From contig JAFGSI010000001.1 in assembly GCA_016934715.1 (NCBI GenBank), positions 1 through 44,174 on the forward strand: 44,174 nucleotides of DNA. Direction: 5' to 3'. Below, piece after piece: positions 1-44,174 of this stretch (the first letter of the stretch is position 1; every line of letters begins with the position of its first letter). This DNA comes from Anaerolineales bacterium (GTDB lineage: Bacteria > Chloroflexota > Anaerolineae > Anaerolineales > Villigracilaceae). Position numbers and translations under genes: made by a program. Below the pieces are notes generated by a model. That model had not been told where the DNA came from. It was given only the letters and a program-made list of their open reading frames with translations, and made no database searches.

Positions 1-1176
1 GCGCAGGTCGCTGCCGGCCAGGAAGAGCAAACGCAGCGGGTCAACCCAGCGGACGGCCCTGGCCTCCGTGCCAAGATCGGAAACGAAGGCAAACCCTGCA
101 CCCGGATAGCCAAAAGAGGTGTTGACCGGCAGCGGGTTCCAGTAGACCAGCTGGCTCGAGTCGGGAGACCAGCTGACCGCCCCGGCCTGCCCGCCGCCGG
201 CCGTCAGGATGAGCAGGTCGCCGCCGCCTCCGACGGGGTGGATGAGCAGGTTGAAGGAGCCGCCGAATTCCTGCTGGATCATGACCCGGCTGCCATCCGG
301 CGAGAGGCGCGGCCGGTCGATGAAGACCGGCACCGCGACGAAGGAATCGACCAGGGTTGCTCCCCCTGCCACCGACGCAAACCAGATCTCGGTCGGTTCG
401 GTCGGGTCACCGAGCGAGTCATGGGCCGGGATGACCGTCCACAGGCCGGACGAGTCGGCCTTCCAGGTCACCTCCGGCAGGTAGAACCACTCGCTGTAGG
501 TCAGGACGAATTCGAACGACAGCAGGGGCAGGACAGCGCTGCTGGACACATCCAGCAGCAGGATGTTCTCGGACTGGACCAGCGCCAGGTGCAGGCCGTC
601 GGGCGAGAAGGTCCCCAGGCCGCCCATCCCGGCAGCCAGAAGCAGGACCGGCGGCATCCCGGCGGCGGCATCGACGCGGTGCAGGTCGAGCAGCGGGACA
701 ATGTAGGCGCCCGAGTCCTGCGAGGTGCCAAAGTACAGGGTGTGGCTGGAGGGCTGCCAGTCGAACCAGTGGATGACGCCGGTGCCGGAGGCGGGCGCGA
801 CCAGGCCCGCCAGGTAGGCCGCGCTGACCAGCTGGCGCTCACCACCGCCGGAGCTGTTCACCGCCCACAGTTCGTCCCCGCGCTGGAAGGCCACCACCGC
901 CCCATCGGAGGAGATCTGCGGGCTGGAATCCACACCCGAGAAGGTCAACTGCATCGCCCCACCGGACTCGGTCCACAGCCAGAGGTTGCCTGCCCTGGCA
1001 TAGACCACGCGCAGCTCGGGCGCAGGCGGCAGAACGGGATCGGAGGCGGTCGGCGTCTCGGTGCCCACCCCCGGGACGGGGGGATCGGTCGCCACCGGCG
1101 GCGGCATGCCAGGGGCGGCACAGGCCAGGATGGACAAGGCCAAGAGTACGCTGGGAAAGAACAATCTTTTCTGCAT
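1..1176 (-). CDS. Beta-propeller (TolB/WD40-like) lipoprotein, 3' end outside window
   Basis: The frame is open from an ATG at 1176 to the window edge (392 codons), so the C terminus is missing. The N terminus is a lipoprotein signal: MQKRLFF, a hydrophobic stretch, and lipobox ILAC with Cys19, followed by a Pro/Thr-rich linker. The body repeats the TolB-type blade signature: SSDGAVVAF, SPDGLHLAL, SPDGSRVMI and SPDSSQLVYW. This suggests a secreted, membrane-anchored beta-propeller. A good ribosome site (AAAGGAG) lies 7 bases before the start. The gene lies 50 bp downstream of the ferredoxin-like gene on the same strand and may be co-transcribed with it. The ligand or partner cannot be told from sequence; such propellers usually bind proteins or glycans. 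Confidence 0.8.
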   Translation of the reverse strand, partial: MQKRLFFPSVLLALSILACAAPGMPPPVATDPPVPGVGTETPTASDPVLPPAPELRVVYARAGNLWLWTESGGAMQLTFSGVDSSPQISSDGAVVAFQRGDELWAVNSSGGGERQLVSAAYLAGLVAPASGTGVIHWFDWQPSSHTLYFGTSQDSGAYIVPLLDLHRVDAAAGMPPVLLLAAGMGGLGTFSPDGLHLALVQSENILLLDVSSSAVLPLLSFEFVLTYSEWFYLPEVTWKADSSGLWTVIPAHDSLGDPTEPTEIWFASVAGGATLVDSFVAVPVFIDRPRLSPDGSRVMIQQEFGGSFNLLIHPVGGGGDLLILTAGGGQAGAVSWSPDSSQLVYWNPLPVNTSFGYPGAGFAFVSDLGTEARAVRWVDPLRLLFLAGSDLR

Positions 1177-1226
1177 ATTTTACTCTCCTTTGTCCACAAT
1201 GATAGCATGTCTGGCAAGGGCCGCCA

Positions 1227-2033
1227 TCACCAGATTCGTGATGCAACAGGACTCTCGCTCCTTGGCCTCATCGTGATCGCCTCGTGATGGCAGGCCGCCC
1301 GGCAGACGCCGCAGCCGTAGCACAGGCGCGGGTCGATCATGACTTTCTTGTTCGCGGCCGAGTAGCGCATCGCCCCGAACTGGCACTGGCGAATACAGGC
1401 CTTGCAGCCATTGCAGGCCTCCTGGTCCACGACGGCGATGGCCTCGCCGCGAAACATGTTCTTGAAATAGCCATGACTGTGGTTGGCGCGGTAGGCCATG
1501 CAGTCCTGGTCGCAGTTGCACAGGCCGCCGATGTAGGGCGTCTTGAAGGTCCAGACCGAGTGCATCAGGCCTTCCCGGTCCAGCGCGCGGATCGACGCCA
1601 GGGCCTGATCCGCTTGCAGGATCTCCAGGCTGAAGGAATCGTCCAGTCCATCGTTCAGGCGCTGGTCGACGATCAGGCCGTAGCAGTAGCGGGCGTTCAG
1701 GTTCCCGGTGGTCAGCCGCCGGCAGACGCACGGCAGACGGACCACCTCGCCGACCATTTCCAGGATCTGGGCGACCTCCTCGACCGTCACCACCTGGCCG
1801 AAGTGGTTCCGGCGGGCATTGCGCTGCAGGACCGCCCGCACCGCCGGATAGAAGGGCGTCTTCATGACCGCTTCAAGCTGGCGGACGCCGGGGCCATTCG
1901 CTTCTACGAAATGATTCAGGAAATGGGCCACATACTCGCGCCGGCTATCCTGATCAAGCAGGTCGCGCGAATAGTTCTCCATGGCCAGGTACCACTTCTT
2001 GCCTTCGCCGTGCTGGGTGCAGAATTCACACAT
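1227..2033 (-). CDS. 4Fe-4S ferredoxin-like protein with two clusters and extra cysteines
   Basis: A 268-residue protein. The start at 2033 (MCEFC) is chosen because AGGAGG lies just upstream; an open frame continues 34 codons further but looks non-coding. Two classical [4Fe-4S] motifs sit near the C terminus: Cys207/210/213/217 and Cys238/241/244/248. Upstream are further cysteines that could hold another cluster or metal: Cys2 and Cys5, Cys102 and Cys104, Cys117, and Cys172/174/178. The first 200 residues match no domain I can name. No signal peptide or membrane helix is visible, so it is probably a cytoplasmic electron-transfer or regulatory iron-sulfur protein. Seen: the cysteine motifs. 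Inferred: the electron-transfer role. Confidence 0.85.
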   Translation of the reverse strand: MCEFCTQHGEGKKWYLAMENYSRDLLDQDSRREYVAHFLNHFVEANGPGVRQLEAVMKTPFYPAVRAVLQRNARRNHFGQVVTVEEVAQILEMVGEVVRLPCVCRRLTTGNLNARYCYGLIVDQRLNDGLDDSFSLEILQADQALASIRALDREGLMHSVWTFKTPYIGGLCNCDQDCMAYRANHSHGYFKNMFRGEAIAVVDQEACNGCKACIRQCQFGAMRYSAANKKVMIDPRLCYGCGVCRAACHHEAITMRPRSESPVASRIW

Positions 2034-2125
2034 CGCGCCTCCTGGTTGATGTTTCTTTCTACCAGTATAACGAACCCGGAGCCCCCGGCCCAGTGACAAA
2101 GTTCCTCGCCTGCCACACGACTGGG

Positions 2126-2190
2126 TTGACCGCATGCGCCCATTATTAGGATATAATATATGCTAATTATCATATTTCCTGCAGAAAATA
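2126..2190. promoter_or_regulatory. AT-rich promoter island between divergent genes
   Basis: In this GC-rich sequence the 2140-2190 stretch is strikingly AT-rich. On the plus strand TTGACC (2126-2131) and TATAAT (2152-2157) are present but 20 bp apart, longer than the optimum. The minus strand offers TATATT and TAATTA-type hexamers. It lies between the ferredoxin-like gene (start 2033, minus) and the lipoprotein gene (start 2322, plus), so it probably serves one or both. Confidence 0.35.
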
Positions 2191-2321
2191 ATGCCCCCGC
2201 TTTGCGCTTCCGGTCAAAGATGATGAAGTGGATAACAGGTCAACGATCAAGGGAAGTCAACCGCCCTTTCCTCACAAGGGGGTGATTCCGCGGGAACCAC
2301 AGCCCGACACAAAAGGAAAAT

Positions 2322-4133
2322 ATGCCAGCGAAAATCCGCCGTATCCTGAACGCCCTGCTCGTCCTGGCGCTCGTCCAGGCCTGCAGCCCAACGCCCACAA
2401 CTCTTCCCCCACAGCAGGACAGCGCTGTACCCGCAATCACAACGCCAAACCCGTTCGTGGCCGAGAGCGATGGTCCTCCGGGCTTCAATGCCGCCCTCAC
2501 TGCCCCCGACATCGTACTGCTCACCTGGGAGACAGTGGCGGGCGCCGTGGGGTATAAATTGCAGATCGTGTTCGCTGGCCTGCAACCCCTGACCATCGCC
2601 TACTTGCCTGCAGATGCCACCCGTTTCGAGCACTTCCTGGCCCCCGAGTCGAGTAGTTTGACCTACCGCCTGCAAACGATCACCTCCAGCGGTCCGGCCG
2701 GCGCTTCCAGCCTGCAGATCACCACCCTGAACCATGTTCCCAACCCGCTTGCGGTGCAGGCAGTCTTCGCCGAGACGGGAGCCGCAAACGCAGTGATCGG
2801 TCCTGCGGGCGGCACGCTCGAAGCGGTCGATGACCGCGGTGTTACTTATTTGCTGGTCATTCCACCGGGAGCCATCGATACCGAACTGGATATCACGATG
2901 ACCCCGGTGAGCACGATCGACGGCTGGCCGCTGGACGGCAACCTGCTTGGCGCAGTCCGGCTGGAGCCGGAAGGCTGGCTGCTGAATGAACTGGCCTACC
3001 TGACGATCCGCGTGCCGGCCGCCATCACGCCCGCGCTGACGACGGTCGGCTTCGCCTTCAACGGCAGCGGCGAGGAATTCCACCTGACCCCGGCTTATGG
3101 CGGCCTCTCCCCCCTCGTCAGCATGGGAACCGGGGGGGCCCGGCAGGCCAGCCCCGTACGGCAACAAGATGCCGGGCTCTCCAGTTTGCCGGTGATGGAA
3201 TTGAGACCTTCGGGCATTGGCGAAACGAGCGCCCAGGCAGCTGCCGCGCTGGCCGTCGAGCACGCGCCGACCAGCAGCAGCGATGCGGCGGACCAGAAGG
3301 CCGCGGTGACAGATGCCGAGGCCGGTGAATTGACCCCGCTGCTCTCGAATACAGAACTGCTCGAAATCGCCACTACCAATCTCATGACCCAGATCCTCAA
3401 CAACATCCAGGATTGCTACGGATTCAAACGTGCCGTTGGAGCCTTCCAGGCCTGGGAGAGAAAGGCCGCCAGTCTTGGGGAGAACAGCGCTTTCAGGGAA
3501 TCGCTCCTGGAGCAGCTGGCGGAGAAAGCCGTCGAGACAATCGAGAAAGCCGGTGAAGAATGTCGTGCGGCAGCACCAGGCATGGTGCCGGCGTCGATTC
3601 CCTGCGCCGAGAAGCTGACCAGGGATATTCAATCCGCCAGCAACCCATTCTATACAGAACTTCAAAGGTCGATCATCCAAAACACCGATCTTAAGGATCG
3701 CTTGACCGCAGCAGCTGACTCCTCCGAACAATGCCCACACAGCTTCGGCGTCAATGAAGCCACTGCCCTTGGATTCCGTTGGACCAGCGCCTGCATTCCC
3801 TCGCTCGACCGTCCCTACCAGGTCGCCTGGCTCGGTCCAAACCTCCAGGGGATATACCGGCTCTACCCCTCCAATCCATTTTCCGGCCGGATCGAAGGAC
3901 AGGCAATCCTCAGCCCGGCAGCAGGCGCCTCAGGCACCATTGTGTATGAGGGCAGCTACCGGATCGAGGTCACCCAGGAGGATCAGCGGGGCTATCCTTT
4001 GACCATGGACTCGTTCCTTACCTTCACGATGACGGTCACGATGTGCGTTGGGGAGGTGTGCAACACCGATACCGACGCTGGTGACCACAGGATCCCGTTG
4101 ATCGTCCGCCAACAGCGTTGCCCCGTCCCTTAA
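2322..4133 (+). CDS. Lipoprotein with Fn3-like and ZU5-like domains
   Basis: A 603-residue protein starting MPAKIRR after AAAGGA. The lipoprotein signal ends in LVQAC, with Cys21 as the lipidated residue, then a Pro/Thr linker. Residues about 52-137 look like a fibronectin type III or similar beta-sandwich (pattern LTWE, GYKLQI, YRLQTI). Residues about 158-245 resemble a ZU5-like beta domain: IGPAGGTL, then IPPGAI and ITMTPV. The remaining 350 residues contain helical, Ala/Glu-rich stretches (about 290-400) and a Cys-containing C-terminal beta-rich part that I do not recognise. No enzyme motif is visible. It is likely a surface-anchored adhesive or scaffold protein. It converges on the GH2 gene. 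Confidence 0.8.
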   Translation: MPAKIRRILNALLVLALVQACSPTPTTLPPQQDSAVPAITTPNPFVAESDGPPGFNAALTAPDIVLLTWETVAGAVGYKLQIVFAGLQPLTIAYLPADATRFEHFLAPESSSLTYRLQTITSSGPAGASSLQITTLNHVPNPLAVQAVFAETGAANAVIGPAGGTLEAVDDRGVTYLLVIPPGAIDTELDITMTPVSTIDGWPLDGNLLGAVRLEPEGWLLNELAYLTIRVPAAITPALTTVGFAFNGSGEEFHLTPAYGGLSPLVSMGTGGARQASPVRQQDAGLSSLPVMELRPSGIGETSAQAAAALAVEHAPTSSSDAADQKAAVTDAEAGELTPLLSNTELLEIATTNLMTQILNNIQDCYGFKRAVGAFQAWERKAASLGENSAFRESLLEQLAEKAVETIEKAGEECRAAAPGMVPASIPCAEKLTRDIQSASNPFYTELQRSIIQNTDLKDRLTAAADSSEQCPHSFGVNEATALGFRWTSACIPSLDRPYQVAWLGPNLQGIYRLYPSNPFSGRIEGQAILSPAAGASGTIVYEGSYRIEVTQEDQRGYPLTMDSFLTFTMTVTMCVGEVCNTDTDAGDHRIPLIVRQQRCPVP

Positions 4134-4164
4134 TGCGGAGCTCCTGAAAAAAGCTGCCGCTGCA

Positions 4165-4196
4165 GGAGCATGCTCTTGAACGATCGAGCATGCTCC
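4165..4196. terminator. Hairpin between convergent genes
   Basis: Two copies of the palindrome GAGCATGCTC (4166-4175 and 4186-4195), 10 bp apart, form an 11-bp-arm inverted repeat with G4165 and C4196 included. It lies between the ends of the lipoprotein (4133, plus) and GH2 (4276, minus) genes. A run of six A (4147-4152) gives a U-run for minus-strand transcripts 12 bases beyond the stem. A bidirectional terminator is likely, but the U-run is not adjacent. Confidence 0.5.
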
Positions 4197-4275
4197 CGTC
4201 CGGTGGGGTGGGCCGCTCGCGAGGTGCGGCGGCCAGGCTGCCCCTCCATATTCTTCCCGCCAAGGAAGCGCCCGA

Positions 4276-6426
4276 TCACAGATCGCGCAGGATGGACAGG
4301 GCGGCCAAATCGCCCATGACCCTGACCCGCCCGGCGACGACGGCCGCCAGCGGGTCAAGCCGGCCGCTGAAGATCTTGAGAGCCGTGGCGGCTCTCATTG
4401 TCACCCGGGCCGCGGAGTCACCGTCGCCCTCAGCCAGCGTCACTGCGCCGTCGACGATGACAAATCGCCAGATGCCCTCCCGGCCGAAGTCGAACGTGAG
4501 GGTCGTCGTTAGGCCAGGCTTCGTCCCGTCCAGGCGGCAGGCGACGTCGCCAAGCAGGGAACGGATGTCGCCCTCGCTGACGGGATCCGGCCCAGGGACG
4601 GGTGGTTCAGGTGAGACCGGCTGGAAGGATGGGCCGGCCCGGGGAACGGGGCCTGCCGGGGCAGCCGGGTCTTTCCAATATTCCCGCAGCACGTGGGCAG
4701 CCAGCTTGGGCTGGCGGGCGCGCGTGAAGACACCCTTCAGGTTCATCCCGCCCACCCTGCGGATCGACTGGACCGCCTGGAAGTCGGCGAAGTTCCAGAC
4801 GTGCATGCCAATGACGAAGTCCTTGCGGCGGGCCACTTCGAGATAACCGCGGATCAACCCGGCCTGGTACTCCTCGCTCCACATCAGGGCCGGCTGGCCG
4901 TGCAGCCCGGCAACCGTGTCGGCGCCGAACTCGCTGATCAGGATCGGCTTTTCGAAGGTCTCGTAGAGCAGGTCGAGCTCCTGATCCAGGCTGGTCAAGG
5001 CCCGCTCGAGTTGGGCTCCCTGTTCGTACCAGCCCCAGTAGCGGTTGACGCAGATCACGTCGGTCAGGGCCTGCCATTCGAGCGGCGCGCCCATCATGCC
5101 GACCAGAGTCACCGGGCGGGTTGGGTCGAGTTCCCGGGCCCGATCGACCAGGTCGCGGAAGAAGTCGCGCGAGAACGCCGGGACCGGGCTGTCCTCCTGG
5201 CCGGTCAGGCGGGCGATCGGATGGGGCAGCATCGGCTCGTTGGCCACACTCCACATCACCACCGCCGGGTGGTTCTTGTCGCGGGCGATCAGCGCCTCGA
5301 TCTGGCGCAGACAGACCACCTTGCGGGCAGCGACGGCGGCGGGGTCCTCGAACTGCAGGCTGACCGCCGGGATCTCGTCGATGATCAGGAAGCCCTCCCG
5401 GTCGGCCATGGCCATCTCTTCCTCCGAGTAGGGATAGTGGGAGGTGCGGTACGAATTGGCCCCCACCCAGTCCAGCAAGTCGTAGTCCTTGACCAGCAGG
5501 GGCAGGTTCAGGCCCCGCCCGCTGGCGTAGAAATCCTCGTGGCGGCCGAAGCCCTTGAACTGGATCGGCTGGCCGTTGAGCAGGAACTCTTTCCCACGCA
5601 CCTCCACCGTCCTTAAACCGACTGGCAGGCTGTAGTGGTCGTCGCCCGCGGTGACGGTCAGTTCGTACAGGTACGGGTCGGCGGGGGACCACAATCGGGC
5701 AGATGGGACAACAAGGCTGGCCGGCCCCTCCCCGGCTTCGAAAAGCACCCCGGCCTCGATCTTCTCCCCGGCACCCTGCAGAACGACCCGCCCCGCGGTC
5801 TGTCCGCCGTTCACCCGGACCTGGACTTCCACCCGGGCAGACCTGCCTTCCAACCGCGTGACGACGGTGAGGTCCTCGATGAAGTCCTGCGGGACGGTGT
5901 AGAGCAGGACCGGGCGGTGGATCCCGGTATAGGGATAGAAATCGAAGGTCGTAGCGGGATGGCCAGGGAAGACCCCCGCGGTCAGTTCGCCCATCCCGCC
6001 CGAGGGAACCCGGTCGGGGCGCAGGTGGTTCTCGACCTGGATGGCGATCACATTTTCACCATCGAAGTGCACCAGATCGGTGATCTCGAACGCGAAGGGC
6101 AGGTGCCCGCCTTCGTGCTCACCCGCGCGACGGCCGTTGACCCAGACCACGGCCCGGTAATTGGCCGAGCCAACCCGCAGGAAGACCCGCTGGTCCTCCC
6201 AAAAAGATGGCAGGTGGATCCGGCGCAGGTGCCAACCCATGCCAAGGTAGTCGTACAGGTCGGCGTACTGCTCGTTCCATGAGCCGGGCACAGCCAGTGG
6301 GCGCGGGTCGGGCAGGGCATGAGAAAAGCCCCGTGCCTCGCCAGTCTCGTCGGGGTCGGACTGGAAGTCCCAGAGTCCGGAAAGGTTGAGCAGGTACCGG
6401 GACGGGGTCTGGTGGGGATAGAGCAT
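4276..6426 (-). CDS. uidA: GH2 beta-glucuronidase fused to a C-terminal SCP2 domain
   Basis: A 716-residue cytosolic enzyme without signal peptide, predicted to hydrolyse beta-D-glucuronides. The start (MLYPHQT) follows AGGAG. Layout: GH2 sugar-binding domain about 10-185, Ig-like domain 186-275, TIM barrel 276-590. The acid/base is Glu397 (VANEP) and the nucleophile Glu499 (ISEFG). The stretch after the nucleophile (DTVAGLHG, MWSEEY, VWNFADF) follows E. coli UidA closely. The N-x-K pair that contacts the glucuronate carboxylate is kept as Asn562 and Lys564. UidA is about 600 residues; here a Pro-rich linker (588-616) leads to about 100 residues typical of SCP2 sterol-carrier domains (WRFVIVDG, FSGRLDPLAAVVAGRVRVMGD). 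By analogy with alkylsulfatases that carry an SCP2-like tail, the domain could hold a hydrophobic aglycone; that is inference. Confidence 0.93.
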   Translation of the reverse strand: MLYPHQTPSRYLLNLSGLWDFQSDPDETGEARGFSHALPDPRPLAVPGSWNEQYADLYDYLGMGWHLRRIHLPSFWEDQRVFLRVGSANYRAVVWVNGRRAGEHEGGHLPFAFEITDLVHFDGENVIAIQVENHLRPDRVPSGGMGELTAGVFPGHPATTFDFYPYTGIHRPVLLYTVPQDFIEDLTVVTRLEGRSARVEVQVRVNGGQTAGRVVLQGAGEKIEAGVLFEAGEGPASLVVPSARLWSPADPYLYELTVTAGDDHYSLPVGLRTVEVRGKEFLLNGQPIQFKGFGRHEDFYASGRGLNLPLLVKDYDLLDWVGANSYRTSHYPYSEEEMAMADREGFLIIDEIPAVSLQFEDPAAVAARKVVCLRQIEALIARDKNHPAVVMWSVANEPMLPHPIARLTGQEDSPVPAFSRDFFRDLVDRARELDPTRPVTLVGMMGAPLEWQALTDVICVNRYWGWYEQGAQLERALTSLDQELDLLYETFEKPILISEFGADTVAGLHGQPALMWSEEYQAGLIRGYLEVARRKDFVIGMHVWNFADFQAVQSIRRVGGMNLKGVFTRARQPKLAAHVLREYWKDPAAPAGPVPRAGPSFQPVSPEPPVPGPDPVSEGDIRSLLGDVACRLDGTKPGLTTTLTFDFGREGIWRFVIVDGAVTLAEGDGDSAARVTMRAATALKIFSGRLDPLAAVVAGRVRVMGDLAALSILRDL

Positions 6427-6936
6427 GGGAGTCTCCTGTTTGGATCGGTATGCCAGTTCTTCCCGCCAATCCACCAGCACAACCGTGGCTTCAGGCGATC
6501 TGAGTAACATTGTAATCGAAACCTGCCCCGCGCCGGAATGGTCTTGGGCGCAGCACTGCCCAAAATTGTTGAACGTGCCCCGTTTCGGGGGACGCCCGGC
6601 TGAGGGGATTGCGCGCATCTGGCCTCGCATTCTGCCGGGGAGAAGGACCCCAAGCTGGCCGGAAGCCCTGGCAGCCATCCTGGCGCTGCAGCGCCCCAAG
6701 GTAGAGTATAATGAATTTCGTCGGTCAAACAGCCCAAGGTTGGAGGACATTTCTGCCAGATGCGTTTCAAGACGCCTACAGCGTGACCTTTCGCAGCGCT
6801 GCCATTTCTACTCGCATACGCGAGATGACTCCCAAACCCACATACATCCTTATACCCGGCCATACCCTGGTGGATCGAGAATCCCATTCCTTGATCTGCT
6901 GGACCTGGCGACATGAAAGAATCGAAGGGGTGAACC
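6427..6936. other. 510-bp divergent intergenic region
   Basis: No supported gene. Short open frames here lack a ribosome site and family resemblance. The region carries a candidate promoter and a palindrome for the rightward stress-protein gene (6682-6712). The long leader (about 220 bases) from that promoter to the start at 6937 has no structure I can recognise. Confidence 0.6.
6682..6712 (+). promoter_or_regulatory. TATAAT box with upstream 14-bp palindrome
   Basis: A perfect -10 hexamer TATAAT is at 6707-6712. The place expected for the -35 box is covered by the perfect palindrome GGCGCTGCAGCGCC (6682-6695). No good -35 hexamer is seen, which fits a promoter controlled by a DNA-binding protein at the palindrome. 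It would drive the stress protein and cyclic glucan synthase. Confidence 0.45.
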
Positions 6937-7893
6937 ATGTTCGATCCTATTCTCGTCCCACTAGACGGTTCTCAACTGGCCGAATGTGTCGCGCCCCATG
7001 TGGTTGCCATGGCCCGTTCCTTTGATGCGCAGATCATCCTGCTCCGCATGCTGGAAAAGAACCAGTCGGGTCCTTCAGCGCAATTGTTTGATCTGCTCAA
7101 CTGGCAGATCAAGAAAACCGAGGCCGCCCTCTACCTTGAAAAGAAAAAGGCCCAATTTCAAGCCGCAGGGCTTCGGGCGCGAACCGAGGTGATCGAAGGG
7201 CTGGTGGCTGAAGGGATCACGGAATACGCCCAGAACCAGGGAATGAAATTGATCATTCTGAGCAGTCATGGCCACAGCGGCTTGACGGATTGGGGAATCA
7301 GCAGCATTACGCTCAAGATCATCCTGAGCGCACCGACATCGGTGTTCATCGTCCGGGCACACCAACCCAGGGGCCAGGCCGGCGAATCGCCAGAAACCGC
7401 GCTTTACCAGCGTATCCTGGTGCCGCTGGATGGTTCCCAGCGGGCGGAAAATGTCCTGCCGATCGCCACCCAGTTAGCCCGCATGCATGAGGCCCAGATC
7501 CACATCGTGCAGGTTGTGCAAACGCCGGAAATGGCGCGCCAGATGCCCCTGGCGCGCGAAGACGTCGAACTATCCAGGCGGGTCGTGGAGCGCAATCAGG
7601 AAGAAGCCGGGCGCTACCTTGAGCAGGTGAAATCCCGTTCCACCCTGGAAGGTCTCTCTGTTCAAACCCATCTCCTGACCAGTGATCATGCCGCGGCGGC
7701 GCTGCACCAGCTGGGGGAACAGGAACAGATCGACATGGTCACGCTGAGCGCGCATGGGTATTCGGGAAGTCACCAGTGGCCGTATGGAGGCATGGTCAAC
7801 AACTTCATCATGTACAGCAGGGTGCCGCTTCTGATCGTGCAGGACTTGCCCGCCAAACAAAAAAGCCTGCCCTCTGAACCGTTATCCAGGTAA
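6937..7893 (+). CDS. Tandem universal stress protein (two UspA domains)
   Basis: A 318-residue cytoplasmic protein made of two UspA domains, about residues 1-142 and 157-305. Each opens with the family's first strand (ILVPLDGSQLAE and ILVPLDGSQRAE) and has a late loop that in ATP-binding members reads G-x2-G-x9-G-S/T. Here the loops read SSHGHSGL and SAHGYSGS. The final Gly-Ser/Thr is not clearly kept in either, so nucleotide binding may be weak or altered. The start follows a GAAGGGGTG ribosome site. The next gene begins 12 bases after this stop, so the stress protein and glucan synthase are almost certainly one operon. Its job is probably to adjust cell physiology under stress; a direct effect on the synthase is speculative. 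Confidence 0.93.
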   Translation: MFDPILVPLDGSQLAECVAPHVVAMARSFDAQIILLRMLEKNQSGPSAQLFDLLNWQIKKTEAALYLEKKKAQFQAAGLRARTEVIEGLVAEGITEYAQNQGMKLIILSSHGHSGLTDWGISSITLKIILSAPTSVFIVRAHQPRGQAGESPETALYQRILVPLDGSQRAENVLPIATQLARMHEAQIHIVQVVQTPEMARQMPLAREDVELSRRVVERNQEEAGRYLEQVKSRSTLEGLSVQTHLLTSDHAAAALHQLGEQEQIDMVTLSAHGYSGSHQWPYGGMVNNFIMYSRVPLLIVQDLPAKQKSLPSEPLSR

Positions 7894-7905
7894 CGCCCGG
7901 AAGCG

Positions 7906-10900
7906 TTGAAGCATATGCAGACTGCCTCGCAGATCATGCCTCCTGGACAGGCCCATCCGGATCCAGACAAACGACTGGAAGAATTGGCGCGTCGGCTGGC
8001 AGAAACACACGCTGCCAGCGCAGTCCCCGCTCCGGCAAAGAGATCCCCTTCAAGGCCCAATCCAGCAGCCTTCCTCCGCCCCCCAAAAACAACCCTGGCG
8101 GAATATCTGCACAGCTGGGAAGCGGCCCTGCGCAATGCCGCGGCCCTGTTCAAGGCCTTGCCTGCCAAGGATCTGCCGGCCTCTCGTGCAGGCGAATGGA
8201 TGCTGGATAATTTTTACGTCATCAAGCAGACCTTCCGCCAGATCGAAGAGGGTCTGCCGGTCAGCTATTTCGACCAGTTGCCCAAACTGGGTGGGACGCC
8301 GCTGAAAGGACATCCACGCATTTTCGCGCTGGCCTGGGAGTGGGTCGGATACAGCCAGGGCCAGCTCGACCTGATGCTGGCAGCCGCTTTTGTGCAGGAG
8401 TATCAGCGCACCACGCCCCTGACGATCGGGGAACTTTGGGCGCTGCCGAACATGCTGCGAATCGGGATCCTGGAGCAGCTCGTCTGCGCCGCCGCGGAAC
8501 TGACCAGGATGCAAGCACCGAAAAAGATCAGCGCGATCCCGAGCCCGTTCGCCTCCCCGTCGCCCACCAATGAGGTCCTGGTGACCAGCTGTTTTCTCAG
8601 CCTGCGTTTGCTTTCCGCCGCAGATTGGAAAACCTTCTTTGAACAGATCAGCCGGGTGGAACAGATCTTGCGCGATGACCCGGCGGGGATCTACGCGGGC
8701 ATGGATTTCGACACCCGCAACAGCTATCGCAGTGTGATCGAGGAACTGGCGCGTCACTCGGATAGCAGCGAGGAGCAGGTCGCGGCGACCGCAATCGCAT
8801 TCGCTCGCCGCGCACGCATCGCCGCGCACAGCGCCGGCGCTGCGGTCACGGCAGGGTCCGATCCCCTGCCACGCCAGGGTGAAGTTCCGCCTCCTGTCCC
8901 GGATGCTCCGACCGGGGAACTTCCCGGCGTGGCCTGGCGCGGCGCGGACAAAAAGGCTCCGGGGCGGAAAGAGCATGTCGGCTTTTATCTACGGGATGCG
9001 GGTCGTGCGGCGCTTGAAAAGGATATCCGCTATCGGCCGGGACTCGGGGTTCGCATGCGGCGTGCCCTGCTCGCTCAGCCCACTGCCACGTACCTGGGGA
9101 GCATCGCCCTCCTCGCCGGGCTGTTTCTGCTGGGGCTGCTCGGCTACGCGAAGATATCGGGTGGATCGCTGGCCGCGCTGATCCTGCTCGGCGTACTTGG
9201 ATCTGGATTGGCCCTGGAGGCTGCCATCACCCTGGTCCACTGGACGGTGACCCACCGCATCCAGCCCCAGAGCCTGCCGCGCATGGATTTTTCGGAGGGC
9301 ATCCCGGCGGGCTACCGTACCATGGTGGTCGTCCCAAGCTTGCTGGAAAGCGTTGGCGAACTCAACCATCTCCTGCAGGAACTGGAGCTTTATCACCTCT
9401 CCAACCCCGACCCGCTCCTGACCTATGCCCTGCTGACCGATTTCGGCGATGCGCCCGCAGAACAGATGCCGGAGGATGAACAGCTGCTGGCACTGGCACG
9501 CGCTGGCGTTGAAGATCTCAATCGAAAGTACCCTGACTCGACGCCCTTCTATTTATTCCACCGCCACCGTCAATGGAATCCGTCCGAAGGAGTCTGGATG
9601 GGCTGGGAGCGCAAACGCGGCAAACTGGCGGATTTTAACCGCCTGCTGCTCAACCAGGGAGGAACGGCCTACACGACCCAGGTTGGGAAGGTGAGCATCC
9701 TGCCAGAGGTCCAGTATGTGATCACCCTGGATGCAGATACCTCCTTGCCGCAGGACAGCGCCAACCGGCTGGTCGCCACCCTGGCGCACCCGCTTAACCA
9801 TGCTGAATTTTCCGCCGACGGGCGCTCGGTTGTCGCCGGGTATACCGTGCTGCAGCCACGCGTGGCCATCAAGCCCACCAGTGCGAACCGTTCTCTTTTT
9901 TCGCAGATCTTTGCCGGGACCGCCGGATTCGACCTGTACTCCTTCGCCGTATCGGACGTGTATCAGGATCTGTTTGGCGAAGGAAGTTACGTGGGCAAAG
10001 GGATCTATGACGTTGCGGCCTTCGAACGCAGCCTGGCAGGCCAGGTAAGGCAGAATACCCTGCTCAGCCACGACCTGTTTGAGGGGATCCACGGACGCGC
10101 CGCGCTGGTCACGGATATCACCCTGTACGAGGAATATCCGTCGCGCTATCTGGCCTACACCCGCCGCCTGCGCCGCTGGATCCGTGGCGATTGGCAGTTG
10201 CTGCCGTGGTTGTTTCCCGTCGTCCACACCCAAAATGGGATGACCCTCAACCGTTTATCGAGCATCGACCTCTGGAAGATCTTCGACAACCTGCGGCGCA
10301 GCCTCCTGCCGCCCACGCTGCTGGCGCTGTTCGCGGCTGGCTGGCTGTTCCTGCCCGGCTCGCCCCCGGTCTGGACCCTGTTGGTGCTGCTGCCCTCCGC
10401 CTTGCCTGTCGCGGCGCAATCGATCCAGCAGGGGAAACACAACCTCGGGCGCTTGCCTTTCAAACAACTTTTCGAGCCGGCCCGGCTCCAGATCACCCGT
10501 TGGGCGCTTGGCGTTCTCTTCCTGCCCCATGAAGCGCTGCTGATCCTGGGCGCGATCGGCACGACATTGACCCGCCTGATCATTGCGCGCAAAAATCTGC
10601 TGGAATGGACAACGGCGGCAAAGGCGGCGCGCTCGGCAAGATCAGGCGCCCCCTCCAGGGCCTGGGCCGAGATGGCGGGCTCCCTGGTTTTGACCGCGCT
10701 GCTGGGGGTCAGCCTGGCGGTTTTCAACCCGAGCGCGCTCTGGGTGGCCTTGCCCCTGCTGGCTGCCTGGCTGGTCGCTCCACAGATCGCCCATGCGATC
10801 AGCCAGCCAGTCACCCACACTCCCCCCCCGCTCACGGAGACGCAGCGCAGGCGGGTTCTCCGCCTGGCGCGACGAACCTGGGCATTTTTCGAGCAGTTCG

Positions 10901-13900
10901 CCGGTCCCAATGATCACTGGCTGCCGCCCGATCATTTTCAAGAGTCGCCCGGCGGCAGGGTGGCCCACTATACCACGCCGACCAACATCGGCCTGTTCCT
11001 GGTGTCCACACTGTCGGCATACGATCTGGGCTACCTGGGTTTGTTCGAACTGGCAGTCCGTCTGCGCTCAACCTTCGAGAGCCTGGACCGGCTGGAACAC
11101 TATCGTGGACACCTGCTGAACTGGTACGACTCGCAGACGCTGGAGGCGCTTCCGCCCCGGTATATCTCCACGGTGGATAGCGGCAACCTGGCGGCATGCC
11201 TGATCACGCTCAAACAGGGCTGCCTTGCCCTGACGGATGCACCGCTTCTGGATGCCAGGCGGTGGCAGGGCCTGCTGGCAATTCTGGATATTCTGGCGGA
11301 AGCGCTGCAGACGCTGGAAAAGAACCACCCGGATGCCGCCACCGACTCTTTCGAGGTCGAATTCACGGATATTTACGCGCGGATCAGTTCCATCCAGGAC
11401 GAGCCGGCGGCCTGGACAAGGACGCTCGCCTGGCTCACGGGCGAAGGCTGGGAAAGGGTCGCCCGCCGTTTGATGGAATGGCTCGCCAGCCAACCCCGGC
11501 TCCATCCAGAATCCCTGACCGAGCTCCAACTCTACCTGGATTTGATGCACCATCACCTGCAGGACCTGCAGCGCTCCCTGGATCTGTTCGCACCCTGGCT
11601 CAGCCGCCTGGAGGCACCGCCTGCGGCGTTGATGGAAGCGCCCGCCTGGCAGGATTTTCACGCCAGCCTGCCGGCCGAACTGCCCACGCTGGGAAAGGCG
11701 GGCACGACATATGACCGCATCAAAACGGCATTGCAGCATTGCAAGGCACAGGTCCAAGAAGGCGCGGCGCGTGAATGGTGTCAGGAACTGGAGGCATCCC
11801 TATCGTCGGCGCGCATGATGGTCACCCCCCTGCTGATCGGTTTTCGAGACCTGGCCGAACAGGCAGACGCCATCCTGACCGGCATGGATTTCCACTTCTT
11901 ATTCGATGAGCGCCGCCAGGTGTTCCACATCGGCTACAACGCCGGCACCGAACAACTCGACCCAAGTTATTACGACCTGCTGGCCTCAGAAGCCCGGATC
12001 GCCAGCCTGATCGCGATTGCCAAAGGCGATGTGCCGCAAAGCCACTGGCAGCATCTGGGGCGGCCCGTGACGAGGGTGAACGGCAAGCAGGTCATGCTCT
12101 CATGGAGCGGCACAATGTTCGAATATCTCATGCCGACCCTGTTCACCAAGAACTATGCCGGGACATTTCTCGCCGATAGCTGCTACGCCGCCCTCGAGGC
12201 GCAGGTGAGTTACGGACAGGAACGGCAGGTGCCCTGGGGGATCTCGGAATCCGGTTACTTTGCCTTTGACAACAACCAGAACTACCAGTACCGGGCTTTT
12301 GGCGTACCCGACCTGGGTTACAAACGCGACCTGCCCGATGATCTGGTCATCGCCCCCTACGCCTCGCTGATCGGGCTCTCGCTGCAACCACAGGCGGTGC
12401 TGAAGAATATGGCGCGCCTGGAGCATCTGAACATGCTCGGGCGGTTTGGCTTTTACGAATCGCTCGACTACACCCAAGCGCGCCTGCAAGCCAGCCAGAC
12501 CCACGCCAGGGTCCAATCCTACATGGCCCACCACCAAGGCATGATCCTCATGGCGGCCAGCAACTACCTGGCGGAGGATGTACAGGTCCGGCGCTTCCAC
12601 GCTGAAGAGCGCATCCAGAGCGTGGAGCTGCTGCTCCAGGAAAAGATCCCGCAGAATCCGCCCATCGAATATCCCCATCCCGATGAACCGGTGGAACCAC
12701 CCCAGGAGATGCGCTCGGTCAGCAGTGCGCCGTGGCGGGTGCCTGTCGATAGCCCCATTCCGCGAACGCAAGTACTTTCTCAAGGTGATACCAGCGTGTT
12801 GATCACCAATGCGGGGGGCGGATACAGCCAGTGGCGCCAGTTCGCGTTGACGCGCTGGCAGGCCGACACCACCCTTGACCAGTGGGGCACATGGATCTAT
12901 GTGCTTGACCGCGAGAGCGGCGCGCTCTGGTCAGCCACCTGTCAGCCCTTTGGCTGTGTGCCCGAGCAGCAGGAGGTGTTGTTTTACCCGCACCAGGTGG
13001 AGTTCCGGCGTTCGGACAATGGCATTTCCCTGCGCACCAGTATCACCGTCAGCACGGATGGCGTCGAAATCCGGCGGGTGAACATCCTGAACGACAGCGA
13101 CCGCCCCCGGCAGCTGAAACTGACCAGCTACGGCGAAGTGGTGCTGGCGGCGCAGTCTGACGACCGGAGGCATCCGGCGTTCAACAAGCTTTTCATCGAG
13201 AGTGAATATCTCCCCAGGGAGAATGCGCTCCTGTTCCGCCGCCGCCCGCGCGCGGCGGACGAAGAACCTGTCGTCTTGATCCATGCAATGATCATCGAAG
13301 CCGGGCGCACAGTGACTGGTGACCACGAGAGCGACCGGGCCCGATTCCTGGGCAGGTATCAGACGAGTCGCACCCCCCGGGCGGCGCGTGCCGACCGGCC
13401 TCTTTCCGGCACTCTCGGGGGGACCCTCGATCCGATCCTGTCGCTGGCGCAGGAAATTGACCTGAAACCGCATGCCAAAACCAGGGTCACCTTCCTGACC
13501 CTGGCAGCCCCCACCCGCGCCGAAGCCCTGGAGAAGTTGTCACGCTGTCAGACCGGGCAGGCCATCCATCGCGCTTTTGTTGAGGCCCGCGCCCACAGCG
13601 AACGCGAGCTGCTTGAACTGGGCCTGAATACAGCCTCCGTCGAGAACATTCAACTCCTTCTCTCTGCCTTGCTCTACCCGACCGGTGAACTGCGCGCCGC
13701 GCCGCATGTCCTGGCGCAGAATGAAAAGGGCCAGTCCGGCCTGTGGGCATTCGGAATCTCGGGAGACGACCCCATTCTGCTGGTGCGCGTTCGGGACGGC
13801 GATTCGCCCCTGCTGCCCGAGGCCCTGCAGGCCTTCGCCTACTGGCGCCGCCGCCAGTTCACGGTCAACCTGGTGATCCTGAACGACCAGGATACGGGCT

Positions 13901-16611
13901 ATGGCCTCGACCTGCACAACACCATTCAGCGCCAGATCAAGCGCATGGGGGTGGATGCCTCGCTGAACCAGCGCGATGGCATTTTCGTGCTGCGCACCGA
14001 CCAGCTGCAACCGGCCGACGAGGTCCTGCTTGAAACGGTAGCGGGTGTCATTTTGGATGAAAAAAACGGGACGCTGGCCGAACACGCTCACCGACTGACC
14101 GTCCGGCCCACCCGCCTGCCGGGATTCACCCCCACACTCTCCCCGGCCAGGGACCCCGAGCCGACTCCGCCGCTCCAGTTCCCGGGCGATCTGATCCTGG
14201 ACAACGGGCTTGGTGGATTCAGCCGCGATGGCAGGGAATACATCATCCACCTTGGGCCGGGTCAGCACACGCCGCACCCATGGGTCAATGTCATCGCCAA
14301 TCCGCAGTTTGGCTTTCTGGTCTCCGAGGCCGGGGCCGGCTGCACCTGGGCGGAGAACAGCGGCGAGAACCGCCTTACCCCCTGGCGCAATGACCCGGTC
14401 ACCGACATGCCAGGCGAAGCGCTCTACCTGCGCGACGAGGAAACCGGGCTGGTCTGGAGCCCCAGCCGGATGCCCGCCGGGGCGGAAACGGCGCATCTGA
14501 TCCGTCACGGGGCAGGCTATTCCATCCTCGAGAGCCAGAGTCACGGCCTGCACCAGACCCTGCGCCTGTTCGCCTCGCCCGACGCGCCGATCAAAATCGT
14601 GCACCTGCGATTGCGCAATGTATGGGAGCGTCCGCGCCGCATGACCGTCACGTACTATGCAGAATGGGTGCTCGGCACGACGCGCGACACACATCAGGCC
14701 CACATCATGCCGGAATTCATTCCCGCCAGGCATGCCCTGCTCGCCACCAACCGCTACAACCGCGAGTTCGGCGAGCGGGTGGCCTTTCTGGCCGCGAACA
14801 AGCAGCCCCATGGCGTGACCACCGACCGGACCGAGTTTTTAGGGCGCCTGGGCAGCCTGCGCGCTCCGGCAGCGCTCGGGCGGATCGGATTGGCGAGCGC
14901 GGTGAATGCCGGGCTGGATCCGTGCGCCGCCATCCAGCTGCATGTCGACCTGGCGCCCGGCGCGGCCGAGGAAGTCTTTTTCTTGATCGGCGAGGGGCAG
15001 AACCGGGATGAAAGCCTGGCCCTGATCGAGCAGGCGCAGGCCGATGGCCAGATCGATGCGATCTGGCAGGCCGTTCAGCAACAGTGGGATGAGATCCTCA
15101 ACGCCGTAAAGGTTGAGACGCCCGACCCCGCTCTGGACCTGATGCTCAACCGCTGGCTGCTGTACCAGACGTTGAGCTGCCGCGTGTGGGGCCGCACCGG
15201 GCTGTACCAATCCAGCGGCGCGTTCGGGTTTCGCGACCAGCTCCAGGATGTGCTGGCGCTGCTGCACACCCGCCCGGACCTTACGCGCGCCCAGATCCTG
15301 GAAGCGGCGCGGCATCAATTCGAGGCCGGCGATGTGATGCACTGGTGGAATCCGCCCTCAGGGCGCGGGGTGCGCACCCGTTTTTCGGACGATCTGCTCT
15401 GGCTGCCGTACGTCACCGCCGAGTATGTTGCCGCCACCGGCGATGCAGCCATCCTGACCGAGACCATCCCGTTCCTGAAAGGCGAAGCGCTCAAGCTCGA
15501 GGAAACCGAGCGCTTCGCCCAGTATGAATCGACGAACGATGTGTTTTCGCTCTATGAACACTGCCGCCGGGCGCTGGCAAAGGGCACCACGACGGGCGCG
15601 CACGGCCTGCCGTTGATGGGCACGGGCGACTGGAATGACGGGATGAACCGGGTGGGTATGGATGGGCGCGGGGAGAGCATCTGGTTGGGCTGGTTCGTGT
15701 CCGCCACGCTCAAGCGTTTTGCGCCGCTGGCCGCCCGGATGCTGGATGACCCCGCGCCGTACCTGCAACAGGCCGAGCAGTACGCTGGCGCGCTTGAGGC
15801 CCATGCCTGGGATGGCGACTGGTATCTGCGCGCCTTCTATGATGACGGCTCGCCCCTCGGGTCGAGCGAGAACGACGAGTGCCGGATCGATTCGATCGCC
15901 CAATCGTGGGCAGTTCTGTCAGGCGCGGCGGACCCGGCGCGGGCAGCCCAGGCGATGGATTCCGTCCACCGGCTGCTCGTGAAGCAGGCAGAGCAGATGA
16001 TCCTGCTGTTTGCCCCACCCTTTGATCAAACAGCCCGCGACCCCGGTTACATCAAAGGCTATTTGCCCGGTGTGCGCGAAAACGGCGGACAGTACACCCA
16101 TGCCGCCATCTGGACCGCCTGGGCCTTTGCCAGGCTTGGACAGGGTGAGCGCGCCGGAGAAATCTTCCGCATGTTGAATCCCATCCATCACGCAGATACC
16201 TCCGAGAAAGCGGGGCGCTACAAAGTAGAGCCCTACGTCATTGCAGCCGATATCTACAGCGGAGCCCCACGTACCGGCCGCGGAGGCTGGACGTGGTATA
16301 CCGGCTCTTCCGGCTGGATGTACCGCCTGGGCCTTGAAGCCATCCTGGGCATCTCCACGGTGGTCCCGGGGGGGACTTCAGGGCACGCCGACCGGGCGCT
16401 CAGCATCAACCCGTGCATTCCCCGGGATTGGCCAGGATTTCACGTGGAGTACCGCCTTGGAACAACCCGTTACAGGATCAGCGTGGAGAACCCGCACAAA
16501 GTCAACCAGGGCGTCCGGCAGGTCCTGCTGGATGGAAATCTGCAGCCCGGCAGCCAGATCCCGCTGGTGGAGGATGGCCAGCAGCACAACGTGCAGGTTG
16601 TGATGGGATGA
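7906..16611 (+). CDS. ndvB: Cyclic beta-1,2-glucan synthase (GT84, cyclisation domain, GH94)
   Basis: A giant 2901-residue membrane enzyme of NdvB type, close to the usual family length. It should polymerise glucose from UDP-glucose into beta-1,2-glucan and close it into rings. Order: N-terminal region; two membrane helices (about 386-445); GT84 glycosyltransferase with Asp609-x-Asp611 (LDADTS) and a RRWIRGDWQ motif (756-764); membrane helices near 798-832, 865-892 and 923-961; glycoamylase-like cyclisation domain (990-1555, family GH189); two beta-sandwich modules; and a C-terminal GH94 phosphorylase-type domain, with GTGDWNDG at 2572-2579 containing its general-acid motif. The frame opens at a TTG (7906); an in-frame ATG at 7915 is an alternative, and neither has a strong ribosome site, consistent with coupling to the upstream gene. 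No NdvA-type exporter is in the window. Confidence 0.92.
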   Translation: MKHMQTASQIMPPGQAHPDPDKRLEELARRLAETHAASAVPAPAKRSPSRPNPAAFLRPPKTTLAEYLHSWEAALRNAAALFKALPAKDLPASRAGEWMLDNFYVIKQTFRQIEEGLPVSYFDQLPKLGGTPLKGHPRIFALAWEWVGYSQGQLDLMLAAAFVQEYQRTTPLTIGELWALPNMLRIGILEQLVCAAAELTRMQAPKKISAIPSPFASPSPTNEVLVTSCFLSLRLLSAADWKTFFEQISRVEQILRDDPAGIYAGMDFDTRNSYRSVIEELARHSDSSEEQVAATAIAFARRARIAAHSAGAAVTAGSDPLPRQGEVPPPVPDAPTGELPGVAWRGADKKAPGRKEHVGFYLRDAGRAALEKDIRYRPGLGVRMRRALLAQPTATYLGSIALLAGLFLLGLLGYAKISGGSLAALILLGVLGSGLALEAAITLVHWTVTHRIQPQSLPRMDFSEGIPAGYRTMVVVPSLLESVGELNHLLQELELYHLSNPDPLLTYALLTDFGDAPAEQMPEDEQLLALARAGVEDLNRKYPDSTPFYLFHRHRQWNPSEGVWMGWERKRGKLADFNRLLLNQGGTAYTTQVGKVSILPEVQYVITLDADTSLPQDSANRLVATLAHPLNHAEFSADGRSVVAGYTVLQPRVAIKPTSANRSLFSQIFAGTAGFDLYSFAVSDVYQDLFGEGSYVGKGIYDVAAFERSLAGQVRQNTLLSHDLFEGIHGRAALVTDITLYEEYPSRYLAYTRRLRRWIRGDWQLLPWLFPVVHTQNGMTLNRLSSIDLWKIFDNLRRSLLPPTLLALFAAGWLFLPGSPPVWTLLVLLPSALPVAAQSIQQGKHNLGRLPFKQLFEPARLQITRWALGVLFLPHEALLILGAIGTTLTRLIIARKNLLEWTTAAKAARSARSGAPSRAWAEMAGSLVLTALLGVSLAVFNPSALWVALPLLAAWLVAPQIAHAISQPVTHTPPPLTETQRRRVLRLARRTWAFFEQFAGPNDHWLPPDHFQESPGGRVAHYTTPTNIGLFLVSTLSAYDLGYLGLFELAVRLRSTFESLDRLEHYRGHLLNWYDSQTLEALPPRYISTVDSGNLAACLITLKQGCLALTDAPLLDARRWQGLLAILDILAEALQTLEKNHPDAATDSFEVEFTDIYARISSIQDEPAAWTRTLAWLTGEGWERVARRLMEWLASQPRLHPESLTELQLYLDLMHHHLQDLQRSLDLFAPWLSRLEAPPAALMEAPAWQDFHASLPAELPTLGKAGTTYDRIKTALQHCKAQVQEGAAREWCQELEASLSSARMMVTPLLIGFRDLAEQADAILTGMDFHFLFDERRQVFHIGYNAGTEQLDPSYYDLLASEARIASLIAIAKGDVPQSHWQHLGRPVTRVNGKQVMLSWSGTMFEYLMPTLFTKNYAGTFLADSCYAALEAQVSYGQERQVPWGISESGYFAFDNNQNYQYRAFGVPDLGYKRDLPDDLVIAPYASLIGLSLQPQAVLKNMARLEHLNMLGRFGFYESLDYTQARLQASQTHARVQSYMAHHQGMILMAASNYLAEDVQVRRFHAEERIQSVELLLQEKIPQNPPIEYPHPDEPVEPPQEMRSVSSAPWRVPVDSPIPRTQVLSQGDTSVLITNAGGGYSQWRQFALTRWQADTTLDQWGTWIYVLDRESGALWSATCQPFGCVPEQQEVLFYPHQVEFRRSDNGISLRTSITVSTDGVEIRRVNILNDSDRPRQLKLTSYGEVVLAAQSDDRRHPAFNKLFIESEYLPRENALLFRRRPRAADEEPVVLIHAMIIEAGRTVTGDHESDRARFLGRYQTSRTPRAARADRPLSGTLGGTLDPILSLAQEIDLKPHAKTRVTFLTLAAPTRAEALEKLSRCQTGQAIHRAFVEARAHSERELLELGLNTASVENIQLLLSALLYPTGELRAAPHVLAQNEKGQSGLWAFGISGDDPILLVRVRDGDSPLLPEALQAFAYWRRRQFTVNLVILNDQDTGYGLDLHNTIQRQIKRMGVDASLNQRDGIFVLRTDQLQPADEVLLETVAGVILDEKNGTLAEHAHRLTVRPTRLPGFTPTLSPARDPEPTPPLQFPGDLILDNGLGGFSRDGREYIIHLGPGQHTPHPWVNVIANPQFGFLVSEAGAGCTWAENSGENRLTPWRNDPVTDMPGEALYLRDEETGLVWSPSRMPAGAETAHLIRHGAGYSILESQSHGLHQTLRLFASPDAPIKIVHLRLRNVWERPRRMTVTYYAEWVLGTTRDTHQAHIMPEFIPARHALLATNRYNREFGERVAFLAANKQPHGVTTDRTEFLGRLGSLRAPAALGRIGLASAVNAGLDPCAAIQLHVDLAPGAAEEVFFLIGEGQNRDESLALIEQAQADGQIDAIWQAVQQQWDEILNAVKVETPDPALDLMLNRWLLYQTLSCRVWGRTGLYQSSGAFGFRDQLQDVLALLHTRPDLTRAQILEAARHQFEAGDVMHWWNPPSGRGVRTRFSDDLLWLPYVTAEYVAATGDAAILTETIPFLKGEALKLEETERFAQYESTNDVFSLYEHCRRALAKGTTTGAHGLPLMGTGDWNDGMNRVGMDGRGESIWLGWFVSATLKRFAPLAARMLDDPAPYLQQAEQYAGALEAHAWDGDWYLRAFYDDGSPLGSSENDECRIDSIAQSWAVLSGAADPARAAQAMDSVHRLLVKQAEQMILLFAPPFDQTARDPGYIKGYLPGVRENGGQYTHAAIWTAWAFARLGQGERAGEIFRMLNPIHHADTSEKAGRYKVEPYVIAADIYSGAPRTGRGGWTWYTGSSGWMYRLGLEAILGISTVVPGGTSGHADRALSINPCIPRDWPGFHVEYRLGTTRYRISVENPHKVNQGVRQVLLDGNLQPGSQIPLVEDGQQHNVQVVMG

Positions 16612-17299
16612 GGGCGTACTCCAGGCTGCGGCTGGCCGGGGAAGGACACTGCGGACGGGGGGAATGCCAGCCCAGCTGTCAGACCAACCGGGACCATTGA
16701 CGGCCAGCGTGGAAGAGGACCGGGCTCCCCCCGGCAGACAAAAGCACCGCTCTCCAGAACCGCTGCGGATCTGGGCAGGACGGGTGACTGTTTGATCCTT
16801 GCTTCCTCGAACGTTGCCTGAAACCAGGTCTTCTGTGCTTCCCACAGGGCCCTTCGTATCGTCTGCCGGACTACACGTAGCTTCTTTTCTGCACATCCCG
16901 CCGATCGGTGCCCGACGATCAGAATTCCCCACTGAGGACAGATCCAAAGCACTGCGAAAATCTCCGAACCGAAAGCCTCGCGACCACCCGGATCGCGGCA
17001 ACTTCCGTTCAGCTCTTTCTGCCAGGAGCAGTAGAAATGCCCGCCATCGAGCGGGCGAAAAGACCATGCCCCTCTTCGGGCAAAGCGGAGCGGGTGTCCT
17101 CCGGAGGGATGCAGGTGTTTCTCAGATCCAGCGACAGGTTCCGGCGAACCACCTGGAGAAAGGCATTCAACACTTGCTCCGATCGAATTGTTCGAGTAAC
17201 ATCGTTGCTGGACCCGGGCATGGTTCCTGGCCTCCCTGGTGGAACCAGGAACCACGACCTTCTCGCGAAGCACTGCGCGCAGTGATCCTCGGAGGCAGC
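16612..17299. other. 688-bp non-coding region
   Basis: A frame continuous with the downstream hydrolase is open from 16799, but its 167 codons look like low-complexity translation of non-coding DNA and lack a ribosome site. No terminator with a U-run is visible after the glucan synthase. The one clear structure is the inverted repeat at 17221-17254. Confidence 0.6.
17221..17254. repeat. 10-bp inverted repeat upstream of the GH38-like gene
   Basis: TGGTTCCTGG (17221-17230) and CCAGGAACCA (17245-17254) are exact reverse complements with a 14-base spacer, ending 45 bases before the start at 17300. It could be an operator or a leader hairpin. No U-run follows. Confidence 0.5.
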
Positions 17300-20284
17300 A
17301 TGGCGTATAAAGTCTACCTGACCCTCGGATTCCACATCAACTTCTACCACTCCTGGCGCGGCGACACGCCCGACGAGGCCGGCTTCGGGACCGACATGCG
17401 CGTCCTCCGCGGCGTGCTCGACATCCTTGACCGGGCGAACGCCACCGGCCTGCAGGCACGCGGCTACTGGGACACCGAGGTCTACTGGACCTTCCAGGAG
17501 ATCCTGCCCCGGCACTGCCCCGACATCCTCGAACGGATGCAGCGCCGGGTTGCCGCCGGGCTGGACGAGATCATCCTGGGGCCCTTCAACAACGGCGCCA
17601 ACCATGCCGCCACTTCCGACGAGTTCCAGGCAGCAGTCGCATGGGCGATCGAGAACCCGTGGGGCTCCGGGTTAAGCCAGCTGTTCAGCAGGGTCGCCCC
17701 GTTTTACCGCCCGCAGGAGTGCATGTTCACGACCGGCCAGGAAAAGATCCTCAAGGAATGCGGCGTCGCCGGGCTGCTGCTCTACTATGCCCTGGTGCCC
17801 TTCAACACGCTGGGCGCCTTCATCCCGGCCCTGCCGCTGGCGCAGCGCTACAACCCGTTCTGGTTCCGTTCCCATGAAGACCAGCCGCGGCTGGTCGTTT
17901 TCCCCTGCCTGTCAGCCGCCGACGTGTTCGAATTCGCCTCGCTCGAGAACATGCTGTGCGACCTGCACGACCGCCAGCTGCGCGGCGAGATCCAGTCGGA
18001 CGTGCTGATCCACCTGAATGAAGACGCCGATCTGGAGACCTGGCTGCCGCTCAGGCTGCCGCGCCTGCTTGCCTGGTTCCCCAACACCGGCGGGCTGCAG
18101 GAACAGATCACCCTGGTCAACAAGTACCCCTGGGCCGAGTTCACCGTCCCTTCCGCGTACCTGGCGGACCACCCGCCGCAGGACGAGGTCCTCGTCCGCC
18201 AGGATCTGGCCGACGGCGGCTTCGACGGTAACTACTCGTGGGCCGAGAAGTACGCCAGCCTGGGTACCTGGACCCTGCTCGAACGCTCGCGGCTGGCCTC
18301 GCTGCGGGCCGAATCGCTGGCCGCCCGGACCGGCCTGGACCTGCGCACCGCCCTGTGGGACGGGAGGAACTCGTCCTTCTTCCAGCGCCTGATCGGACTG
18401 ACGACCACCCACTTCGGGATGTCAACGCCGGTCATCAACGAGGAACGCCAGGCGCGCGCCTTCGCCATCCTGGGCGAGGCAGCCGAACAGGCCGAGGCCG
18501 CCGAACGCCAGGCCGCCCGGCGCTGGAAGACTGCCGCGCCCCCCCCAACCGCGCAGGATATCCTCTACGACTTCGAATTGATCCCCATGCCTCCGGCGCG
18601 TGATCTGCCCATCCAGGAGGGCCGCACGGCGGTGCGCCTGCCGGTCGTCCTGCCTGCGGGGGTCGAGGCGGTGCGGGTCGAGGACCGGGGCGGGCAGCCA
18701 GTGCAGGCAGCCCTGACAGATCTCGGCCCGCTGGCCGGAGGGCGCCGCCGGGCCGAGATCCGCTTCATCGCCGAGATTGGTGCGGGGTCCGCAGCCCGCT
18801 TCCGGGTCCGACCCGGGCAACCGGCCGGACCGCCTGCGCCGGTCACCCGTCTTCAGAACGAATGGCTGGAGGTCGTCTTTTCGGAGGAGCACGGCATCGA
18901 GGCGCTCCAACACAACGGCGTCGCGATCGGCGGGCCGGAATTCCTGCGGCCTTTCGTCTCCTACCGGACAAGGCGCAGGCCGGTCGTCTACCCGGCAGCC
19001 GATTTCCGCTTCGAGCCGCTGCAGAACGAAGCCTGGGACGGGCTGAGCCGCGTTCGCCTGAAGGCCGCCATCCCGATGCGCACCCCGCGCGGCGAATACA
19101 CCAGCCAACTGACCTGTACGTTCACCCTGTTCGACGGCCTGCCGCAGCTGTATGTCGACGTGGAGGCGGCGTACGCCTACACTCCGCCGACCGAGCTCAT
19201 CCACACCATGGTCCAGAAGCTGCGCCGGCGGATGGACCTGCGCTGGGTGGAGGTGGCCCCCTTCCAGCTGACCCCCCGGCTGGCGCCCCCGGATGGGCGG
19301 CCGTTGCGGGTCTGGAAGCACAACTACCTGGGGATCACCTCGTACTACGACCTGGACTACGGGCGGATCAACCCGCGCAACCGCCAGCTGGATGCCTTCA
19401 ACCACCAGGTCACAGCCGGATGGGTCGCCATCTCGGACGGGAGGCATGGCTTGCTGGTCGGCGAGGACGCCGGGGCGCTGGCCTCGATGGCCTTCTGCCC
19501 GCTGCGCCTGCGCGAGCGGGACGGTGGACAGATCGTCTCGCTCAACCCGTTCGGCTCGTACCACGGCCGCCAGTTCGACTACACGCATCTCGGTGGCAGT
19601 GGGATCGGGGCCGCCATCCTGCAGTCCTTCAGCGGGGCGCTCAACCCCAATGGGCCCTCCTACAACGGCCAGACGCTGCGCTTCGCCCTCCTGCTGGCCC
19701 CCTACACGGGCGACGCCCCGCCCATCGACCTGCAGGTCAGGGCCGGTCTGCACTTCTATCCGCCCGGGGTCGTCGTCCACACCTCGCCCGAGGACCTGCC
19801 GGCCGACACCGCCGACGACCTGCGCCGCTTCATCGCCGCCGAAGAAATCCGCGCCCGACTGGACTCGGACACCCCGCTCGACCCGCCGACCGCCTTCCTG
19901 GCCAACCCGGCCACCGGGGCGGCCGTCCTGGTCTGGGATGCCCCGCGCCGCTGCCCGGTGACCGGCTACGAGGCCGCCTGGCGCCTGGCCGGGGACCGCC
20001 AGTGGACCCTGGTCCCGGCCAGCACCCTGACCCGCCTGCAGATCAGCGACCTGGAGGATGGGAAAAAAGTTGTTTTCAAGGTCCGGGCGGTCTGCGGCGC
20101 ACGCCGCTCGCCGTGGACGGAGCAACAGGCCTGTGTCCCCGGCGCGGTAACGGCGGCGCCGCTCGGGGCAATGCTTCGCCGCCTGCCGCTGTGGGCCCTG
20201 CTGCGGCTGGTCTTCTCCAGCCTGGGGGCGGTGGTCCGGCTGAGGCGCAGAAAAGAAGGTCCTGCTCCACAGCGCGCTCAGTAG
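17300..20284 (+). CDS. GH38/GH57-like glycoside hydrolase with C-terminal Fn3 domain
   Basis: A 994-residue protein. The start MAYKVYL follows GGAGG; the longer open frame from 16799 is rejected as non-coding. The N-terminal 300 residues have the barrel pattern of GH38/GH57 enzymes: FHINFYHSWRGD (11-22) and GYWDTEVYW (55-63), followed by LDEIILGPFNNGANH (88-102), placed where GH38 has its mannosidase signature. From about 518 comes a beta-sandwich like the GH38 C-terminal domain (NEWLEVVFSEEHGIEAL). Residues about 860-955 are an Fn3 domain (GYEAAWRL, LQISDLEDG, FKVRAVCG). No signal peptide is seen; a hydrophobic helix near the C terminus (about 965-980) may be a tail anchor. Substrate unknown: an alpha-mannosidase-like activity is possible, but the exact family is uncertain. 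Confidence 0.75.
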   Translation: MAYKVYLTLGFHINFYHSWRGDTPDEAGFGTDMRVLRGVLDILDRANATGLQARGYWDTEVYWTFQEILPRHCPDILERMQRRVAAGLDEIILGPFNNGANHAATSDEFQAAVAWAIENPWGSGLSQLFSRVAPFYRPQECMFTTGQEKILKECGVAGLLLYYALVPFNTLGAFIPALPLAQRYNPFWFRSHEDQPRLVVFPCLSAADVFEFASLENMLCDLHDRQLRGEIQSDVLIHLNEDADLETWLPLRLPRLLAWFPNTGGLQEQITLVNKYPWAEFTVPSAYLADHPPQDEVLVRQDLADGGFDGNYSWAEKYASLGTWTLLERSRLASLRAESLAARTGLDLRTALWDGRNSSFFQRLIGLTTTHFGMSTPVINEERQARAFAILGEAAEQAEAAERQAARRWKTAAPPPTAQDILYDFELIPMPPARDLPIQEGRTAVRLPVVLPAGVEAVRVEDRGGQPVQAALTDLGPLAGGRRRAEIRFIAEIGAGSAARFRVRPGQPAGPPAPVTRLQNEWLEVVFSEEHGIEALQHNGVAIGGPEFLRPFVSYRTRRRPVVYPAADFRFEPLQNEAWDGLSRVRLKAAIPMRTPRGEYTSQLTCTFTLFDGLPQLYVDVEAAYAYTPPTELIHTMVQKLRRRMDLRWVEVAPFQLTPRLAPPDGRPLRVWKHNYLGITSYYDLDYGRINPRNRQLDAFNHQVTAGWVAISDGRHGLLVGEDAGALASMAFCPLRLRERDGGQIVSLNPFGSYHGRQFDYTHLGGSGIGAAILQSFSGALNPNGPSYNGQTLRFALLLAPYTGDAPPIDLQVRAGLHFYPPGVVVHTSPEDLPADTADDLRRFIAAEEIRARLDSDTPLDPPTAFLANPATGAAVLVWDAPRRCPVTGYEAAWRLAGDRQWTLVPASTLTRLQISDLEDGKKVVFKVRAVCGARRSPWTEQQACVPGAVTAAPLGAMLRRLPLWALLRLVFSSLGAVVRLRRRKEGPAPQRAQ

Positions 20285-20671
20285 AATATCCACAGCCAAT
20301 ACGCTGGCGGGCAGCCCTTTGGAGGACCCGGACCCAGGCGGAAGACGGCATCCGGTAGGATGTGACGGAGAACGTCACATCAAGGCGACGGCTTCTCGGC
20401 CACGAGAATTCCTGGCGCAAAAAAACGGGATGCGCGACCTTTCCCATGGCCCACCAGGCGCTGAACACCGAACTGCGGGACGATTGCGCGCAGCAACTGT
20501 CCATGGTCGGGCATCCCTGCCAGCGCGAGGACGGCAGCCCCAAATTCCCGAGCTGTTAGGGAAGAGATCGCTTTCAGGCGCACATCCACACCGTTGCCCG
20601 ATCCCCTGCGACGAACCAGGGGACACCGGACCACATGCTCTTTGCAGGAGCAGACAACGTTGTGGTTGCTT
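20285..20671. other. Non-coding stretch with hairpins
   Basis: No supported gene. Two hairpins stand out: GATGTGACG/CGTCACATC (20359-20367 and 20373-20381, 5-base loop) and TTCTCG/CGAGAA (20393-20398 and 20403-20408). Neither has a following U-run, but their position after the GH38-like gene suits transcript 3'-end formation. Confidence 0.45.
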
Positions 20672-20700
20672 TTGAAATCAGAACTCCTGTTTTATAGGAT
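20672..20700 (+). promoter_or_regulatory. Candidate promoter of the membrane protein gene
   Basis: TTGAAA (20672-20677), 17-bp spacer, TAGGAT (20695-20700). The spacing is ideal and the boxes are fair. It lies about 107 bases before the start at 20808. A second -10-like TAAAAT sits at 20798-20803, too close to the ATG to be the sole promoter of that start. Confidence 0.4.
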
Positions 20701-20709
20701 AGGGGAGCC

Positions 20710-20749
20710 ATCACGTGCAAGGCCCAAGATCCGGCGCTGCGCACGTGAT
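20710..20749. repeat. 9-bp inverted repeat (ATCACGTGC/GCACGTGAT)
   Basis: ATCACGTGC at 20710-20718 and GCACGTGAT at 20741-20749 are exact reverse complements, 22 bases apart. Each contains CACGTG, itself a palindrome. It lies just downstream of the candidate promoter, so it could be a pair of operator sites or a leader stem. Confidence 0.45.
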
Positions 20750-20760
20750 GCCTGATCTCC

Positions 20761-20778
20761 CCCGGCGTGCACGCCGGG
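20761..20778. repeat. 18-bp perfect palindrome before the membrane protein gene
   Basis: CCCGGCGTGCACGCCGGG reads the same on both strands. It is 30 bases before the start codon at 20808, a likely place for an operator; a leader hairpin is the alternative. Confidence 0.5.
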
Positions 20779-20807
20779 CCATTAGGGCGGGATCTGGTAA
20801 AATAACA

Positions 20808-21902
20808 ATGAAGAGGATGCATTCCAAGGAGAAACCCCGGCAATTCCTGCGCCTGAGCCAGCGCGAGGCTGCCGAACGCCATTTGTTCCTGACCCTGCTC
20901 AGCTTCGCCGCCTCGATCACGTTGACGCGCCTGTTCCTCTCGCTCACCAACTACCCGCAACTCGGCAGCGGAGAACTGCACCTTGCCCATGTCCTGTGGG
21001 GCGGGCTGCTGCTCTACGTTGCCGCCCTGCTGCCCCTGCTGTTCGCGAACCGGGGGATCTTCACGCTGAGCGCCCTGCTGGCCGGGACCGGCGTCGGGCT
21101 GTTCATCGATGAGGTCGGCAAGTTCATCACCCAGCAGAACGACTATTTCTTCCCGGTCGCCGCGGCGATCATCTACGTCGTCTTCCTGCTGACGCTGCTC
21201 CTGTTCCTGCACATCCGCCGCCGGACCCACACCCAGGAGCGCGACGGGCTGGCCAGGATCTTCGAGGATCTGTGGGAAGCGCTGCATCACCCCAGCGCCC
21301 CCCGAGAGCAAGCCAGCCTCAAAACACGCCTCGAGAATGCCAAAGCGGCGGCGCCCTCTCCGCAGCACGCCGGCCTGGCCGGGGTGCTGGCGGAATTCCT
21401 GGAAGCACAGGGAGCCCTGCCCCCCGACGCAGCCGAGCAGGCGCAACCCGCCCTGCAACCGGCCCGCCGGATCGCCGCCCGGATGTTCTCACAACCCTGT
21501 CTGCGTGTGTCCTTGATCCTGGGATTGACTGCCATCGGGCTGCTGACCCTCAAGAACCCGGCCAGCGTCCTGCTGGCCTCCTGGCTGCCCACGAAGATCA
21601 TCGACCTGCTGGCCAGCCTGTACGCCGGGCGGCAGGTGGATGCCGCTTCGGCGCCGCTGTGGTTCGCGATCCGGCTGGGGCTGGAGGTGGTCGTGGGAGT
21701 CCTGCTCCTGGTCTCGGCAGGTTTCCTCGTCGCCAAACGGGACAGGCTCGCAACCTCCCTTGGGAGTGTGGCCCTGCTCCTGTCGCTGACGACAGTCAAC
21801 ATCCTGTTGTTCTACTTCGAGCAGTTCTCGACCATCATCACCACCAGCATCCAGTTCCTGCTGCTGATCGGGATCAACGCCGTTCGCCGGCGGAGCGAGT
21901 AG
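20808..21902 (+). CDS. Multi-pass membrane protein of unknown function
   Basis: About 364 residues from the ATG at 20808 (an ATG at 20817 is also possible; neither has a well-spaced ribosome site). I do not recognise the family. The N-terminal half has about four membrane helices (about 27-48, 57-80, 84-105, 113-140). It includes the polar, conserved-looking stretch GVGLFIDEVGKF, whose Asp and Glu lie near a membrane surface. A soluble, Ala/Gln-rich cytosolic segment follows (about 145-225, with basic HIRRRTH at its border), then three or four more helices (about 228-250, 270-310, 318-345 and the C terminus). No transport or enzyme motif is evident. It is monocistronic and converges on the DUF116 gene. 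Confidence 0.75.
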   Translation: MKRMHSKEKPRQFLRLSQREAAERHLFLTLLSFAASITLTRLFLSLTNYPQLGSGELHLAHVLWGGLLLYVAALLPLLFANRGIFTLSALLAGTGVGLFIDEVGKFITQQNDYFFPVAAAIIYVVFLLTLLLFLHIRRRTHTQERDGLARIFEDLWEALHHPSAPREQASLKTRLENAKAAAPSPQHAGLAGVLAEFLEAQGALPPDAAEQAQPALQPARRIAARMFSQPCLRVSLILGLTAIGLLTLKNPASVLLASWLPTKIIDLLASLYAGRQVDAASAPLWFAIRLGLEVVVGVLLLVSAGFLVAKRDRLATSLGSVALLLSLTTVNILLFYFEQFSTIITTSIQFLLLIGINAVRRRSE

Positions 21903-21910
21903 CCGGAAGT

Positions 21911-21936
21911 CCTGCGCCTATACGACCAGGCGCAGG
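21911..21936. terminator. Hairpin between convergent genes
   Basis: CCTGCGCC (21911-21918) and GGCGCAGG (21929-21936) are perfect 8-bp arms around a 10-base loop, 8 bases after the membrane protein stop. There is no U-run, so intrinsic termination is uncertain. Confidence 0.4.
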
Positions 21937-22003
21937 CCCGTCCCATGCCGCCAGGCCCTCCGCCCACCCGGCGAACCAGCCCGCCAGGAAGTCGTTCCCG
22001 GCC

Positions 22004-23149
22004 TCATTTTCCCCCTTTGCCGATCTCCTCCTCTTGCCCCAAAACTTCCATCAACTTTCGCAGGTTGATGTCCGTCGGGAAGCCCCGCTCGTCCCAGTGG
22101 TAGCTGCAGCCGACATAGTCGAGCAGCACGCCCTGGGCCGGGATGCCGATCTGCTCGGTGTCCCAGCCGCCGGTCCAGTTGGTCAGGACGCACGAGACGC
22201 CGACCACGCCTGGGATCTGGCCCGGGCCCCCGCCGGCGCCGAATACCCGCAGTTCGTCCGGAATGATGAAGACTGCGAAGCCGTGCTTCTCGCCCAGTTT
22301 CGTCACCTGGTGGATCCGGCAGTTCGGCGTGCAGGCCGCGCACTGCATCCCCAGCGAGGTCGCAACGGCCTCGCAGCCGCCGTCCAGGCGGGCGCGCATA
22401 CAGGGCGGCAGGATGACGACCCTGCGCTCTGCCGCCAGGAAATCCCGGCGGTATTGGCGGTTGAGGATCTCACTGCCCAGCATGCCGAGGTGGTACTCCA
22501 GGCGGGTGCGCTCAAGCAGGGCGGCGTCGTAACGCCAGCGGTGGCGTGGAGCCTCCTCCGCCAGGTAGGTCTCAACCCGCCCGGTGTACTGTCCCAGAAC
22601 AGGCAGGCTGAAGTCGGCGAACGCATCCGCCAGGCTTCTGCAGCGCTCGAGGGCCTCTCCCTCACAATCAGCCTCCCGAAAAAAGTCGTGCCACTCGCCC
22701 AGGCGCCGGGCCTGGCCGGCCTCGCCGACCGCCGTCAGCCAGGTCCGCAGGGCCTGCATCCTGGATTCCCGAACCTGCCATCTGGACAGGCGCGCCAGAC
22801 GGTAGACCAGCCCACGCCCCAGCTTGATGAACGCTTCGAGGCGCGGCCAGCGCTCCTGCAGATCCACCATCCCGCCCAGGGCTCTCTCGCCCCAATCCGG
22901 CAGGCGGGTGAATTCCTGTCCGTGCTCGCGCAGCAGGACCCCCACGACGAGCAGGTCGAAAGCGCACGATGCGGGCGACCGCTCTGGTAATCTGCGCCGG
23001 CTCCGCCAGAAGCGGTAACCATCTGCCAGGTCGGCCAGGAGAGGAAGCGCTGCGGCCAGCCAGGCATCCGCAAAAGCAGCGATCGTCTGGTAATACAGGT
23101 CGGAGTTCGCCTCCGCGCGGCACAGGGTGTAGCTGATCAGGCGGGTCAT
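22004..23149 (-). CDS. DUF116 family protein
   Basis: A 381-residue protein starting MTRLISYTL at 23149. That ATG is 6 bases after a TATAAT box, so the upstream open frame is not used. The N-terminal 200 residues are helical and unassigned. The C-terminal 150 residues fit DUF116 (PF01976): a conserved strand with VVILPPCMR, the cysteine motif CAACTPNC, and a late SCVLTNW segment where the family has a conserved Cys. The cysteines suggest metal or Fe-S binding. No biochemical function is established for the family that I can rely on. It is divergent from the PilZ operon and may share its control region. Confidence 0.75.
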   Translation of the reverse strand: MTRLISYTLCRAEANSDLYYQTIAAFADAWLAAALPLLADLADGYRFWRSRRRLPERSPASCAFDLLVVGVLLREHGQEFTRLPDWGERALGGMVDLQERWPRLEAFIKLGRGLVYRLARLSRWQVRESRMQALRTWLTAVGEAGQARRLGEWHDFFREADCEGEALERCRSLADAFADFSLPVLGQYTGRVETYLAEEAPRHRWRYDAALLERTRLEYHLGMLGSEILNRQYRRDFLAAERRVVILPPCMRARLDGGCEAVATSLGMQCAACTPNCRIHQVTKLGEKHGFAVFIIPDELRVFGAGGGPGQIPGVVGVSCVLTNWTGGWDTEQIGIPAQGVLLDYVGCSYHWDERGFPTDINLRKLMEVLGQEEEIGKGGK

Positions 23150-23155
23150 TGCGTA

Positions 23156-23161
23156 ATTATA
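23156..23161 (-). promoter_or_regulatory. -10 box directly before the DUF116 start (leaderless)
   Basis: On the minus strand TATAAT is followed by exactly 6 bases and then the ATG at 23149, so transcription would start at or within a base or two of the start codon. A partial -35 (TTATCA, four of six matches) lies 16 bp upstream. No ribosome site is possible, so translation would be leaderless. Confidence 0.6.
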
Positions 23162-23203
23162 GCCCATTGGTCCACTATGATAAAATTGCCTATGGGCTGG
23201 GTG

Positions 23204-23232
23204 TTGATTCTTCTCCCAATTTCGCCTATACT
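23204..23232 (+). promoter_or_regulatory. Promoter of the PilZ-PilZ-adenosine deaminase operon
   Basis: TTGATT (23204-23209), 17-bp spacer, TATACT (23227-23232). The boxes and spacing are close to the housekeeping consensus. The expected transcript start is near 23239, and a GAAAGGA ribosome site precedes the ATG at 23262. Confidence 0.7.
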
Positions 23233-23261
23233 TAACAACAAGCACACGAAAGGACCGGGCC

Positions 23262-23660
23262 ATGAAAGAACGCCGCAAGGCCACCCGTCACACCCTGATC
23301 TACTACATGCGCGTCTTCAACGTCGAGACCCGCAACCTGGTCGGTTACCTGGTAGACATCGCCCCAAACGGGATCATGCTGCTGTGTGATGACCCGGTCA
23401 CGGTCGACAGGTCGATCTCGGCCCGGCTGGAACTCAGCGAGGATATCACCGACAAACCGTACCTGCATTTCACCGCCAAGTGCGTCTGGTGCAAACCCGA
23501 CCTCGACCCGCACTTCTTCAACGCCGGGTTCGAGATCCAGGAGATCGATCCCGAAGACAGCCAGCTGATCGAACGGATCGTCAAGAACTACGGCATCCAG
23601 GAGCGCCGCCTCAAGCTGGCCAAGCAAGACCCCGATACACCGCCCCAAGAAGACCAGTAG
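23262..23660 (+). CDS. PilZ domain protein (first of two)
   Basis: A 132-residue single-domain PilZ protein, a predicted cytoplasmic receptor for cyclic di-GMP. The N terminus MKERRKATRH carries the arginine box (R-x3-R), and the second motif reads DIAPNGI (D-x-A-x-x-G, a variant of D/N-x-S-x-x-G). The tail after the barrel is charged and probably helical. It opens an operon with a second PilZ gene 77 bp downstream and adenosine deaminase, under the promoter at 23204. Ligand binding is likely by motif; the downstream target is unknown. Confidence 0.88.
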   Translation: MKERRKATRHTLIYYMRVFNVETRNLVGYLVDIAPNGIMLLCDDPVTVDRSISARLELSEDITDKPYLHFTAKCVWCKPDLDPHFFNAGFEIQEIDPEDSQLIERIVKNYGIQERRLKLAKQDPDTPPQEDQ

Positions 23661-23737
23661 CCCCGCCGCCATCGCACCTGACACCCCGGGCCGGCACACC
23701 AGTGTTCCGGCTCGCAATGTTTCGGGAGGGCATGCGC

Positions 23738-24106
23738 ATGAAGGAACGACGAACCAAGAATCGCAAGGAGATCTCCTTTTACATTTGCATCCTCGAGAAC
23801 AGCAGTGGGCAGATGATCGGACACCTGGTCAACATCAGCCCGACAGGCCTGCGTATCGACAGCCACCTCTCGATCCCCGCCGGACAGGAGTTCGTGATCC
23901 GGATCGAATTGACCGATACCATTGGCGGGGAAGCCTACTTGATCCTCAAGACCCGCACCGTCTGGTCCCGGCCAGACCGGATCGAGCCCAATTTTTACAA
24001 CATCGGCCTGGAGATCTTCGATCCCACGCCCGAGCAGGTCCAGGTCATCGAGACGATCGCCAAGCAGTTTGGCAAGTACGAACCACCATCCATCCCCACC
24101 CGCTGA
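23738..24106 (+). CDS. PilZ domain protein (second of two)
   Basis: A 122-residue paralogue of the preceding gene. Of several in-frame ATGs the one at 23738 (MKERRTKNRK) is chosen because GGGAGGG lies 7 bases upstream and the N terminus then matches its neighbour. It has the arginine box RRTKNR and a textbook NISPTGL motif, so it may bind cyclic di-GMP more typically than the first copy, which has Ala in place of Ser. The two have diverged well beyond a recent duplication. The stop is 3 bases before the adenosine deaminase start, so translation is probably coupled. Confidence 0.88.
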   Translation: MKERRTKNRKEISFYICILENSSGQMIGHLVNISPTGLRIDSHLSIPAGQEFVIRIELTDTIGGEAYLILKTRTVWSRPDRIEPNFYNIGLEIFDPTPEQVQVIETIAKQFGKYEPPSIPTR

Positions 24107-24109
24107 CCC

Positions 24110-25129
24110 TTGATTGATCCCCGTCTGCCCCTGGTCGAGCTCCACCGCCACCTGGACGGCAACGTCCGCCTGCAGACGATCCTCGATCTGGGCCGCCAGC
24201 ACAAGTTGCCCCTCCCGGCCTTCGACCCGGAGGGGCTTCGGCCGTATGTTCAGGTCACCGACCCGCAGCCAGGAGTGATGGCCTTCATCGCCAGGTTCGA
24301 ATGGCTGGTCGGCGTGATGGCCGATGAGGACGCCATCTGGCGCATCACTTATGAGAACCTCGAGGATGCCCGCAACGACGGCCTCGATTACATTGAACTG
24401 CGCTTCAGCCCGTGGTTCATGGCCGAGGCCCACGGCCTGAACCCGGTCTCGGTGACAGAGGCGGTCGTGGACGGCCTGGCCGCCGGGAAGCGTGATTTCG
24501 GCATCCGGGCCAACCTGATCGGCATCATCTCGCGAACTTACGGGCCGCAGAGCGGCAAGCGCGAGCTGGAGGCCCTGCTCAGCCAGCGCGCCCACATCAC
24601 CGCCCTCGACCTGGCTGGAGACGAGGCCAATTTCCCGGCCGAGTGGTTCGGCGAGCACTTCCGCCGGGGGCGCGATGCCGGCTGGCACATCACCATTCAT
24701 GCCGGGGAGAGTGCCGGCCCGGAGAGCATCTGGACGTCGATCCGCGACCTGGGCGCCGAACGGATTGGCCATGCCCTGCGGGCCGTCGAGGACCCGCTGC
24801 TGATGGACTACATGGCCAGGCAGCGCATCGGGGTCGAGTCCTGCCTGACCAGCAACGTCCAGACCTCGTGTGTGCCCGACTATGCCAGCCACCCGCTGCG
24901 GACCTTCCTCGAGCACGGCATCCCGGCCACGATCAACACCGACGATCCGGGCATCAGCGCCATCGACCTGCCCTACGAGTATGAGGTCGCCGCGCCCGCG
25001 GCCGGGCTGACCCCGGAGCAGATCCGCCAGGCGCAGATCAATGCCCTGGAGGTGGCATTCCTGCCGGAGGTCGAGAAGCAGCAGCTGCTGGAAAACAAAT
25101 CCAGGCCAGGTGTCCGCGGCGTCCGATGA
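24110..25129 (+). CDS. add: Adenosine deaminase
   Basis: A 339-residue enzyme, the usual length, predicted to deaminate adenosine or deoxyadenosine to inosine in purine salvage. All metal and catalytic motifs are present: His12-x-His14 (ELHRHLDG), His197 with catalytic Glu200 (HAGE), His221 (RIGHAL), and Asp278-Asp279 (NTDDP). It uses a TTG start 3 bases after the second PilZ stop and has no ribosome site of its own. The operon link to two cyclic-di-GMP receptor candidates is odd; a narrower or different purine substrate cannot be excluded, as some members of this family act on adenine or modified nucleosides. Confidence 0.92.
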
Positions 25130-25194
25130 AGATTTATAACCGTTCCCGGAAGGCTCTCTGCTGGAGGCCGCCCTGCGCCGCAGGGAAGCGCCCG

Positions 25195-25230
25195 GACCCG
25201 CCGTTCCCGAGCGCGCGACGGGTCTTTCTT
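25195..25230 (+). terminator. Weak terminator after adenosine deaminase
   Basis: GACCCG (25195-25200) pairs with CGGGTC (25219-25224), followed at once by the T-rich TTTCTT. The stem is short and the loop long (18 bases). A second hairpin, CCCTGC/GCAGGG (25171-25176 and 25180-25185), precedes it. Confidence 0.4.
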
Positions 25231-25265
25231 ATGATCCTCATATGCTCATAATCGGACAAACGGGG

Positions 25266-25271
25266 TAGAAT
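25266..25271 (+). promoter_or_regulatory. -10 box directly before the ribD-like start (leaderless)
   Basis: TAGAAT is followed by exactly 6 bases and the ATG at 25278, the same spacing as before the DUF116 gene. No ribosome site is present. There is no convincing -35 hexamer and no FMN riboswitch upstream. Confidence 0.5.
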
Positions 25272-25277
25272 TAATGC

Positions 25278-25973
25278 ATGCCTCGCCCTCACGTCCACGT
25301 CAACGTCGCCATGAGCCTGGACGGCAAGCTCGACACCGCCGCCCGGAACGGGGCGCCGATCTCGTCCGTGCCCGACAGGGCGCGCGTCGACCGGCTGCGG
25401 GCCGGGGTCGATGCCGTGCTGGTCGGCGGGCGAACGCTGCTGGCCGAGAACCCCGGATTGACGGTCAAATCGCTGGCCCTGCGCCAGGAACGCAAGGCCC
25501 TCGGCCAGCCCGAAAATCCGATCAAGGTCGGGGTGGTGTCAGAGATTGGCCCGGATGATCTTCCCGCCGATGGGGCCTTCCTGGCCGGCGGCCCGGCCGA
25601 AGTGTTCCTCTTCACGTCCGGGCGCACTCCGAGGAAAGTCGTCGCCCGGCTGGAATCAGCCCGGGCGCGCGTGGTCGTCAACGGGAAGACACGGCCCAAG
25701 CTGGAGACCGTCCTGGAGACGCTCTACCAGGCGGGGGTCCGAAAAGTGCTGGTCGAGGGGGGCGGGACGATCCTGGCCGAGTTCTTCCGCTTCGGCCTGG
25801 TGGACGAGGTCAGCGCTTACATCGCCCCGTGCCTCTTTGGCGGCGCCACAGCCCCCACCCTGGCCGACGGTCCCGGGCTGCTGCCCGAAGAATACTCCCG
25901 CCTGCGCCTGGTATCGGTCGAGAAGTTCGATGAGCAGGGTGGAATTCTGGTCCATTACACCATTCCAAGTTAA
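25278..25973 (+). CDS. Stand-alone RibD-type pyrimidine reductase
   Basis: A 231-residue enzyme of the RibD C-terminal (dihydrofolate-reductase-like) family. It should reduce the ribosylamino-pyrimidine intermediate of riboflavin synthesis with NAD(P)H. Family motifs: VAMSLDGK (10-17), GVDAVLVGGRTLLAENP in the first third, and VEGGGTILAEF with LVDEVSAYIAP near the end. Typical bacterial RibD has an N-terminal deaminase domain; that half is absent, as in archaeal-type reductases. RibA follows 12 bases downstream, supporting the riboflavin assignment. An antifolate-resistance-type role is less likely given that neighbour. Confidence 0.85.
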   Translation: MPRPHVHVNVAMSLDGKLDTAARNGAPISSVPDRARVDRLRAGVDAVLVGGRTLLAENPGLTVKSLALRQERKALGQPENPIKVGVVSEIGPDDLPADGAFLAGGPAEVFLFTSGRTPRKVVARLESARARVVVNGKTRPKLETVLETLYQAGVRKVLVEGGGTILAEFFRFGLVDEVSAYIAPCLFGGATAPTLADGPGLLPEEYSRLRLVSVEKFDEQGGILVHYTIPS

Positions 25974-25985
25974 ACGGAGAATACG

Positions 25986-26795
25986 ATGGGACTCACTCAC
26001 ATGCAGATCAAGGAACTGCTCGACGAGAGCGCCTGCCATGAATGCGAAGGCGTCGGCCCCGACCATGTCTGCGTCCGGATCGCCGCCATCGCCGAGATGC
26101 CCAGCCGCTTCGGCGACTTCCACATCTTCGCCTTCTATAACAACAAGGATTTCAAGGAACATGTCGCCATCGTGCGCGGTGATGTAACCGACGCCGAAGA
26201 TGTGCCGGTGCGGGTCCACTCGGAATGCCTGACCGGCGACGTGATCGGCTCGCTGCGCTGCGACTGCCGCGACCAGCTCGAGTCTGCCCTGCGCATGATC
26301 GGGAAGATGGACAAGGGCGTCCTGCTCTACATGCGCCAGGAGGGCCGCGGTATCGGCCTGATCAACAAGATCCGGGCCTACGGCCTGCAGGAGCACGGCT
26401 ACGACACGGTCGAGGCCAACCTGGCCCTCGGCTTCCGCGATGACGAGCGCGATTACAGCGTCGCCGCCCACATGCTCGAGTCGCTGCACATCAAGTCGAT
26501 CAAGCTGATCACCAACAACCCCAAGAAGATCTACGACCTGACCAAATACGGCATCAAGGTCAGCGGACGCATCCCGCACGTCATGCCGGCCAACAAGCAC
26601 AACCGCTTCTACCTGGAGACCAAGGCGCTCAAGTCGGGTCACCTGATCGACCTGCACGGCAAGCAGCACCTGCCCGAACAGGCCGACCCCCCGGTGATCG
26701 AAGGCATGGACGAAGAGCAGATCGAGATCATCCGCAGTTTCTACCAGGGATACTCTCAGAACGAGATCCTGAAGATGAAAACAAGGAGGGATTGA
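25986..26795 (+). CDS. ribA: GTP cyclohydrolase II with N- and C-terminal extensions
   Basis: A 269-residue enzyme that opens the riboflavin pathway from GTP. Zinc ligands are Cys81, Cys92 and Cys94 (SECLTGDVIGSLRCDC); the nucleotide and catalytic motif MRQEGRGIGL is at 116-125; ITNNPKKI and KAL-type C-terminal elements follow. E. coli RibA is about 196 residues. Here about 40 residues precede the core, with three cysteines (17, 20, 29; pattern CHEC with a later C), and about 40 follow it, ending in a charged helix. The dihydroxybutanone-phosphate synthase domain (RibB) often fused to RibA is missing. Ribosome site CGGAG; the SDR gene starts 1 base after the stop. Confidence 0.92.
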   Translation: MGLTHMQIKELLDESACHECEGVGPDHVCVRIAAIAEMPSRFGDFHIFAFYNNKDFKEHVAIVRGDVTDAEDVPVRVHSECLTGDVIGSLRCDCRDQLESALRMIGKMDKGVLLYMRQEGRGIGLINKIRAYGLQEHGYDTVEANLALGFRDDERDYSVAAHMLESLHIKSIKLITNNPKKIYDLTKYGIKVSGRIPHVMPANKHNRFYLETKALKSGHLIDLHGKQHLPEQADPPVIEGMDEEQIEIIRSFYQGYSQNEILKMKTRRD

Positions 26796-26796
26796 G

Positions 26797-27510
26797 ATGA
26801 GCCTGGAAGATCGCCTGGCTGTCATCAGCGGCGCAACCGGCGGACTCGGGTCCCTGGTGGCCCGCCAGCTGGCCGAACGCGGCATGCGCCTGGCCCTGCT
26901 GGACATCCACACCGAAAGACTGGAGACCCTGGGAAACGACCTCGGCCTGGACGAATCCCGACTGCTGACCCGCGCCGTGGACCTGCTCGACCAGGCGGCG
27001 GTGGACGCCGCGACGGAGGCCATCACCACCCGCTTCAAGCGGGTGGACGTCCTGCTGCACCTGGTTGGCGGCTGGACGGGCGGCAAGGCGATCGCCGAGA
27101 CCCCCACCGAGGACCTGGCCTTCATGCTCAACCAGCACGTCTGGACCTCGTTCCACCTCACCCGGGCCTTCGTCCCCCACCTGGTGCGCAATGGCTGGGG
27201 CCGGATCGTAATGATCACCTCGCCCTTCGCCGCCCGACCCAATGCCGAGGGCGGACCCTACGCCATCGGCAAGGCCGGCCAGGAAGCCCTGATGCTGACT
27301 CTCTCGCAGGAACTCAAAGGCAGCGGCGTGACCGCCAACCTGCTGCAGGCCAAGTCGATCGACACCAGGCGGACGAAGGTGACCGCCCCGAGCCCCGACA
27401 ATGCCGCCTGGACCACCCCGGAGGAACTTGTCGCCGGGATGTTGTACCTGCTCTCTGATGAAGCCGGGACGATCAACGGCGCCCGGCTGCCCCTGTATGG
27501 GGGCTATTGA
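26797..27510 (+). CDS. Short-chain dehydrogenase/reductase
   Basis: A 237-residue classical SDR oxidoreductase. Cofactor motif SGATGGLG (11-18), then catalytic Ser142, Tyr155 and Lys159 (YAIGK). After the cofactor strand comes LLDIHTE; an Asp at the end of this strand usually points to NAD(H), which is inference. It starts 1 base after ribA behind AAGGAGGG, so it is in the same transcript, and it ends 36 bases before a strong terminator. The substrate cannot be predicted; its place with ribD-like and ribA genes does not by itself show a role in riboflavin synthesis. Confidence 0.9.
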   Translation: MSLEDRLAVISGATGGLGSLVARQLAERGMRLALLDIHTERLETLGNDLGLDESRLLTRAVDLLDQAAVDAATEAITTRFKRVDVLLHLVGGWTGGKAIAETPTEDLAFMLNQHVWTSFHLTRAFVPHLVRNGWGRIVMITSPFAARPNAEGGPYAIGKAGQEALMLTLSQELKGSGVTANLLQAKSIDTRRTKVTAPSPDNAAWTTPEELVAGMLYLLSDEAGTINGARLPLYGGY

Positions 27511-27545
27511 CCTCCCCGCGCGGCCGCCGCGGGTCCTAAAAAACC

Positions 27546-27581
27546 AACCTCCCTGGGGTTTAGAACCCCGGGGAGGTTTTT
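27546..27581. terminator. Strong bidirectional intrinsic terminator
   Basis: A 15-bp stem, 27546-27560 with 27564-27578, one G-T mismatch, three-base loop. It runs into TTTTT (27577-27581) for plus-strand transcripts, and A-rich sequence on its left (about 27538-27543) gives a U-run for minus-strand transcripts. It separates the convergent SDR and esterase genes. Confidence 0.9.
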
Positions 27582-27583
27582 CG

Positions 27584-28381
27584 TCAGCGCCAATCTTCGG
27601 CGATCCATTCAAAGGCAAAGTCGTCCAGATTGCCCACCCAGTACAGGTAGGTGTGCCCACCGGGCTCGCTGTTGAAACGGAAGGGGTAATCGAATTCGTC
27701 GAGCAGGTCCAGCAGGATCTGGCCCGAGAAGAGCATGGTATCCTCCTGGCCGATGTCGACCAGAAGGCGCGGACGCTGATCGTGCGGGATGGCCGCGATC
27801 CAGCCACGCAGGACCTCCTGCTCGCCATTGACCGCCGCGCCGCCGAAGCAGGCGACACTGCTGACCAGGTCGGGGTGCTGCAGGGCAAAGCGGGCCGAGA
27901 AGACCGCTCCCAGCGAGCCACCCCCAATGGCACGGTGCTGGCGGTCGCCGATCACCCGGTAGCGGCTCTCGACATACGGGAGGACGTCTTCAAGCATGAA
28001 GTTCACCTGACGGTCCCCCTCGACCAGACCAGGGGTGACCAGAAGGAAGGGCGGCAACCGACCTTCCCGGATCAGGCGATCGGCCACCTCGAAAGCACCA
28101 TTGGCATTCCAGGAGGTGTACGAACTGCCGCGAGCGTGCAGCAGGTAGAAAACCGGATAAGACCGCTCCGGCTGCGAGACGTAGCACGGCGGCAGGTAGA
28201 CCTGCATCCGGATCGGCAGCAGGTTGGCTGCCGAGGGCGCCTCGTCCGAGACCACCACCCCGGATTGGTCGCAGGCCGGATCGAGGGTCGCGACCGGGGT
28301 GAACATGACCGCTGGCTGGCAGGCGGTCAGCCCGACAACACAGGCGAACATTAACATGAAAAAGATACCCCTACGCATCAT
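27584..28381 (-). CDS. Esterase D-type alpha/beta hydrolase lipoprotein
   Basis: A 265-residue lipoprotein (GLTAC, Cys21) of the putative esterase family (PF00756, which includes esterase D and feruloyl esterases). The triad is visible: Ser156 in GGGSLGA, Asp214 (GQEDT) and His243 (GGHTY). It likely acts outside the membrane on an ester, perhaps an acyl decoration on a polysaccharide; the substrate is unknown. It lies 9 bases after the small lipoprotein gene on the same strand, so the two form an operon that ends at the bidirectional terminator. Confidence 0.87.
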   Translation of the reverse strand: MMRRGIFFMLMFACVVGLTACQPAVMFTPVATLDPACDQSGVVVSDEAPSAANLLPIRMQVYLPPCYVSQPERSYPVFYLLHARGSSYTSWNANGAFEVADRLIREGRLPPFLLVTPGLVEGDRQVNFMLEDVLPYVESRYRVIGDRQHRAIGGGSLGAVFSARFALQHPDLVSSVACFGGAAVNGEQEVLRGWIAAIPHDQRPRLLVDIGQEDTMLFSGQILLDLLDEFDYPFRFNSEPGGHTYLYWVGNLDDFAFEWIAEDWR

Positions 28382-28390
28382 AGGCTATCC

Positions 28391-28906
28391 CTACTCCCCT
28401 TGAGCGTTCTGATCCAGGGCGCACTGGACCAGGAAGTGATAGAGGACCTGCTCAGGGGTCAGTTCGCAGACCGTGATCGGCTGGTCGGCGGGACACTCCG
28501 CCTGCGGGACCGGCTGCCAGGAAGCCTCCCACAGGCAGAGGGCGTTCCATTTGCGGAAAGCCCCGCTGGCGCCGGTCGGGCCGCTGGCAGCATAGGCCGG
28601 GTCGGGGTCCCAGTCAAAGTCGAACTTCTCCTGCAGTTGCTGGGCCGCGGCCCAGAATTGCGCCACCGACAGACCGGAACCTTCGGCCGTGATCTGGCAG
28701 GCAGATCCGCTGTCCCCGGAGAGCGGATCGGTGAAAGGTGCATCCGTGACGACGGCCACCTCCACCCCCAGGGCAGCCGAGACGAGCTCGGCCCGCACCC
28801 GGCAGTTGTCGGCGGTCAACGGAGTGAAGCGCGGTCCCGCGCATCCGCCCAACACGCCCACCAGGACACCCAGGGAGACCAGACGAAAAAGCGACCCTTT
28901 TTTCAT
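28391..28906 (-). CDS. Small lipoprotein of unknown function
   Basis: A 171-residue lipoprotein. The start at 28906 (MKKGSLF) follows AAGGAGTT and is preferred to a longer frame from 28978. Lipobox VLGGC, Cys22. The mature part is Cys-containing (about five further cysteines, possibly disulfide-bonded) and has a segment VSAALGVEV, reminiscent of solute- or ligand-binding lipoproteins such as DUF3558, but I would not assign it. It is the first gene of a pair with the esterase. Confidence 0.75.
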   Translation of the reverse strand: MKKGSLFRLVSLGVLVGVLGGCAGPRFTPLTADNCRVRAELVSAALGVEVAVVTDAPFTDPLSGDSGSACQITAEGSGLSVAQFWAAAQQLQEKFDFDWDPDPAYAASGPTGASGAFRKWNALCLWEASWQPVPQAECPADQPITVCELTPEQVLYHFLVQCALDQNAQGE

Positions 28907-29081
28907 GATCAACTCCTTACCTGCGATAGAGAGACTGGATTCACGCTCGTGGGGGGAACAATCGAACGGTTTCTTCACACGCGGGCCTGACCGTTCCGAG
29001 CGTCACGGCCATCCTGCCCACGCCAGGGACAAGTGTGCCAAGATTATACCCGCAACCCAAAATCGGCAATGCGATCCCGAC

Positions 29082-29103
29082 ATGCCTCAAGAGGCATTAT
29101 AAT
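29082..29103 (+). promoter_or_regulatory. Palindrome abutting the -10 box of the SIS gene
   Basis: ATGCCTC-AA-GAGGCAT (29082-29097) is a perfect 7-bp-arm palindrome that runs straight into TATAAT (29098-29103), 19 bases before the start at 29123. The layout is typical of a repressor or activator site inside the promoter. No good -35 box is seen. Confidence 0.5.
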
Positions 29104-29122
29104 CTGCTGGCAGAGGAATACC

Positions 29123-30160
29123 ATGACCTTACACAGCGAAATCTTCGAACAACCCGAACGTCTGAAGAACCTGCTCACGGCCCAGCGCAAGACCGTTGCG
29201 GCGGTTGCGGCGGAAATCGAGCGGCGTCGCCCGGCCTATGTCTTTCTGGCCGCCCGCGGCACCTCGGATAATGCCGGCCGCTATGCCAATTACCTGTGGG
29301 GCGCCCGCAATGGCCTGCCGCTGGCCCTGGCGACGCCCTCCCTGTTCACCTTCTACCAGTCCCCGCCCCGGCTGCAGGGGGCCCTGGTGGTCGGCGTTTC
29401 GCAGTCGGGCCAGTCACCTGACATCGTCAGCGTTCTGGACGAGGGCCGCAAACAGGGTGCCCTGACCCTGGCGATCACCAATGCCCCGGCCTCGCCCCTG
29501 GCCAGGGCCGCCGACCTGGTCCTGGACATCCAGGCCGGGGAGGAAAAAGCCGTTGCAGCCACCAAGACCTACACCACCGAATTGATGGCCATCGCCATGC
29601 TCTCAGCCGCCCTGCACAACGACAGGACCGCCTGGCGCGAACTCGAACGGGTCCCGGGCTGGGTGCGGCAGGTGCTCAAGCACGACGCGCCGATTGCCCA
29701 AATGGTCGAGCGGTTCCGCTACATCGAGCAGTGCGTCGTGCTGGGGCGCGGCTTCAACTACGCCACCGCTTTCGAGTGGGCCCTGAAGCTCAAGGAACTG
29801 ACCTACGTCGTGGCCGAGCCCTACTCGTCGGCCGACTTCCAGCACGGGCCGATCGCCATGGTGGCGGGTGGCTTCCCGGTCATGGCCGTCGCCCCGCAGG
29901 GCCGGGTCTTCGAGTCGATGCTCGGCATGCTCCAGCGCCTGCGCAACGAGCACAACGCCGAACTGGTGGTCATCTCTGACGACCGGGGAGCCCTGTCGCT
30001 GGCCCAATCGCCCATCTCCCTGCCGGCCGGCATCCCCGAGTGGCTGACCCCGATCGCCAGCATCGTCGCCGGGCAGTTGTTCGCCTACCACCTGACCCGC
30101 GCCAAGGGTTACGACACCGAAAAACCGCGCAGCATCGGCAAGGTCACCGAAACCCATTGA
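29123..30160 (+). CDS. Double SIS-domain sugar-phosphate isomerase/deaminase (GlmS C-terminal-like)
   Basis: A 345-residue cytosolic protein equal to the isomerase half of GlmS, without the glutaminase domain. The start MTLHSEIF follows CAGAGGA. First SIS domain about 30-165, with ARGTSDNA and the phosphate loop SQSGQSPD; second about 200-335. The C terminus [18 protein letters not shown] resembles the GlmS end. Enzymes of this form are glucosamine-6-phosphate deaminases (NagB-II type) or fructosamine-phosphate deglycases. Facing a locus with GH18, ChbG, GH4 and a GlcNAc-type kinase, a glucosamine-6-phosphate deaminase role fits best. It is transcribed towards that locus from its own regulated-looking promoter. 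Confidence 0.85.
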
Positions 30161-30214
30161 CACCGGCAGGTCTGCACTGCGGGTGAGGCGGATCTTCCTT
30201 CCAGATCGTTAAAG

Positions 30215-30247
30215 TCCAGGCTGCAGGGACTACACCTGCAGCCTGGA
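30215..30247. terminator. 13-bp-stem hairpin between convergent genes
   Basis: TCCAGGCTGCAGG (30215-30227) and CCTGCAGCCTGGA (30235-30247) pair perfectly around a 7-base loop. It lies between the ends of the SIS gene (plus) and the deacetylase gene (minus). U-runs are poor on both sides, but the long stem makes a bidirectional terminator likely. Confidence 0.6.
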
Positions 30248-30281
30248 TTAACAAGGAGAAGATGGCCTGTCGAGCTGCTCT

Positions 30282-31100
30282 TCACAACCCGGCGTAGGAT
30301 ATCAACTGAACACCCCGGCGCAGCAAGGCGCTCTTGACCTCCCGATCCGTCAGGATGGCCAGTTCATGCTCCCGCTGGTGAGCATAATCCGACTCCCGGA
30401 CCAGCTCGTCACTGGAAAAACCGGGGTGGCACATCAACTCAGTCGTCCCGGGCGAAAGGTCTTCGATCAAGGCCAGCAGATTTTCTTTGGTCACCCCGGA
30501 ATCGTAGAAACGCGATAAGAAGGCCTGCGGCCTGAGCGGTTGGTATTCTTCCAGCAGGCGCGGGACGAACTCGTCCACCTCCGGGCATAGTTCGTCAGGA
30601 AAATCCACCGCGCCAGCGGCGGCCAGCGGATAGCGGATCGGGCAGCCGCAGTCATCGGCCAATTCGAGCATCGTCCGGAACAATTCCTCTGAAAAGTAAG
30701 AACAGTGGTGGTGAGAGTCAAGGTGGTCGGGCTCGCGCCCGGTGGACTGTTTGAACTTCTCGATCTGGGTTCGCCACTCCGCCCGGACCTCGCCTGGGTC
30801 GACCAGCAAAAGCCGCCTCGCCAGCAGATCGGGATCCGGGAAGCGGCCGTCCGCATCGACGACGCTGGCCAGCCCCTCCGGCGGGAGAACAGGATGCCCG
30901 AGGGTCAGCACCAGGTGCACCCCCAGTCCCAGGCGCGGCGTCCGCTGCATGGCTGCCCGCAAATCCTCTTCGACCCCCGGCAAGTTCATCATCGCCGAAG
31001 TCGAGGTGACGATGCCCCCCAGATGCGCCTCACGAATGCCGCTTGAAACCCCGGGCGTGCGCCCATAATCGTCGGCATTGACGATCAGGCGTATGCTCAC
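30282..31100 (-). CDS. chbG: ChbG/YdjC-type carbohydrate deacetylase
   Basis: A 272-residue cytosolic metal-dependent deacetylase of the ChbG/HpnK family. Motifs: NADDYG with Asp10-Asp11, GVHL with His62, DSHHH with His130, and MCHPG with His225. ChbG removes one acetyl group from N,N'-diacetylchitobiose or its 6-phosphate, a step needed before GH4 cleavage in E. coli. It starts with GTG overlapping the GH18 stop by four bases (GTGA), so it is translated with the GH18 gene. It is the last gene of the amino-sugar operon. Confidence 0.88.
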   Translation of the reverse strand: MSIRLIVNADDYGRTPGVSSGIREAHLGGIVTSTSAMMNLPGVEEDLRAAMQRTPRLGLGVHLVLTLGHPVLPPEGLASVVDADGRFPDPDLLARRLLLVDPGEVRAEWRTQIEKFKQSTGREPDHLDSHHHCSYFSEELFRTMLELADDCGCPIRYPLAAAGAVDFPDELCPEVDEFVPRLLEEYQPLRPQAFLSRFYDSGVTKENLLALIEDLSPGTTELMCHPGFSSDELVRESDYAHQREHELAILTDREVKSALLRRGVQLISYAGL

Positions 31101-32047
31101 GGCCGGTGTTCCTCGACGGTCTGGTAGATCGCCCGCAGCAGGGACAGATCACCGCCGGCATCATGCTCGAGGGCCCAGATCATGATTCCCGAGGCGCGCG
31201 CAAGGGCCAGTTCGGTCTTGGCCCGCATGGTGGGGATGCCGTTGTAGTTGATCGGCGTGCCGTAGTAATCGAACACATCGAGGGTGGCTGCCAGCGGATC
31301 CGCCTCGACAATCCGCCGGAAAGGAGCCTCGTTCGGACGAGCGTAGAAGGGCACGCCCAGGACAGCCTTCTCGGGCGGCAGGCCGCGCCCCAACCAATAT
31401 TCAAGCGAGTCGAGGGCGTACTGGTAAGAGGAATGCTGCTCGGCCTGGTTGTCATAGGCCATCAGGTTAACGAAGTCCATCAGGGGGAAGGATTCGGCCG
31501 GGATCCCATCGCCATAATATCCGAGGGCCACCACGGCAGCGGTGAGCAATTTCCCTTCCGGCAGGGCCAGGCGCAGTTCGGTCATCAGGGCCAGGAAATT
31601 CTGCGAGGACGGTCCCGGATCAGGATACTCCCAATCGATGTCGGCCCCATCCAGATCGTACTGCTCGACGATGGCGACCAGCCCGTCGACGAAGACGGCC
31701 CGCGTCTGCGGGTCGGCAGCCAATGCCTCAAACTGCTCATCCCAGCCCCAGCCGCCAACCGAGATCAGGACGCGTACACCATGCTCGTGCGCCCGGCTGA
31801 CGATCTGCTCGATCTTCCAGGGATTGTTGAGCGGGGCGAAGGTGCCGTCACGGTTGGGGATCAAAAAGGCATAATTGATGTGAGTCAGCATCTCGTAGGG
31901 GATCGCCGCCGGGACGATCGCGTCGGTGGCGTAGCCGATAATGCGAAAGGCGGGTTCGGGGGGCATGGCATCTCCTTGCGTCAGTGCACAACCGGCCAAC
32001 AGGACCAGCAGCAACACCGTGATTTTCGGTACGTTCCTACGCAGCAT
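31097..32047 (-). CDS. GH18 chitinase-like lipoprotein
   Basis: A 316-residue lipoprotein (VLLAGC, Cys20) with a single GH18 barrel. The catalytic motif is complete: D133-G-A-D136-I-D138-W-E140, with Glu140 the general acid, preceded by SVGGW (96-100). Later YDNQ and MIWALEHD fit the family. It should cleave chitin-like or GlcNAc-containing glycans outside the membrane and feed the importer. The short barrel without binding modules or a large insertion domain suggests an oligosaccharide- or peptidoglycan/glycoprotein-directed enzyme; this is inference. It starts 3 bases after the preceding gene's stop. Confidence 0.9.
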   Translation of the reverse strand: MLRRNVPKITVLLLVLLAGCALTQGDAMPPEPAFRIIGYATDAIVPAAIPYEMLTHINYAFLIPNRDGTFAPLNNPWKIEQIVSRAHEHGVRVLISVGGWGWDEQFEALAADPQTRAVFVDGLVAIVEQYDLDGADIDWEYPDPGPSSQNFLALMTELRLALPEGKLLTAAVVALGYYGDGIPAESFPLMDFVNLMAYDNQAEQHSSYQYALDSLEYWLGRGLPPEKAVLGVPFYARPNEAPFRRIVEADPLAATLDVFDYYGTPINYNGIPTMRAKTELALARASGIMIWALEHDAGGDLSLLRAIYQTVEEHRP

Positions 32048-32050
32048 CCA

Positions 32051-33268
32051 CTACCCCCTCAAGGTGAGGTTGAGCCGCTCAGCCAGGGGCACCAGGTGAT
32101 CCTGCAACAGGCTGGCAGACGAGACATTGCGGTTTTCCTGGGCCCGGCGCAGGATCGCTCCCAGTTCGAGCGAGATCTGGTGTTCGAGCCGCCGCCAGAG
32201 CGGGATATTGCGGAAGGAGCGCCCGTGATCGGCGGCCTGGTGCAGGGCTTTCTGCATCGGGTGGCCCTTGGAAAGGATCTCGTCGAGCGCCTGCCGGTTG
32301 GCGGGCATGCTGTGAACCTGCTTCGCCCAGCGCACCTGGGCCCGCTTGCCGGCCAGGAAGCGGATGAATTCAACCGCCGCACGCTCGCGCTCGGGATACC
32401 CTTGGGCGTGCTTCCAGACGATGAAATTGCCACCGCCGAACCAGGGGGTCTCGGTCAGGACTGCGAAGCCGATGTCGGAGCGGACCGCAGGATCGAGATC
32501 CCCATTGACAAAGTTGGTAGCGGCATAACGATTGTCGATCAGCAGGATGGCACTGCGCCCCCTGGTGAACAGGTCATAACAAGAGGCACGGTCCAATTGG
32601 GCAAAGGCCGGCGGCGTGGAGCGCAAAATATCGAGCCAGGTCTCCATGCCGGCCATGGCTGGTGGCTGGTCGAAAGCCACCCTGGCCCCGAGCGGATCGA
32701 CCAGCTCCCCACCCGCGCTCCAGACAAAAGAGGCCGCCATGTGCAGCAGGTCGGTGTGAGGAGGCGGGATGTAGGGGACCAGCCAGGGAATCTCGACCTG
32801 CGACTGGCGCAGTCTGAGGACCGTCTCACTGAGGGCTGCCTGGCTGCCGAAGGCGGTCGCCTCATCCAACCCGGCCTGCTGCAGCAGGGATTTGCGGTAA
32901 CATACCAGATAGACATAGCCAGTCCATGGGATCGACCAGATGCGCTCATCGTCCACCAGGCGGACGCTGTCCCAGGTCGGCTTGAGGAAGGCCTGCGCGC
33001 TCCCCATGGCTTCGATCTCGTCACGGCGGAAAGGCCGCAGGACATTCATGATCGCCAGGCTGCTGACCCAGCTGCCTCCAATATGCGAGATATCCGGACC
33101 GCGCCCGTGCGAGGCGATCTGGATCAACTCGGACCAGACCGTCCCCCAGGTCATCGGCTGAAGGTGCACCTTGACCTGATTCTGCTGTTCGAACTCGGCC
33201 GCCAGGGCAGCCAGTGTCCGGCTGTCGACCTCTGCATCCGGGATACAAGACATTTCAATTTCTACCAT
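32051..33268 (-). CDS. Family 1 sugar-binding protein lacking a signal peptide
   Basis: A 405-residue protein with the features of extracellular ABC solute-binding proteins (family 1). These include an early AEFEQQNQVKVHL segment, GPDISHIGGSW, RIWSIPWTGYVYLVCYRKSLL, and FIRFLAGKRAQVRWAKQVHSMPANRQ. It opens MVEIEMSC with no hydrophobic signal or lipobox; in-frame codons upstream reach a stop seven codons back, so no longer version exists. It is flanked by the kinase (31 bp) and GH18 (3 bp). Either it works in the cytosol, for example as a sugar sensor, or it has lost its export signal. A normal secreted binding lipoprotein is already encoded at 37889-39289. Confidence 0.85.
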   Translation of the reverse strand: MVEIEMSCIPDAEVDSRTLAALAAEFEQQNQVKVHLQPMTWGTVWSELIQIASHGRGPDISHIGGSWVSSLAIMNVLRPFRRDEIEAMGSAQAFLKPTWDSVRLVDDERIWSIPWTGYVYLVCYRKSLLQQAGLDEATAFGSQAALSETVLRLRQSQVEIPWLVPYIPPPHTDLLHMAASFVWSAGGELVDPLGARVAFDQPPAMAGMETWLDILRSTPPAFAQLDRASCYDLFTRGRSAILLIDNRYAATNFVNGDLDPAVRSDIGFAVLTETPWFGGGNFIVWKHAQGYPERERAAVEFIRFLAGKRAQVRWAKQVHSMPANRQALDEILSKGHPMQKALHQAADHGRSFRNIPLWRRLEHQISLELGAILRRAQENRNVSSASLLQDHLVPLAERLNLTLRG

Positions 33269-33299
33269 CAGATTTGCCTTTCTACTTCAGAGGCGCGCT

Positions 33300-34316
33300 T
33301 CAACCCTGGGAGTGCAACGAAGCCTGCTGCTGCTTCTCCAGGTGCAGCAATGAATCGGTCATCGCCTGGCGGATATGCCCTCCGGCGGACAATCCGCCCA
33401 TTTCCATCCCGATGATCACGGAGCCGATCACCGGCGGGACCGACAGGCGGACCAGGCGCGCGCCCGGTGCCAGTTCGGCGATCGTCTCCCGCAGCGGTTC
33501 GATCAGCAAGGCTCCGCCGTTGAACATGCCGCCGGCCAGGACGACCTCAAATACCTCGGCCTCGAAATTCAACTGGCGGATCACGCCCCAGGCCATCTCG
33601 CCAAGTTCGCGACCCGCCCAACGCAGCAGATCGATCGCCACCGGATCGCCGCTCTCCGCAACTTCGAAAACTACTGGCGCGGCGGCCGCCCCGATGGTAT
33701 AGGTGCCCTTGCAGTACCCTTCGAGCAGGTCCTCCACATCGCGGGCACCGGCATAATCGACCAGGGCCCCGGTCAGGGTCGTCTCGGGCAGGCGCTTGAT
33801 CCAGGCATGATTGACCAGGTGCATGGCCCGGAAGACCAGCTCGGACCCCCCGGCTGCTTCGCCGGTTGTGATCCCGTACCCGGATACCCGCCCCTCGCGT
33901 TTGTGCTCCCGGTCCCAGCCGTGGCAGTTGCAGCCGGTGCCGGAGACAACCACGATCCCCCAGCCGGCCTGGGCCCCGGCAACCAGGCCCGGGATGGCAT
34001 CATTGACCAGGCGCATGGGCGCCGCCAGGTCGAGACCCTCCAGGACTTCCAGCATCGGCTGGCGCTCGGAGGGCCAGTCGTAGCCGGCGATCCCGAACCC
34101 GGCCCCGCCAATATCCTTTATTTTTAGCCCGCCTCCCCGCAGGGCCTGACCGATCGAGCACTCCAGGGCCTCGCGCAGGCCGTCAAACCCAACGTTCTGA
34201 TGATTTCCCGGGCCGGCCTCGCCGAACCCGACCCCCACGCCGTCCTCGTCAGCGATCATGGCGTGGGTCTTGGTAGCCCCAACGTCCACTCCCAAGAAAT
34301 AGCGCATCGGTTCCAT
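33300..34316 (-). CDS. BadF/BadG-type sugar kinase (N-acetylglucosamine kinase-like)
   Basis: A 338-residue ASKHA-fold kinase of the BadF/BadG/BcrA/BcrD ATPase family, the family of eukaryotic-type GlcNAc kinase. Phosphate-1 motif GVDVGATKTHAMI near the N terminus, phosphate-2 VVVSGTGCNCHG, and a late adenosine region VVLAGGMFNGG. It should phosphorylate an imported amino sugar with ATP. A second ATG three codons in (MRYFLG) is an alternative start; neither has a strong ribosome site. Because GH4 enzymes of this type act on 6-phospho-disaccharides and no PTS is present, this kinase might phosphorylate the disaccharide itself; that is a hypothesis. Confidence 0.87.
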   Translation of the reverse strand: MEPMRYFLGVDVGATKTHAMIADEDGVGVGFGEAGPGNHQNVGFDGLREALECSIGQALRGGGLKIKDIGGAGFGIAGYDWPSERQPMLEVLEGLDLAAPMRLVNDAIPGLVAGAQAGWGIVVVSGTGCNCHGWDREHKREGRVSGYGITTGEAAGGSELVFRAMHLVNHAWIKRLPETTLTGALVDYAGARDVEDLLEGYCKGTYTIGAAAAPVVFEVAESGDPVAIDLLRWAGRELGEMAWGVIRQLNFEAEVFEVVLAGGMFNGGALLIEPLRETIAELAPGARLVRLSVPPVIGSVIIGMEMGGLSAGGHIRQAMTDSLLHLEKQQQASLHSQG

Positions 34317-34321
34317 TTCTG

Positions 34322-34350
34322 TTGTGCCAGCAGATGTTCTGCTGGCACAA
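34322..34350 (-). repeat. 12-bp-arm hairpin between GH4 and kinase genes
   Basis: TTGTGCCAGCAG (34322-34333) and CTGCTGGCACAA (34339-34350) pair perfectly with a 5-base loop. It fills most of the 50-bp gap inside the operon and ends 5 bases before the kinase start, where it could limit initiation. No U-run follows, so RNA processing, stabilisation or translational control is likelier than full termination. Confidence 0.65.
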
Positions 34351-34366
34351 CGGGGGGTCTCGTATT

Positions 34367-35659
34367 CTACTTCCAGAACTGTGGCAGGTAGTCCCGGTGC
34401 GTGCTGAGCATGTCATCCAGCACGGCCGGGATCCTGTCGGCGGTCGGCCCGAGTGGGTGCGCCAGCAGAGCCTGGAAGGCCGCCTCCCGATCCCCATGGA
34501 CGGCCGCCGCGACCGTCAAGACCTCGTAGGCCTTCACCTGGGCGATCAAGCCGAAGCAGGCGGGCGGCAAGGGGTCCGCCGGAAGGGGGTGGATTCCCTG
34601 ACGATCGACCCTGGCAGGCATCTCCAGGACCCAGTCGGCCGGCCAGTCGCTGACGGCGCCCTTGTTGGGGGTGTTGACGATATGGGTCTCTCCCAGATTG
34701 TTGTAATGCGCATTGAGCAGCTGGGTCGCCACGGTCGAGTAATAGGCGCCGCCGCGTTTCATCAGGTCTTCGGGCGGCTCCTGCAGGTTCGGATCAGCGT
34801 ACTCCTGCAGCAGATCCTTCTCGACCTCGATGACCTCGTCGGCGCGCGACGGCGGCCACTTCTCCTGGGCCGCTAGTTTCCGGTCGGTGTGGTAGAAATA
34901 CTGCAGGTAGTAATTGGGGATCATGCGCAGGACCTCGATCGTGCGCGGGTCCCACTCGGGATGCTCATCGGCCTGCAACGAAGCGATGAAGCGGTCAATG
35001 ACCTGCGGCCAGATATCTTCGCCGTCGATCGTGAAACCCCGGTGCCAGGAGAGGTGATTGAGACCCAATGTCTGCAGTTCAGCCCGCTCGGGTTCGACCT
35101 GCTTCCCGGTTGCCTGCTCCCATTCCTTCAGGATCATCATCTTGGCCGTGATCGGCACATTACAGACCCCGACCGACAGGACGTCGGGAGCATATCCGGC
35201 CAGCGCCTGGGTCACCAGGCCGGCTGGATTGGTAAAGTTGACCAGCATCGCCCCGGGTGCCAGGTCGCGCATGTCCTTGGCGATCCCAAGAATGACCGGA
35301 ATGGTGCGCAGCGCCTTGGCCATCCCGCCAACGCCGGTGGTTTCCTGCCCGATGAGGTTGTGGCGCTTGCCCAGGTATTCATCACGGCGACGGGCTTCCA
35401 TCTGCCCGACGCGCAATTGCGTCGTAACATAGGAAGCCCCTTCCACCGCCCGGCGCTGGTCGGTGGTGAGCACCACCTTGAAGGGGTCGCCCTGATGGGC
35501 AACCATGCGCTGGGCGAATCCGCCGACGATGTCCAGACGTTCCCGGTCGATGTCCATCAACCAGAGTTCGTCCAGCGGGAATTTTTCTACCCGGGCCAGA
35601 AAGCCGTTGACGAGTTCAGGTGTATAGGTCGAACCGCCTCCAAAGACCGCGACTTTCAT
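34367..35659 (-). CDS. GH4 6-phospho-glycosidase, ChbF/CelF-like
   Basis: A 430-residue NAD- and Mn-dependent GH4 hydrolase. Dinucleotide motif VFGGGSTYTPEL near the N terminus, GQETTGVGG (104-112), the metal Cys166 in CNVP, and His202 in LNHLSW. It tracks E. coli ChbF through VTTQLRVGQ, LRTIPVI, NFTNPAG and RGGAYYS. Such enzymes cleave 6-phospho-beta-glucosides or mono-deacetylated chitobiose-6-phosphate by an oxidation-elimination mechanism. With ChbG and GH18 genes in the same operon, a chitobiose-type substrate is favoured over cellobiose; the sequence alone does not settle it. It begins 11 bases after the second permease. Confidence 0.92.
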   Translation of the reverse strand: MKVAVFGGGSTYTPELVNGFLARVEKFPLDELWLMDIDRERLDIVGGFAQRMVAHQGDPFKVVLTTDQRRAVEGASYVTTQLRVGQMEARRRDEYLGKRHNLIGQETTGVGGMAKALRTIPVILGIAKDMRDLAPGAMLVNFTNPAGLVTQALAGYAPDVLSVGVCNVPITAKMMILKEWEQATGKQVEPERAELQTLGLNHLSWHRGFTIDGEDIWPQVIDRFIASLQADEHPEWDPRTIEVLRMIPNYYLQYFYHTDRKLAAQEKWPPSRADEVIEVEKDLLQEYADPNLQEPPEDLMKRGGAYYSTVATQLLNAHYNNLGETHIVNTPNKGAVSDWPADWVLEMPARVDRQGIHPLPADPLPPACFGLIAQVKAYEVLTVAAAVHGDREAAFQALLAHPLGPTADRIPAVLDDMLSTHRDYLPQFWK

Positions 35660-35670
35660 CCACTGCCATC

Positions 35671-36801
35671 CTACTTTTCGACACCGGTGATGACGATGCC
35701 CTGGACGAAGAAACGCTGGGCAGCGAAGAACAGGATCACCGGGAGCAGGAGCGTCATCAAGGCCCCGGCCTGGATGTACTGCGGCTGCTGCCCGTAGATG
35801 CCATTGAAGCGCGCCAGGGCGACCGAGATCGGCTGGCTATCCATCTTGGTGGACAGGTAGATGAGAGGGCCGAAATAGTCGTTCCAGGCCCAGACAACGT
35901 GGAAGATCGTGACCGCCACGATGGCTGGATAGGACTGCGGGATGATCACCGACCACAGGACCCGGAATGGGCTGGCGCCGTCCATGTAAGCCGCCTCGTC
36001 CAGTTCGCGCGGCAGGGTCATGAAATACTGGCGCAGCAGGAAGGTATCGTAGGCATTGGCAAAGAAGGACGGGACGATCAGCGGCAGCCAGGTGCCGACC
36101 CATCCGATCTGGCTGAAGAACGTAAATGTAGGGATGATCGTCACTGCGCCTGGCAGGAAGATCGTCGAGATCAACACGATGAACAGGAAATCACGACCCG
36201 GGAAGCGGAAGCGGGAAAAGCCAAAGGCCACCACGATGCACGAGACCAGGATGCCAATGGTGGTCGTGAAGGCATAGAAGAAGGTATTCCACAGCATGCG
36301 CGGATAGTTGATCAGTTCCCAGACATCGGTGTAGTTCTGCCAGGTGGGCGAGATCTCCCAACCGCGCTCGAGACCCTTATAATATCCGGTCCACATAAAT
36401 GGCCCGGCAGCGGGGTCCTGCGGGTCGAGGAAGACCGAGGCACTGTTATAGCCTTTGAGCAGGGCCAGATTCTGGATCTCGCCATCGATCGGGACCATGT
36501 ACATATCCAGATCCCTGCCAACGTAATCATTCATATCGATGATGACATCGGACATCGTTCCGCCCAGATCCATCTGGTAGGTGTAGGTCCCCAGATCCTC
36601 GCCCTCATAGGTGTACTGTGCCGGGGCGGCAGGCCAGAACGGCGCGCCGAGAATGGTGATCTGGGTCTGGGTCTTCAGCGAGGTCAGGATCATGTAAAGG
36701 AACGGCATCAGGAAGATCGCCAGGACCGCCGCCGTCACAGTTGTGACGAAAGTCGCGTTCAACCCTTTCTTCAGCTTGGTTTTACGGAGGACAGCATCCA
36801 T
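35671..36801 (-). CDS. ABC sugar permease, MalG type, with large external insertion
   Basis: A 376-residue inner-membrane permease; typical MalG/UgpE-type partners have about 275-285. The extra 100 or so residues lie between the first and second helices (about 50-160), a soluble Asp/Tyr-rich loop predicted outside the membrane. The EAA loop that docks the ATPase is intact (ELDEAAYMDGASPFRVLW). The C-terminal end FFVQGIVITGVEK is typical. It pairs with the permease 16 bases upstream. Insertions of this kind occur in MalF (P2 loop) but are unusual in the MalG partner; the loop may contact the binding protein. Confidence 0.93.
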   Translation of the reverse strand: MDAVLRKTKLKKGLNATFVTTVTAAVLAIFLMPFLYMILTSLKTQTQITILGAPFWPAAPAQYTYEGEDLGTYTYQMDLGGTMSDVIIDMNDYVGRDLDMYMVPIDGEIQNLALLKGYNSASVFLDPQDPAAGPFMWTGYYKGLERGWEISPTWQNYTDVWELINYPRMLWNTFFYAFTTTIGILVSCIVVAFGFSRFRFPGRDFLFIVLISTIFLPGAVTIIPTFTFFSQIGWVGTWLPLIVPSFFANAYDTFLLRQYFMTLPRELDEAAYMDGASPFRVLWSVIIPQSYPAIVAVTIFHVVWAWNDYFGPLIYLSTKMDSQPISVALARFNGIYGQQPQYIQAGALMTLLLPVILFFAAQRFFVQGIVITGVEK

Positions 36802-36817
36802 CGATTACCTCTCTTCT

Positions 36818-37816
36818 CTAGCCTTTATCGCTGGCGTAATAGACCCAGTAGCGAGCCGTGGCGAACATGACGACCGTCACTACCAGGATTACCAGGAACA
36901 GGATCCAGGCGAGGGTCGAACCATAAGACATGTTCTGGTTGGTGAAGAACGTCTTGTACAGGTACAGGTTGTAGAACATGGTCGCACCGCCTGGCCGCCC
37001 GGTGCCCGCGTTGATGACCAGTGGCACCAGGAAATACTGGAACAGACCGACCACGCTCAGGACCAGGTTGTAGAAAATGACCGGCGAGATCATCGGGAAG
37101 GTGACGTTCCAGAAGGTGGCGAGCTTGCCGGCGCCATCCACTTCGGCAGCATCGTAGAGGTCGGTCGGGACCCCCTGGATGCCAGCCAGCATGGTCAGCA
37201 TGGCGTTGCCGATCCCCCAGATCCCCATGATCACATAGGTGGGATAGACCCAGTTGATGTCATTGGCCCAACCAGGTGTATTTTCCTTGGGAATGCCCAG
37301 TGCGATCAGTGTGCGGTTAACCCAGCCCGTCTCCGGGTTGAGGATGCCGCCCCACAGGAATACGCTGGCGACGAAGGGGATGATGTAGGGCATGTAAAAC
37401 ATGGAACGGAAGAATGATTGCCCCTTCAGGTGCTTGTTGTTCATCATGAGCGCCAGTCCCAGCGGCAGAAGGATCCCGACCGGCAGCGCGATCAGACCGA
37501 AACGGATCGTGATCCACAGTGACCCGGGGGTCGAATTCGGCCGCATGTTCCAGACCTGCGGATCCCCGAACAGCGTTTCGTAGTTATCGAATCCCACAAA
37601 TTGCGGAGGGTTCAACACACCATCCGTGATCTTGATGTTCATGAAGGAGAAGATCAGGGTGGCGATCATCGGGATCAGCGTGAAGGCCAGAAAGCCAAGG
37701 ATCCATGGGCTCAGGTAGAGCAGCCCGTTACGATACTCCTGCTTCGCCAACGGGGTCAGATGGCGAATGGACTTGAGAGAAGGTAGTTTTGGCAGGCCGC
37801 GGACAAGTTCTTCCAT
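36818..37816 (-). CDS. ABC sugar permease, MalF/UgpA type
   Basis: A 332-residue inner-membrane permease with six or seven helices. The EAA loop reads DLYDAAEVDGAGKLATFW. The first helix region (LYLSPWILGFLAF) is typical of the family. AAGGAG precedes the start. It follows the binding-protein gene across a 72-bp gap holding a strong hairpin and lies directly before the second permease. No ATPase gene is present, so a shared MsmK/UgpC-type ATPase encoded elsewhere is expected. Confidence 0.94.
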   Translation of the reverse strand: MEELVRGLPKLPSLKSIRHLTPLAKQEYRNGLLYLSPWILGFLAFTLIPMIATLIFSFMNIKITDGVLNPPQFVGFDNYETLFGDPQVWNMRPNSTPGSLWITIRFGLIALPVGILLPLGLALMMNNKHLKGQSFFRSMFYMPYIIPFVASVFLWGGILNPETGWVNRTLIALGIPKENTPGWANDINWVYPTYVIMGIWGIGNAMLTMLAGIQGVPTDLYDAAEVDGAGKLATFWNVTFPMISPVIFYNLVLSVVGLFQYFLVPLVINAGTGRPGGATMFYNLYLYKTFFTNQNMSYGSTLAWILFLVILVVTVVMFATARYWVYYASDKG

Positions 37817-37843
37817 GGCAGCGCTCCTTTATCAGAGTGATGC

Positions 37844-37871
37844 GGGCGGGCCAGCAAGTGCTGGCCCGCCC
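37844..37871 (-). repeat. 13-bp-stem intercistronic hairpin after the binding-protein gene
   Basis: GGGCGGGCCAGCA (37844-37856) and TGCTGGCCCGCCC (37859-37871) are perfect complements with two bases between, a very stable GC-rich stem. No U-run follows on the minus strand. Position and form match the hairpins after malE-type genes that protect the binding-protein mRNA and lower permease output. Function is inferred. Confidence 0.75.
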
Positions 37872-37888
37872 AGGTACAGCAAAATACG

Positions 37889-39289
37889 TTACTTGTTGAA
37901 GATGACCGTCAGGTCAGCTTCGAGGGTCGCAATCTCGGTCGCGAGATTGAGGCCTTCCGTGTTGTTCATCAGGTCACCAAAGGTCTGGATGCGGGCCCAA
38001 CCCTCGTTCCAGTTGGGCATATAGCCTTCGGCGCTCGGAACATCCGGGTATGCCAATCCAGCGAGGATGGTGTCCCAGGTGGTGACGAACGGGTAGTTCG
38101 CACCCGTCGAATCGAGGTACGGCTGCTGGTAATCAGGCAGGGACGGGAAACCGCCGTAAGCGGCAGCCAGGTCACCGTGGCCAACAACCAGATACTCGGT
38201 ACCCACAGGGCCAATCAGGAAGGCCAGAACTTCAAAGGCCTCAGCCGGATGGGCACTGCCCTTCCAGGCGCGGAAGGTGTCGGCGTCGACGCGGCTGTGA
38301 ACCTGGCCGTCAGCTCCGACCGGGATCGCGCCGAACTGGAATTCGTTGCCAGCGGAAGCGAAATCACCCAGGCAGCAGGTGTACCACAGGTTGGTGATGG
38401 TCATGGCAATCTTGCCGCTGTTGAAGGTGTTGCCGGAGCCGAACTCAGGGCTGCCGGCGACCGCGCCATTGGGCATGAAGGGCTGATTGCCCCAGATGCC
38501 ATCATAGTACCATTCCCAGGCATCTTTCCAGGCGTCGGGGATCGCGGTCTCGTAGCTGCCCGCGGAGCCCGTGTAGTAGGACGGGGTCGCATGGAAGGCA
38601 CCAATGTAGGACGGATGGCCGGACCAGGTCGGGTGGAAACCGTACTGCACGATCGCGTTGCGATCGAAACCTTCCTGGGTGGCGTTCAGGCCGTTGGCAT
38701 CGATGGTCAGCAGGCGGGCGACTTCCGTGAAAGCGTCGTAGTCCCATGTGACCGAGGCGCCATCGGGCATTACATAGGCCTCACCGTACTCAGCCGGCGG
38801 GTAGTTCAGGCCAGCCTCGTCAAACATGGCCGGGATGTAGAAGATCGCGGCCGGGAAGACCAGGAAGGGCAGACCGAGCTGGCCCTCGTCGCTAATGTAC
38901 ATGTCGATCAGAGCCGGGTCATATTCGCTGGTGTCGAAATCATCCATGTAGGGGCTCAGTTCAAGCCACTGGCCGAAGAAGGCGTTCGAACCAGCCCAAC
39001 CCACCGGGCCGATAACGTCGGGGCCTTCGCCAGCCGCGATCTGGGTCGCCAGGGTGTCGCGAGCGCTGTCGTAGGGGACGACTTCCAGGATCAGTTCGAT
39101 GTTGTCGTGCGTGGCATTGAACTCGTCCACCAGAGCCTGCTCGACCTCAACCTGCGCCGGATCGGTACCGGTGCCCAGGCCGACAAACCAGCGGATCTGG
39201 ACGGGCCCACCACCGCCGCCGCCGCAGGACGTGAGAACCATCGCGGAGGCGACCACTAGGGCCATCAAAACGTACAGGGTCTTTTTCAT
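37889..39289 (-). CDS. ABC sugar solute-binding lipoprotein (family 1)
   Basis: A 466-residue binding lipoprotein. The start MKKTLYVL at 39289 follows GAGGAG; the signal ends in VLTSC (Cys22) and a poly-Gly linker. Family 1 features include an early VEVEQALVDEFNATHDNIELILEV-type segment, GEGPDVIGPVGWAG, and the aromatic-rich cleft WYTCCLGDF and NLWYT. It should capture an oligosaccharide for the two permeases that follow. A 70-bp gap with a 10-bp tandem repeat separates it from the LacI gene upstream. It is likely the most highly expressed gene of the operon because of the hairpin behind it. Confidence 0.93.
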   Translation of the reverse strand: MKKTLYVLMALVVASAMVLTSCGGGGGGPVQIRWFVGLGTGTDPAQVEVEQALVDEFNATHDNIELILEVVPYDSARDTLATQIAAGEGPDVIGPVGWAGSNAFFGQWLELSPYMDDFDTSEYDPALIDMYISDEGQLGLPFLVFPAAIFYIPAMFDEAGLNYPPAEYGEAYVMPDGASVTWDYDAFTEVARLLTIDANGLNATQEGFDRNAIVQYGFHPTWSGHPSYIGAFHATPSYYTGSAGSYETAIPDAWKDAWEWYYDGIWGNQPFMPNGAVAGSPEFGSGNTFNSGKIAMTITNLWYTCCLGDFASAGNEFQFGAIPVGADGQVHSRVDADTFRAWKGSAHPAEAFEVLAFLIGPVGTEYLVVGHGDLAAAYGGFPSLPDYQQPYLDSTGANYPFVTTWDTILAGLAYPDVPSAEGYMPNWNEGWARIQTFGDLMNNTEGLNLATEIATLEADLTVIFNK

Positions 39290-39328
39290 GGTAATTCTTC
39301 TCCTCGAAATTTTGTCTTGAAGGATTGG

Positions 39329-39348
39329 ACGAACGTATACGAACGTAT
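39329..39348 (-). promoter_or_regulatory. Tandem 10-bp repeat before the binding-protein gene
   Basis: ACGAACGTAT occurs twice head to tail (39329-39338 and 39339-39348); the junction forms the palindrome CGTATACG (39334-39341). It is 40-60 bases before the start at 39289, in the gap after the LacI gene. It differs from the LacI-gene operator palindrome, so it may be a site for another regulator. No clear promoter hexamers were found beside it. Confidence 0.4.
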
Positions 39349-39359
39349 TGGGCTTTCGA

Positions 39360-40418
39360 TCATCGTTTCTGGGCAATCACCTCCTTTGGCATGGATTTTC
39401 TCGCAGAACAGCCACACGACTGCCGAATGACAACTTCCGTGGGTAACAAGATCTTCTGCTCTGCGGGTTCACCGAGGATCATGTTGAGGATCTGCTGGCC
39501 TGCAGCCCGGCCGACAGCCTCGGTCGGAGCCCGTACGGTCGTCAGCGGGAGCGGCAGGATGCAGGAAAAGTGCTGGTCATCGAAGCCAACCACCGAGACC
39601 TGGTCCGGAACGCTCATGCCGACATCCTGCAGAGCCCGGATCACACCCAGGGCCGAATCGTCGTCGCTGGCGAAGACGGCATCGAAAACGGGGTGGTTGT
39701 TGGAGAGAAAGGTTTTCATTTCGCGGTAGGTGACCTCGCGGTCGAATTCGCCGTTGACCACCAATTTGGGATCGTAGGCGATCCCGTGGGCTTCCAGAGC
39801 ATCTTTGTAGCCCATCTCGCGCCAGTGCGAGTCTTCGTGGTCAACCAGCCCGCGGGTGAAAACAATATGCCGCCTCCCATGGACTTCGATCAGGTGATCG
39901 ACGATCCTGCGTGAGGCGGCCTTATTTTCAACAGTCACATAGGGGATATTAAGATGCGGCGGCGGCGTGCGGTGGACCAAGACCATCGGAAAGTTCATCC
40001 GGTGCCACTGGGCCAGCTGATCTTCTTTAACAGCATCGGCAAAGATCACCACGCCATCGGTGTTGTGCGGCCCGACCGGAGGGGGATACTCCTTGCGCAG
40101 GTCCGCCCGATAGGTCGCCACCAGCAGGTTGTGATGGTTCTCGGCCACCACCTTCTCCAGCCCGCTCAACAGGGGGGAGAAAAAATCGTAGTTGATCGTC
40201 GTCAGCAGCAGGCCGATCGAACGTGTTCTGCGGGTGGCCAGGTGACGGGCAGCGGCATGGGGAACGTAGTTAAGTTCCGTCATGACCTTGCTGATCCGCT
40301 CTGCCACCTCCGCCGAGACCGGCGCATTACGGTTAATAAAACGACTGACCGTCGCCACAGACACATCTGCCTGGCGAGCGACATCACGGATGGTAATCGA
40401 GTGCGATTTTCGGGTCAT
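39360..40418 (-). CDS. LacI-family transcriptional regulator
   Basis: A 352-residue repressor-type regulator of the full family length. The N-terminal helix-turn-helix and hinge are textbook: TIRDVARQADVSVATVSRFIN, then NYVPHAAARHLATRRT. The periplasmic-binding-protein-like sensor domain follows, with FASDDDSALGVIRAL and VVGFDD motifs. The C-terminal RQSCGCS is seen in a subset of the family. Its promoter overlaps two 12-bp palindromes that are very likely its own operators. It should sense a sugar or sugar phosphate and control the transporter and enzyme genes downstream. Confidence 0.94.
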   Translation of the reverse strand: MTRKSHSITIRDVARQADVSVATVSRFINRNAPVSAEVAERISKVMTELNYVPHAAARHLATRRTRSIGLLLTTINYDFFSPLLSGLEKVVAENHHNLLVATYRADLRKEYPPPVGPHNTDGVVIFADAVKEDQLAQWHRMNFPMVLVHRTPPPHLNIPYVTVENKAASRRIVDHLIEVHGRRHIVFTRGLVDHEDSHWREMGYKDALEAHGIAYDPKLVVNGEFDREVTYREMKTFLSNNHPVFDAVFASDDDSALGVIRALQDVGMSVPDQVSVVGFDDQHFSCILPLPLTTVRAPTEAVGRAAGQQILNMILGEPAEQKILLPTEVVIRQSCGCSARKSMPKEVIAQKR

Positions 40419-40429
40419 GGGGCGATTGT

Positions 40430-40454
40430 GGAACCGGTTACAGTAACCGGTTAC
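40430..40454 (-). promoter_or_regulatory. Twin LacI-type operator palindromes
   Basis: GTAACCGGTTAC (40443-40454) is a perfect palindrome with a central CG, the hallmark of LacI-family sites. GGAACCGGTTAC (40430-40441) is a near copy one base away. They abut the -10 box and cover the expected transcription start and leader of the LacI gene, so binding would block initiation. Confidence 0.7.
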
Positions 40455-40483
40455 ATTATGACACAGAAGAAAATCAGAGTCAA
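40455..40483 (-). promoter_or_regulatory. Promoter of the LacI gene and sugar operon
   Basis: On the minus strand: TTGACT (complement of 40478-40483), 17-bp spacer, CATAAT (complement of 40455-40460). Five of six matches in each box with ideal spacing. The predicted start is near 40448, inside the operators, about 30 bases before the ATG at 40418. Confidence 0.75.
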
Positions 40484-40605
40484 GTGCCTTTCCTTAAAAT
40501 TTCGCCCCGGTTTCGAAAATGGCCTCCCCAGCCGGGAGTTCCGCGCTCACTTGTCAAGGTCCAGGCCTGCGTCCGGATTCTGCCCCGCAAGGTTGATCGC
40601 GTTCG

Positions 40606-41946
40606 TTACGGAGCGATCACATACAAGGTCAGCGACTGCCCCGGCAGGACCAGGAGACCGTCGGCCGGCAAGGGCTGGAGCCCCAACCCTTCGGCGTTGT
40701 GGCTGGCGTCGAACAGCCAGACCTCGGCCTCGGCCGGCGTCCAGCCTGACACCTGCAGCGGCAGGCGCTGCTCGGAATCAGACAGGTTGACGACCATCAC
40801 CGTCAATGCCCCGTCGGCGCGCAGGGCGGCATAGATCGATACCTCGGCGATCGCGGAAGCGGCATACACCCGCCGGGTACCGAAATACTGGTACATCTGG
40901 TAGACATAGTAGATGGGACGCGGGCCGGTGGTGTAGATCATGCCCAGGCCGCCCTGACTGGAGGTCGAGGTCAGCACCCACTGGTTGACCATGAAAACGC
41001 CCTCGTCGATCAACCGCCCAAGCACATCCGCCCACCAGATGGCATTGAAGAACGAGTCGGGAGTCGCCTCGCCGCCAACGGCCCGGGTGTAGTGCGAGCC
41101 GGCCTCGGTGACGGCGATCGGAAGGTCGCGCCCGGTGGTGGTGTGGATCAAGGCGCGCAGATAGCGTACGGTCGCAGTCCACTCGGGCGTGTCCCGGCGC
41201 AGTTCGGCGATGGTGGCGTTCGGCCCGGTCATCTGGAGCGGGAACGGGTAACGGTGGTAGGAAACGATGTCCACCAGGTCGCCATTGGCGAGCAGGAACT
41301 CGGTCATCCAGTCGCGCCCGGCGTTGTCCTTGGGGTTGGTCTCGAAATTGGAGCTGTACGTGCCGTGCAGTTCCGGACCGATCAACTGGATGTCTCGATC
41401 GACATCCAGCATCGCCTCGGCGATCGCCCGCCACTCCTGGTTGAAGCGCACCGTATCGTATTCGACGTTCGGCCGGCCGTCGTACAGGTCTGGCTCGTTG
41501 CCAATGCTCCAGTAGACCACCCCGTAATCCTGTTCCTGGTTGACGTAACGGACCAGTTCGGCAGCCGCCTCGGGCGTGCCGTTCAGCAGACGTACGCTGA
41601 TGGTTGGGATGGCGCCAATCTGTTCGCAGAAGGACAGAAACTGGTCGACCTGGTATTCCCGGACATCGTTGACATCGCCCCATTCTCCTCCCGGCCAGCG
41701 CAGGACGGTGACATGCGAGTTGAGGGCATAGTCCATCTGCCCGGCCGGGACGGCCGTCCAGGGTCCGTAGTTCGAGCCAAAGATGTAAGGGCTGACCGGA
41801 CCAAGCTCCTGCTCCGGGTCAACCCACAGGACACCGGGCACCGGTGTCGGGACGACCGTCGGGGTCGGGATGGGCGTTGGAGCCGCCCCCCCACAAGCAG
41901 AGAGCAGCACGGCAAAGATCAAGACCAGTGTGATTCGAATCCGCAT
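40606..41946 (-). CDS. Clan GH-A glycoside hydrolase lipoprotein (second of a tandem pair)
   Basis: A 446-residue lipoprotein (VLLSAC, Cys18) with a Pro/Thr linker. The catalytic barrel shows clan GH-A features: LRWPGGEWGD (82-91), WSIGNEPD with acid/base Glu151, and VTEAGSH with nucleophile Glu281. The C-terminal 90 residues form a beta-sandwich (VMVVNLSD and onward). The pattern is nearest to GH51/GH39/GH44-type enzymes, but I cannot fix the family. It should act outside the membrane on plant-type or microbial glycans. It is 134 bp downstream of a close paralogue. A near-operator sequence (41960-41971) sits just upstream, suggesting control by the neighbouring LacI protein. Confidence 0.85.
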   Translation of the reverse strand: MRIRITLVLIFAVLLSACGGAAPTPIPTPTVVPTPVPGVLWVDPEQELGPVSPYIFGSNYGPWTAVPAGQMDYALNSHVTVLRWPGGEWGDVNDVREYQVDQFLSFCEQIGAIPTISVRLLNGTPEAAAELVRYVNQEQDYGVVYWSIGNEPDLYDGRPNVEYDTVRFNQEWRAIAEAMLDVDRDIQLIGPELHGTYSSNFETNPKDNAGRDWMTEFLLANGDLVDIVSYHRYPFPLQMTGPNATIAELRRDTPEWTATVRYLRALIHTTTGRDLPIAVTEAGSHYTRAVGGEATPDSFFNAIWWADVLGRLIDEGVFMVNQWVLTSTSSQGGLGMIYTTGPRPIYYVYQMYQYFGTRRVYAASAIAEVSIYAALRADGALTVMVVNLSDSEQRLPLQVSGWTPAEAEVWLFDASHNAEGLGLQPLPADGLLVLPGQSLTLYVIAP

Positions 41947-41959
41947 GGCAGCCTCCTGT

Positions 41960-41971
41960 GGAACCGGTACC
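41960..41971 (-). promoter_or_regulatory. Possible extra LacI operator before the GH-A gene
   Basis: GGAACCGGTACC contains the central ACCGGT and matches 9 of 12 positions of GTAACCGGTTAC. It lies 14 bases upstream of the start at 41946, downstream of a TATAAA hexamer (minus strand, near 41984-41989). Confidence 0.4.
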
Positions 41972-42026
41972 AGGCAATCACCAATTTATACCATCAGTTG
42001 GGAAAAACGTGAGGTGCGGGCGGCAG

Positions 42027-42047
42027 ATCCCCCCAGCCAGGGGGGAT
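42027..42047 (-). terminator. Hairpin after the first GH-A gene
   Basis: ATCCCCCC (42027-42034) and GGGGGGAT (42040-42047) pair perfectly around a 5-base loop, 33 bases after the paralogue's stop at 42081. The minus-strand TTTTT follows only some 18 bases later, so termination may be partial. Confidence 0.5.
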
Positions 42048-42080
42048 GGTTACCTTGAAAAGGGGTTACGAAACCGGACC

Positions 42081-43406
42081 TCACTCCTCGAAGACGAACA
42101 GGGTGGCCGACTGCGGCGGCAGGATCAGGGTCCCATCGGCCGGCAGGGGCTGGAGCCCCAACCCCTCTGCGTTGTGAGACGCGTCCAAGAGCCAGACCTC
42201 GGCCTCAACCGGGGTCCGGCCCGCCACCCGCAGCGGGACGCTTTGCTCGCGGTCGGTCAGGTTGATCACCATGATCGTCAGGGTCCCGTCGTTGCGCAGG
42301 GCAGCGTAGACCGTCACATCGCTGATCCCCGACGAGGCCTGGACCAGCCGGCTCCCGAAGTGGCTGTAGAGCTGAAAGACATACAGCGTCGGACGGACCT
42401 GGTTCCCGTAGATCAGACCCAGGCCGGTGCTGCGCTGCGACAGGACCCACTGGTTGACCATCAGGACCCGCTGCTGACCGAGCTGGCCGAGCACGTCGGC
42501 GTACCAGATGGCGTTGTAGAACGAGTCGGGGGTTGTGTCACCGCCCATCACACCGGTCGGCGAGGAGTTGACCTCCGTGAAGGCGATCGGGAGGTCGCGC
42601 CCGGTGAGCTCCCAGATCAGGCCGCGCAGGTAGGTCACCAGATCGGTCCACTCGCGGGTGTTGAGGCGCAGCTCTTCAAAGGTGACCGCCTGCCCGGCCG
42701 CCCGGTAGAGTGGGTAGCGGTGGACGGTGACCACGTCGACCAGGTCACCGTTGGCGATCAGGAATTCGGTCATCCAGTCACGGCCGGCCGAATCCTTGGG
42801 CGTGGTGTCTGGACTGGTCCCCCACTGGTGCAGTTCGGGGCCCATGATCTGGATGTCGGGGTCGACCGCCAGCATCGCCTCAGCGATCGACCGCCACTCC
42901 CGATTGAAGCGCAGCGTGTCATACGGTTCGCCGGTCTGAGACTCGTAGAGGGTCGGCTCGTTGCCAATCGACCAGAAGACCACGCCATAGTCCTTTTCGA
43001 GGTTGGTGTAGCGGACCAGTTCGGCGGCCGCCTCGGGGGTCCCGCCCAGCAGGCGCACACTGATGGTCGGGATGGCGTTCATCTGTTCACAGAAGGACAG
43101 AAACTGGTCGACCTGGAAGAACTGGATATCGACCACGTCACCCCAGGCTCCGCCGGGAAAGCGCAGGGCGGTCACGCCAGCGTCCAGGGCCACCGGCATC
43201 ATCTCCATCGGGACGGCGTGCATCGGTCCGTAGTTCGAGCCGTAAAGGTACGGGCTGATCTCGCCCAGCTCGCGTCCCGGGTCGACGTACAGAACCCCAG
43301 GCATGGGCGTCGGAACGACAGTCGAGGTCGGCAGGGAGGTCGGCGACGGGTTGCAGGCAGCCAGCAAGACCAGCAAGGATGGGAACAGAGCAAGACGGGA
43401 TTTCAT
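42081..43406 (-). CDS. Clan GH-A glycoside hydrolase lipoprotein (first of a tandem pair)
   Basis: A 441-residue lipoprotein (LLAAC, Cys18) starting after AAAAGGAG. It is collinear with the next gene along its whole length: LRFPGGAWGD (81-90), acid/base Glu150 in WSIGNEP, nucleophile Glu278 in FTEVNS, and a near-identical end (DASHNAEGLGLQPLPADG). The barrel and C-terminal beta-sandwich are the same. The nucleophile loop differs (EVNSSPTG against EAGSHYTR), as does the loop after GPELH, so substrate range may have shifted since duplication. Secreted and membrane-anchored; the exact GH family is not settled. Confidence 0.85.
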   Translation of the reverse strand: MKSRLALFPSLLVLLAACNPSPTSLPTSTVVPTPMPGVLYVDPGRELGEISPYLYGSNYGPMHAVPMEMMPVALDAGVTALRFPGGAWGDVVDIQFFQVDQFLSFCEQMNAIPTISVRLLGGTPEAAAELVRYTNLEKDYGVVFWSIGNEPTLYESQTGEPYDTLRFNREWRSIAEAMLAVDPDIQIMGPELHQWGTSPDTTPKDSAGRDWMTEFLIANGDLVDVVTVHRYPLYRAAGQAVTFEELRLNTREWTDLVTYLRGLIWELTGRDLPIAFTEVNSSPTGVMGGDTTPDSFYNAIWYADVLGQLGQQRVLMVNQWVLSQRSTGLGLIYGNQVRPTLYVFQLYSHFGSRLVQASSGISDVTVYAALRNDGTLTIMVINLTDREQSVPLRVAGRTPVEAEVWLLDASHNAEGLGLQPLPADGTLILPPQSATLFVFEE

Positions 43407-43817
43407 AACGGACTCCTTTTCAAAAGGGGATGTCCCCCTGGTACTGCTCAGCCGGTTCTACGGGCAAGAAAGCTGGAGTGTGAAAGGGGTGTCAATCCTC
43501 GCCGGTGTAGCCCGAGGAGTGACAGCCCGCACCCAACTCGATCACCTCGGCATTGGCAAAGACCTGCAGAAGATCCGCTTCCGTTCCAGGGCGGTCCAAC
43601 TGCCGCCATCAACACAAAAAGAGTGAGCGGTGCCCCAAGCAGGTCGGCGCTCCTGACGACAGGATATTTTCCGGACGCCCCGGGATCTAGACCTTAACCC
43701 GGTATTTGGAAACGGGCTCACCGCTCATATCCATTATACTCCGGGGGTCAAGTGAACGTTTTGCCATCCGGCATAGCGCTGTGTGGGTATTTGCCTTTTC
43801 ATGGCTCCCGCATCCGC
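43407..43817. other. Non-coding stretch upstream of the GH-A pair
   Basis: No supported gene. Short open frames here are GC-driven and lack ribosome sites. No clear promoter hexamer pair for the leftward GH-A gene was found. Confidence 0.5.
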
Positions 43818-43957
43818 TGAACCGCTTCTGGCAGAGCGATCATGCCCCCTCCGGCCACCCTATCAAGGGCAAGTCCCTGCGGGACGGCTGCGCTGCGCTT
43901 GCCGCCCTTGACAGGGGCCCGGCCTCCGGGAGCTCGCTCTGCGTATGAAGCGGTTCA
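43818..43957. repeat. 140-bp imperfect foldback element
   Basis: Nested complementary arms: 43818-43828 with 43947-43957 (11 bp, perfect); 43831-43839 with 43934-43942 (9 bp, perfect); 43853-43856 with 43921-43924 (4 bp); 43858-43861 with 43913-43916, then 43863-43870 with 43904-43911 (8 bp); 43871-43873 with 43898-43900; and an inner hairpin, 43874-43877 with 43881-43884. The whole would fold as one long branched stem. It could be a small non-autonomous mobile or repetitive element, or a structured RNA. Confidence 0.65.
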
Positions 43958-44094
43958 TCCAGAAAATGTCCTTCGGCGCCCTTTCCCCCTCGCGGCCCTT
44001 GAAAAAATCGTTCCCCACCGGAAATAATGCAGGTACAATCCTTGACAGTTTGTTCAGTCCGTACCCACCCCCGTTCCCCTCGCGGGCGTGGTTT

Positions 44095-44126
44095 TCGTTG
44101 TGAGGAGCCATAGACCCTCACAACGA
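44095..44126. repeat. 11-bp-arm inverted repeat near the right edge
   Basis: TCGTTGTGAGG (44095-44105) and CCTCACAACGA (44116-44126) are exact reverse complements with a 10-base spacer. A -10-like TAGAAT follows at 44154-44159. It may be an operator or leader hairpin for a rightward gene beyond the window. Confidence 0.5.
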
Positions 44127-44174
44127 TGATCCGGCAGGCATGCCTCCTGAGAGTAGAATGTGGTTTGTCCAACC

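Follow-up and report, generated by a model that had tools for sequence, protein, structure and literature searches.

A putative chitin-disaccharide operon in the Anaerolineales in which a sugar kinase may stand in for the PTS

In Escherichia coli, the chbBCARFG operon combines ChbR and the PTS components ChbBCA with the GH4 enzyme ChbF and the deacetylase ChbG, which is reported to accept chitobiose with or without a 6-phosphate. The GlcNAc pathway of Shewanella, with its NagK and NagB-II, is a monosaccharide route. The BglK kinase of Klebsiella, a member of the ROK family, accepts disaccharides. In work attributed to Thompson et al. 2002, it reportedly uses ATP to phosphorylate the intact β-glucoside, giving a 6-phospho-β-glucoside. 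Passages of PMC13197890 and PMC12791066, citing Walter et al. 2021, state that ChbF acts only after ChbG. The ChiR operon of Thermotoga maritima (chiEFG, cbsA, nagAB) brings ABC import of chitobiose and GlcNAc catabolic genes into one regulon, in which CbsA cuts free chitobiose; the passages of PMC3750489 that describe it name no GH4 enzyme, kinase or ChbG.

The locus described here lies in a 44,174-nucleotide stretch of DNA (the window) from an Anaerolineales bacterium of the Villigracilaceae (assembly GCA_016934715.1, contig JAFGSI010000001.1, positions 1-44,174). As in chbBCARFG, enzymes of the ChbF and ChbG families share an operon (37% and 32% identity to their E. coli counterparts), the nine -1 subsite residues of ChbF recur, and deacetylation is proposed to precede cleavage. 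In place of ChbBCA and ChbR, however, the window has ABC uptake, a kinase through which ATP would provide the phosphate, and a LacI-family regulator; its operon also includes a lipoprotein GH18. ABC import of chitobiose would be common to this locus and the T. maritima operon. The kinase would resemble BglK in phosphorylating an intact β-glucoside with ATP, but it is a BadF/NAGK-family enzyme whose gene accompanies those of GH4 and an ABC importer. The Shewanella NagK and NagB-II models match the kinase (76 bits) and a SIS-domain protein (234 bits) far under their cut-offs of 370 and 430, and, unlike in that pathway, no NagA was found in the assembly.

We propose that the operon handles a chitin disaccharide and that an ATP-dependent kinase in it stands in for the PTS, a reading to which we give a probability of roughly one half; its substrate, step order and every activity are what we infer from the genes. 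The tethered GH18 would release N,N'-diacetylchitobiose from chitin, and a solute-binding protein (SBP1) with two permeases would take it up unphosphorylated. The BadF-family kinase would phosphorylate the non-reducing sugar at O6, and ChbG would remove the acetyl group from that sugar, before or after the kinase acts. The GH4 enzyme, presumably requiring both the 6-phosphate and the free amine, would split the disaccharide into GlcN6P and GlcNAc, and the SIS protein could deaminate GlcN6P to fructose-6-phosphate. LacI would control the operon through two palindromes at its promoter.

Layout of the operon and its promoter

Nine genes on the minus strand span 30282-40418, with intergenic gaps of 3 to 72 bases and a four-base overlap between the GH18 and ChbG reading frames; family profiles confirmed every gene named in a first-pass annotation of this DNA, with its position and strand. 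Gene 1 encodes a LacI-family repressor (39360..40418; LacI HTH 2.5e-17, Peripla_BP_3 3.8e-33). The ABC importer follows, with the lipoprotein SBP1 (37889..39289; SBP_bac_1 1e-17, lipobox by eye, start taken as Met30 of the longest ORF), a MalF-type permease (36818..37816; BPD_transp_1 7.9e-17) and a MalG-type permease (35671..36801; BPD_transp_1 4.3e-16), which are 34% and, over 224 columns, 40% identical to permeases of Paenibacillus locus L122. Next come a GH4 enzyme of 6-phospho-β-glucosidase type (34367..35659; Glyco_hydro_4 8e-52, C-terminal domain 4e-50), the BadF/NAGK-family kinase of a GH4-linked clade (33300..34316; BcrAD_BadFG 2e-25), SBP2, of a solute-binding-protein family (32051..33268; SBP_bac_8, signal peptide absent by eye), a GH18 lipoprotein (31097..32047; Glyco_hydro_18 3e-40) containing DGADIDWE, which we take to be the GH18 catalytic motif, and the ChbG (YdjC) deacetylase (30282..31100; YdjC 3e-61). 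A SIS-domain protein, a candidate NagB-II-like deaminase, is encoded convergently on the plus strand (29123..30160; SIS 3e-30).

The operon thus holds two SBP genes, not one, and family profiles identified no importer ATPase subunit among its genes. A candidate relative of SBP2 at the same position in another locus (c22 of L039) was rejected: by eye it is an unrelated membrane protein, and phmmer did not link the two. Three intergenic stretches are predicted to fold: the SBP1-MalF gap (37817..37888, minus strand; 12-pair hairpin, -40.1 kcal/mol, z -5.7), the GH4-kinase gap (34317..34366, minus strand; 14-pair hairpin, -26 kcal/mol, z -7.6) and the convergent gap between ChbG and the SIS gene (30161..30281; long inverted repeat, -55.2 kcal/mol, z -4.8).

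Upstream of lacI lies a sigma-70-like site (TTGACT-17-CATAAT, 40483-40455), and between it and the start codon stand two operator-like AACCGGTT palindromes (40443-40454 and 40430-40441; whole element 40430..40483, minus strand). The whole promoter scan gave 3 sites against 2.9 expected, so the argument for this promoter rests on position, not number. The operator pattern GTAACCGGTTNC matches the genome 9 times, at 7 places of which two are at the operon, against 2 matches for the control. Among the five places outside the window, on four stretches, only one is at a sugar gene, upstream of a GH94-GH3 pair; a wider regulon defined by this pattern is a lead.

The GH4 pocket and the source of its phosphate

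All nine -1 subsite residues of ChbF, as listed in a passage of PMC13197890, are kept in the window GH4 (R90, E106, T107, N144, C166, N167, H202, Y251 and R272), including the CN motif and the two arginines. Measured against E. coli ChbF, 28 of 31 GH4s, the window's included, have all nine; in L067 eight are kept, and in a pair of CH-type GH4s five. One of this pair is a paralogue from the same genome as the window, which is thus without four of the nine; charge, together with loss in CH-type GH4s, suggests which of these residues would hold the phosphate. The best solved relatives are 1s6y (4e-103) and 5c3m (1e-102), followed by BglT (1up4, 1up6 and 1up7; 4e-75). No curated model names the enzyme a 6-phospho-β-glucosidase, the best being an alpha-galactosidase subfamily at 198 bits, below its cut-off of 486. 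According to a passage of PMC10628242, a 6-phospho substrate is essential for GlvA and BglT, both GH4 enzymes, and by analogy the window GH4 probably needs one too. The comparison supports assigning its pocket to the 6-phospho-β-glucoside enzymes, and cleavage of monoacetylchitobiose-6-phosphate is predicted.

Where would the phosphate come from? The ChbG-like and ChbF-like genes that the first-pass annotation had placed in one operon with GH18, an ABC importer and a BadF-type kinase are all present, with strong family matches. Its observation that the operon has no PTS gene holds for all ten genes scanned, where chb-type ChbBCA is absent, and extends to the assembly (97.76% complete), which contains 0 HPr and 0 PTS_EIIC, the two PTS families searched.

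The GH4 and kinase genes are also neighbours elsewhere. At class level, with kinase rows under 195 bits excluded, a kinase lies within 3 kb of GH4 in 39 of 52 loci, and of the 13 GH4s lacking such a neighbour, four (G108, G056, G128 and G029:C213) sit at the end of a contig or on a short one. Among named loci, which include Paenibacillus and Cohnella, a kinase lies within 4.5 kb in 64/80. These counts reject chance clustering of the two genes. PTS genes were found near GH4 in 3/80 named loci with E. coli ChbA, ChbB and ChbC and Klebsiella EIIB, EIIC and TreB-like queries, which can miss distant PTS families. A single locus, L131, has both; its kinase clusters with MurK and does not belong to the linked clade. 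Neither kinase nor PTS was seen near GH4 in 14/80, at least 7 of which have more than 4.5 kb on each side.

An absent PTS is not a rule for genomes with the GH4-kinase pair: HPr exceeds its cut-off in 20 of 36 genomes holding GH4, with four matches in Thermanaerothrix daxensis, although several of the HPr matches come from reading frames 680 to 880 amino acids long and may belong to fused proteins. The contrast between kinase and PTS therefore holds at the level of the locus only. The comparison of gene order in relatives that the first-pass annotation had proposed upholds the GH4-kinase pair and not the importer; permeases of the window type occur near GH4 in only 9/36 close relatives, so the ABC importer is no fixed part of the locus.

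With a kinase clade tied to GH4 and neither HPr nor EIIC in the assembly, the kinase is the obvious phosphate source, and the idea that it puts the 6-phosphate on the intact disaccharide gains support from these gene comparisons.

A kinase clade linked to GH4

The window kinase has the BadF/NAGK fold, the DxGxTK phosphate motif and the catalytic Asp (Asp106, equivalent to human NAGK Asp107, which is present in 138/138 kinases compared). Its fold matches 8zo3 at Z 31.5 and 2ch6 at 28.8. General models call it a BadF ATPase or, weakly, an N-acetylglucosamine kinase, and it scores 75.8 bits with the NagK_SO3507 equivalog (cut-off 370). MurK and human NAGK share its fold and catalytic Asp, but it differs from both in belonging to a separate clade and in an altered loop near the anomeric oxygen.

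With the loop columns left out, all 92 distinct GH4-linked kinases fall in one branch together with 7 unlinked ones (SH-aLRT 99); outside it are the remaining 30 unlinked rows and all four solved kinases, NAGK and MurK types included. The 37 unlinked kinases comprise 34 from hand-chosen stretches and three from other loci, and because some stretches stop at contig ends their unlinked status is not certain for all; with the queries used, SIS was found in 2/34 of the hand-chosen loci and NagA or NagB in 0/34. The 40/48 versus 3/26 split obtained with the kinase profile is partly built in, since the profile was made from linked kinases.

The loop of the window kinase reads GYGITTGEAAGG. A WGxxxGDEGS-kind loop, which we read as a mark of GlcNAc kinases, is seen in all but one of the four solved kinases and is absent here. 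At the position of human NAGK Ser155, Gly occurs in 96/97 linked kinases, as against Ser in 30/37 unlinked and 4/4 solved ones; Trp146 is retained in 1/97, 29/37 and 3/4, respectively. The two positions lie on either side of Asp152, which by residue number corresponds to MurK Asp141. A passage of PMC10465942 has this MurK residue binding the C1 hydroxyl, and it is there that the second sugar of a disaccharide would sit. The change is common to one clade and so counts as about one event. Nor is it exclusive: L183 and L184, unlinked kinases that fall outside the clade, also have Gly155, and one linked kinase (L142) has Ser.

Could the kinase instead be an ordinary GlcNAc or GlcN kinase that acts after cleavage? 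Cytosolic GH20, or a GH4 tolerant of free sugars, would then cleave chitobiose, ChbG would replace NagA on GlcNAc-6P, and the SIS protein would make fructose-6-phosphate. The nearest solved kinases do act on monosaccharides (GlcNAc, MurNAc or glucose), and a second kinase of the linked clade in the same genome, 54% identical, adjoins the CH-type GH4 without the phosphate-type pocket, a setting that fits a kinase of released monosaccharides. The genome also has two GH20 genes whose GH20 domains already start at residues 2 and 5, so that a signal peptide would not fit and two cytosolic enzymes could provide a bypass by cutting free chitobiose; NagA was not found in the assembly. However, both GH20 genes lie outside the operon, the full 6-phospho pocket of the GH4 would be superfluous for such a route, and the sugar-binding loop of the linked kinases is unlike that of most unlinked ones and of the solved kinases. 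We consider this alternative unlikely.

Salvage of peptidoglycan or host glycans, with the kinase phosphorylating a MurNAc- or GlcNAc-containing fragment from which GH4 frees the phosphorylated sugar, appears very improbable. The best solved sequence match is the MurNAc/GlcNAc kinase 8zo3, and human NAGK accepts muramyl dipeptide (a passage of PMC10465942), but the window kinase is not in the branch holding 8zo3, the ten genes scanned include no etherase or amidase, and GH18 and ChbG indicate chitin.

The proposal in the first-pass annotation that the kinase supplies the 6-phosphate, perhaps on the intact disaccharide, is thus strengthened in its first part by the GH4 pocket, the missing HPr and EIIC and the linked clade, while its second part is left tentative by the possible GH20 bypass. 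At somewhat less than even odds, the entire BadF/NAGK clade (Anaerolineae, Bipolaricaulota and Paenibacillaceae) may consist of disaccharide (β-glycoside) 6-kinases with a loop opened at the anomeric oxygen, which replace PTS genes beside GH4; the window would hold the chitobiose version, with ChbG and no NagA.

The sugar and its fate

The window ChbG residues D10, D11, H62 and H130 match D10, D11, H61 and H125 in the active-site list of ChbG (a passage of PMC9402603). The residue numbers of Klebsiella ChbG H206 and R223, also in the list, do not carry over to E. coli ChbG, though a CHP stretch and an Arg align by eye, and PRK02134 scores 186 bits, missing its cut-off of 227. The SIS protein (345 amino acids from the ATG at 29123) has two SIS stretches and no glutaminase half. 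It scores 240 bits with GlmS PRK00331 (cut-off 381), 234 with NagB_SO3506 for NagB-II (430) and 230 with glmS TIGR01135 (418); the scores do not choose, and it is called NagB-II-like because the glutaminase half is missing. SIS genes lie near GH4 in 7/36 close relatives, three of them weak (48 to 75 bits). In the closest named relative, L071, GH4, the kinase, a GH18-YdjC frame, GH1 and SIS share a single strand; its YdjC part is without the first 42 profile positions, the region of D10 and D11. The first-pass annotation had a GlmS-like SIS protein complete the path: its gene does face the operon and joins the L071 cluster, but it has no glutaminase half, and with no NagA found in the assembly it may not complete the route for both sugars, as the GlcNAc half is left without a classical route.

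NagA loss was rejected as a mark of ChbG use. Among 44 GH4-holding genomes, a list with at least three pairs of identical rows that apparently reach one genome twice (G071/G159, G050/G166, G032/G161), NagA exceeds its cut-off in 26 and not in 18, and YdjC is present in 23/26 and 14/18 of these, which is no link.

With ChbG, GH18 and a NagB-II-like SIS protein joined to the GH4-kinase pair, an N-acetylated amino sugar fits best, and chitobiose is the likely substrate. The same mechanism might serve another β-linked disaccharide (cellobiose-, mannobiose- or LacNAc-like), with ChbG, GH18 and SIS as add-ons for mixed glycans. A YdjC gene near GH4 was found in 17/36 close relatives, only 4 of the 17 of window type by best profile, and was not seen in 19/36 (some on short contigs) or in 32/33 of the most distant group, so the GH4-kinase pair occurs without ChbG as well. 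GH94 lies near the close loci L076 and L079, and GH94, GH130, GH2 or GH3 near others; the L071 cluster includes a GH1 β-glucosidase, and the operator match at the GH94-GH3 pair points the same way. The window itself, however, unites an E. coli-like ChbG, GH18 and a NagB-II-like gene with the pair, and we regard another sugar as rather unlikely.

The first-pass annotation suggested that the rewired route may be undescribed; the route is not specific to the window, the GH4-kinase gene pair being widespread. The literature searched has no mention of a cellobiose, chitobiose, diacetylchitobiose or gentiobiose kinase, a weak absence, as most subscription papers lie outside it. If the proposed chitin-disaccharide operon is real, this kinase clade would let bacteria with ABC import of disaccharides employ PTS-type 6-phospho-glycosidases all the same. 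Many GH4-kinase gene pairs would gain a function, whether or not a PTS exists elsewhere in the genome, and the clade would be an example from nature of sugar kinases shifting from monosaccharide to disaccharide.

A kinase-GH4 pair and a proposed replacement of the PTS

The minus-strand operon at 30282-40418 encodes, in order, LacI, the lipoprotein solute-binding protein SBP1, two permeases, GH4, a BadF-family kinase, a second SBP-like protein (SBP2), a lipoprotein GH18 and ChbG, each with the place, strand and family listed by the first-pass annotation. Compared with the chb route, an ABC importer and a dedicated kinase would here take over from the PTS. No PTS gene was noted in the operon, and the whole assembly (4.09 Mb in 88 contigs, completeness 97.76%) yields zero HPr and zero PTS_EIIC; no PTS was found as a source of 6-phosphate for GH4.

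The need for this phosphate is read from the active site. The nine residues of the ChbF -1 subsite are completely conserved with a glucose-6-phosphate-bound Thermotoga enzyme, according to a passage of PMC13197890, and the window GH4 has all nine (R90, E106, T107, N144, C166, N167, H202, Y251 and R272). Its closest solved structures are the 6-phospho-beta-glucosidases 1s6y and 5c3m, followed by BglT; curated NCBIfam models give no guidance, since the top-scoring one, for an alpha-galactosidase subfamily, stays far under its cut-off. Because the pocket is complete and neither GlvA nor BglT works without a 6-phosphate on its substrate (excerpt of PMC10628242), the window GH4 very probably needs one too. 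In a comparison of 31 GH4s, the window's included, against E. coli ChbF, the subsite is complete in 28, and L067 has eight residues. Two CH-type GH4s, one on contig C64 of the window's genome and one at locus L033, keep five of nine, both arginines being among the missing four.

Is the pairing peculiar to this operon? In a class-level set of 150 genomes, an A2-type kinase lies within 3 kb in 39 of 52 GH4 matches (at least 320 bits), and four of the other 13 sit at contig ends. A GH4 is near 40 of the 48 kinases scoring at least 290 bits versus 3 of the 26 at 195-290 bits, a split partly built in, as the profile was made from linked kinases, those encoded near a GH4. Among 80 named loci, a BadF gene lies within 4.5 kb in 64, PTS genes in three and neither in 14. 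PTS genes occur at Klebsiella L144 and Citrobacter L127, neither of which has the kinase, and at L131, whose BadF gene clusters with MurK outside the linked clade. HPr is present in 20 of 36 tested genomes with the GH4, so the pair is not limited to genomes without PTS parts. Of the 36 close relatives, nine have window-like permeases near GH4; in the most distant group, mainly Bacillota, 14 of 33 loci do. Paenibacillus L122 shares with the window 34% and 40% identity in the permeases, 33% in the kinase and 45% in GH4.

The kinase clade and its loop

Over roughly 300 residues, the AlphaFold model of the window kinase (mean pLDDT 96.2) matches Sulfolobus hexokinase (Z 32.1), MurK 8zo3 (31.5) and human NAGK (28.8). 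A quick tree of 133 rows, built without bootstrap and with loop columns left out, groups all 92 distinct linked kinases with seven unlinked ones in a single branch of SH-aLRT 99. Outside it fall the remaining 30 unlinked rows and the four solved kinases; three of the latter sit on long branches, making their exact position unsure.

Catalytic Asp107 (NAGK numbering) is kept in all 138 kinases. In the loop bearing Asp152, 96 of the 97 linked kinases carry Gly where NAGK has Ser155; Ser stands there in 30 of the 37 unlinked and all four solved kinases. Trp146 is kept in 1, 29 and 3 of these respective groups, and Glu153 in 1, 20 and 3. The exceptions at position 155 are the linked L142, with Ser; L183 and L184, with Gly though outside the clade; and L189 and L190, with Ser inside it, in whose genomes GH4 and kinase are on separate contigs. 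As the MurK counterpart of Asp152, matched by numbering, binds the C1 hydroxyl (part of PMC10465942), the loop change would be what a glycosyl group on O1 asks for, a correlation with about one origin and not proof.

Substrate and genomic context

ChbG, GH18 and the NagB-II-like SIS protein together point to chitobiose as the likely substrate. The window ChbG is close to that of E. coli and keeps D10, D11, H61 and H125 of the active-site list in PMC9402603. The consulted portion of that paper reports activity on free and 6-phosphorylated chitobiose, so ChbG may act before or after the kinase. No NagA-type deacetylase was found in the window's genome, although NagA exceeds the cut-off in 26 of the 44 genomes that carry this GH4; in its absence, any GlcNAc set free must meet another deacetylase, perhaps ChbG itself, or enter cell wall synthesis.

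These companions are patchy. Of the 36 close relatives, 17 have a YdjC gene near GH4; four of these genes score highest with the profile of the window's type and 13 with the mixed profile, including those of L032 and L036, of the same kind and 23-24% identical to the window's. SIS is nearby in seven (three weak), GH18 in six, GH20 in three and GH94 in two. Since further GH4 loci carry GH94, GH130, GH2 or GH3 genes, the pair looks like a general device with chitobiose one use among others. At L071:5323-6549, a single open frame combines a shortened GH18 (profile 2-140 of 317) with a YdjC minus its first 42 profile positions, which reflects either fusion by deletion or a mistake in assembly.

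Operon gaps span 3 to 72 bases, with a single four-base overlap. Two gaps contain strong hairpins (34317-34366, z -7.6; 37817-37888, z -5.7), which perhaps set different expression levels for SBP1/permeases and GH4/kinase. Upstream of lacI lie a promoter-like site and two AACCGGTT palindromes, and a strong inverted repeat separates ChbG from the convergent SIS gene (29123..30160, plus strand). A further copy of the operator-like palindrome in this genome (L206 on contig C59, site 3585) stops some 70 bases short of a GH94 gene, which is followed by a GH3 gene. Directly upstream of the operon are tandem lipoprotein-like genes (40606-41946 and 42081-43406), the first preceded by an ACCGGT half-site; they belong to a family that matches GH79 below threshold and also occurs in GH4 loci L037, L040 and L045. 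SBP2 (32051-33268), a solute-binding-protein family member with no signal peptide as judged by eye, may be a cytosolic sugar sensor; it has matches in 12 of the 150 class-level genomes, the window's own counted, and a second one there (L207:4446-5648) adjoins purine genes, again by eye. A 2901-aa open frame at 7906-16611 with a GH94-like part (profile match 12748-13497) probably encodes a protein of the cyclic beta-glucan synthase type.

A chb route rewired around an importer and a kinase is partly supported: it gains a widespread kinase-GH4 pair and loses any claim to being peculiar to the window. Three features of the same genome count against it, the lack of NagA described above being one. 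Contig C64 (stretch L155) holds GH4', YdjC' and BadF' in a row, the CH-type GH4' being 28% identical to the window GH4 and without four of the nine pocket residues, and BadF' 54% identical to the window kinase and in its clade; and two GH20 genes have no room for a signal peptide. If real, the kinase activity would, as far as the literature searched goes (most subscription papers lie outside it), be new for the BadF/NAGK family.
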